Positions 1 to 64,000 of a stretch of 64,000 bases of DNA are shown piece by piece. Origin of the DNA: Hysterangium stoloniferum (lineage: Eukaryota > Basidiomycota > Agaricomycetes > Hysterangiales > Hysterangiaceae). The notes under the pieces were generated by a model. That model was not told where the DNA came from. It saw only the letters and a list, made by a program, of their open reading frames with translations, and made no database searches. The position numbers and the translations under genes were made by a program. The number at the start of each line of letters is the position of its first letter. The first letter of the stretch is position 1. Location: NCBI GenBank assembly GCA_015178975.1, contig WHVD01000127.1, positions 62,001-126,000 on the forward strand. The letters run 5' to 3'.

Positions 1-310
1 TTATGAGAAATTGGTGCACGGACCAAATGTATGGAGAGCAGTGACCACTGTTAACAGAGCGAGCTTGCCTTGTAGCGCTCTGAGGTCGAATCTGGATAAG
101 GGAAGGTAAAAATTCCGCGCTTTAAGGTGGGATGGAAATTAGTGAATGAATAATATGTGACCAGTCTTCACATACATGCAATTGTTGCGCATTGAATGAT
201 CTTGATGTCTTCATGACGCGAAATACTATCAGTACTATACAAAAGATCCACAGTTGACGACAGAGGACGGGTAGATGATCCGGAGGGCTCTCGCATATCG
301 GGGACACTTG

Positions 311-3300
311 CTAGATTACCGCAGTATCGATCAGAATGAGAGGGGGAAAAGGGGGAATGGGAATACTTTGAAGTGGGATTGAAAGCGACCCACGCAGCGT
401 TGGCTGTCCTTTCACCGAAAATCCTACAGCCGCACGTATTTCAGCCCTGACGAGAGGGAGAAACTCCCCTGTGGAGACTTGAGACAGATTCTTCGACAAG
501 ATTTATTGGATCACCTTGTTCTGAAAATTTCGCCAGGGCTGATGCTGCGCTTGATCGAACGTAAGAGTCAGAGTCCTTCAACAGTGCAACCATGTCGGGA
601 ATGACACCCGCAGCGGCCGCTCGAAATTCGGCTGTGGTCAAATGTCAGCTGGATTCCCATCCCATTGTCACACACCGCACCTTGCTCTGAAACCGTCTCC
701 AGGGCCGATACTGCGCTTGATCGAACGTAAAAGTCAGAGTCCTTCAACAGTGCAACAATGTCGGGAATGACACCCGCAATGGCCGCTCGAAATTCGGCTG
801 TGGTCAAATGTCAGCTGGATTCCCATCCCATTGTCACACACCGCACCTTGCTCTGAAACCGTCTCCAGGGCCGATACTGCGCTTGATCGAACGTAAAAGT
901 CAGAGTCCTTCAACAGTGCAACAATGTCGGGAATGACACCCGCAATGGCCGCTCGAAATTCGGCTGTGGTCAAATGTCAGCTGGATTGCCATCCTAATAT
1001 CACACACCGCACCTTGCTTTGAAACCTTCCCCAGGGCCGATACTGCGCTTGATCGAACGTAATACTCAGAGTCCTTCAACAGTGCAACAATGTCGGGAAT
1101 GACACCCGCAATGGCCGCTCGAAATTCGGCTGTGGTCAAATGTCAGCTGGATTGCCATCCTAATATCACACACCGCACCTTGCTTTGAAACCTTCCCCAG
1201 GGCCGATACTGCCCTTGAACGAACGATAAAGCCAGAGTCCTTCAACAGTGCAACAATGTCGGGAATGACATCCGCAATGACTGCTCGAAATTCGGCTGTG
1301 GTCAAATGTCAGTTGGATTCCCATCCCATTGTCACACCGCACCTTGCTCTGAAACCGTCCCCAGGGCCGATACTGCGCTTGATCGAACGGAAGAGTAAGA
1401 GTCCTTCAATAGTGCAACAATGTCGGGAATGACACCCGCAATGGCCGCTCGAAATTCGGCTGTGGTCAAATGTCAGCTGGATTCCCATCCCATGGTCACA
1501 CACCGCACCTTGCTCTGAAACCTTCCCCAGGGCCAATACTGCGCTTGATCGAATGCTCCAGTCAGAGTCCTTCAACTGTGCAACAATGTCGGGAATGACA
1601 CCCCCAATGGCCGTTCGAAATCCGGCTGTGGTCAAATGTCAGCTGGATGCCCATCCCATTGTCACACCGCACCTTGCTCTGAAACCGTCCCCAGGGCCGA
1701 TACTGCGCTTGATCGAACGTCAGAGTCAGAGTCCTTCAACAGTGCAACAATGTCGGGAATGACACCCGCAATGGCCGCTCGAAATTCGGCTGTGGTCAAA
1801 TGTCAGCTGGATTCCCATCCCATGGTCACACACCGCACCTTGCTCTGAAACCTTCCCCAGGGCCCATACTGCGCTTGACCGAACGTGCCAGTCAGAGTCC
1901 TTCAACAGCGCAACAATGTCGGGAATGACACCCGCAATGGCCGCTCGAAATTCGGCTGTGGTCAAATGTCAGCTGGATTCCCATCCCATTGTCACACACC
2001 GCACCTTGCTCCGAAACATTCCCCAGGACCGATACTGCGCCTGTTCGAACTTCAGAGTCAGAGTCCTTCAACAGTGCAACAATGTCGGGAATGACACCCG
2101 CAATGGCGGCTCGAAATTCGACTGTGGTCAAATGTCAGCTGCATTCCCATCCCATTGTCACACACCGCACCTTGCTCTGAAACCTTCCCCAGGACCGATA
2201 CTGCGCTTGATCGAACTTCGGAGTCAGAGTCCTTCAACAGTGCAACAATGTCGGGAATGGCACCGACTATACCAGTTGGGAATCTAGCTGAACACCGGTG
2301 CATATTATATCGTACTCCTCCTCCACTTGGCATTTTCTTACCACATTCCACTAGTAATTCTTCCACAGAACCACCTGCTTTTTTAACCCTTTTCTTCAAC
2401 CACTCCTTTTCTTTTCCTGTTGTGATAATAATTAGGTATGTGCGTTTTGACTCATGGTGTACGCAGTTTACCTGCTATTAAACCATTTTCTTTTAGCACT
2501 TTCCGGCAATCCGCTGCCCATCAATCAGTTTCTCTGCCGGAGCCACGGAAAAAATCCCTACTAAGATGCCAATATGCAAATATTAACCGTTCGCAGGTTA
2601 CACGTAAGCCCTTCTTTTCTGACAGCGCTCCATCAATAGACGCCGTCATCAACGTCCTTCGCTCGTATGGTGCTGCACCCATAGTGGCCACCGTTTCAAT
2701 GTGTGAGTCTGCCGGCACCTCTCGGTTACCGTCATCATCCATGTTTACCCAAATACCAATATGAACGGCCCACCCCAATGTCTTCACGCAACGATCTAAA
2801 TTGTCCAACCGATGTAATGGACTCCCAACATGTAGGAGAGTATTGAAGGGCGTAAGGTACTCTTTGTTCATGAGTTTGTCTGTTGGCGGCGATAGGACTC
2901 GTGACATTGCAAGGAGAGAAACTTCCGCAAGTGCTGCATCACGTATAGTGACAGGACCTGCCGTGAAGTGAAAGCAATTCTCCAAAACTTTGCACAATTT
3001 CTCCGTGACGGCTCGTTGGCACAAGGCAATCCGCAACTGTTCACATTGTTTAGCACCTGCTACAGCCCTAATTGCCTCGTTGACTGCCTCCTCCGATGTG
3101 GAGTTTGCTATCACCCATGCCAGGACATCAGCTTCAAGTTCGGGCCGTGGAGGCTTGCCATGCAATTCGGCGAAGAACCGAGCAAGGCTTTGTAGCCATT
3201 TAGAAATTCTAAATGTATCCGTCCTTGTTGGTGGCGAAGACCCACAATGGTCTGGTGTGGACGAGTCATACTTTGCGCTTGCAGAGACGACTGGGAAAAA

Positions 3301-4221
3301 CCGTGACGCTGTTGTCTGAAAGGGACAAGCGGGGGACAACAAGGGAAAAACCGTGCCAAGTATATATAGAACGATTCCAAATATGGTCAAAAAAAGCATA
3401 AGAACGCCCAACGCTACACTGTTATCCCAGGTAAATAAGACGAGACCTGCAGAGAAAAGGAAGAGAGCTAGTTGAATCAAAAGCGGGATTCCAGTAACAA
3501 CTGATTCGAGGTGCCATTTCTGTGCTCTCTGAACACGAAGGAGACGTTCACATGCATCACTTGAGCGACTTCCGGGGGATACAGGAATATACTTCGCCAG
3601 CCATTCTCTTGCAAGTACAGCACAAAGAGCACTGAAGAGAGTGAGACTGAGACTAATGAACCACAAATAGTTGACAATAAGGGATGATTTGGAGACTTGA
3701 AAAGGCTGAGAGGTAGGTACAGCGAAGTGACTTTGAAGCGCCTGAAGGATTTCCTGAACAGGATCTACCTGCAAACTCTTCCTGCTTTCAATCAGGAAGG
3801 CGGTAAGAATTGCTCCAAACAAACCCGCCTGAAAAGGTGTGAATTAATTGAATATCTATGAAGGAAACCGAATTCTACGCACAAATATTAGAAGCTCGTC
3901 GACACCAACTTGCAATGAGTTGGCAAGCTCTTTGTCCTCTTTCTCCGTTTCCTTCAGATATAATGACCATATGGTTGAATCTGATTCAACGTGCTTGCTA
4001 TAGGGGTTATCGTCCTCGCTTTCTAAGCCATTATGGCCACTGGATGCCGCTTCGGTTGGGCTTGAGGGAACATTGGTAGACGAAGGTTGACGGTTGGCCG
4101 TTCCTTGTTGCTCTGCTTGCGTGCCTCAGTTTAGAATAAGTGTAAACTTTCATTTAATACCTGAGACAAACGGTATCTGTGATTCGGCGTAGCTAAGGTT
4201 TTGCGCATACTGCGAAGCCAT
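311..4221 (-). CDS. DUF6535 membrane protein with C-terminal array of 11 HEAT-like repeats (multi-exon)
   Basis: My spliced model: exons 4221-4161, 4112-3883, 3828-2562, 2513-2472, 2416-2342, then eleven 117-nt exons from 2287 to 515, and a last exon 468-311. Exon lengths sum to 3120 nt, which is 1039 residues plus stop, with every junction in phase. The N-terminus starts MASQYAQN and has a Glu/Asp-rich linker. It then shows the DUF6535 signature (LLIFAGLFGAILTAFLIES) and hydrophobic segments that predict a membrane anchor (NYLWFISLSLTLFSALCAVL, GIPLLIQLALFLFSAGLVLF, and a stretch ending LGTVFPLL). A helical middle region and a Lys/Glu-rich exon lead into the HEAT-like repeats. The open frame stops at 2521, but a 48-nt intron (2561-2514, GTAGGG...GGGCAG with an ACTGAT branch-like site) removes that stop. 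DUF6535 has no established function. A receptor-like role for the variable repeats is inference. Confidence 0.8.
515..2287 (-). repeat. 166-bp exon+intron tandem array, 11 units
   Basis: Eleven units occur at 166-bp spacing; two units are 164 bp because of a 2-bp loss in the intron. Each unit is a 117-nt exon encoding 39 residues (AEFRAAIAGVIPDIVALLKD... ending VSEQ) plus an intron of about 49 nt that begins GTGCGG and ends CCACAG with a GCTGAC branch-like site. All introns are phase 1, so any number of units can be gained or lost without breaking the frame. Intron copies are nearly as similar to each other as exon copies, which indicates recent amplification or homogenisation. Most differences cluster at the two or three codons after LLKDS and next to VRSS. 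Confidence 0.9.
2514..2561 (-). other. 48-nt intron that removes an in-frame TGA
   Basis: The reading frame of the DUF6535 exon meets TGA at 2523-2521. Splicing GTAGGG...GGGCAG joins WHL to DCRKVLKENGLIA and leads into the next small exon and the HEAT exons in frame. The intron has the same length class and branch-site form as the other introns of this gene. RNA evidence would confirm it. Confidence 0.75.
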
Positions 4222-5241
4222 GCTGATGAGTCAGTTGGGCGCTTTAAACGGTCAATATACTCCATTGCAATAAGCGCCCGAAACCCCACGTTGCACAAGA
4301 ACGGTATGGCCTACGAGTGGCGCGCGTTAACCAAAGCTTGTTTGCCATCTATTATCCTTTTCTATTTCTACCGCTACCAACGTCCTTGCCGGTAGCCTGT
4401 ACTCTTTGTAAAAGACTGCACAAGATTTTGCAGAAAGTTTTGTAGAAGACTTTTAGTTGTGGCAGCTTCTCGGTCAAACAAAAGAGAGTCTAGGGTTTAC
4501 TCAATTCTGTCTGTAACGCACTTTCCCAATTGACACGGGCATACACCAGATGGGCCTTGCAGTCGGGTCGTAAAACAACCACCTCTCAAGGTGTTTGTAT
4601 TTTCTCCAAGTCTGATCCCATTAATCCTTCCTTCGGTTAACGTGACGTTGGTCATCTCATCTACCACCGTGACCTTCTGTACATGTACCAGGCGGTTACT
4701 AGACACTCAAAAGTCTTCTACAGTCCTCAGAAAGTACGACTGAAAGTCATCTTTCCCATGGTCAAGACTCGGTCACTTGTATATACCTCTTACAATCCAG
4801 TTGTTGTAATACGAAGTGAGTCTCGTTACAAACGGATAAGGACTACAATACATGTATCGTCCTTATATGTATACGCCTAGTAACTGCTTACTAATATAAG
4901 CGTATAGTCCGTGCTCCTTGTTGCTCGCATATCAGATTCCCAAAATCCAACACCAGTAAAACTAGGAATTTCAAACAGTTTCTCAGTTCAAAAAATGCTT
5001 AGAAAATTTGGTAAAATATCAACATTTTCTGACCATCATTCAAGCTCATGTCACTCTTCCAAGTTCCCTTAGTTCTTTTGTCTCGCTGTTCCCCTTGCTT
5101 TATGTTTTGAGGTCGGTCAGTATCTAACAGTGGACTCCGACACGGCATACCATCCGAGATGCGGAATACGGCATTATTTCCTATTCAGAAAAAAACGAAC
5201 ACAAAAAACATGCGTTTTGCGTGGCTTGTACATAGGTAATA
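4222..5241. other. No gene supported
   Basis: This is the upstream flank of the DUF6535-HEAT gene. Short open frames (for example 4497-4706 minus) have no recognisable domain, and I see no repeat shared with the rest of the window. Confidence 0.5.
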
Positions 5242-5580
5242 GATGAGCTTTATATTTACTCTTCTGCTGGGAAAGAGATCGAACGTCTGGCTGCCGACTT
5301 CGTTGGCACGATTGAAGTCTCAGGTCATAGAGAACGCCCGTGGTTTTTTGCGTCTTTCATGGGTTTCACGACACCAGGAACCAAGTATCAATACGATTTC
5401 AGGAAACCCAACGATGCATGGTCAGTATATAGAACGACGCAGTTCCAAGGATTGGATCTAGACGAATTCATCACAGAACAAGTCTAGATTCTCATTACAT
5501 CTATTTTCAAGTTTTGATTAACCGTATCGTCTAGGTGGTATAATAGCAAAGATGGCATTGGGTGGTTCCTGGGTGTATAG
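5242..5580 (+). pseudogene. Prolyl oligopeptidase gene fragment
   Basis: An open frame at 5242-5487 reads DELYIYSSAGKEIERLAADF, then VGTIEVSGHRERPWFFASF, then an SPG-like segment (TTPGTKYQYDF), then WSVYRTTQFQGL and EFITEQ. This order matches the last blades of the prolyl-oligopeptidase propeller (S9A family). A second piece at 5536-5580 (WYNSKDG) matches the conserved VWYxSKDGT start of the catalytic domain. The piece between them looks like an intron, but it does not restore the frame (about 2 nt lost), and the frame stops shortly after. No upstream propeller and no catalytic Ser/Asp/His region are present, so this is a relic. The family call rests on remembered motifs. Confidence 0.55.
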
Positions 5581-6171
5581 CGGTCAATAATTTGGTCAGT
5601 ATATTCGATCATCAGCCAACTTATCTTCCATTATATCGCAACTCGCCCACACTTGTATTCAATCATCCTCACCGAACATTTCTCTTTCGTCGCCTAAGAC
5701 TCTTTTCCCCACACGTTCACTATCACACCGGCCGGCCACATCAGGTAGTATACGGTTCCCAGGTATAGAGGCCCCAAGACACAATATCTTTCAATGAGTA
5801 ATATAGGCTACTGTCTTATCCGGCGACTGGCTTATCCTGAGGGTGAGATGCCGTCTACTTTGTAGGAGACGCCTGAAGCGCGCTGTTTGTGGGCTGTTTA
5901 GTACCTCATTTACGGATATGGGTTTACGGGTATTATGGCATTCATTTAGATAATCAGGAATACTTGAATCGAAAACAGAAGGGAGTCAGGAGTTGTAGAG
6001 GAATTAGAAAGAACGGGGGAGCGGACAGTGGGGCCGGGAAGTGAGCTGAGAAGACGATCCCAACTTAGTGATGTGACCTGCTTGGCTTCTCTCAGACGAA
6101 TTGCAGATACTAGAGTTTGTACAATTCATATATAGCGAACTTGTGATTTCCGCTCATAGGAAGTACTTCAG
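5581..6171. other. No gene supported
   Basis: Between the oligopeptidase relic and the hydrolase relic I find no sustained coding signal. The sequence just before 6172 could be the intron or flank of the hydrolase fragment. Confidence 0.4.
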
Positions 6172-6234
6172 AAACGGCCTATTATCTTCATTGCACACAG
6201 CCTTGGAGGGATTATTCTCAAACACGTGGGTTAA
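6172..6234 (+). pseudogene. Alpha/beta-hydrolase nucleophile-elbow fragment (plus strand)
   Basis: The plus strand encodes KRPIIFIAHSLGGIILKHV, a textbook GxSxG (GHSLGG-type) lipase/esterase elbow, preceded by a possible acceptor site (ACTTCAG). It ends at 6232-6234 exactly where the N-terminal half of the same kind of domain ends on the other strand. That makes it half of a gene split by a local inversion. It is too short to be functional. Confidence 0.6.
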
Positions 6235-6652
6235 TTTCTGTCATATCTGTCTGGCTGGAATTCAATGTTGACGCCTGTCAGGCTTTGATTCAAGTTCTGC
6301 GTGGATGATGCAGCCGCGCTCTGGGTGTAGGCATCATAACCATACATCAAAATCCTGGTGGCAGGCACATCCTGCGGGAAGAAATCGCGAAGCCAAAGAC
6401 TGCCGTTGTCTGTTGTCCACGATGCTTCACGATGTCCATCCAACCCGTGGACGGCAACGATGCTGTAAAAGACGAGTGAGTCTCGGTGGACAATAGAATT
6501 TGATAGTTGATTACTTACTAGATTATCGGAGAAATACCTGGTGAAAGCTCCCTGATGCCGAAACCCTGAGAGCGGCTTTGTTCTTGGGGGTTGGATTGGA
6601 ATGTATCACGTACTAGTCCGATTGAAGGCGATAAGGAACCGTTAGACCATAA
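6231..6652 (-). pseudogene. N-terminal part of a SesB/DUF676-type serine-hydrolase domain gene (NLR-associated type)
   Basis: Two exons (6652-6519 and 6462-6231) joined over a 56-nt GTAAGT...TTTACAG intron give FGIRELSPG...IIYIVAVHGLDGHREASWT, then LWLRDFFPQDVPATRILMYG. This is the typical opening of fungal alpha/beta hydrolases (VHGLxGH, LWLRDxLP, ARILxYGYDA) often fused to NACHT receptors. The frame ends at 6231 before the GxSxG elbow. The elbow is found next door on the plus strand, so the gene is broken by inversion. A stop just upstream of 6652 means the true N-terminus is missing or lies in another exon. Confidence 0.6.
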
Positions 6653-8428
6653 CTGCTACGGAGGGATCAGAAAAGAACCCAGAGGTTCTGGCTCTTCAGA
6701 GTATAAAATAAAGGGTCGTTTCAGACGATTAAAAGATAGGAATCATTGTTTGGAAATTTTCTCGGAGTGAGGGATGTTGGTATTCACAATGGCGGAGCTT
6801 AGAAGGGGAAACAGTGGCCTAAAGTGCGGTGGAGCCTGAGAACGGCAAGTCACCAGGCTTTTCCCGTGGCCACTTCCCACGCCTATGATTTCCCTTAACC
6901 CCGTCGTTCACCCATTGTACTCAAAGAAAGACCACAGGATTCATCAAGAATGTGTATCTTAGCACAACCACTGCCGCGCATTCCAGGTCTGACCGGATGG
7001 AGCCGTGAAGTCTCGCGGTACGCCCAATCTTTCATTGCAGTTGAACACTACACGTTTCTTTTTAACGTATTACAATTTCCTTTACGTGACGCTCGGAAGA
7101 ACAACGTGTTCCCTTTAACAAAATGCGTACGTTATATTAGCAGATATTGTGGAACTTAATGATCAGCTACTGTTGGCAGCGAGCCAGTAATCTTTGCAAG
7201 TGATTGCCACCAAGTTCCACCTTACAAAATCATTGTTACTTTCGTCTCGTCTTGCTACCTGTCACCCATAGCCGTCAGTTATTCACCGTGCTCTGCTGTG
7301 ATCTCAATGTGGAGTGGTGTGCCTATACAACTTGAGGACCAGTGGCAGAGAGGCCGATATTCTCAGAACGGACCAATACGCAATTGGATTGCTCAATCTC
7401 CCAAGCTTCCACAACCGTCTTTTTTCAAACGCAATGAATTTGTACCTAGATATTAACCGTATCTGCTGAGGATCTAGTTATTCTTCGGAGTTTGGTGTAA
7501 ATCCTGTATCACATGAACACCAAGTCGGCGCCTGATTTGCGGAATATGGATTGTTGTGTTCCGCTCTGCGGTTTGAAGCCAGCTGTTTCTATTTGATCTT
7601 GGAGCAGCTTGATGAGTCAAGGTCGGGCCAGCTAGGTCCACTCAGTTCTGTTCACACTGCAAGCAGAAACAGTGTAAATACTTTGTTTGTGTTTGTTCAC
7701 ATCATAATATTGACACGAGCATGACCCTCTGTACTCAAGCTAACGAGCTTAGACATCCCGCGTCAGCATTCGCTCAGCACATCAGCGTTTGGCCTTTGTA
7801 AAAAATTGATTATTTTGAGGTTCACACTACCCGAAACATACATCATTGCATATTACCTCAGCAACTACTTTCTTTTTAGAAGGTCGGAACTACACCACAC
7901 CACATCAACAAACACGCCACATACATACCATGCAGCACACTGCTCGTCGTCTTGAACAGTGGGTCCGACCACCATCCCCAAACTTATTCGTTATACTTCA
8001 TTCCTTGGTTAATCTCCCCTTCCGCGGACCCTGTGAATGGTCTCGCTCCTCGCCTCCTCGGCCCACACCCCAGTCTTTCGGTCGAAGTTCTTTCTATTTT
8101 TACTTTTTTTCACTAAGACCCACCCCTTTCTTTGCTCATATCGTATCCTATCCGGATGGGTTCTGTCCTAGAGATGCAGGGAATTTTGACCGCAGGGGCC
8201 AGCGGCGGGATCCCTCCATCGCATCAGAATAAACATTCCATGGTCCCAAGAACTAAATGGACGATAGTTTCCATGGCCACTCAAGTTTTCGGTGCACCTA
8301 GCGCCTCGAGAACCTCAAGGTATAACACTCTCGGTTTCAAACTCAGGGGACATTTTATGTGATTGGGTGGGGTCACACCCTTAGTGTTATCCACAATGAC
8401 ATCGACTACATCTCACATAACATTACAG
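6653..8428. other. No gene supported
   Basis: I found no coherent domain or shared repeat here. Small open frames such as 7846-8232 are Pro/Ser/Phe-rich without a recognisable family and look like chance frames. Confidence 0.4.
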
Positions 8429-8626
8429 GCTCGACATCATTTCCAAAAATTTCAATCGCGCTGGTGAAAAAACGTGCCCAGTCAGTGCACTCGTGTGAAA
8501 GGCGTGGCTGGAGTTTGCTTTCGATGAACTGTGGAGGGTTATTGACGAGCCAGTTCCATTGTTCAAATTGCTTGGCCCAATGCATGCGGCGAATACGGAC
8601 TCAGTGTATAGTGTCCGTGATTAGGT
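8429..8626 (+). pseudogene. F-box N-terminal relic (copy of the gene at 9209)
   Basis: Reading from about 8470 gives SALV*KAWLEFAFDELW, then PLFKLLGPM and DSVYSV. These are the same landmarks in the same order as the F-box of the neighbouring gene (ALVCKAWLEPALDEMW, LFKLLGPM, DSVYTV). The conserved Cys codon is now TGA and the copy ends right after this segment. It is a partial duplicate that has decayed. Confidence 0.6.
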
Positions 8627-9208
8627 TTTATTCTTGAATTGTCCTGACTTGATGATTCTCGATTTCTTTGGATTTCTTTTGGTGAATATTAGTGGAAGTA
8701 CGCCGCAGTCATCCCACCCTCCACTTGGATCCGATTCGCCTACTACGCGTGTCGGATAAGAGGCTTTGAATACAACAAAGATGGTACCGATAGAAGATTG
8801 ATTGATTAAGGTAAATCAGGGGAAAGTATCAACGAAAGCTGGCTTCGAAGACTTTAAAGTGGTCGTCTGTCGCCTCTAATACTTGCAGGTTTTCTGGCCT
8901 AAATGTTGAAGACATCGATGTGAAACCGAGACGTGCGTGATGCATGACCAGTGAACTAGTGACCACTGGCGGTGGCGGCACTATCAGGCCATATTGTTCA
9001 CTTTTATTCTATTCACTATATTTTACCATATTTTTTATTTAATTCAGCATTTTATATTATATATGGAGGTTCCCGATAGGCTTGTTGTTCTCAAAACTTT
9101 CACATTTTTTTAGAAGCTTTTGACATTTAAATAGAGCGTGAGAATTATCAAACAAATGTTTGTCACAAGTTCTGTTCTCGGCACCCGGCGGAGTTTGCGC
9201 AGCCCACA

Positions 9209-10806
9209 ATGCCATCAACGACACCTCACAGAGTACATAACATACCTGATATCACCTCCATTGTTTTCAAATGCCTTAATGTAGAAACATTTATGAATCA
9301 CGCACTAGTATGCAAGGCGTGGCTGGAGCCCGCTCTTGATGAAATGTGGTGGTATATTAACCAACCAGTTAATTTGTTTAAATTGCTCGGTCCAATGCAT
9401 ATGACCAGTCAAGACTCTGTGTATACTGTCTGCGCATGCTTTTATTCTATAAATTAGAGGCTAATATTGACGTATCCGTTCTTGTTGAAATAGCTCGAGC
9501 ACGACCTAAACTCATTCTACTTCCCAACATCTGGCATGGTGCAGCATCCACTTTGGCCATGCGACGTTATTCATGCAATCTGAATTGTAGAATTTAGAAA
9601 TTTCTATCAAGGGAGATTTGATGGATGAGCACGCATTCAAAGAAGCCGGCACATTTCTATACGAATGTTCGTCAAGGCTACCTCGGCTCACTTCGTTATT
9701 GATATCTGCCTCGTTCTCAGTCGCACATATACAAACTCCATTATTAGACTTGTTGCGTAGTTTGAGACGATTGGAGGAGCTAGGCCTCCCTCGGTATTGG
9801 ATTACGACCTCTGTGCTGGCCACTGTCGCGGCTTTGCCGTGCCTCCAAGCGATACGCTCGGACATTGACGGTAAATGCAAAGGAGATATGAAAGATGTCG
9901 AGATTATCGATGACTTTTCGCCGCAGGAAGGATCATTCCCTGTGTTTTATATCCTCATATTCGACATCAGCTTCACTTGTGCAACAAAGCTCTTCCAAAA
10001 CACGACCTTTCCTGCCCGATTGACCCGTCTCTGGATCAATACCATAGATTTCGTCGTCCCCAGCACTCTACATAATTTCTTACAGCTTTGTGCCGCAGGT
10101 TATCCTGCACTTATCGCTCTTGGTTTTGACCTCTTCCCGAATGATCCCGATTCATTTATTCCCTCGGGTGAAATCACTTTGGAAACCCTGAAGCCTCTTT
10201 ATCCCGTCCAACCATCGAAGAATTCCATTTAATACACTCAGAGCTTTGTTTCACAGACAGCGATTTGGAAGAAATTGCGCAGCGATGGCCTTATTTAGTA
10301 GAACTGCACTTGGCTCCCGACCCATACATCGATTCTCCCCCTCGACTAACGCTCTCCGCTCTTGTATCGTTGGCTAGACACTGTCCTGGGCTGGACCACA
10401 TAGGCCTCTACCTCGATCCCGCCGCTCCATCTCCGTACAGCGACCCACTCTCATTGCCAAGCATTTCCATACCCTCCCTCCCTAATATTCATTGTATCGA
10501 TTTTGGTACCTCTCCAATATCAAAGGAGGTTTCAAAACCCGTGGCACTCTTCCTCAGCCACTATGCAGTACATCATGCCTTATTCGCGGCTCAAAGCAGC
10601 TTTCGCTCGATCTCTGCATCGTGAGTGGCCCGAGGGCCTCCTGGCACATCGATGATGAGAGATGGAGTCGGATAGTGGATTATCGTAAGCTTTGGATGGC
10701 GGTTGAAAATGACCTCCCTTTCTTAGTTGCCTCGAGGGCGGCGGAAAGTAAAAGGGGGACGGCGTTGCGACGGAAGCTCAATACTAAAGTCAAGAAACAA
10801 AAGTGA
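9209..10806 (+). pseudogene. F-box/LRR-type protein gene, probably decayed
   Basis: The start ATG at 9209 opens an F-box (PDITSIVFKCLNVETFMNHA, then LVCKAWLEPALDEMW). It is followed by leucine-rich stretches typical of agaricomycete F-box proteins (PRLTSLLISASF, LRRLEELGLPRYW, RWPYLVELHLAPDP) and a C-terminal WMAVENDLPFLVASRAAE helix. The pieces lie in different frames: a break near 9590, another near 10200 (ETL to SLSRPTIEEFHL), and a third near 10560-10620 before the last helix at 10640-10806. The first change could be an intron (GTCTGC...AAATAG near 9430-9492); the later two look like indels. If expressed, it would be an SCF ubiquitin-ligase substrate receptor. I call it a probable pseudogene. 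Confidence 0.6.
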
Positions 10807-11357
10807 GACAATATATCGACATTTAAGCGGTGATGTGCGGACACGATGCGATTGGTTTATCCACTTTTCATTCTCCCACAATAACCACAACATACAGGGT
10901 GGTTTTTTCAGAATAGTCAGAATATCCGTACTAGTACGGTACGCCGTGCCTCTAATGACCTCGGCCCATATGTTTCCATTTAGTCTATTAAAACAACTTC
11001 ACGATTAACCCATCGGAGACTCCATGTGTGGTTAGAACCCCGCGTGAACAATATAAGAATCGGTGCCCTCAACTACCAGCTTTTATCGTTGACTAGCAAA
11101 GATGATGATATACAAAGCAAGTTGGGAGGAATTCAGAGCAAAAATATCACCGAAACTTTACCTGCTAATATTTTGAGCTGCGGTACATTCCCGACCTGAA
11201 TATGGGCCACTTCATCAGTTGTTTGAGGAAAGAAAATTTTACACAGACCCACCGGACAGATATCTAGACCTCATAGACCACGCAGGCATGGGTCCTAACA
11301 CCCGGATGATGCATGACACAGGCCAAATGGGTTTGGGTTCAGACCCCATGCATGATG
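10807..11357. other. No gene supported
   Basis: This is the flank of the F-box relic. No domain, RNA gene or repeat is recognised. Confidence 0.4.
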
Positions 11358-11810
11358 TGTGACTGAACATGTAATTGTAATAGTCTAAAGTAAGGCGTCT
11401 GGCTGTTAAATGGGGGAGGCGAAAGGGAGCTGACTTTTTAGGTTGGAAGGTGGTGTGCATTGTACCATTTACACATAATAGAGAGTATTTGCAACTAATG
11501 GGTTGCTATAAGACTGTACTGTGTTCATGTGAGGATGCAAAGTAGATAGAACGTAGTCACTGAGTAACATGCAGATTAGTTGGAAAAATGATGAGAAAAA
11601 CTTCGATGGGGCGCTTTCAGGCAGTGTTCATACACTTTTATGTGATAATAGAGTTTATATACAACCAATATGTATTAGCAAAACTGATTGGTTCCTGATA
11701 ATAATATAAGGCACATAATTTAGTTTTGTTACTATGATATATTCTAATTGAGGAATACATAGGTCAAGGAGAGAACCTTAAACTGTCAAGGCTGGGAATG
11801 AACAAGGTGG
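11358..11810 (+). repeat. Dispersed ~450-bp repeat, copy 1
   Basis: It is closely similar to 17428-17890, from GTGACTGAACATGTAATTG to GGGAATGAACAAGGTGGG, with small indels. No open frame is conserved between the copies. The ends lack obvious terminal repeats, so the type of element is unknown. Confidence 0.75.
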
Positions 11811-13084
11811 GGGAATAAAAATGAGGAGTTGGGTATTATAATTAGGTGTTAAGATCTAAGTTCTCGGGTGGCATTGATATCACTACCACTTCCGCTAACA
11901 ATATATCGCTATAATACGAAAAAGGTTGGGCCAAGAACAATTGAATTAATATGATGAGACAATGTCGTCCATCCCAATTGTAGTTGTAGAATGATCGGTT
12001 GTATTATTTCCATTTCACCTTGAATCAATGAAAACGCGAAATTCAAGCCGAATGTGAGGCTGGGTTATTCTCGCGTAACCATGCAAGGGTGCTGCACTTA
12101 TTGTCTTATGGAGGTCGTATTGACGCTTATTGCAAGGCGAACAGACGTGCATTCCTTCTGACGAGGTCAATACACTTTTCTTCTGGCTTTTTCTCAGTGT
12201 CTCAACACACTTTAGAGGAAATTAAATCGACCTACCATGTGATTGCGGATCCACAAGTTTATTCTTTTAAATGACCTTATTATCAATGTCTCATTCATAT
12301 ATTGCACAAGTTTATTCTTTTGACTGACTTTATTATCAATGTCTCATTCATATATTGTCGGTTTCCTTATAACCTACAATATGATCCAACGTACCCCATT
12401 CGATTTCCACTTTGTGTTGACTGACCAAAATGCAAACACCTGATAGAAAGTGAGTAGTACTGGACTTGTCAGGCGGCCACAGGGCTAGGACAGCTATACA
12501 GAGACTCTGATTCTCGCTGGGCAGAGCAACATGATGCCTCCTGTTGTTCTGCTTCGCTAGCATCGCTGTGAATCATGCCCCCGTTATACCTTTTCTATGC
12601 CAGTGCCTGGCTGACAAGTTCAGTCGTACTCTATCTTTACCACATATTTTCATTTCAGTGGACTAGCAATATATCGCCACCCATTGTTCTGGATGGCCGA
12701 TCTACCCTATTTAGCGCGGCCACAACCCTCTGCAATTTCATCCTCTGCCATTATACCAGTTCCCAAACGCATCGCGATCATATATCTTATTATAAGACAT
12801 TCTGTCATGGACACCGCAAGCGGTCATATCTTTTCATCTACGTGGAATCTCCTTCTCAGCTAAACTCTTCTTCAAACAATAGGCGAGTTTTCTTCAAGCC
12901 ACGATGATTCAGCTGAGTCGTGAGGTGCCTGTGAAGTATGTACGGGTTCTGGAAGGTGCTACATTTCCAAGAACGATGGGAAACTCAAGAGAATATGACG
13001 TTTTTGTGGGCCTTCACCTGGAGATGTGCGCCATTGCTGCAAAGTGGTCTCGGGAGGCAGGAGCATTAGAAAACCACCCTTGAT
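11811..13084. other. No gene supported
   Basis: This stretch is AT-rich. A short direct duplication is visible (ACAAGTTTATTCTTTT at about 12252 and 12306, followed by TGTCTCATTCATATATTG). The open frame at 12575-12907 has no recognisable domain. Confidence 0.4.
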
Positions 13085-13432
13085 GTGGGTCGTGGTTGTC
13101 AATTTTACGAGGGCAATTGGCAGTGAGTTACAATTGACTACTCTTCATTTATTTTTTCCCTCTCTTAGAGCAAGCACACTTAGTAGTCGTTCAGAGTCAT
13201 CAAAGAGTGCAGTGTGTGGCACCCTCAAATACCTTTAAGATGTTCATGGGGTTGGAGGCGGACAATCAAGAAGGGAGCGCATCACAACACAAGCTACACT
13301 CCCTGATGACTCTGAACGACGACTAAGGGTAGTCTAAGAGGGGTTTAGAGTAAAGATAATGAAGACTATTCAATGTCAACTCGCTGCCAATCACCCCTGT
13401 AAATTTGACAGTCACGCGCACCAAAAAGAATC
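13085..13432. repeat. Imperfect long inverted repeat
   Basis: The left arm, about 13085-13206, reappears reversed at about 13302-13432. Landmarks are GGGCAATTGGCAGTGAGTT against its complement around 13378-13398, and TCGTTCAGAGTCATCA against TGATGACTCTGAACGA. The arms are roughly three-quarters similar by eye. This sits beside head-to-head zinc-finger relics and may be part of a larger palindromic duplication. Confidence 0.6.
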
Positions 13433-13540
13433 TTCCCACAAGAACGTCCTTGAGCAACAATAAATGGCCTGGGTTTCTTCCGCCCTCGATTTTTGGCCAT
13501 GAGCGCGCAGCGATGCAAGATGTTGTAGGGTGCTGGTGAT

Positions 13541-13830
13541 ATGTCATGTGAGATCATCTTTGCGCGTGAATGTGATATTGCAAAGCAAACAGGGTGCTGT
13601 TTTACAGAGGAGACGGTCATAGCTGTGTTTCGGCTTGTTCGACCGCCCGAAGCAGATGCGGCCGTTTGGTGTTTTGGCTTCTTACTGCGACGAACACGCC
13701 AGATTAACACCCTGGTTGGCTCCTCCTCATCGTCGCTCTCCACGTGCTTAGACTTCCAACCGACCAGTCTTGCAAGCTCATTATCATTATTGAAAGCCTC
13801 CATCTACACCTCCAACAAAACCCGCGGGGG
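13541..13830 (-). pseudogene. Decayed C2H2-type zinc-finger copy A
   Basis: On the minus strand, LLEV.MEAFNNDNELARLVGW is followed by KSKHVESDDEEEPT, RRSKKPKHQTA, and in a shifted frame CLLCNITFTRKDDLT*HI. That last piece has the C-x2-C-x12-H spacing of a C2H2 finger. A stop codon interrupts the finger. It is one of five related pieces between 13.5 and 16.5 kb. Confidence 0.5.
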
Positions 13831-13911
13831 TAGTGGTTCGCCCCTTGGTGTCAATCACAATGACCTGGAGCTCATTGATGGAGTTGTCATGGTCTTGACC
13901 ACCCGTGCAGG

Positions 13912-14200
13912 TCTTTTGTTGAAGGTGCAGATGTAGGTTTCCAAAGATGATAATGAGCCTGCAAGGCTGATCAGTCGGAAGTCTAAACGCATGGAGACTG
14001 ACAATGAGGAAGAGCCGACCAAGGAGTCGATCCCAGTAAGAAGCCAAAACACCAAACGGCGACACGTCGAACAGGCTGGAACACCGCCTCCTCCGTGGGA
14101 CAGCATGCATGTTTGCCTTGCAATATAACATTCAAACGCAAAGACGATCTCAAACAGCATAACACCTCCAAAGCCGTTGTCACAACCATGGTCAATGATA
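13912..14200 (+). pseudogene. Decayed C2H2-type zinc-finger copy B
   Basis: This copy lies head-to-head with copy A. It has LLLKVQM, DNEPARL, KSKRMETDNEEEPTKESIP, then HACLPCNITFKRKDDLKQH, a C-x2-C-x12-H finger core. Frame changes separate the acidic part from the finger. Together with copy A it forms an inverted duplication centred near 13870. Confidence 0.5.
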
Positions 14201-14439
14201 TCCAGCAGGGCAACTACAAACGGTCGGTCAGGATAATCTGCCAGGAAAAAGGCCCATGCATCTCGGTTGAGGGTAGAAGATACACGGGGCAGAGTGGTGG
14301 CCCCACCTGGGCATACATTGATACGGGGACCAGAGTTGGGGGAGGTGGGGGATTCCCGTGAGGGGGGAAGAGATGAGCATGGGGAAGCAGGAAGTCACCA
14401 TCAGCAGGGGACGATTATAGAAGAGCTGCTGCCCGTGTG

Positions 14440-14572
14440 GGTCTTTTGTTGAAGGTGCAGATGGAGGTTTTAAACGACGATAATGAGCCTGCGAGACTGG
14501 TCGGTCAGAAGTCTAAGAGCGTGGAGACCGACGATGAGAAGGAGCCGACCAACAAGCCGATCCGGGGTGTGG
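14440..14572 (+). pseudogene. Decayed zinc-finger family copy C (acidic part only)
   Basis: LLLKVQMEVLNDDNEPARLV and KSKSVETDDEKEPTNKPI are recognisable, followed by divergence before the finger. It is a partial copy of the same family. Confidence 0.5.
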
Positions 14573-14914
14573 GTCTTGAATAATCCTCTGAAGGTATATG
14601 TTCCTTAAACCCCTGTTATAACATCGTTAATCATTGTTGAGAGCAATCAGAGACTGTAGCTTGTGTGATACTGTAAGCCTGGTGGCTTACGACATACTGA
14701 TTACGTTATCACAGACGCGCATAGTAGTTTTTTCATATCGTTTTACTTACCGTCATCATCGTGTATCGTACTCGCCGTTCTCGAGGAATACAGTTTGGTC
14801 CTATCAATGTCTGGACCGATGCCAATGTAAGGCTGCATTAGACAGCAGCCTTTCAGATACCCTCACTTAGAAGCGGACGATCAAGAGGCACTGCGGCCTC
14901 TTGTCCAGCAGCTG

Positions 14915-15260
14915 CCCACGCGGGTCTTTTGTTGAAGGTGAAGATGGAGGTTATCAACGACAATAATAAGCCTGTCATATTGGTTGATTGGAAGTCTAAG
15001 TGTGTGGAGACTGACGATGAGGAGGAATCGACCAAAGAGTCGATCCAGTGTGTTTGTCGCAGTAAGAAGCCAAAACACCAAACAGCCGCACCTGCAGGCG
15101 AAAAAAACGGGAACAAGAGTACGTCCACCTTATCTCAATGGAGCACGCCTGCTCGCCTTGCACTATGGCATTCAAGCACCAAGAACGATCTCGTGCGCCA
15201 TAACATTACAAATGCAAAATACTTTGGATGGCCGCCCGAGAATGATCCAGATTCGTATCC
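14915..15260 (+). pseudogene. Decayed C2H2-type zinc-finger copy D
   Basis: An open frame from 14929 carries VKMEVINDNNKPVILVDWKS, KCVETDDEEESTKESI and SKKPKHQTAAPAG. The finger (HACSPCTMAFKHQ...LVRHNIT) needs a one-base shift to read C-x2-C-x12-H. It is the longest open member of the family but still broken at the finger. Confidence 0.5.
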
Positions 15261-16200
15261 TGCCCGAATATCGTCCTATCACCATTGTAGCTGTAGTGTA
15301 TTTAGTTGTATCACTTTGATTTTACCTTTCAATTGTATCTTGATTGCGTTATAATATTAATTCCATTTATTCTTTGTGCAAATTTCTTTGGCCCAGATTG
15401 ATCTCTGATCCGATTCCCGAAAAGCGTTTATCTTCTGCCATACAACATGGAGGTAAGGATAGCATTCTCTGTCTTGTCATGCCAAATAAGTAATCCCTAA
15501 ATTCGCACCCAACGACGTAGTTCCATTGCCCCTGTACATCGTTATGTTATGTAATGGATGAGCAGAATGAAATGACCATTACAAGCAGCATGCGTGACTC
15601 ATGGCCTCGTCTACAACACGTCTGGGACTACTGTGACGTTACTATGTCGCGCACTAAATAGTCGCAGCGGCACTCTGCTCGTTGAAAATAAATCACACTA
15701 AACCCATTTTATTGGTTTTATACATCTACTGATATATTTAGGGCGAAAGTATTTATGTAGCACGTCGTGTTAAGTTTTCGTGGTGCTGTTCCTAGACCGT
15801 ATAACTTTCCGTTTGTCTGAGTGAGGTGACAGTACTCGTTGATAAGGACTAAACAAATACAAATAGACCTTATATAACCCAAAATACGCGGTGAATTCCC
15901 AACCGCAGCGACCCAAGCCCTAATGCTCGTGATCCCTCGCTAACCCAAATCCCAGAAAAGTTAACACGTCAGACTCCATTATGCCATTAATCTATGGCTT
16001 GGGGTTAACACTCAATATATGCAGATGCAGAATCACTGGCGGTAACAGTTATTTATTCAGTGGTTGTACTGTTCACGTTACTATAAAAGTTTCCCGATGG
16101 CGGGAGTTCGGTAGCTTGTGAAGGGAAGAGCTGCTCGGACGATTTGCTATTTCATGTTCATATGTGGCGGTATTTGCATGCTTAGGTCTTCCAGCTGCTT
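15261..16200. other. No gene supported
   Basis: No recognisable domain or shared repeat was found between zinc-finger copies D and E. Confidence 0.4.
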
Positions 16201-16470
16201 CAGCTGCTGTCTGCACAGGTCCTTTGTTGAAGGTGCAGATGGAGGTTGTCAATGACGATGATGAGCCTCCAAAACTGGGATCCGGGGTGTCCGTCGCAGT
16301 AACAAGCCAAAACACTAATGGCCACACCTGCTGCGGGTAGTTAAACAAACGAGAACACGGCTGCATCCACCTCCCCCATAGGACAGTACACATGTTTGCC
16401 TTGCACTATGACACTTATGCACAAACACAATCTCAAACGGCATAGCACCAAAACCCAACAAAATCTTGCA
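16201..16470 (+). pseudogene. Decayed C2H2-type zinc-finger copy E
   Basis: Pieces read PLLKVQMEVVNDDDEPPKL, then after deletions THTCLPCTMTLMHKHNLKRH, again C-x2-C-x12-H. The acidic block is missing. It is the most degraded copy. Confidence 0.45.
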
Positions 16471-17427
16471 TCACTGCGCGCTCATGAGCCAAAATCGTTT
16501 CAGGATAGAATTTTGGCCATTCATTGTTCTTGCTCAAGAACATACTTCCAGGAAGCATCAGTCAAAATATGCATGTTGTTGCCAAACCTGAAATGTCACT
16601 CAGGAGGGTATCTCATTCATGTATTATAGGTGGGCACCTCATTTTCTATTATGCAGATTATAGCCTTATTCTTCTCGCTGTTCTGCAATAGATCAAACAT
16701 TGTCGCCACATGCATATTGTAGCTGTAGTATTTTTTAGAAGCTGTATCATTTCATTTTACCTTTGTATCTATGTCAGGTCATCATATTAATCTAAGTTGT
16801 TTTTGGGAAAACTCATTTGGCATTATGGCGTCATATAGTCAAAGTTCATGGAAGTGCTCCTGACATCAATTCCACTTGCATACACCCAATGTGGAATCTT
16901 GGGCTGCGACCTTTGTGTCACCCAGATGAAACCGGAAAGTACCATACATGAATCACGGGTCTGGGGTGCTTGAGCCACATTTTTGATGGCTCCACGTTAT
17001 TCTTCTCAATCACCTGATTTAATCGTCTCGGATGAAGAGTACAAATAGCGAGCTGAGCATCACACAGCCATTCAATGAATAAATGACAAATGGTCCTCTG
17101 TCGCCTCTTTTTCTATTGATGCAATTATCCGGTTATAGAGATGTACATCCCCTCTTCGAGTAGAAGCAGCATACAATGTTTATACTTATGATATTCTGGC
17201 AACTTGCAGGACAAACACGCCCAGACACTCCAGCAGGCACGGTCATGTGATACCACCAGGCTATAAACAACTTGTGGTTTACTTATTTTATTTGGCAATA
17301 TACCAGTCACCAAAGAACTGGAATGAATTTATAACCGAAAAGGCCCTTCTGTCCGTTTTGGGGCAACTTCTGGGACAATCAGTCGCAAGTTACCACCGAC
17401 GCGTACCAAGCAAGCTCACAACAACAC
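16471..17427. other. No gene supported
   Basis: AT-rich sequence without a recognisable gene. A short frame at 17125-17313 has no domain. Confidence 0.4.
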
Positions 17428-17890
17428 GTGACTGGATATGTAATTGTAATGGTCTAAGGGAAGGCGTCTGGCTGTAAAATGGGGGGCGACAGGGAGCTGG
17501 TTTTTTAGATTGAAAGGTGGTGTGCATTACACCATTTACACAAAATAGGTTGGTATAAGGCTGTACTGTTTTCAGGTGAGTATACAAAGTAGATAGAAGT
17601 GGTTGGTGTACACTCGGCTTTACAGAATGTGGTCACTGAGTAATATGCAGATTAGTTGGAACAATGATGAGAAAAACTGCAATGGGGCACTTTCAGGCAG
17701 CATTCATAAACTTTTCATGCCATAATAGAGTTTATTTGTAACCAATATCTGTGGGCAACACTGATTGGTCCTGATTATTATATAAGGCACATGATTAGTT
17801 TTATTAAAACGATATATTCTAATTGAGGAATACTTAGATAGGTCAAAGAGAGGATCTCAAATTGTCAAGGCTGGGAATGAACAAGGTGGG
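17428..17890 (+). repeat. Dispersed ~450-bp repeat, copy 2
   Basis: It matches 11358-11810 in the same orientation. Similarity ends just before the 312-bp tRNA-related insertion at 17928. Confidence 0.75.
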
Positions 17891-17927
17891 TGTAAGGGCT
17901 ACCTCTGTCAGGGCCCATGGTACTCAC

Positions 17928-18239
17928 TGTTGGAAACCACTAAGGCAATGTTAGCTTAGTGGTTTCCAACATAAAGTACACTCCGACCCGAAGGTCAGTA
18001 GTAACTCCCCTATGACCTGTTTAAGGCCAGTAGCCAACATTGTGTGTGGGCCAACTAGATATCAAGTAATTTTTATGATTCCTCTTAATGCCAAATACAA
18101 GTTATTTTGCCACTTATTTGGACTTCAAACTATTGGTATGGGTGGGGATTGAACTCATGACCAAATAAGGTCTTAGAGTATCAGAGTTTACTTTATGTTG
18201 GAAACCACTAAGCCAATGTTGGCTTAGTGGTTTCCAACA
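17928..18239 (-). mobile_element. 312-bp SINE-like or solo-LTR-like element with hairpin ends and 5-bp target duplication
   Basis: The element runs from TGTTGGAAACC to GGTTTCCAACA and is flanked by CTCAC on both sides (17923-17927 and 18240-18244). Each end is itself a near-perfect palindrome (TTGGAAACCACTAAG...CTTAGTGGTTTCCAA) followed by an inverted CATAAAGTA. On the minus strand TGGCTTAGTGG (about 18218-18228) resembles a tRNA box A and GAGTTCAATCC (about 18146-18156) a box B, so a tRNA-related SINE is possible. The TG...CA ends with a 5-bp duplication would equally fit a solo LTR. No coding capacity. Confidence 0.6.
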
Positions 18240-18375
18240 CTCACACAAGGCTAGCAGAGGGGTATCCAAAGTCTATTAGGTAGTTAATATATACAAGATA
18301 GAAAACTACTGGGATATCTGAAGAGAAAAAGATAAGGGAGACATCTCTGCTAGGTGCTCTGAAACATGGGGTGGT

Positions 18376-19892
18376 GTGATGTATTAGTCTTATTTTAATA
18401 CTATTTTCCAAAAAAGGAGTCCAATGCTCTATCAAAATGTGCAAATACTCAATTCACTGCAAGGTAAAATAATTTAAGTATTTGATATTAATCAGTGGCA
18501 GCCTAAATAGACGTAGAACCCCTGAAGTCAAGAGTTTACTTGAATATATGCACCCTACTTCGCAAAGAAGGTTTTGAGAGCTGCTTGTGCAAGCTTGTTC
18601 TTTTTCTGTAAAAACACTACTAAAATATGAATAACAATTCACTGATTCCGAAACTAGATTCAACTTCGATTCTAGCTAGTTTATATATATTTTATACTAT
18701 TTATCAAACAGTAAAAATATTTATAAACAGGTCAAAAGATTAGATATAGAATAAAACACTATTTGGCTAATATATGCTCTATTTATACTAACCTACAGGG
18801 TCTACTGTGATACTAACTTATCAGGAGCTTAATGTAGTCTTAAGGATTCTGCAAGAATATTCTCAGTATTTATTTATGCCAAAAACCGGGTAGAAATTAG
18901 AATATATGTATTCCTAATCTCAATATAACCTACTATATTTACTACTTAAATTGATAACCAACTACTCAACTAGAGGTGGATTAGTAATAAAGGATAGCCA
19001 GCTACTCAACTAAGAGGTGGCAAAAAGGGAACAGTTGATATGTTTATTTATTTATTTATTGATTGATAACCAACAGCTCAACTAGAGGTGGTTAAGGGAT
19101 TCTGGGTTAGCTTAGGTCAGCAGCTCAACTAGAGGTGACTAAGTGTATGTATGTATTTGTCCAACAGCCCAATTAGGGGTGGAATATAACTGCTTGCTGC
19201 AGTGGCACACTGATGTGGCTGATAAATGGGTTAAAATAAGTTATATTTCAGTGGTGGAGCAGAGCTCCTTATATACAGTAAAATCTGAGACATGGGAGAA
19301 TGTTCTAGCTACTTGTTTTACCTATTTTTAGCTATTTTACCTGGAATCTGCTGGAATATTCCAGGAGTTTCTACTACTTTCCATTGTAGCATATATGCTG
19401 ATGTAATATTCTCGCGCGTCGCGAAGTTGCTGATTTCGTGCGCGCGCTGATTACATAATTTTCCCGCGCGTGTCACATATGTGTGACGTTATTATTATTC
19501 AGCTCGCGTTTGTGACAAGTCGTCGCATTTTGTGACGACAGTCACTTGTTGTGACGCCGGTCACCTGTTGTGACGCATGTCACCTGTTGTGACGAATGTC
19601 ACCTGTTGTAACGAATGTCACATATTGTGACGAATTTTCCCGCGCGTTGCGCAATAAGCGCCAGATGGCCGACTTAGAAGATATTTAGATAAAAAGAATA
19701 AACAGTAGAAATTCGATAACTCTCCCAAAATAAATGATAAAAATATGAAATAAATTGTAAAAATCAACTTAATTTCATGAGACTATTGTACAATAATTTT
19801 GTCGCAATATAAGTACATTTAAACGTGTTTTTATCAATTTGTTTAGGGGGAGATTGGTTAAAAATTGGAAAAACCTATAAATACATAACAGG
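18376..19892 (+). repeat. Non-coding repeat family R1, copy 1 (uninterrupted)
   Basis: A 1.5-kb block starts at GTGATGTATTAG and ends at AAATACATAACAG. It is shared with 42933-49174 (split by a DIRS element), with 25558-27488 minus (partial, split by a Tc1) and with 32385-32857 minus (partial). It contains an AACTCAACTAGAGGTGG-type interspersed motif (several copies, about 18960-19180), a TGTGAC-rich minisatellite, and a purine run (AGGGGGAGA near 19852). I see no open frame conserved among copies. It may be a non-autonomous retroelement. Confidence 0.7.
19500..19635 (+). repeat. TGTGACG/GTCAC minisatellite
   Basis: There are about seven degenerate units of roughly 18-19 bp of the form TTGTGACGAATGTCACCTG. 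Each unit contains an internal inverted pair (GTGAC and GTCAC). A related array occurs on the opposite strand at about 32640-32825, and a shrunken remnant near 48840-48915. Confidence 0.75.
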
Positions 19893-20096
19893 TGGCTAAA
19901 AATAGAATGACAGCTTACCCCAAACATACACTAACTATATACACTACTTTAGAATATTCCTAGTGTTGGATATGGTTGGTTTGACAGCCTAGACTCAGCT
20001 TTAGAGCAGTGCAAATGTGTGACTGTCTCTCACAGTTTCTGTGTATATGGAATGTTAATGGCCATATAGAGTTGACTTCACTACTGAGTACCTAAA

Positions 20097-20168
20097 GGGT
20101 TGGTAGCTCAGTGGTAGAGCATCCAGTCTAGATTACAGATGGTCCCAGGTTCAATTCCTGGCCAGTCC
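20097..20168 (+). pseudogene. tRNA-like sequence (tRNA pseudogene or SINE head)
   Basis: Its 72 nt have tRNA geometry: acceptor GGGTTGG pairs with CCAGTCC (allowing G-U), the D arm is GCTC/GAGC, box A is TAGCTCAGTGG, the T arm CCAGG/CCTGG is perfect, and box B is GGTTCAATTCC. The anticodon stem does not pair (TCCAG against ACAGA) and the loop cannot be placed cleanly. It therefore looks like a relic or the head of a SINE rather than a working tRNA gene. It lies among transposons. Confidence 0.55.
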
Positions 20169-20330
20169 AATATTTTCCAATACCTAGAGGGTGGAATAGC
20201 TCTCTAAAAAACATGAGAAAATTACAGGAGACAATATAAAATAACCTCTAAGGGTTGGCCAGTATAGACATGATATAAACTAGAGTGAAGAAATAGAATG
20301 TCCCCTTACATCACCCCCTCCTCTAAGGCC

Positions 20331-20790
20331 TGTTGCCTTGACATGCCCAATGCAGTGAATATTTCAACAAAATAGTAAGGCCTCAAATTGCACTGCCTTA
20401 CTACAATGTGGGGCCCCTGGGGTTTCCTGATAAAACTTGGCAATCAGATCTGGGGCATTGACATCCTTCTCTGAGACCCATTTATTATGCTCATATCCAT
20501 AGTTGATCAGGAATTGGAGTCAATTCTGAAATCACCTACTATTGAGGATCTTCTCAACATGATATTCCTCTTCACCTTCCACCAGTATTGGCTTTGGTGC
20601 AGGTGGATGGGGGATGGCACCCTGGGAATGGGTCTTCTGATGCTGTGGTCAATTTAACCACATTAAACACTGGGTGAAGATGATGCAAGGAATTGGGGAG
20701 TCTTAGACAATAGGCATTGTGACCCACTGTGGCCTGTATGGTAAAGGGGCCCAAATTGCAGTGAGAGAGTTTGACTAATGGCCTAGTGGT
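20331..20790 (-). pseudogene. Ty3/Gypsy pol C-terminal fragment with chromodomain
   Basis: The minus strand reads GPFTIQATVGHNAYCLRLPN, SLHHLHPVFNVVKL, and after a stop YEHNKWVSEKDVNAPDLIAK followed by FYQETPGAP. These are the end of a Ty3 integrase and a chromodomain (LPxxLxxxHPVFNVxxL). It diverges from the intact chromovirus at 36.8 kb, so it belongs to a different, older lineage. Stops interrupt it. Confidence 0.65.
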
Positions 20791-20794
20791 TCTG

Positions 20795-21330
20795 TGTTAA
20801 GTGCCATGTCAGGAACCTATTCCAAGACTAATGGAAATGACTGGGAACTCAGGAACTTCCAGATAGGGTCAGGATGTTGGCTTCAGCTTATGTGCTGCAC
20901 CCCTATGCAAACACTTGGAATGACCTTAATTTCAGGGACAGGATTTACATTGGAAGATTATGGATATTCAGAGTTCTGAAGAGTTCCAAATATTGAGCAT
21001 ACAGAAAGAAGGAAGGAATAAGAAACTAAGTCGATATCAGATTTAAGGTAAAGTACAAATTCATGGAAACTAATGTAAGTTCCCTCATTATTGTACTACA
21101 AACTAAGATCACAATAAGGCAGATTAGGAAAGTATTTCTGAAATGGGAATACAACAACCAAATGAATGAATACTTGTTAGAAGTTACCAAATGTGGAACA
21201 AGGATTGGGATCAGAAGTATGGGAACTGGAAATGTTCCATGGATGGAAGTTGGGTCAGAAGTTATGGATAATATTGGAAGATTGAAGTATCTGGGAATGG
21301 ATCATAACAGTACCCCCCTGTTAGGCTGAA
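20795..21330 (+). repeat. Old LTR related to the intact chromovirus LTR
   Basis: It begins TGTTAAGTGCCATG and shares the block GGxTTGGCTTCAGCTTATGxGCTGC with the young LTRs at 34874 and 41865 in the same orientation. CpG sites of the young LTR appear as TpG or CpA. The right end is not clear. A partial second copy lies at 24568-24668. Its position just left of the antisense-gene relic mirrors the layout of the intact element. Confidence 0.55.
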
Positions 21331-21430
21331 CTCTCATAGAGGCAATTATGTACTGAGCATTGAACTGTCAGTCATCCATTATGTGTCATGAAAAAATGCA
21401 TGTTTGGCAGTGGAGAGTTTCAGCTGCTGA

Positions 21431-21528
21431 AAGTTGTGGTTAAAGAAAGAAAAATTGTTAATTGAATATTGGAGTATAAAAACTTCCAAATATTCAATTA
21501 ACAATTTTTCTTTCTTTAACCACAACTT
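21431..21528. repeat. Perfect 40-bp inverted repeat around a TATA box
   Basis: Arms AAGTTGTGGTTAAAGAAAGA... (21431-21470) and its exact complement (21489-21528) flank an 18-nt loop containing TATAAAA. The hairpin stands about 60 bp upstream of the coiled-coil relic at 21586. In the intact element the equivalent place holds a plain TATA box without such arms. Confidence 0.85.
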
Positions 21529-21585
21529 GTATGTTCATTCATTGACCTTTATTTACCACCACTCCAGAAAATTCAAAAGCTGAAA

Positions 21586-22200
21586 TTGCCAAAACTGCTG
21601 AAATGTCAAAAGTCAAGGAACTTCAATGCAAATGAACAGAAGATGGAGGAGGTAAGGCAGCAACAAGAGGAGGAGGAGAAGGCTTTGATGTGTGAGTTGA
21701 AGGAGGCAGAAGAAGCAGAAAAGTATGAGTTGGAGTGGATTAAGGTGGAGAAAGAGAAGGAGGAACAGAGATGGGAATGCTTTCAGAGAATAGTGGAGGA
21801 TCAGAGGTTGTGGGATAAAGTGGAGAAAAAACAGGAGGATGCCAAGGTGGAAGAGCAGAGGTTAAAAGAGAAGTGGGATGGAAAGGTGAGTGAACCAGAA
21901 AGTGTTCCATGTGTCTCCAGTAATGGAAAGCAACAGCAGAAAGCTAATGAACTAGATGAAGAGGAAGAGGCTGGGCCTTCAAGTCCAAAGGTAAGTGGTT
22001 TTGAAAAGTTCCAGAATATGGCTAATATCCAAAACAGAAACAAAAGACCAGGGCTCTGGAACATATGGAAACTGCCCATGAAGTTCCCTGTCAGTGATGG
22101 AGATCCAGGGCATTACTGGTTGGAGGCAGAAGGTAAAATGAGGCAGAACTTATTTCCTGTGTGCTGTTGTGAGAGGTATGGCGAAATATGCTCGGGAAAT
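21586..22200 (+). pseudogene. Relic of the retrotransposon antisense coiled-coil / Zn-cluster gene
   Basis: A Glu/Lys/Gln-rich coiled coil (EVRQQQEEEEKALMCELKEA and onward) is followed by an acidic block ending EEEEAGPSSPK. Then comes an intron-like GTAAGT...AACAG and KQKTRALEHM. The spliced gene inside the intact chromovirus has the same plan: coiled coil, acidic block ending GPSSPK, then an intron and KQKQAP. Downstream frames (VSDGDPG) are shifted and the six-cysteine motif is lost. The Tc1 element inserted at 22269. Confidence 0.6.
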
Positions 22201-22270
22201 ATAGTCTGGATAAGCCCATATTATATTCCCATTATTATTTCTTCTTTCTCTCTATTCTATTATACACTTA

Positions 22271-23860
22271 CAGTAGGCAACAAAACCCTTACAATGTTTT
22301 GCACTTTTTGAAAGACATGGCTATTCCTCCAGAAATAAATTCTGTAAATTGCTGAAAATATTATGTAATATAATTCAACATCATACCTTCCAGAAATGCA
22401 CAGCCACAAGGCACCATGTCCTTATTTGGTAAGTCCACATCACACACAAACCAATAGCTCATTGTAAGGGTTTTGTTGCTCACTATTTTGAGACTATTAT
22501 TACAAGAAATTAGTATTCAGTATGGCCCCCCTTTGCTCTAATCACTGCTGCAAGTCTTCTAGGCATACTCTCAATAAGCTTCTGACACTCCTCCTTTGGA
22601 ATCTCTTCCCACATCTTCTGCACCCTCTCCCACAGTTCATGTTCATGAACACTATTTGCAGGCTGTTCATACTCCCCCAGCTTCATTTTGACATGATTCC
22701 ACAGATGTTCAATAGGATTCATGTCAGGAGATTGTGCAGGCCACTTGAGGACTGTAACATCATGGTCAGTGAACCATTTCTGGGCCTTTTTGCCGGTGTG
22801 TTTGGGGTCATTGTCTTGTTGAAACACAATGTCAGCCACTGTTTTGTTGAAATATTTAAGGGTTTGCTGGAGTTCATCATCCAGGATCTCCACATAAAGC
22901 TCAGGATCCATCCTCCCATCAATTTTGGTTGCAAACCCAACCCCATCCCAGCCCATGCATCCCCACATCATCAGGTTTCCTCCTCTAAACTTGACTGTTC
23001 CCTCTACTAACCTATCATTTAACCCCTCACCCACATTTCCTTCCATCTGATCCCAGCCTATTAATCTTAGTCTCATCAGACCATATGACCCTCTTCCAGT
23101 CCTCCAGGGTCCATTCCAAATGCCTTTCTGCAAACTCCAATCGAGATTTCCGATGATGAGGTTTGAGAAGTGGCCTTTTTCTCTTTACCACAGCCCTCAT
23201 GCCTATGGTTTTGAGGTGGTGACACACTGTTTGTGAAGTAATAGGAGTGTTGATGATGTCTATAAGTTTCTTGGTTGCCTGTGTGGCATTATCAACCTTC
23301 CCCATGCAAATTATTCTTCTAGCATAGGCAATATGGGCTGTGGTAAGCTTTATAGGATGGCCACCAGAGCATTTGGGGAGGTCAGGGTGATGCTCAGAGT
23401 GAATATGACTGATGGTGGCACTGCTGAGATGAGTTTGGTAACATATTTGAGCTCCAGAAATGTCAGAGTCAAGTAGAGTAAGAACATGTTGGATTTGGCT
23501 GGAGGAGAGCTTTATCATTGTGAGTAGGGTGATTGTGGGATTCCAACTGGTTGCTTTCATCTTATATACATTGAGGAGGAGTGATCACATGACTTTGTTG
23601 AACTTTATAAACAAAGTCATGTGACTAGGACCCATCTTGAACTTTAAAAATGTGTGCAACAAAACCCTTACAATGAGCTATTGGGTTGTGTGTGATGTGG
23701 ACTTACCAAATAAGGATGTGGTGCCTTGTGTGCATTTCTGGAAGGTATGATGTTGAAGTATATTACATAATATTTCCGGCATTTTACAGAATTTATTTCT
23801 GGAGGAATAGCCATGTCTTTCAAAAAGTACAAAACATTGTAAGGGTTTTGTTGCCTATTG
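22271..23860 (-). mobile_element. Tc1/mariner element 1, TA target duplication, ~205-bp palindromic terminal repeats
   Basis: The outer ends CA(G/A)TAGGCAACAAAACCC are inverted repeats flanked by TA (22269-22270 and 23861-23862). Similarity between the ends runs about 205 bp, and each arm closes with an inverted copy of the outer motif (CATTGTAAGGGTTTTGTTGC at about 22460, its complement at about 23657). Each arm is thus a palindrome-ended unit. The transposase lies between them on the minus strand. Confidence 0.85.
22510..23560 (-). pseudogene. Tc1-family transposase, frameshifted
   Basis: The N-terminal frame (23560-23027) has helix-turn-helix regions and the first catalytic Asp in VIWSDETKINRLGSDGRKC. 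The second frame continues EGLNDRLVEGTVKF, MWGCMGWDGVG, the second Asp (VFQQDNDPKHT) and the Glu (SPDMNPIEHLW), giving the DD34E pattern. The junction after GRK has lost a few bases, so the frame is broken. All three catalytic residues are still encoded, which points to fairly recent inactivation. It acts by cut-and-paste at TA sites. Confidence 0.8.
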
Positions 23861-23934
23861 TATATTAGTTCGACGACCTATGTATGTGGTACATCGACTC
23901 TTGTGGGCGCACACACCCAGTTAGTGTCCCGTAA

Positions 23935-24300
23935 GTTGTGATTGGGGTATCGTCTCAACCATTATATATGGGCTTCAACCATCCATGCAATTCGAGTTTC
24001 GAACTGTACCAGTCGAAACTCCATCTATATATCAACCCGCGCGGACTACATCCACGCTACTCAACCATTCGACTCTCTCGTTACTCTTTTTTACACTTGA
24101 GCAGTCACTCGGAATCGCACTTAACAGTCAATTCCCTTTATTCATTTTAGCTCTCTACCTTACTTTATATAGCTACTTCACTCAATCGTATTGAACTAAG
24201 TAGTCAATACCTGTCCGGCCTGTATTAGACTTAGACAGTCAGTACATCTACATACGTATCGTACCTAAACGGTCGATATTCTTCGTATATAGAATGGTTA
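23935..24300 (+). repeat. LTR-type repeat fragment, related to 50150-50480
   Basis: It shares GATTGGGGTATC(G/A)TCTCA and the following several hundred bases with the reverse complement of 50150-50480. The copy here keeps many CpG, while the other has mostly TpG/CpA. No coding capacity is seen. It looks like an LTR portion of an unidentified retroelement. Confidence 0.5.
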
Positions 24301-24567
24301 GAACTTCCACCATTCTTCACAGCTGTGAACAAGATTGTGTGCACTCTTTCTGTGAAGCAGACTCCAAAAGGTGAAAAGGCTCAGAAGGTCAAAAAGGTGG
24401 GAAAAATGGAGAAGGTGAAAAAATGGCAATTGTGGAAACTTCAGGAACAACCAAGCCTATGGAAACTGCAGTGCTGAGTATAGTATTAGGCTCTTCAGAG
24501 ATACTGTCAACACAATGGTATTTATCAGACTGGAGTTGATGAAGGTTTGGGAGACTTTGGAACACTA

Positions 24568-24668
24568 TGTTAAGTGCCATGTCAGAACTTATTCCAGAAC
24601 TATCAGAAAGTCACCGGGAATTCGGAAACTATCAGATAGGGTCAGGACATTGCCTTCAGCTTATGTTG
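24568..24668 (+). repeat. Truncated LTR start, chromovirus-like
   Basis: It begins TGTTAAGTGCCATGTCAG like the LTR at 20795 and ends after CTTCAGCTTATG, then diverges. It is a short relic of the same LTR family. Confidence 0.55.
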
Positions 24669-25557
24669 GTTATCAATTAAAGTAATAAATATTTTAGGTT
24701 ATATTGAGATTAGGTGTGAAGAGTGGTATAAGTTCTGACTGTTCTATATACGAAGAAATGAGTAGAATGGGAAGATGGATGATTTGAGTGGAGGCCTCGA
24801 CTGCTATAGTTCGAGGCCTGAAGTGTTAGATAGCTCAGATAATGCTACCTATGTGGTAGCTGACACATTACCCTGATCACCACTCACTGTAGACCTAGTT
24901 TATGTCTTACAAGTGGTGGTGCTTGGGTAAAAGTGTGTCTGAGTTTCATTTGGTGCCGAGTGCACCCACAAGTATACACAATGCTTTGAACTAATGAAAT
25001 GATGCAATATTCGAAGAATATAAAAGATAGAAAAATATGAATAGAATGTGTAAAATATAAATAAAATAAAAGGAGTGTTTTACCACAATGAAACTGTGGT
25101 AAAAGCATACTCCTCACATTAGGTGTCACAAATCAATTATTCTTCAATAAAGTCGAATAATATTCTACTGATTGAACTTGAAAGCCTCGTTCAATGAAGT
25201 ATATATTCACCCTGTCGATGAAGTACATAAGAGGCTATTACCAGTCATGAGAACTCACGGAAGTATTTGTTGAAGAAGTTATGACAAGTTAGATTACTAG
25301 TATCACTAATTTACAGATATTTCGACTGACTTCCCTTGTTCCTTTCATAGCCCTTTTATGCTTTTCTTCATGTTGTTATGACTATATTATGAACTAATAA
25401 TGAAATCATTCATGATGTCGAAATGAGACATGTCGAAAGAGATTCAATGTTGTCGAATAATGTTCAGGTTTATCAAGTTGAATTCAATGAATCGAAGGGT
25501 TGTCGAATATTACCTTTGATTGTTTGCGACAATGTTGTGACTTGTGATGGTTGTGAC
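24669..25557. other. No gene; degraded retroelement-like sequence
   Basis: AT-rich. The stretch at about 24940-25090 resembles 50545-50720 (CTACAAGTGCAC... and TCGAAGAATAT blocks), so it is probably an old LTR. No open frame is supported. Confidence 0.4.
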
Positions 25558-25948
25558 ATTAGGAATACATATATTCTAGAGTGACTCAAAAAACCCTTCC
25601 AATGTTTGGTACTTCAGATGTATATCCTTGATACCTCAGAGGATAAAAATGCAGAAATATCAAAAGTATTTGTGAGCATGCTCTATCATATATAGATTGT
25701 GGAAATACAATTTCATTACATAAGCTCCAAATATGGAAATACTACAAATATATATATACAGGAGACTCATTGGAGGGGTTTTTTGGCTGGCAACCTTGAT
25801 GACTATAAATGCTTATAGTCATGTGACCCTGTTGATTGTTCACCTCCAACTGGGTCCTATCAACAAAATCACATGATGTCACATGACCACATTGTGCTGG
25901 AGTATAAATACATGGCCTTTAGCAACTAGCAATGTCCCAATTCCCAAA

Positions 25949-26955
25949 ATGTGCACTTTGTCTCTTGCCAGCCAGAATCATATACTCTCACTGCTTGATG
26001 CTGGCCATACAGCTAGCCACATTGCAGCTCTTACTGGTTATGGCATTGGCACAGTCGTTAGACTTGACTCCAAGCATTGTTGTCATCTCTCTAAGTCTAT
26101 TGGTGGTCACCCCTCCAAGCTTTCCCCTACCAATATTCACTATGCACAGCATCTCATCAGCTCTGGGAAGGCTGACACTGCTTTTGATGTGGCCAAAGCT
26201 CTTAAGAATGTCACCAACCAGTCCATCTGTACCCAAACTGTGTGCAATAGTCTCCATATGGTTGGTGCCTCAATAACCCTTCCAATGTTTGGTACTTCAG
26301 ATTTACACCCCTGATAACTCAGAGAATAAAAATGCAAAAATATCAAAGATATTTGTGAATATGCTCTATCATATCTACATTATGGAAATACAGTGCGATT
26401 ACATAAGCTCCAAATATGGAAATACTACAAATATTTATATATAGGAGACTCATTGGAAGGGACTTTTTGTGAGGTTTGGAGATGGATTTGTGATACTATG
26501 GGGCTACATGCTGTGGGAAGGACCTGGGTATTCTTTCAAGATAGATGAGAGGATGGATGGGTACCTTTATCTCAAGATTATGGAGGAGAATCTTCAAGCC
26601 AGCCTCAGCTATTATGGAAAATATGTGGGTAATGTCATCTTTCAACAAGATCATGACCCTGAATACACCTGCAAGAAGGCCCAGACTTTGTTTCAAGATA
26701 ATGATTTTAATGTCCTCCCATGGCCAGCACAGTTTCCAGACCTCAACCCCATTGAATACTTGTGGGATCATAAAAAGAGGAGGTTAAGGGAGACTAGAGT
26801 TGTGGGAGAGGGTGGAGGAGGAGTGGAACAAGATTGATGTAGGGGTGTGTCAGAATTTGATTGAGAGTATGCCTAGAAGGGTTGCAGGTATGTTGAAGGC
26901 AAAGGACAGCCATACTAAGTACTGGATATTAGTAGTTTTGTGGTCAGAGTTGTCA
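25949..26955 (+). pseudogene. Tc1-family transposase, interrupted by a copy of its own terminal arm
   Basis: The N-terminal part (25949-26270) shows SLLDAGHTASHIAALTGYG, a helix-turn-helix, and IGGHPSKLSP. After the inserted arm, the C-terminal part reads MLWEGPGYSFKIDERMDG, VIFQQDHDPEYT (second Asp) and FPDLNPIEYLWDH (Glu). The middle with the first catalytic Asp (WSDET region) is absent, so about 70 residues were lost at the interruption. It is non-functional. Confidence 0.75.
26271..26469 (+). mobile_element. MITE-like copy of the Tc1 terminal arm
   Basis: About 200 bp from CAATAACCCTTCCAATG to CATTGGAAGGGACTTTTTG, nearly identical in plan to the element's own terminal arms and ending in inverted repeats. 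It replaces the middle of the transposase. It could be a mobilised arm (MITE) or a gene-conversion product. Confidence 0.6.
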
Positions 26956-27499
26956 GCCAAAAAACCCTTCCAATGAGCCTCCTGTATATATATATTTATA
27001 GTATTTCCATATTTGGAGCTTATGTAATGCATTGTATTTCAACAATCTAGATATGATAGAGCATATTCACAAATATTTTTGATATTTTTGCAATTTTCTC
27101 CTCTGAGTTATCAAGGATATACATCTGAAGTACCAAACATTGGAAGGGTTTTTTGAGTCACTGTAATTTCTACCCAGTTTTTGGCATAAATAAATACTGA
27201 GAATATTCTTGCAAGATCTTTAAGACTACATTAAGATCCTGATAAGTTAGTATCACAGTAGACCCTGTAGGTTAGTGTAAATAAAGCATATATTAGCCAA
27301 ATAGTGTTTTGGTGCATATATTCAAGTAAACTCTTGACTTCAGGGTTCTAAGTCTATTCAGGCTGCCACTGATTAATATCAAATACTTAAATTATTTTAC
27401 CTTGCAGTGAATTGAGTATTTGCACATTTTGATAGAGCACTGGACTCCTTTTTCAGAAGATAGTATTAAAATAAGGCTAATACATCACAGTTGCAACAC

Positions 27500-29420
27500 G
27501 GTTGTAACAATATGTCAATCAAGATGGATGAAACCTTGAGAGTCTTGGGACCACCAAGGTTGATTGGGATCTTTGGGAACTTCTAAGTGTGATTTGAGAG
27601 CCAGATTGGAAGTAAGTGTGGAAAGGATATCTTGATGTAATTGCTCAATGTCCATAATCATAATGCTACACATAATTGGATGGTAGAGAGAAGTCATTCA
27701 GATAGATGTGGAAACTTGTTGTGTCATAAAAACTGGTTTCATGTTATGTGGGTTAACAATGGCATAGTTACTCTCCCCCTCTTTAGGAGAGATGTCCCAT
27801 CATTGAGTCATGGCATCTGGTTTTCCACCAAGATGTTTAGGTTGGAAATGGATAATCATGTTGAAAGTGGAAAGAAATTCAGACCATCAGGCTTGCTGAT
27901 GGGTCAAAAGTTTAGTGGTTGAAAAATATTCCAAATTTTGTGATTGGTAATGATGTTGACTGGAATTGTGGAACTTTTGAGATAGTGCTCCCAATGTTTG
28001 AAAGCCTCAAAGATTGCCAAAAGTTCCTTATCATGAACATCATAGTTGAGTTTGGAAGTTGAAAGTGTCCGAGAAAGAAATGCCACTGGGTGAATTTCAC
28101 TGTTGGAATCTTGGATGGAAAGAATCATGGCAATTGCATAATCAGAAGCATCAGTTTCCACAATAATTGGAACATCAGGTTTCCAATGAGAAAGAATTGG
28201 AGCAGAAGTGAAGGCATTTTTTAGGGTCTGAAAAGTAAAGTGGCATTTATTGTCAAAACCCCATGGTTGAGATTTACAGGTAAGTTGAGTGAGCAGTATT
28301 GTAATATCCAAATAGTTCCAAATAAATTGTTGGTAGAAATTTGCAAAGCCTAAGAATGACTAGATATCCTTGACTTTCCATGGTTTGGGCCAATTGCAGA
28401 CAACTTGAACTTTAGTTTCATCCATACAGAGACTATCAGGCCCAATAATGAAATCTAAATATTCAATAGAGTCCATGTTAAATAGCATTTTTTACTGTTA
28501 GCAAAAAGACTGTTTTTTCAGAGTCTTTGGAAAGCTTCATGGACCTGCTCATTGTGAAGAGCAGGTTCTTCAGAAAATACCAAAATGTCATCCAAATAGA
28601 CTATAACACATACATCAAGTATGTCAGAAAATATATCATTAACAAAACATTGAAAAGTGGAGGGAGCATTGGTAAGGCTGAAGGGCATAACCAACCATTC
28701 AAAGGATCCATAGAGGTGTGGAAAGCAGTCTTCCACTTGTTGCCTTCAGCAATTTGGACCAAATGATAGGCATGTTTAAGATCTATTTTGGTGTAAATCC
28801 CAGCTTTCTGTGGGGCATCGAGCAAGTCTTTAATGAGTGGAAGTGGATACTAATCTTTCCATGTTATGGAATTTAAACCTCAGAAATCAACACAGGTGAA
28901 GGGAACCATCCTTTTTCTTAACAAAAAGGACAGGAGCTCCATATGGAGACTTTGAGGGATGGATAAAACCTATCAACAGATGTTCATCCAAGAACTCCTG
29001 AATAGATGAAAGTTCTGATTGGGACAACAGGTAAATAGGTCCTAAGGGTGGGTTTGAACCAGCTATGCAGTGCAAGCTGGTCAGCTTTCTGCTTACTGAA
29101 AATATCCACAAAATCATGGTATTTTTTGGGAACTCCTTCCAGGTTGGCTTTTAGCTCAGATAATTCTGGAGTTGCAAAATGTCCAGACACTTCATCAACT
29201 TTTAAGCTGATCAAAAAACACTGTGATCTGTCCAGTTTACTCACCCTAACAAATGCTACAGCATTGATGAGAGAGATTTTCAGAGGTTTGGAGGTTTTGG
29301 TAGAAGCCAGAATTGCTGTTGAGACTGAAGAGGCTCTGGCCAGATTAGATGCTACAGGAGGAATGGAAGTGTCAGGAATTCAGAAATTAATACTGCATAA
29401 TACCCAGTCAATCAATAGAT
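27500..29420 (-). pseudogene. Decayed Ty3/Gypsy pol (protease end to integrase start), CpG-depleted
   Basis: It is collinear with 38.1-40.1 kb of the intact chromovirus. Recognisable parts include DASDYAIAMILS, DKELLAIFEAFKHWEHYLK (RNase H), [30 protein letters not shown] (reverse transcriptase catalytic box), [17 protein letters not shown], and SQSELSSIQEFLDEHL. Many stops and frame breaks are present. CpG sites of the intact copy are almost all TpG or CpA here. Confidence 0.8.
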
Positions 29421-30288
29421 TGTTAGAATAGAATATAGAAGGACACAGAAGTCACCAGGTGTGACCAAACTCAGACTCAGACTTGAATGACCAGTGGTAG
29501 TAGATTACCAATACACAGATAGTGCTACAGTGAGTGCACATATGGGTCCAAACCACACACAACTAACACTCCCACTGAATCAAAAGAATATGAGAAAGAA
29601 GAAAGGAAGCTCCTACCAAACATGAACAAAGAGCAAAAAGAAAACAGCATGGGATGTTGAAATAGACTCTAGCAGCCTAGTATAAAGTCAGGCTTACAAG
29701 ACCACAGTAATCAGTGCCACCTTACTCTACATCGTTTACATGTCCATACCAAGCTGCACTGTACTTTAGAACATGTATAACATCATCACAACCTAATGCT
29801 AGCTGTAACATATTTAGCTACCATACTTACAGTCCAATACATCAGTCACTGTAACCCCATTGTCAATTGGGATCACTGGTGGTCACACAAGTTGACAGGA
29901 CGGTGGTGTATTGTCTAGAACTGACACAAGATACAGGATGTTGCAGCATATGGTAAGTTCTAAGGGCTGGAAGACTTCCTAGCTATTTAAGTATGTGCTG
30001 CGATCATGTGTTAATGGAACAATGGTGGAGGTGAACAAAAGGAAACAAGGTGCAGATGCAAACAAAGGGAAACAAAGTGTGGAGGCGAACAAAAGGAAAC
30101 AAGACAATGCATAAGACTGGGGCACCAGGCTTACAGTCACAGTTGAACCACTATTCGTGTTGACTGAGGTATATTACCATTTTCTATCTTCAGTTAAACT
30201 AGCTTACTAAATGTATCTTAGACTATTTCTTACAGGTAACAAATACAGTCAAACCACTATTTCGTGTTGACTGAGACTATTTCTTACA
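29421..30288 (+). repeat. Putative 5' LTR of a decayed Ty1/copia element
   Basis: It starts TGTTAGAATAG directly against the Ty3 relic and ends near TTCTTACA, 90 bp before the copia gag ATG. It contains short direct repeats (GAACAAAAGGAAACAA units at 30035-30103 and AAACCACTATTTCGTGTTGACTGAG-like blocks). The matching 3' LTR was not found, so the ends are provisional. Confidence 0.4.
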
Positions 30289-30377
30289 GGTAATGGGTCC
30301 TGAACAAAGTTGTTAAAACTACCAATATTAACTGACAGAACCAACCAAACCTGATCCCTACTCATACTGAAAGTAAA

Positions 30378-31319
30378 ATGTCTAACCAATATACCCTATT
30401 CATGTTGTCATCAGAAGACCATTTTGACGGACATAACTGGCTTACCTGGCACAACACCATTTGGTCTGCTGCAGGTGCAAAAGGTGTCTAAGGATATCTG
30501 GATGGAACCATCCAGAATCCTTCCCCTATCACCCCCAACACTGTGCCCACACTGACAAGCTACTGGGGATCCAGGAACCCCTCACCCTAGGAATGGGAAC
30601 AATGCAATGCATATGCAAAAGCGATGATTAACCTGAATGTCAAAACCTCATTGGTCATGGCATCCAACTCACAGACACTGCCCATGAGGCATGGTCTGCA
30701 CTGAAAAAAATCCATAGCATGTCATCTGACATAGGTTTTCTAAATGCTGATAACAAACTCCACACAGTCAAACATATCAATGATGTAGATATCTTAACTC
30801 ACTTTGCACGATTACAGAAAGGGTGGGCTAAAATTAATGCACAAGGAGGAAAAATGGTTGACTCAATGTTTCACATGATCGTGATTGCCTCAATTGCCAA
30901 GGAGTGGGACCTAGTCATTGGGACACTGTTTTTACTAAAAACCTCACAGGAAGTGATCGTGAAACTTACCTCATATGATACAATGCTCACTTGGCACAGA
31001 AAACAAACCTCACAATTGACACAAGCCCTCACGACAACCAAATCCAATTGATCCACTGACACCTGCTCCAACCTGAACTGCAAACCATGTAGGGCATGCT
31101 ATCAAGAAGTGCTTCAAACCTGGGGAGATGGAAGGCCAGTACCCAGATTGGTGGAGGAAGAAGGGGGTTGCGAGTAGTGGAAACCAAGGCTCACAACAGC
31201 AGAAACCACTGAGTACTACTCCCACAAAAGAGATGGTGAATGTGGCAGTAGTGCCATCTACCCCCTTCACCTCTGGGTCTGGGGAATTTTGTGCACTTAT
31301 GATGAAGGCAGAAACAGTG
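30378..31319 (+). pseudogene. Ty1/copia gag relic
   Basis: The ATG at 30378 opens MSNQYTLFMLSSEDHFDGHN, then WLTWHNTIWSAAGAKG, as in copia gag. Further on, IKKCFKPGGDMEGQYPDWWR follows a degraded zinc knuckle. At least a dozen stops or shifts interrupt it. The frame is split by the solo LTR at 31325 and resumes at 32081 (TVITYADLAVSDHFVKV). Confidence 0.65.
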
Positions 31320-31324
31320 ACATC

Positions 31325-32075
31325 TGTTAAGAGATACATGGAGCTTGGTGGAGGGTTTCTGGAGAAACCTGCAGATAATCTGGTAGGACTTGGCTTCAGC
31401 TTACATATAGGCTACACCCTTACAAGATTGTGGTGTCCAATTTCAGACAGACAGATGGGAAACCCAGGGAGTCTGGGTGTAGTTGATAGGTGGAAAGACC
31501 AGTCGGAAAGCCTGTGGGCTCTGACAGGGGAGATAGCATTGTGAGATGAGAGAGGGATGGAGTGGGATATATGTTAAGAAACTGGGGGAGAACTTAGTCA
31601 AAGACTTAGTTGATTTTCTGATTGGATTGTATGTATAACATTAGCTAGATTATATAGACTGTTGAATGTATGCAATACCAAATCTGGTAATAATGAAGAT
31701 CAAAACAAGCAATCATGAAATGAGACAGGTAAACACCAAACTATGTGTTAGGGATGGAATGGAATGGAAGTGGAGTCTGAAACATGAAAGATCATTTGAC
31801 CATAATGGGAACAGAGCTCAGTTAGAGAGCTGATGGGTTGTCCAGGTGGAGTCTGGTGACTGGTGTGTGAAACGGAGTTGGACATAGACAGGATTGTCAT
31901 GTGCAGGTCCTGGGGAGTATTCCAATGACTGGTGCATGAGACACAGAGGGTCGGGCATAGACAGGTTTGATGTGCACAGGTCCTGGTGGGTATTCCAGTT
32001 AGCTGTAACCTGGTATAGAGAGTCAGGTGCATGTAGGATGGGGTCCAGAGCCTGGTGGGTTTTCTGGTCCTAACA
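31325..32075 (+). mobile_element. Solo LTR, 751 bp, target duplication ACATC
   Basis: Bounded by TGTTAAGAGATAC and GGTCCTAACA and flanked by ACATC at 31320-31324 and 32076-32080. It belongs to the same LTR family as LTR A and LTR B at 33.6-34.9 kb (shared GGTAGGACTTGGCTTCAGCTTA block and GGAGTCTGG blocks). It interrupts the copia gag relic, so it is younger than the copia insertion. Confidence 0.85.
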
Positions 32076-32080
32076 ACATC

Positions 32081-32384
32081 AACAGTCATCACCTATGCAG
32101 ACTTGGCAGTGAGTGACCATTTTGTTAAAGTAATCTACAAGCCTGGAGATCACAGTGCAAGGGATCTCTACACTGGGGAACGTAGCCACTAAGAGTAGAG
32201 CAGTGTAGGTATTAAACCGGTGATATTGCTAGGCTTCTAGATGAGGATCCTACTCCTCAGCTAGACTAACTATATACTACATACATGGTCTGTGCACTGG
32301 TCTGTGCACGATGGCATGCTACAGATCTAGTGAACACTAAACTAAATATACAGTATCACATGTTATGAACCGGTCGGATCTGTC
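32081..32384 (+). pseudogene. Continuation of copia gag relic and degraded flank
   Basis: TVITYADLAVSDHFVKVIYK, then DHSARDLYTGERSH continue the copia reading interrupted at 31324. After about 32190 I see nothing recognisable. Confidence 0.5.
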
Positions 32385-32857
32385 ATGTATTTCTAAGGTT
32401 TTTTCTATTTTTCACAATTTCCCCAAAATGAAGTTCTTAACAAAGGCTCTTAAAATGTACTTATATCACTATGGTAAAGTTGTACAGTATTCCTTTGATT
32501 TATCTTGAAATTATGCAAATTATTTTGTATTTTTATCTAAAAATCTGAGTAGACTATGAAATTTCTACTTTTATTCTTTTTTAACTATATATCTTCAAAC
32601 TGGCCACTTGGTGCTTATTACACAATGTGCGGGAATATTTGTCACAACTAGTGACAGTCATTACAACAAGTGACAATCATCACAAAAGCACTCAACAGTC
32701 ACAAGGGCACGTGACAGTCACAAAAGGCACGCGACAGTCACAAAAGGCACACGACAGTCACAAAAGACGCACAACAGTCACAAAAGGTGTGTGACAGTCA
32801 CAAGGTGCGATGGGTGTCACATGTGCACTAGCACGGGAATATTATGTCATATAGGAG
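32385..32857 (-). repeat. Repeat family R1, copy 4 (partial) with GTCACAAAAG minisatellite
   Basis: The reverse complement of this stretch matches the 3' part of R1 copy 1, including AAATACAT and the GTGCxxxATG landmarks. The minisatellite at 32640-32825 has about nine units of roughly 18 bp, such as GACAGTCACAAAAGGCAC, on this strand. Confidence 0.65.
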
Positions 32858-33210
32858 ATTCAACTTTGGCTGAGCATTATGGATTGAACAGACACTGGGA
32901 AAGTAAAGTTGGTAACATCTTATCTCACTTTCAGACAAAGTTGAAGTAGTTAAGGGAGCCTACATGCATCCTCAGCTTACAGCATTTTGTCAGCCCTGTA
33001 TCTGAGCAAAGTTATTTATCACAGTTTTCCAAACAATAATGGGGATCATTAGAGACATTAAGAATTGATATGCATGTTTGTGAGGGTACCCATCAATCAA
33101 CAGTGATAATTGAAGATTGTAAGGACCATGTCATTGCGCATAATATTATCGTTATAAATGAAACCCTTATATTATGATATGTACCTAGAATGTATTAACC
33201 AAATTTGGTG
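32858..33210. other. No gene supported
   Basis: Unassigned degraded sequence between R1 copy 4 and an LTR fragment. Confidence 0.4.
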
Positions 33211-33580
33211 TTAGGAATGGGATGGAACGGAGGGGAGTCTGAATCATGACAAATCATAAACCATAATGGGAAACAGAGCGGGAGTGGAGTCCGAATCGTG
33301 ACAGGTCATTTGACTAAAATGGGAACAGGGCTCTGTTAGAGGGATGACGGGTTTTACGAGTGGGGTCCAGTGACTGATGTGTGGGACAAGGTTGGACATA
33401 GACAGGGGCAGAGTCTGGTGGGTTTTCTGGTGACTGAAAAACAACATAATGAAGTTGAATGTAGACAAGTCTGACATACGGAGTCCGGCGGGAAATCCGG
33501 TAAACTGACAATGGGTGTGTATAGGGTGTGGGTGCATATAAGTTAGTGCCCGGAGTCCAGCGGGATTTCTGGTCATAACA
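33211..33580 (+). repeat. LTR fragment, plus orientation, same family as LTR A
   Basis: It starts at TTAGGAATGGGATGG and ends TTTCTGGTCATAACA. It matches the 3' half of the LTR family (compare 34392-34019 on the other strand). It abuts LTR B head-on at 33580/33581, forming a small palindrome. Confidence 0.6.
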
Positions 33581-34873
33581 GGACTCCACTCCCACTCCCT
33601 TTCCCGTTATGGTTTATGACCTGTCACAATTCGGACTCCACTTTGTTCTGTTCCGTTCCTAACACCAAATTTGGTGTTTACTTATCTCATTTTATGTTTG
33701 CTAGTTTCATTTTCATTTTTACTGGATTTGGTACATTATTCATTCCACAGTCTATATAGTCTGGCAGATGTTGTATATACAATCCAGTCAGAAAATCAGC
33801 TTAGATTCTCCCCAGTAATCTAGTACATTTTCCACTCTAAACTCCTCTTTGAATTACACCACTCTCGCTAGTCAGAGCCCATGGGCTCCGATGCATCTAT
33901 CTCTCAACCTCTGACTTATTTATCTCAACTCCCCAACCTCTCAACCCACGAACTCTGCCTGGACTCCCTGGGATTCCCGTCTGCCCATTTGAAATTGGAC
34001 AACACAATCTTGCGAGGGTGTTACAACCGGACAATCCCGCCGGACTCCGGGCACTAACCCGTACGCCCCCACGCGCTACAAGCACCAATTGTCTGTTTAT
34101 AGGATTTCCCGCCCGGACTCCGTTACGTCAAGACTAGTTACGTTTGACCTCAATATGACACATATCAGTCACCGGACTTCCCCGGGACTCCATCTCTGTC
34201 TATGTCCATCTTCATCCCACGCATCAGTCACCGGACCCCGCTCAGAATCCCATCACCGCTCTAATTGAGCCCCATTCCCGTTTTAGTCAAATGACCTGTC
34301 ACAATTTAGGACTCCGCTCCCGCTCCGTTTCCCATTATGGGTTATGCTTTGTCACAATTCGGACTCCACTCCGTTCCGTTCCGTTCCTAACACCAATTTG
34401 GTGTTTACTATTCCTGTTTCATGTTTTGTTAGTTTCGTTTTGCCATTACTGGATTTGGTATGTCATTCACTCCATGGTCTATATAAACTGGCAGATGTTG
34501 TACATACAATCCAGTCAGAAAATTAGCTTAGATTCCCCCCAGTAATCTAATAACATTTTCCGCTCTAAAACCTTACTTAATTCACATCGCTCGCACTAGT
34601 CGGAGCCCACGGGCTCCGGCACATCTATCTCTCTCAACTATCTCGACTCACAACCCACGACCTCCGACTTACGACCCATGACCTCTGACTTACGACCCAC
34701 GACCCCCGACTTACGACCTACAACCCACGAACCCCGCCCAGACTCCCCGGGACTCCCATCCATCTGTTTGAAATTGGACAACATGATCTAGCGAGGGCGC
34801 AGCCTATAAGCTGAAGCCAAGTCCTACCGGATATCCCGCAGGTTTCTCCGGAAACCCGGCCTGTGTGTGTATC

Positions 34874-35593
34874 TGTTAAGAACTGGAAACTGACTAATGT
34901 CGGTGGCCGACAAGGACCGATCGGAAGGACTTGGCTTCAGCTTATGGGCTGCGCCCTCGCAAATATCCGCAGGATGTCCTTAAATTTCGGGCGGGCGAAG
35001 ACTAGTCCTAGTGAGTACCTTTCGGCGTGATACCGATCGGAATCGAAGGACAAGTCGAGTGTCGGGCCAAGGGGTCGGGGCCGGGAGTGGGCGAGCGCAC
35101 GCGAAGGCGGTTGGGGGAAGTCTTAGTATGAGACTGATACAGGTGTATGAGGGTATTCTGAGTCGATATTCTGATTGTCTAGTAACTACAATTACAGCGG
35201 GTTCATATACAAGTAACAGGCGTCTGGAAAATACTAATGGGGAGAAGGGCGGAACACGGTATTAACAATAAGCTTGACTAGGAACGGGAAGTTTATGATT
35301 AGTTCGGAGGCCGATGATAACCGAGAGCGGAATTACGATAAAAGGAAATGGTTCGAGGACTACAAATATAGATAGACATATGCGAAACATAAGATTGAAC
35401 GGATCAATATAATAAAGGGGACGTATCAAAGTTTGACCAGACAATACGAGTTATTTGACGTGGGCGTAAATGGAGTTTGATCTTCGCGAAACATTCGTCA
35501 GCTTCGGGGCCGATGGTTTCCGAGGGGACGACTTGAAACGTTGACAAGTGGCGATAACCTCGGGGCCGATAGGGTTGCGACACGGTCGTAACA
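34874..35593 (-). repeat. 3' LTR of the chromovirus (720 bp)
   Basis: It lies downstream of pol in the minus-strand reading and is identical by eye to the other LTR. The small open frames inside both LTRs are chance frames. TSD GTATC lies at its left. Confidence 0.9.
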
Positions 35594-35709
35594 GTATCTC
35601 CCCTTTTGGCCGAAATCCCAAGGAGGCCGAAAATCTAGATCCCGTACGTAAAAACTTGTCGGGTACGGCTGGGTGTGTCAAACATCATGTGACTCGGCAA
35701 AAGTTTGCA

Positions 35710-35716
35710 TATAAAA
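35710..35716 (+). promoter_or_regulatory. TATA box for the antisense gene
   Basis: TATAAAA stands 52 bp before the ATG at 35768, within the internal region of the retrotransposon and outside the LTR. The older relic at 21.4 kb also has TATAAAA upstream, inside the loop of a hairpin. Confidence 0.6.
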
Positions 35717-35767
35717 GTTTGAGAGTTCCTGGCGCTTGAAATTCCACTTCCCTTTTCTCTAACCACC

Positions 35768-36743
35768 ATGACCATAGGCTCGGGGTCAAAGCCCTTCCCG
35801 GTTAGGTTAACAGTTGCGCCCATGTCGGCGCCGAGTGGTACGGCGAACGCGAAAGAGCGTCGGCGTATACTCGAGCAGAAGAAAAAGGCGCGTGAAGAGG
35901 AGGAGCAGAAAGAGAAGGAGGAGTTGGCGGCCATCGAGGCCGAGGAAAAGAAACAGGCGGCAGAAGAGGCCGCGCGCAAGCACTGGGAAGCAGTGCTTGC
36001 AAAGAACAAGCAGCAGGAGGCCGATCGGGCACGGGAGGAGGCGGCGAAAAAAAAGCGGGAGGGAAAAGTGAGTCGGCTCTGGTGTCTTTTGTGAACCTTA
36101 CTGACTATATCTGTTAGCGCAAGGCTGCAACGCCTTCGGAGTCCGATGACGAAGAGGGAGAGGAGGACGAGGAGGATGCACCGGGGCCGTCGAGCCCCAA
36201 GGTGGGTTCGGTTTCCTAAAATAAAACTTCCCTAATAATTTTTTATAGAAACAAAAGCAGGCCCCCAAGGCGGGGCCCGAAAATGACCCCAAGTGCAATC
36301 GGTGCACGAAACGGGGCCGAACCTGTCATCCCTGGACCAATGGTCGGGGCCGCACTTGTCAAGAGTGCGCTGATCAGAAGCTTGGGTGTGTTTTTCCGGG
36401 GGCCGATGGCTCATTCCAGGAGCGACAGGCCGATGCTCTAGAAGAGCAAAACCGCCTCATGCGGACCTACTTCTCGGAGACGAGCCGGTACCGATATGAG
36501 ATGTTGCGACAACAAGGGCTCGTAACTGAGCAATTGCGATTCTTGGGCGTCGGGCTGGAGAAACAGACCAGTGTCATCGAGTCTCTCGGTGGTCAACTTG
36601 AGCAGTATTTGGGAGTCTCGAGTTGCGGTGGGCATGAAATTGGGGTTTCGGAGAAGGTCGGTGATGTGGTATCGGTGGCTGTCGGTGCGGAGGTGGGTTC
36701 GGAGGTCGGAGAGGAGGGAGAAGTTGTAGAGGGAGAAAATTAG
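35768..36743 (+). CDS. Spliced antisense gene inside the chromovirus: coiled coil plus Zn2Cys6-spaced cluster
   Basis: Three exons (35768-36067, 36118-36201, 36249-36743) give 292 residues. The introns are 50 and 47 nt (GTGAGT...GTTAG, GTGGGT...TATAG), both phase 0. ACCACCATG is a good start context. Residues ~25-100 form an Arg/Glu/Lys-rich coiled coil, ~105-128 an acidic block ending GPSSPK. Six cysteines then follow as C-x2-C-x6-C-x10-C-x2-C-x6-C (KCNRCTKRGRTC ... TCQECADQKLGC), the spacing of fungal Gal4-type clusters. A second helical stretch and a Gly/Val/Glu-rich tail follow. It faces pol tail-to-tail, about 100 bp apart. Its role is unknown. DNA or RNA binding, or control of the element, is inference. 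Confidence 0.75.
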
Positions 36744-36841
36744 ATAGTGAAATATATATCGGTTTTTCTTTTTAAACAAACAAATCATAGCGTGAAAACA
36801 TAAGGCATAGTCGGAAAAAGGTCGGGTACCGCGTGATAGTC

Positions 36842-39800
36842 TTATAAGGAATTGAGAGGACCGGGTTTGTTCGGATAAGCTTGGTGAAACCCTAAAACGA
36901 TTTCCGAGGCATTACCGAGCTCTGTAGCTAGGATCCATGAAGTTTCTTCATCTGTACCTTCATAGCCAGCCCATTTGACCAAATAAAGTAATTTGCATGA
37001 GCGTCGGCGATTGTCGATTTTTGAGTCTAGGATTTCTGATATCTCGAATTCGGGTTCCCCATCAATAATCACGGGTGGAGGTGGTGGCTGTATGCGATCC
37101 GGTATATTGTTAGGAACACAAGGTTCTAACATAGATACATGAAATACCGGGTGCACTGCACGCATGTTGTCGGGGAGCCGAAGCGTCCATGAAAGTGTGC
37201 CGGCTTGTGCTATAACTTCGAAAGGACCTAAATATTTTTCAGAGAGCTTCTTAGAAGGTCTAGTAGTTCGGAAAAACTCGGCTTTAACGAATACTCGGTC
37301 TCCGATCTTGAAATCAGGAGGTGGAAGTCGGTTTTTATCCGCAGACCGTTGGTATCGTTCTTGAGCCATTGCGATAGTTTTACGAAGTTCTTGATGTAGC
37401 TCGTCGAGGTTTGTAACAAAGTCTTGAGCACGGGCGGATGCGAGATCGCGTTCCGGGTGGATTGCGATGTTGGGGTTGTAGCCTTTATTTGCGAAGAAAG
37501 GCGAAATGCCAGTAGTGGCATTCGGTGCGTTGTTGTATGCGAATTCGGCCAGCGGCAGTAGTGATTTCCAATTGTCTTGTTGATAGTTGCAATAGACACG
37601 GATGTATTGCTCCAAGGTTTGATTCATGCGTTCGGTTTGTCCATCGCCTTCCGGGTGATAGCCCGAAGTGAAGTGTAACTTCATGTCTAGTGCTTTTCCG
37701 AGTGACCTAAAGAAGTGAGAGACAAACTCGGAGCCGCGATCGGATGTGACATGCGACGGAACGCCATGCTTGGAAAATACGTGGGTAACGAATAATTCAG
37801 CTAACTGTACAGATGTTATCGTGTCATATGTTGGAATGAAAATACTTTGCTTTGAGAGCCGATCCACAACAACTAGGATTGCTGTGTGACCTTCGGATGC
37901 TGGCAGGTGCTCGATAAAATCCATAGAAATCGAGTTCCAGGGTTTTTCCGGTATCGGTAATTGTTTGAGTAGGCCATATGGTTTGTGTCGCTGTGATTTA
38001 GAGCGTAAACACGTAGTACAGGATTTACAATAGTGCTTAACAAAATCTCGGATGCCGGGCCATGTATATTCTCTTCTAATGAGTGAGAGGGTCTTATTGA
38101 GGCCGAAATGTCCTGAGATTGGGTGGTCGTGCTTATGTTGTAGGATTCGCAGCCGAAGGGTGTCGGAATCCGGTACATAAATGCGATTGTCAAGTCGAAT
38201 GAAACCTTGTGAGTCTAATGACCATCGGGGTTGATCGGGGTCGGACGGGTTATCGAGGTGTGCTTTGGTGACTGGGTCTAATGGAATTGCCGATAGTATG
38301 TCTTGATGTAACTTTTCGGTATCCATAAGGATAACACTTCGCAAGACTGGATGAATGAGGTAAGTGGCTCGGATAGATGCGGACAGTTGTTCCGATGAAA
38401 ACATAGGTTTGAAATTATGCGGGTTAACTGTGGCGTAGTCGCTACTCCCCTCTTTAGGATAGACATCCCATCGTCTAGTCATAGCGTCGGGTTTTCCACC
38501 AAGGCGGCCGGGACGGAAGCGGATTACCATGTTGAAAGCGGAGAGGTATTCGGACCATCGAGCTTGTCGACGGGTGAGAAGTTTTGTGGTTGAAAAGTAA
38601 ACTAAATTTTTGTGGTCTGTAATAACATCTACCGGGTGGGCCGAGCCCTCCAAATAATGTCGCCATGTCTTGAAAGCTTCAAATATTGCGAGTAATTCCT
38701 TATCGTGAACGTCGTAGTTGAGTTCGGGCGCCGAAAATGTGCGAGACAGAAAAGCTACTGGGTGTACTTCACCATCGGTGTCCAGAATGGACAATATCGC
38801 GGCAAGCGCATAGTCCGAAGCATCAGTTTCCACGATGAGTTGAACGTCGGGTTTCCAGTGCGACAAGATAGGGGCGGATGTAAACGCACTTTTCAATTCC
38901 TGGAATGCCGATCGGCATTCTTCGGAGAAATTCCACGGGGTGTCTTTGCGAGTAAGACGAGTGAGCGGAACGGTAATTTTTGAGTAATTGTGAATGAAAC
39001 GGCGATAAAAATTGGCGAAGCCTAAAAAGGATTGAATATCTTTAACCTTTCGGGGTTCCGGCCAATCTTGAATGACTTGAATTTTAGCGTCGTCCATGCG
39101 GAGACCATCGGGTCCCATCATGAAGCCTAAGTATTCAACCGTGTCGACATCAAAAGAACATTTTTTACCATTCGCAAAAAGACCATGTTTTCGGAGTCTT
39201 CGGAGGACTTCACGGACGTGTTCATCATGAAGTGTAGGGTCTTCGGAGAAGATGAGGATGTCGTCTAGGTACACAATGACAAAGACGTCAAGGAGGTCGG
39301 AAAAGACGTCGTTGATAAAACGTTGAAAGACCGACGGAGCGTTGGTGAGGCTGAAAGGCATTACTAACCATTCAAAGGAGCCATAGCGAGTGCGAAAAGC
39401 CGTTTTCCATTCGTCACCTTCGGCGATCCGAACCAAATGATAGGCGTGTTTGAGATCTATCTTTGTATAAATTCGGGCCTTTCGAGGGGCGTCGAGTAAA
39501 TCGGAGATTAGTGGTAATGGGTACTTGTCTTTTCGAGTAATCGCGTTTAGTCCTCGAAAGTCAACGCAAAGTCGAAGGGAACCGTCTTTTTTCCGAACGA
39601 ATAGGACAGGGGCTCCATAGGGAGACTTTGAGGGTCGGATAAAACCTATAGCCAAGTGTTCATCCAAGAAATCTCGGATAGCCGATAGTTCGGACTGCGA
39701 GAGAGGATAAACCGGACCTAGGGGCGGATGTGAACCATCTTCAATATCAATTTTCAAATCGTAAGGCCTGTGAGGGGCGAGTCGATCGGCTTTTTGTTTA

Positions 39801-40654
39801 CTGAAGACATCTGCGAATTCATGGTATTTTTTAGGAACACCTTCTAAATCTGCGATCGGTTCGGTCACCGGGGATGCGAAGCGACCGGTGACTTCGTCAA
39901 CTTTAAGATTGACTGTAAATGCTCGGGAGCCGTCCAGCTTGATGGCTCTCATAAAAGCTGCGGCGTTTATTAGAGAGACAGGCGGCGGAGAGCTCGGATT
40001 TGCCACGGGGGCTGGAGGTGCTGTAGAGGCCATATTTGCCGAAACAGGCGGAAACGGAACAGTCGTATCGGGTGCCGACGGGGTTCGGAAATGGATACTG
40101 CCCAATACCCAATCAATCAACGGATTATAGCGGGTGAGCCAGTTATGTCCTAGAACCACGGAGCAGCTCGAGTCCAACTGTGTTACAAAAAACGTAACTG
40201 TCTGAAAGGTTCCACACGGGAACCGAAGTCGGAGTTCGCAGGCTTGCGAGATTACGGAGTTTGAGGTACCATCAAAAAGTCGGAGCGGAATCGGATCTAT
40301 TGCATAGGTTTTCAACTGATTTTTTCTGGAAAAACTTGTATCTATAAAACAATGGGTTGAACCTGAATCTATGAGAGCTCGAAAAGTGAAACTCCCGAGA
40401 GGTTCCGAAGTAAGATTTATGAACAAAGAATTAGGATCATACAATGCGGATGCGTTAAGATGACAATTTTCCGGTGTGCGAGGAGATTCAACGCAACTCT
40501 CCAACCGCACGGAATCCAGAGAGTTGCTTAATCTTTTTTCGACTCGGCAGCCGGCTTGGCCGGTTGTGAGGTCGTGGCCGTATTGGCCGATCGGGCTTTT
40601 GTGGCTTTTGGGCATGCAGCGACTCGGTGTCCGGGATCTGCACACAACAAACAA
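36842..40654 (-). CDS. pol: Chromovirus pol: protease, reverse transcriptase, RNase H, integrase, chromodomain
   Basis: An open frame of about 1270 codons. Order: protease (FRALIDSGSTHCFID, active DSG), reverse transcriptase ([42 protein letters not shown]), RNase H (VETDASDYALAAIL, DKELLAIFEAF, ITDHKNL), integrase with HHCC zinc finger (HPISGHFGLNKTL ... CKSCTTCLRSK) and DDE core (SMDFIEHLPAS, VTSDRGSEFVSHFF, GQTERMNQTLEQ). The C-terminus is a chromodomain (EFEISEILDSK ... LYLVKWAGYEGTDEETSW). It overlaps gag by about 127 nt in the -1 frame, so it is probably made by -1 frameshifting. The first listed codon is not a convincing ATG. Confidence 0.93.
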   Translation of the reverse strand: MFVVCRSRTPSRCMPKSHKSPIGQYGHDLTTGQAGCRVEKRLSNSLDSVRLESCVESPRTPENCHLNASALYDPNSLFINLTSEPLGSFTFRALIDSGSTHCFIDTSFSRKNQLKTYAIDPIPLRLFDGTSNSVISQACELRLRFPCGTFQTVTFFVTQLDSSCSVVLGHNWLTRYNPLIDWVLGSIHFRTPSAPDTTVPFPPVSANMASTAPPAPVANPSSPPPVSLINAAAFMRAIKLDGSRAFTVNLKVDEVTGRFASPVTEPIADLEGVPKKYHEFADVFSKQKADRLAPHRPYDLKIDIEDGSHPPLGPVYPLSQSELSAIRDFLDEHLAIGFIRPSKSPYGAPVLFVRKKDGSLRLCVDFRGLNAITRKDKYPLPLISDLLDAPRKARIYTKIDLKHAYHLVRIAEGDEWKTAFRTRYGSFEWLVMPFSLTNAPSVFQRFINDVFSDLLDVFVIVYLDDILIFSEDPTLHDEHVREVLRRLRKHGLFANGKKCSFDVDTVEYLGFMMGPDGLRMDDAKIQVIQDWPEPRKVKDIQSFLGFANFYRRFIHNYSKITVPLTRLTRKDTPWNFSEECRSAFQELKSAFTSAPILSHWKPDVQLIVETDASDYALAAILSILDTDGEVHPVAFLSRTFSAPELNYDVHDKELLAIFEAFKTWRHYLEGSAHPVDVITDHKNLVYFSTTKLLTRRQARWSEYLSAFNMVIRFRPGRLGGKPDAMTRRWDVYPKEGSSDYATVNPHNFKPMFSSEQLSASIRATYLIHPVLRSVILMDTEKLHQDILSAIPLDPVTKAHLDNPSDPDQPRWSLDSQGFIRLDNRIYVPDSDTLRLRILQHKHDHPISGHFGLNKTLSLIRREYTWPGIRDFVKHYCKSCTTCLRSKSQRHKPYGLLKQLPIPEKPWNSISMDFIEHLPASEGHTAILVVVDRLSKQSIFIPTYDTITSVQLAELFVTHVFSKHGVPSHVTSDRGSEFVSHFFRSLGKALDMKLHFTSGYHPEGDGQTERMNQTLEQYIRVYCNYQQDNWKSLLPLAEFAYNNAPNATTGISPFFANKGYNPNIAIHPERDLASARAQDFVTNLDELHQELRKTIAMAQERYQRSADKNRLPPPDFKIGDRVFVKAEFFRTTRPSKKLSEKYLGPFEVIAQAGTLSWTLRLPDNMRAVHPVFHVSMLEPCVPNNIPDRIQPPPPPVIIDGEPEFEISEILDSKIDNRRRSCKLLYLVKWAGYEGTDEETSWILATELGNASEIVLGFHQAYPNKPGPLNSL

Positions 40655-41826
40655 AGGTTGTTGTCCATTCGGCGTTGCTTTTCCTGTGGTAGGAGCTTGC
40701 CATCGGAGCCGAGTTTGCCAGTTAGGTCGGGTTTGTCTTTGTCTTGAGACTTATTCGACTGTTTGCCCTTGCCTTTTTTGTCGTTAGACCCTTTGTTTTC
40801 GGACTTCTTATCGGAAGTCGAGTTGCCAGTTATATTGGTGTTTTGGTTACCAGACTTATTGGCATTTTTGTTGTCCGATGATTTTTTGTCCGACGGGTTT
40901 TCGCGACTGATTTCCGAACGTCGTTCCCAGTATCGAGCGTCTGCGTTTTGGGCTTTCAGGCGCATGAGAGGGAGGGTTTTCGGCTTGCCGGTCTCTCCTT
41001 TGGAGACTTCGTCTTTGAGGCGAGACGGAAGGCCGGAGTAAAACTGGTAACGGAGGGCCGAATCGCCCCAGTCGCAACGCGCGGCGAGGTTGTTGAACTG
41101 GACGATATAATCGGTGATGCGCTGAGTGTCTTTCATTTTGAGATTAGAAAGCGCGGTTTCGGCATCGCCGGTTTGGTCGTAGGGGCCGAAGTTGGTTTCG
41201 AGTTCCTCGACAAAGGCATCCCAATCGTGGAGCCAATCGGGGTCTTCAGAGGTGAGGCCAGAAAATGCGGGTTCAAACCAGGCTGCTGCGGAATCCTTAA
41301 GGTATGAGAGTGCGAAGTTTACCTTTCGGTCATCCGTTGCGAATGCAGCCGGGCGGTCCCGAAAGTTGAATCGACATTGCATAAGGAATGTCGGCAATTT
41401 CTTCGGGTTTGAGCCAGTAAATGGCTCGGGTTTGTTGACTCGGGTTTGCCCAGGTTCCTTTTCCTTGATATTGCTTTTAAGGAATTCATTAAGGGATCCT
41501 AGTGTACCTGAAAACAATTCCCATGTTTCTTCAGGGTCGAGAGCCGGTTTCTTCTTTGCAGACTTCTTGGAGCCACTAGCCTGAGGTTGGTCGCCATCCT
41601 CGGGTTCGTGTTCCGAAACTGGTTGATTGTTAATCTCCTCAGTTGCTTCGGGATCGGTTGCTTCAGTTACTTCTTCAGCATCGCCGGTAATCTCCACAAA
41701 GCGAGATTCTTCGGAGGTTTCTGGTAGCGGAGTTTTCTGAGTAGCTCGGGCTGTATACAGAAAAGGAGACTTGAGAGTGGAAGATTCTGCTTCGCCGCTA
41801 GGCTTGGCATTTTTCCTCGGAGGCAT
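40528..41826 (-). CDS. gag: Chromovirus gag, 432 residues
   Basis: ATG at 41826, 38 nt after the 5' LTR. It has an acidic N-terminal region, a capsid-type domain (PEPFTGSNPKKLPTFLMQCR, DWDAFVEELETNF, RITDYIVQFNNLAARCDWGD), a Lys/Ser/Asn-rich linker, and a CCHC zinc knuckle CLLCADPGHRVAAC (C-x2-C-x4-H-x4-C) near residue 400. It forms the particle that packages the RNA. The frame is intact. Confidence 0.92.
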   Translation of the reverse strand: MPPRKNAKPSGEAESSTLKSPFLYTARATQKTPLPETSEESRFVEITGDAEEVTEATDPEATEEINNQPVSEHEPEDGDQPQASGSKKSAKKKPALDPEETWELFSGTLGSLNEFLKSNIKEKEPGQTRVNKPEPFTGSNPKKLPTFLMQCRFNFRDRPAAFATDDRKVNFALSYLKDSAAAWFEPAFSGLTSEDPDWLHDWDAFVEELETNFGPYDQTGDAETALSNLKMKDTQRITDYIVQFNNLAARCDWGDSALRYQFYSGLPSRLKDEVSKGETGKPKTLPLMRLKAQNADARYWERRSEISRENPSDKKSSDNKNANKSGNQNTNITGNSTSDKKSENKGSNDKKGKGKQSNKSQDKDKPDLTGKLGSDGKLLPQEKQRRMDNNLCLLCADPGHRVAACPKATKARSANTATTSQPAKPAAESKKD

Positions 41827-41851
41827 GTTTAGACGGAAAATGCGAGTGTGA

Positions 41852-41862
41852 AATCAGAATAT
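41852..41862 (-). promoter_or_regulatory. Putative self-priming primer-binding site
   Basis: Two bases after the 5' LTR the minus strand reads ATATTCTGATT. There is no TGG tRNA-type site. These 11 nt are exactly complementary to AATCAGAATAT in the same strand of the LTR (42167-42157), which lies about 30 nt downstream of a TATATGAA box, where the transcript should begin. Tf1/sushi elements prime reverse transcription this way with an 11-nt match. Confidence 0.65.
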
Positions 41863-41864
41863 AC

Positions 41865-42584
41865 TGTTAAGAACTGGAAACTGACTAATGTCGGTGGCCG
41901 ACAAGGACCGATCGGAAGGACTTGGCTTCAGCTTATGGGCTGCGCCCTCGCAAATATCCGCAGGATGTCCTTAAATTTCGGGCGGGCGAAGACTAGTCCT
42001 AGTGAGTACCTTTCGGCGTGATACCGATCGGAATCGAAGGACAAGTCGAGTGTCGGGCCAAGGGGTCGGGGCCGGGAGTGGGCGAGCGCACGCGAAGGCG
42101 GTTGGGGGAAGTCTTAGTATGAGACTGATACAGGTGTATGAGGGTATTCTGAGTCGATATTCTGATTGTCTAGTAACTACAATTACAGCGGGTTCATATA
42201 CAAGTAACAGGCGTCTGGAAAATACTAATGGGGAGAAGGGCGGAACACGGTATTAACAATAAGCTTGACTAGGAACGGGAAGTTTATGATTAGTTCGGAG
42301 GCCGATGATAACCGAGAGCGGAATTACGATAAAAGGAAATGGTTCGAGGACTACAAATATAGATAGACATATGCGAAACATAAGATTGAACGGATCAATA
42401 TAATAAAGGGGACGTATCAAAGTTTGACCAGACAATACGAGTTATTTGACGTGGGCGTAAATGGAGTTTGATCTTCGCGAAACATTCGTCAGCTTCGGGG
42501 CCGATGGTTTCCGAGGGGACGACTTGAAACGTTGACAAGTGGCGATAACCTCGGGGCCGATAGGGTTGCGACACGGTCGTAACA
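41865..42584 (-). repeat. 5' LTR of the chromovirus (720 bp)
   Basis: It lies upstream of gag on the minus strand. It contains a TATA-like box (TATATGAA, about 42200-42193) and the putative transcript start near 42167-42170. It is identical by eye to 34874-35593. Confidence 0.9.
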
Positions 42585-42681
42585 GTATCCTAACAGAGGG
42601 TGCAGCCTATAAGCTGAAGCCAAGTCCTACCAGATTTTCCATGGGTTTCTCTGGAAACCCTCTGTGTACGCACCCTTAACA

Positions 42682-42932
42682 CAAGGCTACCAAACACAAG
42701 ATAAAACACAGAAATATGAAGTGAAGAGGGGATAGCTCAATGACAGGGGAGATCACACTTGTTCTAGTAGGATTCCTAAGAGATTGAAACTAAAGACTAG
42801 CTATGTACATGCCCCCTATTTATACTATTTATTATTTATGAGAAATTAAGAGAAAGTGCATATATGTACTGCTATTGAGCCAATAGCACTTCAGTGTCTA
42901 ACTGGCACCTCAGTGTTTGTGTCAGCACCGAT
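42682..42932. other. Unassigned retroelement flank
   Basis: CAAGGCTACCAAAC next to LTR B reappears reversed near 49725-49740 (TTTGGTAGCCTTG), so this is probably an internal part of a degraded element. No gene is seen. Confidence 0.4.
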
Positions 42933-43525
42933 GTGATGTATTAGCCTTATTTTAATACTATCTTCTGAAAAAGGAGTCCAGTGCTCTATCAAAATGTGCA
43001 AATACTCAATTCACTGCAAGGTAAAATAATTTAAGTATTTGATATTAATCAGTGGCAGCCTGAATAGACTTAGAACCCCTGAAGTCAAGAGTTTACTTGA
43101 ATATATGCACCCTACTTTGCAAAGAAGGTTTTGAGATCTGCTTTTGCAAGCTGTTCTTTTTCTATGAAAACAACTACTAAAATATGAATAACAATTCACT
43201 GATTCCAAACTAGACTCGACTTTGATTCTAGCTAGTTTATATATATTTTATACTATTTATCAAACAGTAAAAATATTTATAAACAGGTCAAAAGATTAGA
43301 TATAGAATAAAACACTATTTGGCTAATATATGCTTTATTTACACTAACCTACAGGGTCTACTGTGATACTAGCTTCCAGCGTCGACTATTACGGACTAGA
43401 CAGTGAAGAGCTGAGTGGTTGGGTAGAGGAAGAGCGTTAGCTCTCCGCGTGTGTGTGGGAAGACTCGCCGCTCACCCGCAAAAGGCCTGCCTACTACCGC
43501 GGCGAGACTACGCCGCTCACCCAAC

Positions 43526-44440
43526 CTAGGCAGCCGCATTTCTGGCAGACAGGTTCGATATGTGCCGTGATGCAATTTGCTCGAAGGCCCTTATGTATGT
43601 TTTGTATGCTAAGGATTTCCATCTGCCCGCTAGTCGTACTATCTCGGGATCAACTCCTTGCGCTAAGAAGAAGGAGGCGCCACCAATGCGGAAAGAGTGG
43701 CCAAAGGTTGTTCCCCATCCACAAGCCTGGAGGACTGAATTAATCCAGTGGAGTGCTGCCTTTTTAACTATTGGTCTGACCTCTCCCTTGTTGTCTCACC
43801 AGCAAAATAAAGGATCGTCTGGTCCTGCTGGGACAACCTTGGCTAAATTGATCAAGGCATCAATCGGGCAGACTCCCTGTTGGTCCGTTATAAATACTGC
43901 CTGAATCTCTCCGACTTTGGCTGTCTTCGTGGATGGCAGGTCTAAACGTGCATAGCATTTTCCTTCGTTGTCACGACTAATTAGAACATCCTTTCGTTTT
44001 AGGTGTTTGGTGGTGTCAAAGTGCGGTCTGGATGTCACGGTAACCTCGCCAAAACGCATTAATCCCCAGAAGGCGCATGAAGCCACTACCCAAATGCATG
44101 CGTCGAATGCATCGCTCAGGTCCAGGATTGACTTCAGTGCAAATAACATCCTCAATTGTACTGGGGGTCGTGGGGGTCGTTTTCGTGCCGTGCCTTGTAA
44201 GTTCTCCAATCCTCGTAGTGACCATTCAATTTTTGTGCGTTCCTCATCGGACAGCGGTGGTGGCCAGCCTTGTGCTATATGCCATGCCCTGATTGATGAA
44301 AGGTATTTTCTTGTCATGCTGACGGAGATTGTCTCGAATCTGGTTCCCGCAGCCAGGCCATCTCCGAGAAAGGACGGGTCTGCAGCTGCCCAGAGAGCAA
44401 AGGAATGGATCACTGGGAAGGACGCCAGTAGTCTGTCCAC
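43526..44440 (-). pseudogene. Tyrosine recombinase of the DIRS element, one nonsense codon
   Basis: The N-terminal core-binding part (MTRKYLSSIRAWHIAQGW) is followed by the first catalytic Arg (FWGLMRFGEVTV). After a TGA at 43798-43796 (in DPLFCW*DNKGEVRPIV) the frame continues to the remaining catalytic residues: GHSFRIGGAS (H-x-x-R), LAGRWKS, and the nucleophile Tyr in KTYIRAF. It ends at 43526. The stop is a probable CGA-to-TGA change. All catalytic residues are otherwise present, so the loss is recent. Confidence 0.8.
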
Positions 44441-44718
44441 TTCTGCAATCGAGAAGATGTCACAGAAGATGTGAAATTTTCATAGGCCAGCGCCGTAGGC
44501 TTTGGGTTCCTTTAAAGAGGCCTCTGACGCGATCGTTGCGATTAATTGGAGGACCGGGTGCTGTATAGTAGCGGGTGGGGGTGTGTTGACGCCTCTCCAT
44601 TTGAACAGCCTCTCTGCTGCTTTGCATGGAGGTCTCAGTGGGGATGGGGCTAGGAGCCCGTGATTAGATGATGATATATTCACTGCTTGGGTAAATGGTG
44701 CTGGTAGCAATGCCGGTG

Positions 44719-46350
44719 CTACAATGATTGGATCCGATGACGCAAATGGATGGGAATATCCATCTCGGCGTGGGTGTTTGCCTTCGGGAAACCCCTGAGA
44801 AATTCGGTGATGTGACCTCGCGAGAGGGCATCCGACACATTGTCTCTTGAGGGTATGTAAATGGCTTTCAAATGTATTCGGTGGGTGGCTAGTAGGCGGT
44901 AAATCTCTTTTAGGACCTTGTTTGTCTCCTTGCTGCGGGAATGACCCTTGTTTATAACGGCGACTACCCCACTGTTGTCGGAGCACACCAAGAACATTGA
45001 ATGAGAAGGGAGTTGATGGTGCAGCAAGCCATTCTGCAGTGCCAATCTCAGGCCCAGCTCTACTGCTACCGCTTCTGCCCACCCAATATCGCATTCGCAG
45101 CGAGGGCCGACTTTGAAATTGGGAGCCCATTTCCAGGCGGCCCAATGGCAGTCGACGATGATGCCTATCCCATAGGATGAGCTGGCATCTCCCCACCAGC
45201 CGATGTCTACTACGTCGGGCGATGGAATTGGGAGTTCATTTGGCAGATGCCGGAGTATGTACTGGATCCAGGAGAGATCCGCTCGCACTGACGGGGTTGG
45301 CAGTAGGTGTGCTCTGCGAGAATGAAAACCGCTTGCAAATGCCGCGATGGACCGGAGAAAGGGCCTGATCCATGGGAAGATGGCCGACAAGTGCACCAGT
45401 TTCCCATGTAGCTTCTCCGCATCGTTTGCTGAGAACTGCGTGCCCTCTGCCATCCACTGCGCGATCAAGGTGAGGGTTGCGTGTAGTTTCTCTGGTGGCA
45501 CAGCAACTGTCTTGGAGTTCAAGTCCCATAGGAAGCCGATGTACTTCTGCACTGTTGCAAATGGTCGTGTTTTGCTTCTGCTCCATGGGACCCCGAATTG
45601 GGCGGACAAGGTGATGAAGTCCTCTTCTGTCCAAATCTGACCTGGAAGGCGAATGGCTAGGAAGTCGTCCACCCATTTGAGTAGCCTTCCGAAGCCTGCC
45701 TTCCAATACAGTGCTATCAGCATATCTGCAATGCTGCCAAAAACTCCAGTGCTGGAGGCCAGACCGAATGCTACTGCTCGGTCGACGTATACCAAGCCGT
45801 CCCACAAAATGCAGCAAGCGTTCTGTTGATCTGGTCTTATGGGGGTCACTCTGTATGCGGCAGAGATGTCGAATGTGGCTGCTACGCAGCCATCCGGTAA
45901 GGATAAGATTAGTGTTGCGGCGTCCGCAAAGGTGCCCCACTCTGTGGGGAAGTCATCTGAATTTATTCCACTGTTTATGGAAGGGTATTCTGGGTCTCCC
46001 CGAGGAAAGGAAAGGTCTTGGATTAGGCGGTAAGTGTTGGAGTTTGGTTTTGGGATGAGGCCCAGTGGGGAGGACTGAAATGGGCCGATGATCTGCTCTA
46101 GCTCTGCTGGGGTGAAGCCCCGAGAGTAGCGTCCAGCCCCTTGTTCGCTCGCTATGTACTTGTATATAAAGACCGTGTCTAATGAAGAGGATTTGTGATT
46201 TTCGAAAAATGACAGTGCGCGGTATGCAGTCCTTTACCCCAATATCGAAGCTGTTGATTAAACCTGAGATAACGTATTCCCACCTGTCGAGTATACCGTA
46301 TTTACTTAATGTACGTGCCACTTCGATTGGATCAAGCGGCATCATGACCC
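44719..46350 (-). pseudogene. DIRS reverse transcriptase and RNase H
   Basis: Reads YVISGLINSFDIGVKDCIP, then after a one-base shift in a T5 run (46205-46209) KNHKSSSLDTVF, GFTPAELEQIIGPFQSSPLG, LIPKPNSNTYRLIQDLSFPR, ATFDISAAYRVTPI and KWVDDFLAIR (catalytic box). The RNase H follows: GWWGDASSSYGIGI, AEAVAVELGLRLAL and FLVCSDNSGVVAVI, then YIPSRDNVSDALSRG. The order and the wording are typical of basidiomycete DIRS elements. The frameshift may be a mutation or, less likely, programmed. Confidence 0.8.
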
Positions 46351-46358
46351 TTCTTGGG

Positions 46359-47947
46359 TCAGAGGTGCTTGCAGGCTGCTGCTCCGTGGTCTGGCTCAAA
46401 GCAGATGCTGCACATGTGTGCATTGGTGCAGGTGTCACCCCACCGGCACTGTGTTCCTGTTGCCCACTTGAAACAAAACTGCTTTCCATCGGGGGATGCC
46501 AAGGTGTGCTTGTTTCTGGCATCCCAGGCGATTGGGGCAGCGTTCTTCCCTGCTGATGTGAGTTTTGCTGTGCAGTCAGCCGGAAAGTGCCCGTGTCCCA
46601 CACCGAAAGCAATGTGAACGTTCCCCATCTGTGCGAGGCCTCTTTCGAGGAGAAGTGGAGAGGGGTGGTGGCCCAGCTGGCGCGAGGCGTTTCGCTGGGG
46701 AGACTGAGGTGGTGCCGGATCTTGATGCCTGCAGTGCTGCCCATGTCGAGATGATTGTCAGGGCATTGGTGTCCAGGCAGCTCAAGTCGTGGGTCGGGTT
46801 GCGGGCAGCTGCTTCACGCTGTTGCACATCATATTCCATGGCCACTTCCCAGCTATGGGATTTCGCAATGGTTGTCACCACTGCGTGGTGGGCCGAAAGC
46901 GCATCAGCTCTGGTGTCACCCCCGTGAATCCTAGTACGGTCGACCGCTGCTGCTGCTGCTGAGAGCCAGTCAATGATGGAGATGCTCCTCTCATTATCGC
47001 GGTCCAGCCCTTTGGCCACGATGTTGCCTGAAGGCGAGAAGGTAAATTCTTCCAAGCCTCTCTCGGCCTTCCGCCGCGCCTCCGTAGTGAGGGCTGTATA
47101 AGGGACATAATGTAGGTTCCTAAAGGCTTCCTCTACCTTCCGAGGAATGGCTGTGAATGGATACAATAAAAATGAGCTGGTTGGCCCTTGACGCAAGGTA
47201 TAATAATGAATAGAAGGTGCAGCAAGCAACAGAAAAGGGGGGGGGGGGGGGGGGATTGCGCTGTATGACTGGCCCAGAGCCTGGCATCCGTTAGATTGCC
47301 ATGGGACTCTGCAGGCCAGCCGCATGACGGCTTAACTCATGCTCCTCCCAGGTGCCAGCGGCTCCCTGTGGTGGACTGTCTGTAATGGGGTGCCAGCCTA
47401 CAGGCCAGCCCCTGAGCTGTCTGAATGATGCTGCACACTGAGAGTGCTGCGGCTGTGTCCGATTGGGCCAAAGAGAGAGATAGATGGACTCACGGATCTC
47501 TAAGGCGTTGGCCTTGAATCCTGGAATTATATCAGGGACCGCTGCCTTCTTGGTGGTCCTAGTGTCGCCAGCCATGGAGGCCCGCATGTTGTTCAGCTGG
47601 ATCGTATCCGGGTCAGTGAATAATCTCATCACACCTGGTGAGATGTCTGAAAGGACCCTGCTGCCATGGACATCTGGTCTGCCTTGAGCCAACAATAGGT
47701 CTCGTCGTGCAGCCAATTGCGCAATCTGGGCCTCTAGTTGATCAATCTCGTGAGGGGGGGAGGACTGGCGATCTCCCTGATCATTGCTGGTGGACTTGAG
47801 ATGTGTTATGACTGGGGAACGTGGGATACCAGCTGTCGCCGAAAGAGGAGGTTCCGGTCCTGCTTCGGGGTGGGGCGGGTGCCCTTCAGGGTTCAGGTTG
47901 ATACCCAAGTGGGCGAATACGCCTTGAGGTAGGGATCCAGATGTCAT
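46359..47947 (-). pseudogene. DIRS gag-like protein with CCHC and CCCH-type zinc fingers
   Basis: ATG at 47947. My model uses exon 1 47947-47494 (MTSGSLPQGVFAHLGIN, and a coiled coil EIDQLEAQIAQLAARRDLLL) and an intron 47493-47151 (GTGAGT...TTCACAG), which joins in phase to exon 2 (IPRKVEEAFRNLHYVPY). Near the end HCFRCG is separated by one base from HFPADC, a CCHC knuckle broken by a shift near 46597. CFKWATGTQCRWGDTCTNAH (CCCH-like) and CSICFEPDHGAAAC follow. The intron carries an 18-nt C run (minus strand). Confidence 0.65.
47237..47254 (+). repeat. Poly-G run of 18 bases
   Basis: Uninterrupted G on the plus strand (C on the coding strand), inside the proposed gag intron just before its pyrimidine-rich acceptor region. 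It could be polymorphic or a sequencing artefact in length. Confidence 0.9.
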
Positions 47948-49174
47948 TGAGTGAGCCCTAAAAATTAAATGTGTAGATATGTAGGAATAAGGATCAGAAG
48001 TCAGTGATGAGAAAAACAGAAAGGACTGAGGGTCGACAGCGACGTCGTACGAGAACACAAGGCATGCGAATCCTACATATGCTCAGCTGGACATTGAGTG
48101 CCGAACTACTCCCGGCACGCCAGGGATCGTGCGGCACTCGACACTATATCAGGATCTTAAAGTAGTCTTAAGGATTCTGCAAGAATATTCTCAGTATTTA
48201 TTTATGCCAAAAACCGGGTAGAAATTAGAATATATGTATTCCTAATTTCAATATAACCTAAAATATTTATTACTTTAATTGATAACCAACAACTCAACTA
48301 GAGGTGGATAAGTAATAAAGGATAGCCAGCTACTCAACTAAGAGGTGGCAAAAGGGAACAAGATTGTTTGTCAGAAGCTCAACTAGAGGTGACAAGAGGG
48401 TAGGATTATTATGTCAGAAGCTCAACTAGAGGTGACAAGGGATCCTGAGTTAGCTTAGGTCAGCAGCTCAACTAGAGGTGACTAAGTGTTTGTATGTATT
48501 TGTCCAACAGCCCAACTAGAGGTGGAATATAACTGCTGATGCAGTGGCACATTGATGTGGCTGATAAATGTAGTTAAATTGAGTTACATATATTTCAGTG
48601 GTGGAGCAGAGCTCCTTATATACAGTAAAATCTGAGATATGGGAGAATGTTCTAGCTACTTGTTTTACCTATTTTTAGCTATTTTACCTGGAATCTGCTG
48701 GAATATTCCAGGAGTTTCTACTACTTTCCATTGTAGCATATATGCTGATGTAATGTTCTTGCACATTGTCACGAAGTTAATGATTTTCATGTGCGTGCTG
48801 ATTACATAATTTTCCCACACATGTCACAGTGTTTCCATATGTGTGACATTATTGTTATTCAGCCATTTGTGACAATTTGTCGTGTTTGTGACAATTGTCA
48901 CGAAATGTGACAATATTCCCATGCATTGCACGATACATAAGTGCCAGATGGCCGACTTCAAAGATATTTAGTTAAAAAAGAATAAACAGTAGAATTTCGA
49001 TAGTTCTCCCAAAATAAATGATAAAAATATGAAATAAATTGTAAAAATTCAGGTTAATTTCAGGAGACTATTGTACAATAATTCCATTGCAATATAAGTA
49101 CATTTAAACTTGTTTTTATTGATTTATTTGGGGAATTTTGTAAAAAATAGAAAAACCTTAGAAATACATAACAG

Positions 49175-49744
49175 CCGACTTTGGGATGACTTTAGACACA
49201 CAGTGCTAAGCACTGTGTTGTCAACCAGGCTATGGGCAGGGTGGTGGCACTATGATGATGGCAGTTGCAGCAACCTTGCAATGACAATGGCTGCAACAGC
49301 CTTGTGATGACAGTGGTTGCAGCGACCCGGTGGATACAGCCATGTGACAATGGCAACAGTGGTGGTGACTTTGCGATGGCGGCGTGGCCTTGAGTCAATC
49401 GCTATCATCTGGCCATGCTGATGCTACATCACTATACAATCACTACATGGCCATGTTCAGGATGTAGGTGATGCCATCATCATTATGTCAGCATCATTGC
49501 TTGGCCATGCCACTGCACAGAACATGCAAATTGCAACTATGCTGTGTGCCCATGCATCACAACAGCGTGACTACTTTCAATGGCAGTGGCAGCAGTGCGA
49601 TTACATAATTGTTCTCGTGCCATGCCTGCACTGCTATATGCATATGTAAATATAATAAAATAAAATAAACCAAAATCAAAAAAATAAATGGCAAATATAT
49701 AATCTATATATTGCCCTGACAGTTTGGTAGCCTTGTTAGTGTTG
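49175..49744. other. No gene supported
   Basis: It contains GATGATGGCAGTTGCAGC-like low-complexity sequence (about 49250-49380). Nothing coding is recognised. Confidence 0.4.
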
Positions 49745-50080
49745 CCCTAACATTCAACCACTAATCGTTTGACCTGCCACAGCAAGCCCAGTAGTCTGAA
49801 TACCTGTCTGCCTTTAATATGATTATCCATTTTTGACCCAGTTGCAGAAAACCCAATACTTTGATTAGACAATGGGACATCTACCCAAAAGAGGGGAGTA
49901 GCAACTATGCCATGGTAAATCTGCACAATCTGAAACCTATTTTCACAAACATCAACTTTCAGCATCTGTCCATGCTACTTACATATGTACCTTATCCATC
50001 CAGTCATGCATCATATTATCATTGTGGACATTGAGAAACTACACCAAGACATTCTATTGTCATTTCCACTAGACCCTGTG
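49745..50080 (+). pseudogene. Ty3/Gypsy pol fragment (RNase H-integrase linker), CpG-depleted
   Basis: Reads SEYLSAFNMIIHF, IYPKEGSSNYAMVNLHNLKP, and YPSSHASYY. It is collinear with 38.2-38.6 kb of the intact element (SEYLSAFNMVIRF, YPKEGSSDYATVNPHNFKP). Stops interrupt it. CpG of the intact copy is replaced by TpG/CpA. Confidence 0.7.
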
Positions 50081-50149
50081 TGAAGAGTCATAGAAATTCA
50101 CACCATTCAATATACAAGGAGTATCCACCTTCTAGGTTAGATATAATGT

Positions 50150-50720
50150 ATTGACTGTCAAAGTGCAATACAAATATGTGTAAACTAGTAGTGGCCATGA
50201 GCAACTGCACAATTGCTAGAGGTGACTAGAACAAAGGAAAGTGGAATCAACCTTAACAGTAAAATTCTAGTAGACTAGATAAAGTAAAGTAAAGATAAGA
50301 GACAGTTCACAAGAAGAATTAGAAGAATGCAAGGAGTGCAGTTGTCAACAAGCAAGTTTGGGAGATGATCTCTAAGCTTCAACTGTAAAAGTACATATGT
50401 AGCTGAGAGTAAGCTGGGCAGTTCAAGTATGGCCATTTGAGATGGCTGAGATGATACCCCAATCATGGCTTGCAGTGGACACTCAAAGGATGTCTAGCAA
50501 GTCATGGTTTCTGGGTAAAAGTGTCTGCTGTCCATACTAGTGTACATGTGATAGTTGTAAGTATGTACCCACAGTTCGTCTATGTGCCTACAAGTGCACA
50601 TAGACCCTTCAAACTAAGGTAAGGCAAGATATGTATTCTTCGAATATCTTAAATAGGAAAAATAGTAGAAAATAAAAGAAAAATTAAAAAGATAAGATAA
50701 AGTGGAAACTAGGTTTTCTA
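50150..50720 (-). repeat. LTR-type repeat fragment related to 23935-24300 and 24940-25090
   Basis: The reverse complement begins GATTGGGGTATCATCTCAGCC as at 23940. The part at 50545-50720 matches 24940-25090. No coding sequence is seen. Confidence 0.5.
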
Positions 50721-50753
50721 GCTATTAGTGATACCTCTCACACCCTGTAACCA

Positions 50754-50888
50754 TGGCACATCTTGACAATCCCCTGGCAGGATCCTTCAACCGTATTCTT
50801 TTGGCGACATTCATGATATGTTCACTCCCGGCCCTCTGTGCCTCCACTCCATTCTTCTGTTGGGCTCACTCATGTCCCCAGTAACATG
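50754..50888 (+). CDS. Possible small secreted protein, first exon
   Basis: The ATG at 50754 opens 44 codons with a signal-peptide-like core (RILLATFMICSLPALCA) followed by Cys-containing sequence, stopping at 50888. An intron from GTAACATGC to ATACAG (about 50886-50950) would append SLRNCGGLLLLEYG. No family is recognised. It is only a candidate, with no homology or RNA support. Confidence 0.25.
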
Positions 50889-51199
50889 CTTTGCACAATG
50901 GAGCCTGGATTCGCTTCCACCTATACGTAGCTACATGCAAATACAGTTCCCTGCGCAATTGTGGGGGCCTTCTGCTACTCGAGTATGGGTAAGGCATGTA
51001 TATATATACATACAAGACGGTATGAACGATATTCACGCAGGTCTAGACCGTGACAACCAGACCAATCAAAACCGTCTATATAATCTACCAGAGTCTGTTT
51101 TTTCCGTGGCATTTCTCATTATCATGGTTTGAAATACACGCCCTTACTTCCACAGAGCAGAACTGATGATTGTGCGCATATATACAGTTACACAATAAG

Positions 51200-54100
51200 T
51201 TAACTTCCCCTAGTCAAGAACCCAATATCCCGCCAATGCGTAATCCAGGCTACTGCGTCTCTTCCAGAAATTTGCGGCAAAGATTTATCTGACAATGTCG
51301 AAGAAGCCAACAGCGCTTCCGTGAGATCGAGATAAGGAATACCGAGTGATTCCTTATTCTCAATAGGTAAGGGTGTTGCCTGCTGGAAAAAACCCAGCAG
51401 ATGAAGGGCAGGATTCTCGTCGATTCTTCCATTGTCAAGCCTCTTCACCCATTCATCCCAGGGTATTAAAGGGATGTGCAACTTCTCGGAGAAAATGGAG
51501 AACACGCTCATCCAGGGCACAGGATTTGGATGGACTAGGTGGAGATACTGGGAGTGGCTAGTCCGAAATTCAAACATAGCTCTTGCCACGATCTCCGTGG
51601 AGACCCATGCAATTGACTACAGCTTTTCTGAGCCAATAATATGCGACAGTGTGAAGCGACTCACATCATCTCTAAATGGAAGAGCACCTATAAGTTGTCC
51701 TGAACGTAGCATGGCTGGTAACCAATCTGTCGAGTTCCATGCACCACTAGAATTGCTGGTCATCTGACCGATTCTTACGATAATGGGTTTTAACGCGGTA
51801 CGCTTGGCAGCTTCCTCCAAAATGCGCTCTTTGATAAAATATCAAGGGATGTTCGATCTATTGATACAGAAGGGCTAACCGGCGATCCATTTTGATTCAC
51901 TATATCCGCTGCCTGCAACTATGTTGAAATCTTTGATAGGCTCTTCTTTTGGCCGTTCATTCATCTTCCAATCTAGGAAAAAAAGGTTACATAAAATTTC
52001 ATATCCTTGATATTTATTTTGAGGACTTCACTTTTATATACACCCACAGAACTTGAAAAAATAAAGCGAGGAGGTGCTGAAAGAGGGGACTGGAGCGCAA
52101 TATCCACCAGTTTTCTCACTCCTTGAAGCAGAGGAATGTATGAATTCAAGCCCAGATTGAAGTTGACCTTCCAAGCTATGGTTTATTAGCAAAGCTTATT
52201 GAAAAGTAATGAATAATATTTATATTACCGGTATGGATGATTAAAGTGACATTGTCACGAATCTGTAGCCCTCTGAGATTACCGGCACACCGGAGAGAGC
52301 GAATCACGGACCTCTTCAAAAATGTGTCTGCCCAAACCCAACTCCTCAAGAGTAGTATCTCCTTCCAGAAGTGTCACTTTGTCCGACTCTACAACGGCAG
52401 GTGGCAGACCACGCCTTGACAATGCATCGGCTTGCCTTCTATGCAACGATATCCTGGCGTCGGACTTCCTATTCAATGCATAAATATGATTTACTTCGAG
52501 AGATGACACCAGATTAGCTAGAAGCTGCGATCCCAACGCGCCGGTTGTACCCGTAAGTAGCACGATCACTCTCGACTTGGTTGAAACAAGTCGTGGGGAA
52601 GGCTGATGAGTAGGGAATGTGGAAGTTAGATTGGTTATAATCCTTTGTACACCATCGACGTTGGAGAGCTTTGGGATATTGGGACGGCTGATCGTAGAAT
52701 TCATGAGGGAGATAGTTGCATTCGTCAGAGTAGTAACGGTGGGGTTAGAGTATACGATGTCTTGTGGCATCGGAGCGCTAATCATTTGCTTCTCCTGCAC
52801 AATGGTCTGAATGAGAGTGTTTCTGATATATGCTGCTTGGAGGCTATGCCAACCACAATAAATTCGAATAAAGGGAAAGGAATACATATCGTATCTACGC
52901 ACCTATCTCCCCCATTTTCGAAGATATCGTCGTCGTCGTTTATTGGTGTACTTCGTGCCATAACAGCATGAACTACGCTCCGAACTAATATAATGATTTG
53001 ATGAGGCGACCAGGTCGAAGGCACGCATATACTGTATTTAGATATGCTGGCAGCGATATAAGCGGCACTTATTTCATTCTTGTATGTCGTCAGTATGACC
53101 GATCTACGTGGCGTTAGTTTCGTAGTCACTTCTAATGGCCGTTCTGGATGAGAGACGATTATCATCTGTAAAAACACTGAATAATTGGTTATGGTATGGT
53201 GAAAGAATGTTAGCACTTCTTTGAATATTTTGGAATGGCTCGGCGACAACGCATTAGCCTCCTCTACGCTTGGCCTAGCAAACTATGCATCGGGAACGGA
53301 AAATCTATTTCTTTGTAACTTACCAGATGGCGTTTCTATAGTTCTCAAGTGCCACGACATCTTGCAGCGGGACTTGGTGCCCTCTAGTAGGTTGCACTAG
53401 GACGCCGATGTGAGACTTGCCATGACCGATTACCATGGCAATTTCAACAAGTGGATTCCTGCATATAATGGTTTCTAAGGGTATGAAATCAGTACACTGT
53501 TATACGAAATATTTACTTCTAAGTATACCAATAGGAACAGGATTTGCCTTAGTAATATTGATTGAATGTACCAGTAAATCATACTGACAATAAACTGGCT
53601 TTGATGACTTACCTTTTCACCAGTAGACAGTATTATCTGATCGTCTTTGCGTCCATATACTTTGAACTTGGCCGGATTATTTGGATGTCTCAAGACCAGA
53701 TCCTTCGTTGCGAACGCACGCTTGCCGTCCAATGTGAAATTAAAGGATGCAGGACTGTGAGTAGAGCTTTCCTACGCAAGATAGTCATTCGAATTAAGAT
53801 ACGATGACAATTGTGACAACCCACAACAAATACCAGTTCAAATACATCTGGGATATCGTCTTGTGGTATGAATCTGGGATCGCATTGCGGATTTATAGTG
53901 AGCCAGTCCCACTCGTCATATCCGGTAGGCTCTGTGGTGCACTATGTTAGAGAGTTTCTTATGCGAAAGCAGTCCATTACCTAAGTTAATCTGACCAACA
54001 GGCCCTGCCTCGGTACTGCATGATCAATACAACCCATCATTTACAAACTAGATGAACATACGTCCCATATAACCCAACAAGTGTGACACCGTTTCGAGAT

Positions 54101-55417
54101 AAGGTATCTCCTACCGTTTTCTCTAGTGGCCCACCTCCGAACATCTATTCCGGTTAAACAAGGTGAATAACTACACCGAACAAGAATGGGCGTAATACCC
54201 ACGATGCCGTTAAGCTTCCTGAGTCGTTCTACGTCTTCCGCATTGCGGCTCCAAATCTGCCTAGAGTATCAGAGGGTACTAGTCCATGGCAAGGCATATA
54301 TTGAAGATCACCTCTATAAAAATAGGAACAGAGAACATTACTGTGCTCTGACATGCAATGGCAGCCTCCAACAAATTCGCATAGGATGGAGCAATAGGTG
54401 GATCACAAGGAGGGAAAACGGCAACAGACATCCCAGTCCGAGCCTTAGAAACAGTATCTGTCAGTCCCTTTCTAACGTCGTCGGCATAAGCTTACAGCCC
54501 AAGAGATCACAAAGTATCCCATTGCATGGAAGACAGGGAGTCCATGAACTGCTATCCGATGCTTTGACATGTCTGCACCTCCAATGTCTAATATAAGCGA
54601 AGTTATATACATGATCAAGTTAAATAGAGGTAAGTCACAGACTGGTGTTCCTGGACCACTGTAGAAGTGTTCGATGTGAAACGTGAATGGGGCTTGGGAG
54701 AGACGTTGTCCCTGGCCCATACATCACTTTGAGTGACCACTAATATCTTACACTCGACAATATATAAGTACCTGAAGAGTGTAATACTACAGCACTTGTA
54801 TCAAGAATCTCTTCAATTTTCGTCTGTGACCATGCATTGATATGGGTTGGTGTGTCCCCTTCATAGAAATACAAGTCGGAGAAGGAAGGTATCTGTAATA
54901 GAACGGTGTGGTATTGTAGCGCTGATGACGTTACTTTGTTTGAAGGTGCATCGAGATCAACAAACAGGCCTTCACTCATGGTTTTCCGCACCAAATCCAA
55001 TACGATGGTTGGAGAATTCCTCGTAGAAATAGGGAAGGCTGTCCCTCCTGCGGTAATGATTCCCCATAGGAGGGTGTGATACGTGATAGTATCTAAATAA
55101 CGCGCACATATGTATTCTCAGGAGTCACGATCTGAAAAATGCGAGAAGAGAGATAGTATACCTAGATTAGCTAATATGGCAATGACCGGTGACCGCGCCA
55201 TAGTATCCTCGCCGATTCGAGCGCGTACCAGATTAGCTGCAACGTTGACGGCTTGAGCGAACTCGGACCAGGTAATTGTTTGAATTGCCGTATCTTGTAA
55301 GCTTGAATAGACAAATACGGGATGATTAGGAGAGTTTTGGCCATTGAATTGTATCCATTGTGGAACAACAAGTGAGTCGTCAAAGACTGGTTGAACGAAG
55401 CCACCCATAAGTTTCAT
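51200..55417 (-). CDS. NRPS-like adenylate-forming reductase (A-PCP-R), multi-exon
   Basis: Probable start ATG 55417 (MKLMGGFVQPVF), stop 51202-51200. The adenylation domain has TITYHTLLWGIITAGGTAFP, then the A3 loop HSSGTTSLPSPIHVSHRTL (joined across intron 54771-54712), VHGLPVFHAMG, and KFKVYGRKDDQIILSTGEK. The carrier protein has IFENGGDSLQAAYI (phosphopantetheine Ser) joined across a GTGCGT...GCATAG intron. The reductase domain has the NADPH motif LLTGTTGALGSQLL, FIFSSSVG, and the catalytic GYSESKWIAERIL joined over another intron. Frame changes all fall at plausible short introns, so I read it as intact. Such enzymes activate an acid, load it on the carrier, and release an aldehyde or alcohol. 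The substrate is unknown. Confidence 0.85.
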
Positions 55418-56100
55418 ATCGAAAGCCAAAGTTTTTAATACTAGCAGCTGATAGCTTTAAAGGTATATTGTCTGTTGCAACTTTATGACAAGGTTACTGA
55501 GTCTGACACAATGTTGAAAAATCGCGAAGTGATTTAGTCTAAGACATGACGTGTCCACCATCTAACAGTATTTGCATACTCAATAGAAATTCCCAAATCT
55601 CAGGCCCCATCATCATGAACATTATGGAGTGCTGTCTATATTAGCCGAGGTGCCAACATGTACAGCCTCCGTGAGAAGGCGGACACGGATTCTATGTACG
55701 GTAATGTTCGAACCCTTTATGATTTAGATGATAGGGCGATTCATCAATCATAATACTGATACTGAGTACTCACGCCACTCTGCAACCGTAAATGTCTGCA
55801 CGAAGTTCTTTTGCAAACGCAACTGTCTCGTCTGAACACTGTAAAACACCGCTGGGTTACTTTGATAATCTCACACTGTTAATCTGCAAATACTCCATTT
55901 CTTCCAGAGAGTACAACTGGCCCACACGGGTCATTACCACTGCCACCCACCTTGTTAGGTAATTTTGAAGCAGATACGAAGTTGAATTCTGCACGCGAAG
56001 GTATTCTCATTCTAAGCTATTTCCTTTAACTGCCACATACATTGTAGTGATACTTCACGTGGGTAGTATATGATAGTCAGTCCCAAGCCCAACACGTATA

Positions 56101-58049
56101 TTACGATTCAAGTACCGGCCCGGGCAAAGCAACAAGCTGTTTCATCCCAAAGCTATGTGACCCATATACTCGAACCAAGCTCCAACCAGATTTCCTAAAC
56201 AGTTCCACAAAGTGGCCCAATGTACGCTCTTGCGCATTGAACGCGACAAGCATCTATGGATATATAAATATGAAAATATTTATACAACCCCTAGATAAGG
56301 CAAATACCTGTATGTCCGTGAGATACGCACGAGCTGATGCTTGGCCCATGTTTGCTAAAAGCGGATATGGTGCAGCTGGTACCATTGCACCTGGTATGGT
56401 TTGATTAGGGCTTGTGTCAAGACAAGCATATGGGATTATATGATCGACGACAACTAATTTGGTTTCCGGCGTCGCAGCGTTTCTTAGATGCCGAAGAATG
56501 GGAATGGCAAGACGGTCAGACCAGTCGTGCAATATTTTGCAAAGCAGAAACACTGAGGCGTCTTTGATGGGCTGAGGTGTTGTGAAATCGTGAACTAGAT
56601 CGTCTTTCACCGCTGTCGTGATTCAAATTCAACTCTATGCTCGCACCTTGTAATCTGACCTGCTGAGACGTCAGTCCTAATGGCGCCTTATTCTCCCAAT
56701 ACTGCATACAATGGTAATTAGAGAGTTTCGTCACCAAACGAAAGATGGAATACTTTGATGGATCCGGGAATGACACTCGATCGATCCTGAACTACATAGC
56801 GAAGATCGGGGTAAGCATTATAAAGAGTAAGCGTCAATGCGCCTTCTCCGCCGCCAACATCTACAACAACACTCTTCTTGGGTAGTTCAGCCCATGGAAA
56901 TCCTGTCGGGTGGCGTTGACGGGCGTAAGCGAGAGAGGCACAGCTAAGAACCTTGCAAAATGACACCGGACGGGTTAACACTTGCTGCCGTACGCATAGC
57001 AGCCCCAAACCTCCTGAGTCTATACTGGTTATTAGGCTGTTCAAACCAGGCAAAGGGATCAACATCGGACGCAAAAGCACGATTCAATGCCGTCAAGGTG
57101 GGCAAATCGGAATGTGAAGTTGCCTGGTCCAGTAAATTATCAGCCATATGAGCGGAACCTTTGAAGACTTCGTCTGTGCTGATCGATCGTATTATACAAG
57201 GTGACCTACGGCTAAGTATGTGAAGACTCACAAATGCTCTATCAATGCAGCAGACCCGCCGGTCCCATCATGTCTTGAATCTTGTCTGAAACAAATACCT
57301 CGTTATAATCATGACCGATTTTGGTGGCGCTAAGTAGCTGACCTGTATACTTCCTCAAAATCTTTTCCTGTATCAAGAAATGATGATAGCCGATTGTTGG
57401 AAAACACGTCGGGGGTTACTTCTCGAAAGATATGATAAGAACAGAGAAGACGAAGGAGTCTCCCTGTACCTAAGTCAAACTGGGATCGCCGAAGCAATTA
57501 ATCAATGTTAGTAAATCACCAAGCTTATTTTCATCCATTTGAGTTGCCTTCGCAATTTGGTGTATATGTAGACCCTGTTTCGGAGAGGTATCATATTTTT
57601 GTTTTATAAAACCAGTCCATTTAGTAAGCTCTTACGCTTGTACCGTGAGGTCGTAAACATTCCACTACGCTTGTCACTAGAACAGTCTGCAAAGCAGCAG
57701 ACACATGAAACTGCGGAAATGAAGTATATAAGCATCGCGAAAAAAGAAGTTAAAAAAAAAGGAGGCCTGTTACTCCGCATGCAGTATTGATCATTGTGAC
57801 TGAAGGCTCTCGCACAGTAACGACGAGCTGAGATGCAGCGGCCACAATAACAGAGATGGCCTTTGCGATATCCGGTTCACGCCTAGTCTTCTCAGAATCA
57901 AGAGTGAATAGCCCATCCAGGGACGGAAACTCAATGGACTCTAGGATGCATCTCTGTTCGATTTGGTCGACTGCTGCAGAAATTAGGTCGGAAAGAGCCC
58001 TCAGCGTCGAAATCATGGTAGTTGAAGGTGGCAATGAAAGCTGTCGCAT
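56101..58049 (-). CDS. O-methyltransferase, class II SAM-dependent type, multi-exon
   Basis: The start is ATG 58049 (MRQLSLPP) or 58016 (MISTLRALSDLISA); stop 56101. The N-terminal dimerisation region (SVVECLRPHGTSGLHIHQIA, FREVTPDVFSNNRLSSFLDT) is typical of fungal sterigmatocystin/caffeate-type O-methyltransferases. It is followed by the SAM motif VVVDVGGGEGALTLTL, VVQDR, and the catalytic-His region ILHDWSD. The last exon ends SHSFGMKQLVALPG. About eight short introns restore the frame (for example GTGAGT...GCACAG between LIEHL and TDEVFKG). It probably methylates a hydroxyl of the cluster product. It lies between the reductase and the FAD gene, same strand. Confidence 0.85.
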
Positions 58050-58564
58050 CGGCAATCTGCCGATATATGAGGGGAGACAAAATGCCCAGGTTCTGTTCCC
58101 TCCAATAGGACGTTATCAAATTGAGTGAATACTTCTCTTCGTTTACGATACTTGATGCCCATGTTAATGATTAATGAGCCATCATCAATAAGTACGCGGC
58201 CGACTCGGACAACCTGTGCCAGCTTACTTTTTGCACATTTTGTGTCCTATCCTTATATCCTGCATATATCTGAAGTTTGGCATATATCAATATAAATTTA
58301 CAATGAGTTTACTTTCGGCGTGTGAGGCAGAAGACGCGAGTTGCACAATTGAATCGAGGTTTCGTCATTCAATTGGCAGTCACTGTTCGCTCTTACATTG
58401 CAAACGCTGACGCGTAAAGTAGTGTTTTTCTTGTATAGGAGGCAGACGAGAGAAGATTATTGTTACATAGAATGATCTTTACAAATGAAACAAACTTGGG
58501 AATGTTCAAATGTTAGACATAGCCGAGACTTTGCCTCGTTTTGTCAATAAATAGATTATTAGAC

Positions 58565-59911
58565 TTAAGCATCCTCGTTACCCAATTTCCAAAGCACAAA
58601 CCCCACAACAGATCCATGTATGTACCTCCACCATTCTGTCAATTCCATCAGTGATGAACTCCCAACGAAAAGCAATAATGCTGAAAGACTCACAGCACCA
58701 ACTGTAATGAGAATACCCTCAAACAGTTGTTTGTATGGAGTGGCGACAGGTTTGCCACCCAGGTAACTAGCGATGTTACTGGATATGGTCGTGACGTGAT
58801 AGGGATACTTTCCAACTTGTTTCACTTCTTTCCAATCGAGAATATCCCCGGCTGCAAATATTCCAGGGTACCCTTTAACTTGAAGTGTATTCTCCACTCT
58901 GACATGACCATCAGATGTGACTACTTCGGACCCGAGAGAGGAGGAAATAAAGGCTGTGTTAGGTCGCCCGCCCCGTGTCGGCACCTAGATATTGCAGTAT
59001 GAGATGATGAAAGCGTCCTTGATATCTCTGACATACCACTAAGTCAGCATCGACGCGGACCCCGTTAACGGTGACTATTCTCGAAACATTCTCGCTGGGA
59101 ATTTCCTTGACTGAATCGTCTAGTACAAGCATGATTTGCTTTTGGATGAGCCGATTTTCCATATCAATCCGAAATTTATCAGGGTAGACGCTGTTGAGAA
59201 GATGCTTTTTGTTATGTATGAGGGTTATTTTTTTATCCTGAAGATCCAAGACAAATGAGCAGCGGATTAAAATTTAACGAATGATACGACGAACCTCGTA
59301 CACCTCCTTTATTTCGGCCGCAAATTCTATAGGTCATTCACGTAAGTATAAGACATTATCCGGATATCAAAATCTAAACTTACCAATTCCAACTGCGCCA
59401 CCCCCAATAAGAGCAATATTCTTGGCCGCCTTGATTTTCTGCTGCCAGGTATTAATGAATTTTAAAGCTTGGTCTTTGTGCGACGGTAGGTCGATGCCCC
59501 CTTCCCAGATACTTCCAGAAGCTAGCACAAGCACATCAAAAGGTATATTTCCGTGGATGTCGGTTGTGACGTGCCCTCCTCCATTTTTAGAAGGAACAAT
59601 CGAGGTAACTTCCGCCCGAATGAATGACCCGTTATCATTGTGGAATAGCTTATCGTATGGAATGATAATCCGTTTTTCTAGCTCTCCTTTAGGGGACGCC
59701 AGCATACGAAGAGCCGCTGGATAGTGAAAGAAAAACTCTCGAGAAGAAATCAAAGTCAGGGCGTGTTGCTCCGGGTTAAGTTGTTGGGATAAAGCGCGAG
59801 CCAACGCAGCACCTGAGGGAGTACGATGAGGCAAGGGCACAAACACAAATAGAAAATATAATGACCAGCGCCGCCACCACCAACTATAACGACGTTCTTC
59901 TTAGAGGCCAT
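58565..59911 (-). CDS. AIF/FSP1-like FAD-dependent NAD(P)H oxidoreductase
   Basis: ATG 59911, stop 58567-58565. MASKKNVVIVGGGGAGAALA is the N-terminal FAD-binding GxGxxG (across a GTCATT...CCTCAG intron). The second dinucleotide site is NIALIGGGAVGIEFAAEIKE (across an intron). Then come RIVTVNGVRVDADLV, VPTRGGRPNT and the FAD-site GIFAAGDILDW. The C-terminus has a hydrophobic segment (LFEGILITVGAVSLSALLLF) and another possible helix, so it may be membrane-attached. Family members oxidise NAD(P)H. Here a role in tailoring or detoxifying the neighbouring cluster's product is inference. Four introns, all in phase. Confidence 0.85.
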
Positions 59912-60228
59912 GGCTGGAGACACGCAAAAAAGTGAATTTAGAGGTGTAATCGGTGCTCAAAGTGGGCATTTGCAGCAACCTCCGCGGGTTTAATGGTTTG
60001 CTTTGACGAGTCATGGCCCATGGGAAAAACGGCAACCCACGGTTTCCCAAGAAAGCTTGCAGTCAAATGGGGCTGTTTAGGGACACAAGTCACAAGATGA
60101 AAAGGGGAATTTGATAAGCTCTCCGAGTCAATTCGATAGGCAGAGAGGCTGAGGCAGACTCGCCAATCATGCATCATGCAGGTGTGTCGAGTGTCGAAGT
60201 TGTATATTTAGCATCTAGTGCCTAGTAT
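59912..60228. other. Upstream region of the FAD gene
   Basis: This 317-bp gap holds the likely promoter and 5' leader of the FAD gene, then the end of a copia LTR. The frame at 59938-60177 has no recognisable domain. Confidence 0.4.
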
Positions 60229-60423
60229 TGTCAAAGTGTATTTCTTATGAACTAATTATATATTAAAAATAGTATGAGTTGACTCTATTGCAATACACAA
60301 TATACAAGGGTTTAATAAGCTTGTAATAAAAGTACTTTGTGTCTCAATATCTTGTGTCAGTTAGTGTAGCACCTCCTGACAATATAGGTTGGATGCTCTG
60401 GGAGGTGTATAGTGGTTCTGACA
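60229..60423 (-). repeat. Putative 3' LTR of a Ty1/copia element (~195 bp)
   Basis: In the minus-strand reading it runs from TGTCAGAACCAC to ACTTTGACA, with mirrored TGTCA/TGACA ends, downstream of the copia pol. A purine run (AGGGGGAG, about 60500) lies upstream of it. The 5' LTR lies beyond the window, so the ends cannot be checked. Confidence 0.5.
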
Positions 60424-60571
60424 CACATTAACCTCCAAATGCATGGTCCACAATTAGCATCTTCATATGAAAAGTTGCAATAATTGGTGGACTCCCCCTA
60501 TAAAAAGGTGTGTTTCATCATCAAATTTAACACACACCCTTGATGAAACACTTTTTTAATCCCATATCTGT

Positions 60572-63500
60572 TCAATTTCCTAATCCCATCATAGATCTGA
60601 ACTTTTCCACCTTTGGTTTTGGTAATGCTTTGGTTAAGATATCTGCCGGCATTTCATCTGTTTGTAGGTAGATAGGGTTGATTGATTCCTTTTCTACCAT
60701 GTCACGTAACCAGTAGTAGCATAGGTCCAGATGTTTCATTCGTCCATGATGTTCTGGATTCTTGGCTACAGTTAGTGCTGACTGGTTGTCAATGAAGAGT
60801 TTTGATGGACATGGTGCCTTGTATCCCAATTCCTTTAACAGGTTCTGCATCCAACAGATCTCCTTCCCTGCTGCAACTGCAGCAACATATTCAGCTTCTG
60901 TGGTGGATAGTGTCACAATTGGTTGTAGTTTGCTGCTCCAACATACTGCTCCTGATCCCACTTTGATTATGTACCCTGTTGTTGATTTTCCACTGTCCTT
61001 GTCTCCACCATAACTAGCATCACTGAAGCCAACGAATAGATCTGTATTTAATGGATCAGGACCATATGTGAGTTTCATATCCATAGTTCCCTTCAAATAT
61101 CGGAATAGATGCTTGACAGCCTTCCAGTGTGCTATACCAGGGTTTGAATTAAACCGAGCCAATACTCCTGCAGTGTATGCAATGTCGGGACGGGTGGTAG
61201 TGGCCAAGTACATCATGGACCCAACTGCATTAATGTAGGGAATGTCACGCATTTCATTCTGTTCCTCCATGGTTTTGGGTGACTGATCTGATGATAGTTT
61301 TGCCCCTGGATCCATGGGTGTACCCACTGTATGACAATTTGACATCCCAAATTCCTGTAATTTGTTCAAGATGTACTGGCGTTGTGATAGAGAGATAGTC
61401 CGCTTTTCTCGATCTCGTGTGATTTCAATGCCTAATAGGAAAGATGTAGGTCCTAGATCCCTGAGTTTGAAATGTGTAGCTAATTCAGCTACAAAATCAT
61501 CCAGGACTTTTTCAGATGGTCCTGCAAGGGTGATGTCATCTACAAATATGGGAACAATGACTTTGATTCCATCTCGTTGATAGATATAGACCGATGGATC
61601 AGAATAAATCCGCTTGAAGTCCATTTTCTCTAGTACACTCCGCAGGTGTTTGCTCCAGAGATTGCTTGCCTGCTTGAGTCCATAGAGCGACTTGTCTAGT
61701 CTACATGCTACATCTGATCCTCCTTGGTGAAATCCTTCTGGCTGGACCATGTATATTTCTGTATCAATATCACTGTTGATGAATGCATGTGATATGTCAA
61801 CTGATCAGAGGTGAAGGCCTTCTGCTGCAGCCAGTGCTAATACTAGACGAATAGTAGCATGGCGCATTGTTGGGGCAAAAATCTCTGTATAGTCAAATCC
61901 TGGTCTCTGGTTGTATCCTTTAGCAACCAATTGTGCCTTAAACCGTTCTATTGATCCATCTGCCTTTCGTTTCACTTTGAAAACCCATTTTGATCCTATA
62001 GCCTTTTTTCCTGGTGGTAGTTTCATTATGGTCCAAGTTCCATTGCTCATGTGTGTATTCATTTCCTCCAAGGCTGCCTCTCTCCATTGTCTTGCCTGTG
62101 GACCATTCATTGCCTCTGTAAATGTCCTTGGTTCAGAAATAATTGACACATGTGCCTCCTCCAATTCCACTTCATCGGTACTGTCAGAAGTGGTAGGATT
62201 GGGTTCCCAGGTTTTCCACCATTCATTAGGAGGTTTTTTGTTGCGCAAAGGTTTTCGAATGGCAATTGGTCTGTTATCTTCCTCCTCCTCTTCCTCCTCC
62301 TCATTATCTGTGATCTGGGGGGATGGTGTGATAACATTGTCTTCAGATTCAGGTACAGGGAATTCATGATCCTCCACAGGGGCAGTTGGTAATTCACTTG
62401 GTGGATTATCATCTTCTTCAACAACTGGACCCCCTGGGATATAATCCCTAGTACTTGATTCATCCTTCCCACCAGTATCTGGAACTTGTGGTGGTTGGTG
62501 TTTCCATGTGTATCGTTCATCAAATTCAGCTCGTTCACTGATCACTATCCTTCTTGTCAATGGGTTGTAGAATAACCATCCCTTATACCCTTCAGGATAC
62601 CCAATGAAGATGCATTTCTCCATGTGAGATCCCAGGCTTGATCGTTTATCCTTTTGAATGTGGACATATGCAATGCATCCCCAAACTCTGATGTGACTGA
62701 TATTTGGTTTCCTTTTGTGCCAAATTTCATATGGGGTTTTGTCCTTTAAGGCAGATGATGGGCAGTGGTTCCAGATGTGTACAAATGCAGCCAGGCAGTA
62801 CTCCCAGAAGTTCTTGGGTAGTTCAGACTCTGTTAGCATGGTTGTAATCCCTTCTGCTAATGTCCGGTTTGCACGCTCTGCCATTCCATTTTGCTGAGGT
62901 CTATTACGGACTGTATGCTGACGCAAGATACCATGTTTATCGGTGAATTCAATGAATGCCCTTGACATGTATTCTCCACCCTTGTCATCCCTAAGTTTCT
63001 TTATTTTCCGTCCAAGGAGGTTCTCTGCAAATGCTTTGTACCGTTTGAATGCCCAGAAAACACCACTTTTGGACTTGATTGGGATGACGTAATAGAATCT
63101 TGAAGCCTCATCAATGAATGTGACCCAATAGTAACATCCAGATCGGGATCTTGTGCCAATATAATGTACATCTGTATGTACCAACTCCAAAGGTTCATTG
63201 CAGTGATGTTCTGAGGGGGGAAATGGATTGGCATGCATCTTTCCTGCAAGACATGGTTCACAAATTGGATCTGGTTTAGCCTTTGAATTAAGTACCAATC
63301 CTTTAACCATGTTTCTTCTCATTAGATTCTTTATCCCCTCATAGTGGTGATGTCCCAATCTTCTATGCCACAGAGACAGATCTAGAGGTAAAGTAGAGGA
63401 CATGTGCACATTCTCCATTTTATTTATAATAGTCTTGCCATCCAAGTAGCCCACATTTCGATCAGTGATTGATGCAGTGAATAAAAGATTCCCATGGCGA

Positions 63501-64000
63501 TTAAATCTTATGGTTTTGGATGAAATGTGTACATCAAATTCTTTATAACGTGTGAGGTATAGGACAGCAAGAAGATTATTATGTAAAGCTGGAACATGTA
63601 ATACTTTTGTGAATTCAACCTCCCGGCTAACTCTTCCATCAATGATTGGTTGAAAAATAACACTCCCAACACCTTCAGAATATACAATTCTATTGTCTGC
63701 AAGTTTTATTGGGGTTCTGTATGGGGTATAGGTGTGGAACCAATTGTAATGGGGTGTCATATGCGATGTGGCCCCTGTGTCTGTATTCCAATCATAGATA
63801 TTAGCTGAGGTTGCACATGCATCATGTTGTGAAAAGACACTTGCTTTTCCTGTCTGTTCCTCTACTTCCTCTATTTTTGCCTCTTCTATCTTGTTAGCAC
63901 TGTTGCGTGACTGCCAGTATTGCTGTATCTTTTCTTTATTCCTTGGCTTTGGACAGTCATAGCTGAGGTGCCCTTCCTTGTCACAATTATAGCAAACCAT
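60572..64000 (-). pseudogene. Ty1/copia pol, one nonsense codon (5' end outside window)
   Basis: It enters at 64000 with a zinc knuckle (CYNCDKEGHLSYDC). The order is: protease (DWNTDTGATSHM), GAG-pre-integrase (LWHRRLGHHHYEGIKNLM, CEPCLAGK), integrase (HTDVHYIG, FIDEASRFYYVIP, DDKGGEYMSRAF, GMAERANRTL), and reverse transcriptase (IGSKWVFKVKRKADGSIERF, CRLDKSLYGLKQASNLW, PIFVDDITLAG). RNase H follows (VGFSDASYGGDKDSGKSTTG, STTEAEYVA, FIDNQSALTVA, ADILTK). A TGA at 61807-61805 breaks LHL*SVDISHAFIN, where copia elements usually have Arg or another sense codon. The rest is open to 60572. This order (integrase before RT) defines copia. Confidence 0.9.

Follow-up and report, generated by a model that had tools for sequence, protein, structure and literature searches.

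In fungi, the closest described counterparts of the gene analysed here are NLRs whose repeat arrays combine high internal conservation with a few variable codons. In the Podospora anserina NACHT-WD40 genes of the hnwd family (het-d/e/r) and in other fungal NLRs, near-identical tandem units evolve in concert, the repeat number changes, the genes form multigene families and only a few codons per unit diversify, four of them in WD40 (accessible parts of PMC1805685, PMC2873952, PMC4986451 and PMC12222747). HEAT repeats have been described at the C-terminus of N-NACHT/HEAT NLRs (available text of PMC12258605), and in a fungus with mini exons in its NACHT-ankyrin genes, the exon structure reportedly serves receptor diversity. 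A designed counterpart is alphaRep, a family of artificial HEAT-like binders with shorter units and without a membrane anchor; in one alphaRep complex, randomised positions account for all 19 interface residues of A3 and for only 11 of the 22 of its partner bA3-2 (accessible part of PMC3754942).

The predicted gene of Hysterangium stoloniferum shares with the hnwd and other fungal NLR genes the near-identical, concertedly evolving units, the changing repeat number, the multigene family and the few diversifying codons, here two strongly. It differs in (i) a DUF6535 membrane anchor without NACHT or NB-ARC; (ii) a HEAT fold; (iii) two arrays around a spacer; and (iv) a function that is so far a prediction. 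One exon per repeat is a further feature, of which the available portions of the NLR sources make no mention. The HEAT repeats do not sit on N-NACHT as in the N-NACHT/HEAT proteins, and the exons are whole-repeat and symmetric, unlike the mini exons of the NACHT-ankyrin genes. The resemblance to internally conserved NLR arrays proposed in the earlier note holds, as an analogy only (PMC4986451, PMC1805685, both in their accessible parts).

Gene model and membrane domain

The sequence-based gene model lies on the minus strand of the window (the whole stretch of 64,000 nucleotides analysed) and continues beyond its left edge (Table 1). It comprises 36 exons and 27 HEAT units and encodes 1833 aa without an internal stop. 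The predicted order is DUF6535, array 1 (11 units), three exons of a conserved spacer and array 2 (16 units), with a cap unit and a tail at the end. The gene had been thought to end at position 311; this end was ruled out because the paralogues share an intron there and run on, and spacer exons and the second array follow. What had been taken for the C-terminus, following unit 11, is modelled as an intron, and instead of about 13 introns the model gives 17 wholly inside the window and 35 in the full gene. Two suspected defects were discarded: a 1-nt indel that suggested a frameshift in the spacer falls inside a predicted 83-nt intron, and an in-frame TGA before exon 4, seen in four of the seven aligned paralogues and at first taken as a hint of a pseudogene, probably belongs to a 48-nt intron that the model places there and that has a branch-like site. 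Branch motifs were counted with a loose pattern (seven motifs) in the last 30 nt.

Table 1. Predicted features of the gene, in window positions unless marked C32 (window base 1 is C32:62001)
Feature	Position	Strand	Basis or remark
Exon 1	4161..4221	-	predicted start ATG at 4221; gene model and paralogue alignment
Exon 2, DUF6535 begins	3883..4112	-	gene model and paralogue alignment
Exon 3, remaining DUF6535 (four hydrophobic segments) and linker	2562..3828	-	gene model
Exon 4	2472..2513	-	gene model and paralogue alignment; preceded by the 48-nt predicted intron
Exon 5, linker and HEAT unit 1 (2171-2287)	2171..2416	-	gene model
Exon 6, HEAT unit 2	2005..2121	-	gene model
Exon 7, HEAT unit 3	1839..1955	-	gene model
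Exon 8, HEAT unit 4	1673..1789	-	gene model
Exon 9, HEAT unit 5	1509..1625	-	gene model
Exon 10, HEAT unit 6	1343..1459	-	gene model
Exon 11, HEAT unit 7	1179..1295	-	gene model
Exon 12, HEAT unit 8	1013..1129	-	gene model
Exon 13, HEAT unit 9	847..963	-	gene model
Exon 14, HEAT unit 10	681..797	-	gene model
Exon 15, HEAT unit 11, end of array 1	515..631	-	gene model
46-nt predicted intron (GTGATC...CACAG) after unit 11	469..514	-	gene model
Exon 16, spacer	394..468	-	gene model
Exon 17, spacer	176..310	-	gene model
Exon 18, spacer	24..119	-	gene runs on left of window base 1
Array 2, 16 HEAT units	C32:61975-59379	-	beyond the left edge of the window
C-terminal tail	stop codon end ~C32:58970	-	position derived from the modelled exon lengths
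Codons 23-24, units 1, 2	2217-2222, 2051-2056	-	hypervariable; from unit coordinates
Codons 23-24, unit 3 (WH)	1885..1890	-	hypervariable; from unit coordinates, checked by eye
Codons 23-24, units 4, 5, 6	1719-1724, 1555-1560, 1389-1394	-	hypervariable; from unit coordinates
Codons 23-24, units 7, 8	1225-1230, 1059-1064	-	hypervariable; from unit coordinates
Codons 23-24, units 9, 10, 11	893-898, 727-732, 561-566	-	hypervariable; from unit coordinates

A six-frame search places DUF6535 (PF20153) at 3427..3969 (C32:65427-65969), minus strand, with E 5.0e-42, the match being broken by intron 2. On the spliced N-terminus the match reaches E 1.6e-45 and 155.6 bits (aa 69-231 against profile positions 1-176 of 177), confirming the DUF6535 domain named in the earlier note; exon 3 alone scores 119.5 bits. 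Four membrane helices are predicted. The N-terminus is acidic (5 K/R versus 16 D/E) and fits a simple positive-inside topology poorly, and exon 3 yields a single-sequence structure model of poor quality (pLDDT 47). Similarity of the membrane part to HlyIII (E 0.023-0.033) fails the cut-off. No output domain besides DUF6535 was recognised in the predicted protein, and neither NACHT nor NB-ARC matched in the N-terminus, spacer or C-terminus (Pfam, E<=1). Across the genome, 0 of 38 NACHT matches have a same-strand array within 12 kb, as counted on a thinned subset of 150 listed HEAT rows, 344 units and a few further rows. The predicted protein is not an NLR, NACHT being absent. In the literature searched, DUF6535 is named by a single paper, as one entry in a table of expression data (PMC12387923).

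Repeat units, gene family and diversity

Array 1 consists of 11 tandem 39-residue units (2287-515, minus strand), the number given in the earlier note; TRF agrees, with period 166, 10.6 copies and 92% matches. Their HEAT identity is upheld by PF02985, which matched a typed consensus trimer in three stretches (E 4.7e-19). The array belongs to the C-terminal superstructure-type repeats with high internal conservation: mean column identity is 88% (10 of its 11 units), and unit 9 with its intron is identical to unit 10 with its intron over 166 nt. Each of units 2-11 is one 117-nt exon that starts in phase 1, with inter-unit introns of 49 or 47 nt. The claim that every repeat is such an exon is right for these ten and wrong for unit 1, which is encoded together with the linker on one exon of 246 nt. 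Intron diversity is 0.013 at the six splice-signal sites versus 0.147 elsewhere in the intron (201 of 297 gaps used, introns of other lengths being excluded). As modelled, an internal unit forms its own symmetric (phase 1-1) exon, so that unequal exchange would alter the unit number while the frame is kept.

Where one locus had been supposed, a family of many genes was found, each gene having two arrays. The genome contains 75 DUF6535 matches at 68 loci; 39 of the 68 have HEAT units in the 12 kb downstream, compared with 3 of 68 in the upstream control (counted on a thinned subset of 150 listed HEAT rows plus all 344 units). With two more, at least 41 loci have downstream HEAT units, and for 27 of the 68 an array was found at no position. 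Four paralogue models were tried and three give open frames, in agreement with the view that repeat number can change without frame damage: one with 25 units (1755 aa, open to the stop, every intron GT-AG), one with 26 (1794 aa, open to the stop, two modelled introns not GT-AG) and one with 27 (open as far as the examined DNA reaches, one modelled intron not GT-AG). Parts of the window recur in C2: the upstream flank is 97% similar over 3 kb, the 3' side 94.6% over 738 columns (1.2 kb compared), and positions 10000-13000 match at 95-97% as two segments separated by about 4.5 kb. For 20000-23000, that part of C2 was unmatched among the 40 scored of 4368 candidates, and 52000-55000 is single copy. 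We infer from sequence that the C2 copies are paralogues; they may alternatively represent a partly rearranged second haplotype.

Internal units show within-gene homogenisation, and terminal units keep their place. The nearest neighbour of an internal unit lies in the same gene at a frequency of 0.44 versus 0.08 (252 internal units), and terminal units group by position in 7/7, 11/11 and 6/6 cases. Two genes only 1.4% apart over the N-terminal 1.9 kb show 8.8% and 11.2% divergence in matched units, and 34 of their 46 codons 23-24 are not the same. Identical units also recur in C377, a sign of exchange like the identical neighbours 9 and 10. Concerted evolution and repeat-number change are thus both present, between gene copies of one genome and not between known alleles. 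Within genes, units have been duplicated, dropped and swapped; the anchor and the core of the repeat have stayed conserved.

The residues after LLKDS had been listed exactly (SE, SE, WH, SD, WS, SS with Y before it, FI, YY, FY, FY and SY), and the pattern of a conserved backbone with hypervariable sites recurs across array pieces as a peak at codons 23-24. Diversity was counted on 298 of 344 units, after removal of those with a stop, a length other than 39 residues or an HMM score <60; per-array tables cover array pieces with at least 8 usable units. At the three positions of codon 24, nucleotide diversity is 0.65, 0.50 and 0.16; fourfold sites give 0.17 and intron sites outside the splice signals 0.15. 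The pN/pS ratio is 2.85 (bootstrap 2.41-3.38) for codons 23-24 and 0.86 for the other repeat codons. From the sequence comparisons, these two codons appear to change more rapidly than synonymous sites or introns. Purifying selection acts on DUF6535 and on the core of the repeat, with dN/dS of 0.38 (exon 3, median of 21 pairs of 7 genes) and 0.37. Diversifying selection at codons 23-24 is suggested by the pN/pS ratio and only in part by local N:S tests with correction. Using the all-site tree, codons 15 and 36 are significant and codon 24 is nominal only (p 0.006); once the variable codons are left out of the tree, significance is reached by codons 24 (p 6e-7) and 36; codon 23 reaches it with neither tree (p 0.15 and 0.26). 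At codons 23-24 the local pS is high as well (0.32 versus pN 0.42), which brings the local ratio down to about 1.3.

The single-unit model has helices at residues 2-19 and 23-38 (pLDDT 88). Among the first seven matches listed, which include the E4-NB2 fusion by name, a DxD-xx-VR-xx-A motif is common to alphaRep and the natural units, and the alphaRep residues randomised for binding overlap the natural hypervariable positions. Entropy at the six alphaRep positions exceeds that of the rest (permutation p 0.002 in the family, 0.0002 in the window gene), positions 27 (0.46 bits) and 31 (0.95) not being especially variable in the family. By this analogy with the binding face of a related designed fold, the variable residues probably lie on one face. 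Foldseek with the 39-residue unit returned a single, uninformative match (E 6.3).

Candidate function and rival explanations

The preferred reading, with a probability of about one half, is that the gene belongs to a large fungal family of recognition receptors that are anchored in the membrane, lack a NOD and owe their diversity to unit exchange and to selection on contact residues. By analogy, the family is best read as working like fungal NLR repeat arrays. The arrays would form a curved solenoid with the variable residues on its inner face, which would bind a variable protein partner and give each gene a specificity of its own; match or mismatch would be signalled at the membrane through DUF6535 and the linker. 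The most likely purpose would be to recognise non-self, be it another individual (somatic incompatibility) or another organism, both roles being discussed for internally conserved repeat receptors in fungi (accessible part of PMC4986451). Within the same mechanism, it is possible that the targets are other organisms (plant partner, bacteria, viruses) and not conspecifics. An improbable extension, independent of NLRs and acting on top of germline exchange, is a splicing-based combinatorial repertoire, as the symmetric phase 1-1 exons and near-interchangeable splice sites could let one gene yield many receptors by skipping different units.

HEAT arrays typically serve as protein-binding scaffolds. 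The many paralogues could accordingly be membrane-anchored scaffolds with many endogenous partners, such as proteins of trafficking or of the organisation of the cell surface, their diversity reflecting subfunctionalisation rather than recognition of non-self. This is rather unlikely, as within one gene the units differ most at codons 23-24 and close paralogues have rearranged arrays, which together imply more turnover than a fixed endogenous partner should tolerate. Passive concerted evolution, in which exchange homogenises the backbone, exposed residues are unconstrained and recognition is unneeded, is consistent with a whole-array dN/dS near 1 (0.97 and 1.05), with codon 23 lacking a local N excess, and with the identical units in array 1 and C377. 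It is nevertheless unlikely: the first two bases of codons 23-24 exceed fourfold and intron diversity in 15/15 array pieces, and pN exceeds pS there in 15/15, where absence of constraint would predict equality. A functionless, decaying family of transposon-rich duplicates is very improbable. Stops do occur in C17, C129, C140, the first unit of C1:4146901 and one unit each of C200 and C157, the flanks are segmentally duplicated and retrotransposons are present in the window; against decay, the window gene has stops in 0 of 27 units versus 7.0 expected under simulated neutral change, 12 of the 14 array pieces tested are stop-free, and exon 3 is open in 7/7 genes with its low dN/dS, alongside the conserved splice signals.

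How basidiomycetes achieve somatic recognition is described as poorly understood, the models coming from ascomycetes (available text of PMC8229728). If the receptor reading is true, the family, large and quick to diversify, would represent a second architecture for the same strategy, membrane-anchored and without a nucleotide-binding switch, and would provide a concrete candidate set. Its exon-per-repeat layout would offer a clean test of the effect of gene structure on repeat turnover, and its naturally variable residues could be compared with those chosen for a designed binder scaffold.

Gene architecture and coding constraint

The limits first given for the window gene, a minus-strand DUF6535-HEAT gene, proved too short: in HMM scans the array pattern runs past the left edge of the window. 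The full model comprises 36 exons and encodes 1833 aa without an internal stop, with GT-AG borders in 35 of 35 introns. It consists, successively, of an N-terminus with DUF6535, array 1 (11 HEAT units of 39 residues), a spacer of 102 residues, array 2 (16 units, the last of which is a cap) and a C-terminal tail. The splice between exons 2 and 3 is supported by the rise of the DUF6535 profile score from 119.5 bits for exon 3 alone to 155.6 bits for the spliced N-terminus. The stretch between the arrays, aligned at 15 loci, is a conserved, intron-bearing spacer; by eye, several paralogues carry 6- and 9-nt gaps in its proposed exons and 1- and 8-nt gaps in its proposed introns, and a 10-nt gap lies inside one spacer exon of C1:1.87M, a damaged copy. 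The residues listed in the earlier note for the hypervariable codons match the sequence exactly, and its rule of one phase-1 117-nt exon per unit holds for units 2-11 but not for unit 1, whose exon is common to the linker.

An intron-sized gap follows 297 of 344 units (280 GT-AG, 8 GC-AG, 9 neither), and a loose pattern finds a branch-like motif in 291 of these gaps. Across 201 introns of 49 nt, diversity is 0.013 at six splice-signal sites versus 0.147 in the rest of the intron, and the array introns look real by sequence. The window gene has 18 array introns of 49 nt and 7 of 47 nt; changes of 2 nt are thus tolerated in introns, while array exons stay constant at 117 nt. Simulated neutral change predicts 7.0 stop-bearing units in this gene, against 0 of 27 seen. 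None occurs in 12 of 14 tested array pieces, and the paralogues C200 and C157 have one each, the deficit in C157 (1 seen, 3.3 expected) not being significant. The coding constraint on the arrays is real.

The window is C32:62001-126000 of the genome searched (111 Mb, 554 contigs), which short introns and DUF6535 suggest to be that of a basidiomycete. Its 75 DUF6535 matches merge into 68 loci. At 39 or more of the 68, a HEAT unit follows on the same strand no further than 12 kb downstream (upstream control, 3 of 68); reading of Pfam HEAT matches brings in C475 and C224, for a total of at least 41. Among the matches listed, 27 of the 68 have no HEAT array downstream. Arrays at C17, C129, C140 and C1:1.87M, some with stops, have no DUF6535 match nearby, nor anything similar to the N-terminus of the window protein in about 1 kb of upstream DNA. 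These arrays form two alike pairs, C17/C129 and C1:1.87M/C140, one pair near-identical; they are possibly remnants or alternate copies.

Coordinates of features in the window and at other loci of the genome
Feature	Position	Strand	Observation
Eleven 39-residue units (array 1)	window 2287-515	-	
Flank duplicated along with the gene	window 5300-8300		97% to C2:1400438-1403433; 89-93% to three further DUF6535-HEAT neighbourhoods
Dispersed repeat	window 22269-23000		at least 39 other places, 96-97% identity (best 40 of 4368 candidates scored)
Ty3/gypsy-type and Copia-type retrotransposon open frames	window 36845-41853 and 60575-64000		Pfam
L001, top-scoring DUF6535 locus	C441:1294290		653-aa open frame contains much of DUF6535; no HEAT unit downstream among the matches listed
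NACHT match	C24:621283-624274	opposite to DUF6535 gene	about 3 kb from that gene; with both strands counted, sole NACHT match no more than 12 kb from any array listed

Unit turnover and variation at codons 23-24

In the window gene, units 9 and 10 are identical across 166 nt, and one unit is present four times in C377. For internal units, 44% of nearest neighbours come from the same gene, versus 8% expected; matching by position is seen for the first unit (7/7), the first unit of array 2 (11/11) and the cap (6/6). The paralogues C2:1474k and C200 are 1.4% apart over 1.9 kb of N-terminal sequence and 8.8% and 11.2% apart in matched units, with differences at 34 of the 46 codons in positions 23-24 and 199 of 851 others. 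For the window gene and C2:1404k the distances are 2.7%, and 9.2% and 7.2%, with 28 of 48 and 173 of 888 codons differing. The pairs C17/C129 (0/22 and 8/407) and C1:1.87M/C140 (5/16 and 50/296), alike and damaged copies, are weak controls. Modelled paralogues have 25, 26 and 27 units, the last in a frame open to the end of the available sequence only; two of the three models contain one or two non-GT-AG introns.

Over 298 units, entropy is highest at position 24 (2.70 bits) and 23 (2.27), then at 35, 28, 22 and 36. Diversity at codon 24 is 0.65 and 0.50 at the first two bases and an ordinary 0.16 at the third (fourfold sites, mean 0.17; non-signal intron sites, 0.15). Weighting genes equally gives a ratio of 2.85 (bootstrap 2.41-3.38) for pN of codons 23-24 over pS of other codons, and a pN/pS of 0.86 for the other unit codons. 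By array piece, codons 23-24 range from 1.42 to 4.70, in 15 of 15 pieces from 14 genes; when codons are pooled by class, the ratio is 0.37 in the core, 2.90 at codons 23-24 and 1.07 at the remaining codons. Exon 3 (DUF6535 and linker) has a median dN/dS of 0.38 (21 pairs, 7 genes). Tree-based counts of whole-array dN/dS, 0.97 and 1.05, count against a selection reading. So do the local N:S tests, in which codon 23 reaches significance on neither tree and codon 24 has nominal support when the tree uses all sites (p 0.006) but is significant when the variable codons are left out of it (p 6e-7); codon 36 passes on both trees and codon 15 on the all-site tree.

Candidate binding face and relation to known systems

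A single-unit structure model (pLDDT 88) has helices at 2-19 and 23-38, so residues 23-24 would begin the second helix; by helix spacing, residues 28, 31 and 35 would lie on the same side. Among solved structures, the sequence matches are led by alphaRep proteins, designed HEAT-like binders, in which positions 18, 19, 22, 23, 26 and 30 are randomised (PMC3754942). The alignment and 20 copied segments give an offset of 5, by which these correspond to unit positions 23, 24, 27, 28, 31 and 35. Mean entropy at the six is 1.61 versus 0.86 elsewhere in the family (permutation p 0.002) and, for the window gene alone, 1.58 versus 0.70 (p 0.0002), with a small contribution from position 27 and, in the family, 31. 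Positions randomised in alphaRep thus appear to overlap those varying naturally in the units. In one alphaRep complex, 19 of 19 A3 contact residues are at randomised positions, and 11 of 22 in the partner (PMC3754942).

Internally conserved NLR arrays combine concerted evolution with diversifying contact codons (PMC1805685, PMC4986451, PMC2873952, PMC12222747). By analogy, the window gene family would share both, its contact codons being candidates. The window protein is nevertheless not an NLR, since its non-array parts have no NACHT or NB-ARC match and 0 of 38 NACHT matches lie within 12 kb of a same-strand array among those listed. Searches of the non-subscription literature listed no paper whose title or opening abstract lines describe DUF6535 with HEAT arrays or such an exon layout.

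The N-terminal part has four hydrophobic segments, and a fifth, in array 2, is barely over threshold. No signal peptide is seen by eye in the window protein and its 1833 aa contain no more than four NxS/T sites, which would suit cytosolic arrays; membrane topology is uncertain because the N-terminus is acidic. The sequences themselves display an anchor, two arrays, unit exchange, a conserved frame and fast codons 23-24. The arrays may fold into a solenoid with the variable residues on its inner face, and this face would bind a variable partner near the membrane. A recognition function of the arrays, whether for self/non-self or for other organisms, is given a probability of about one half.
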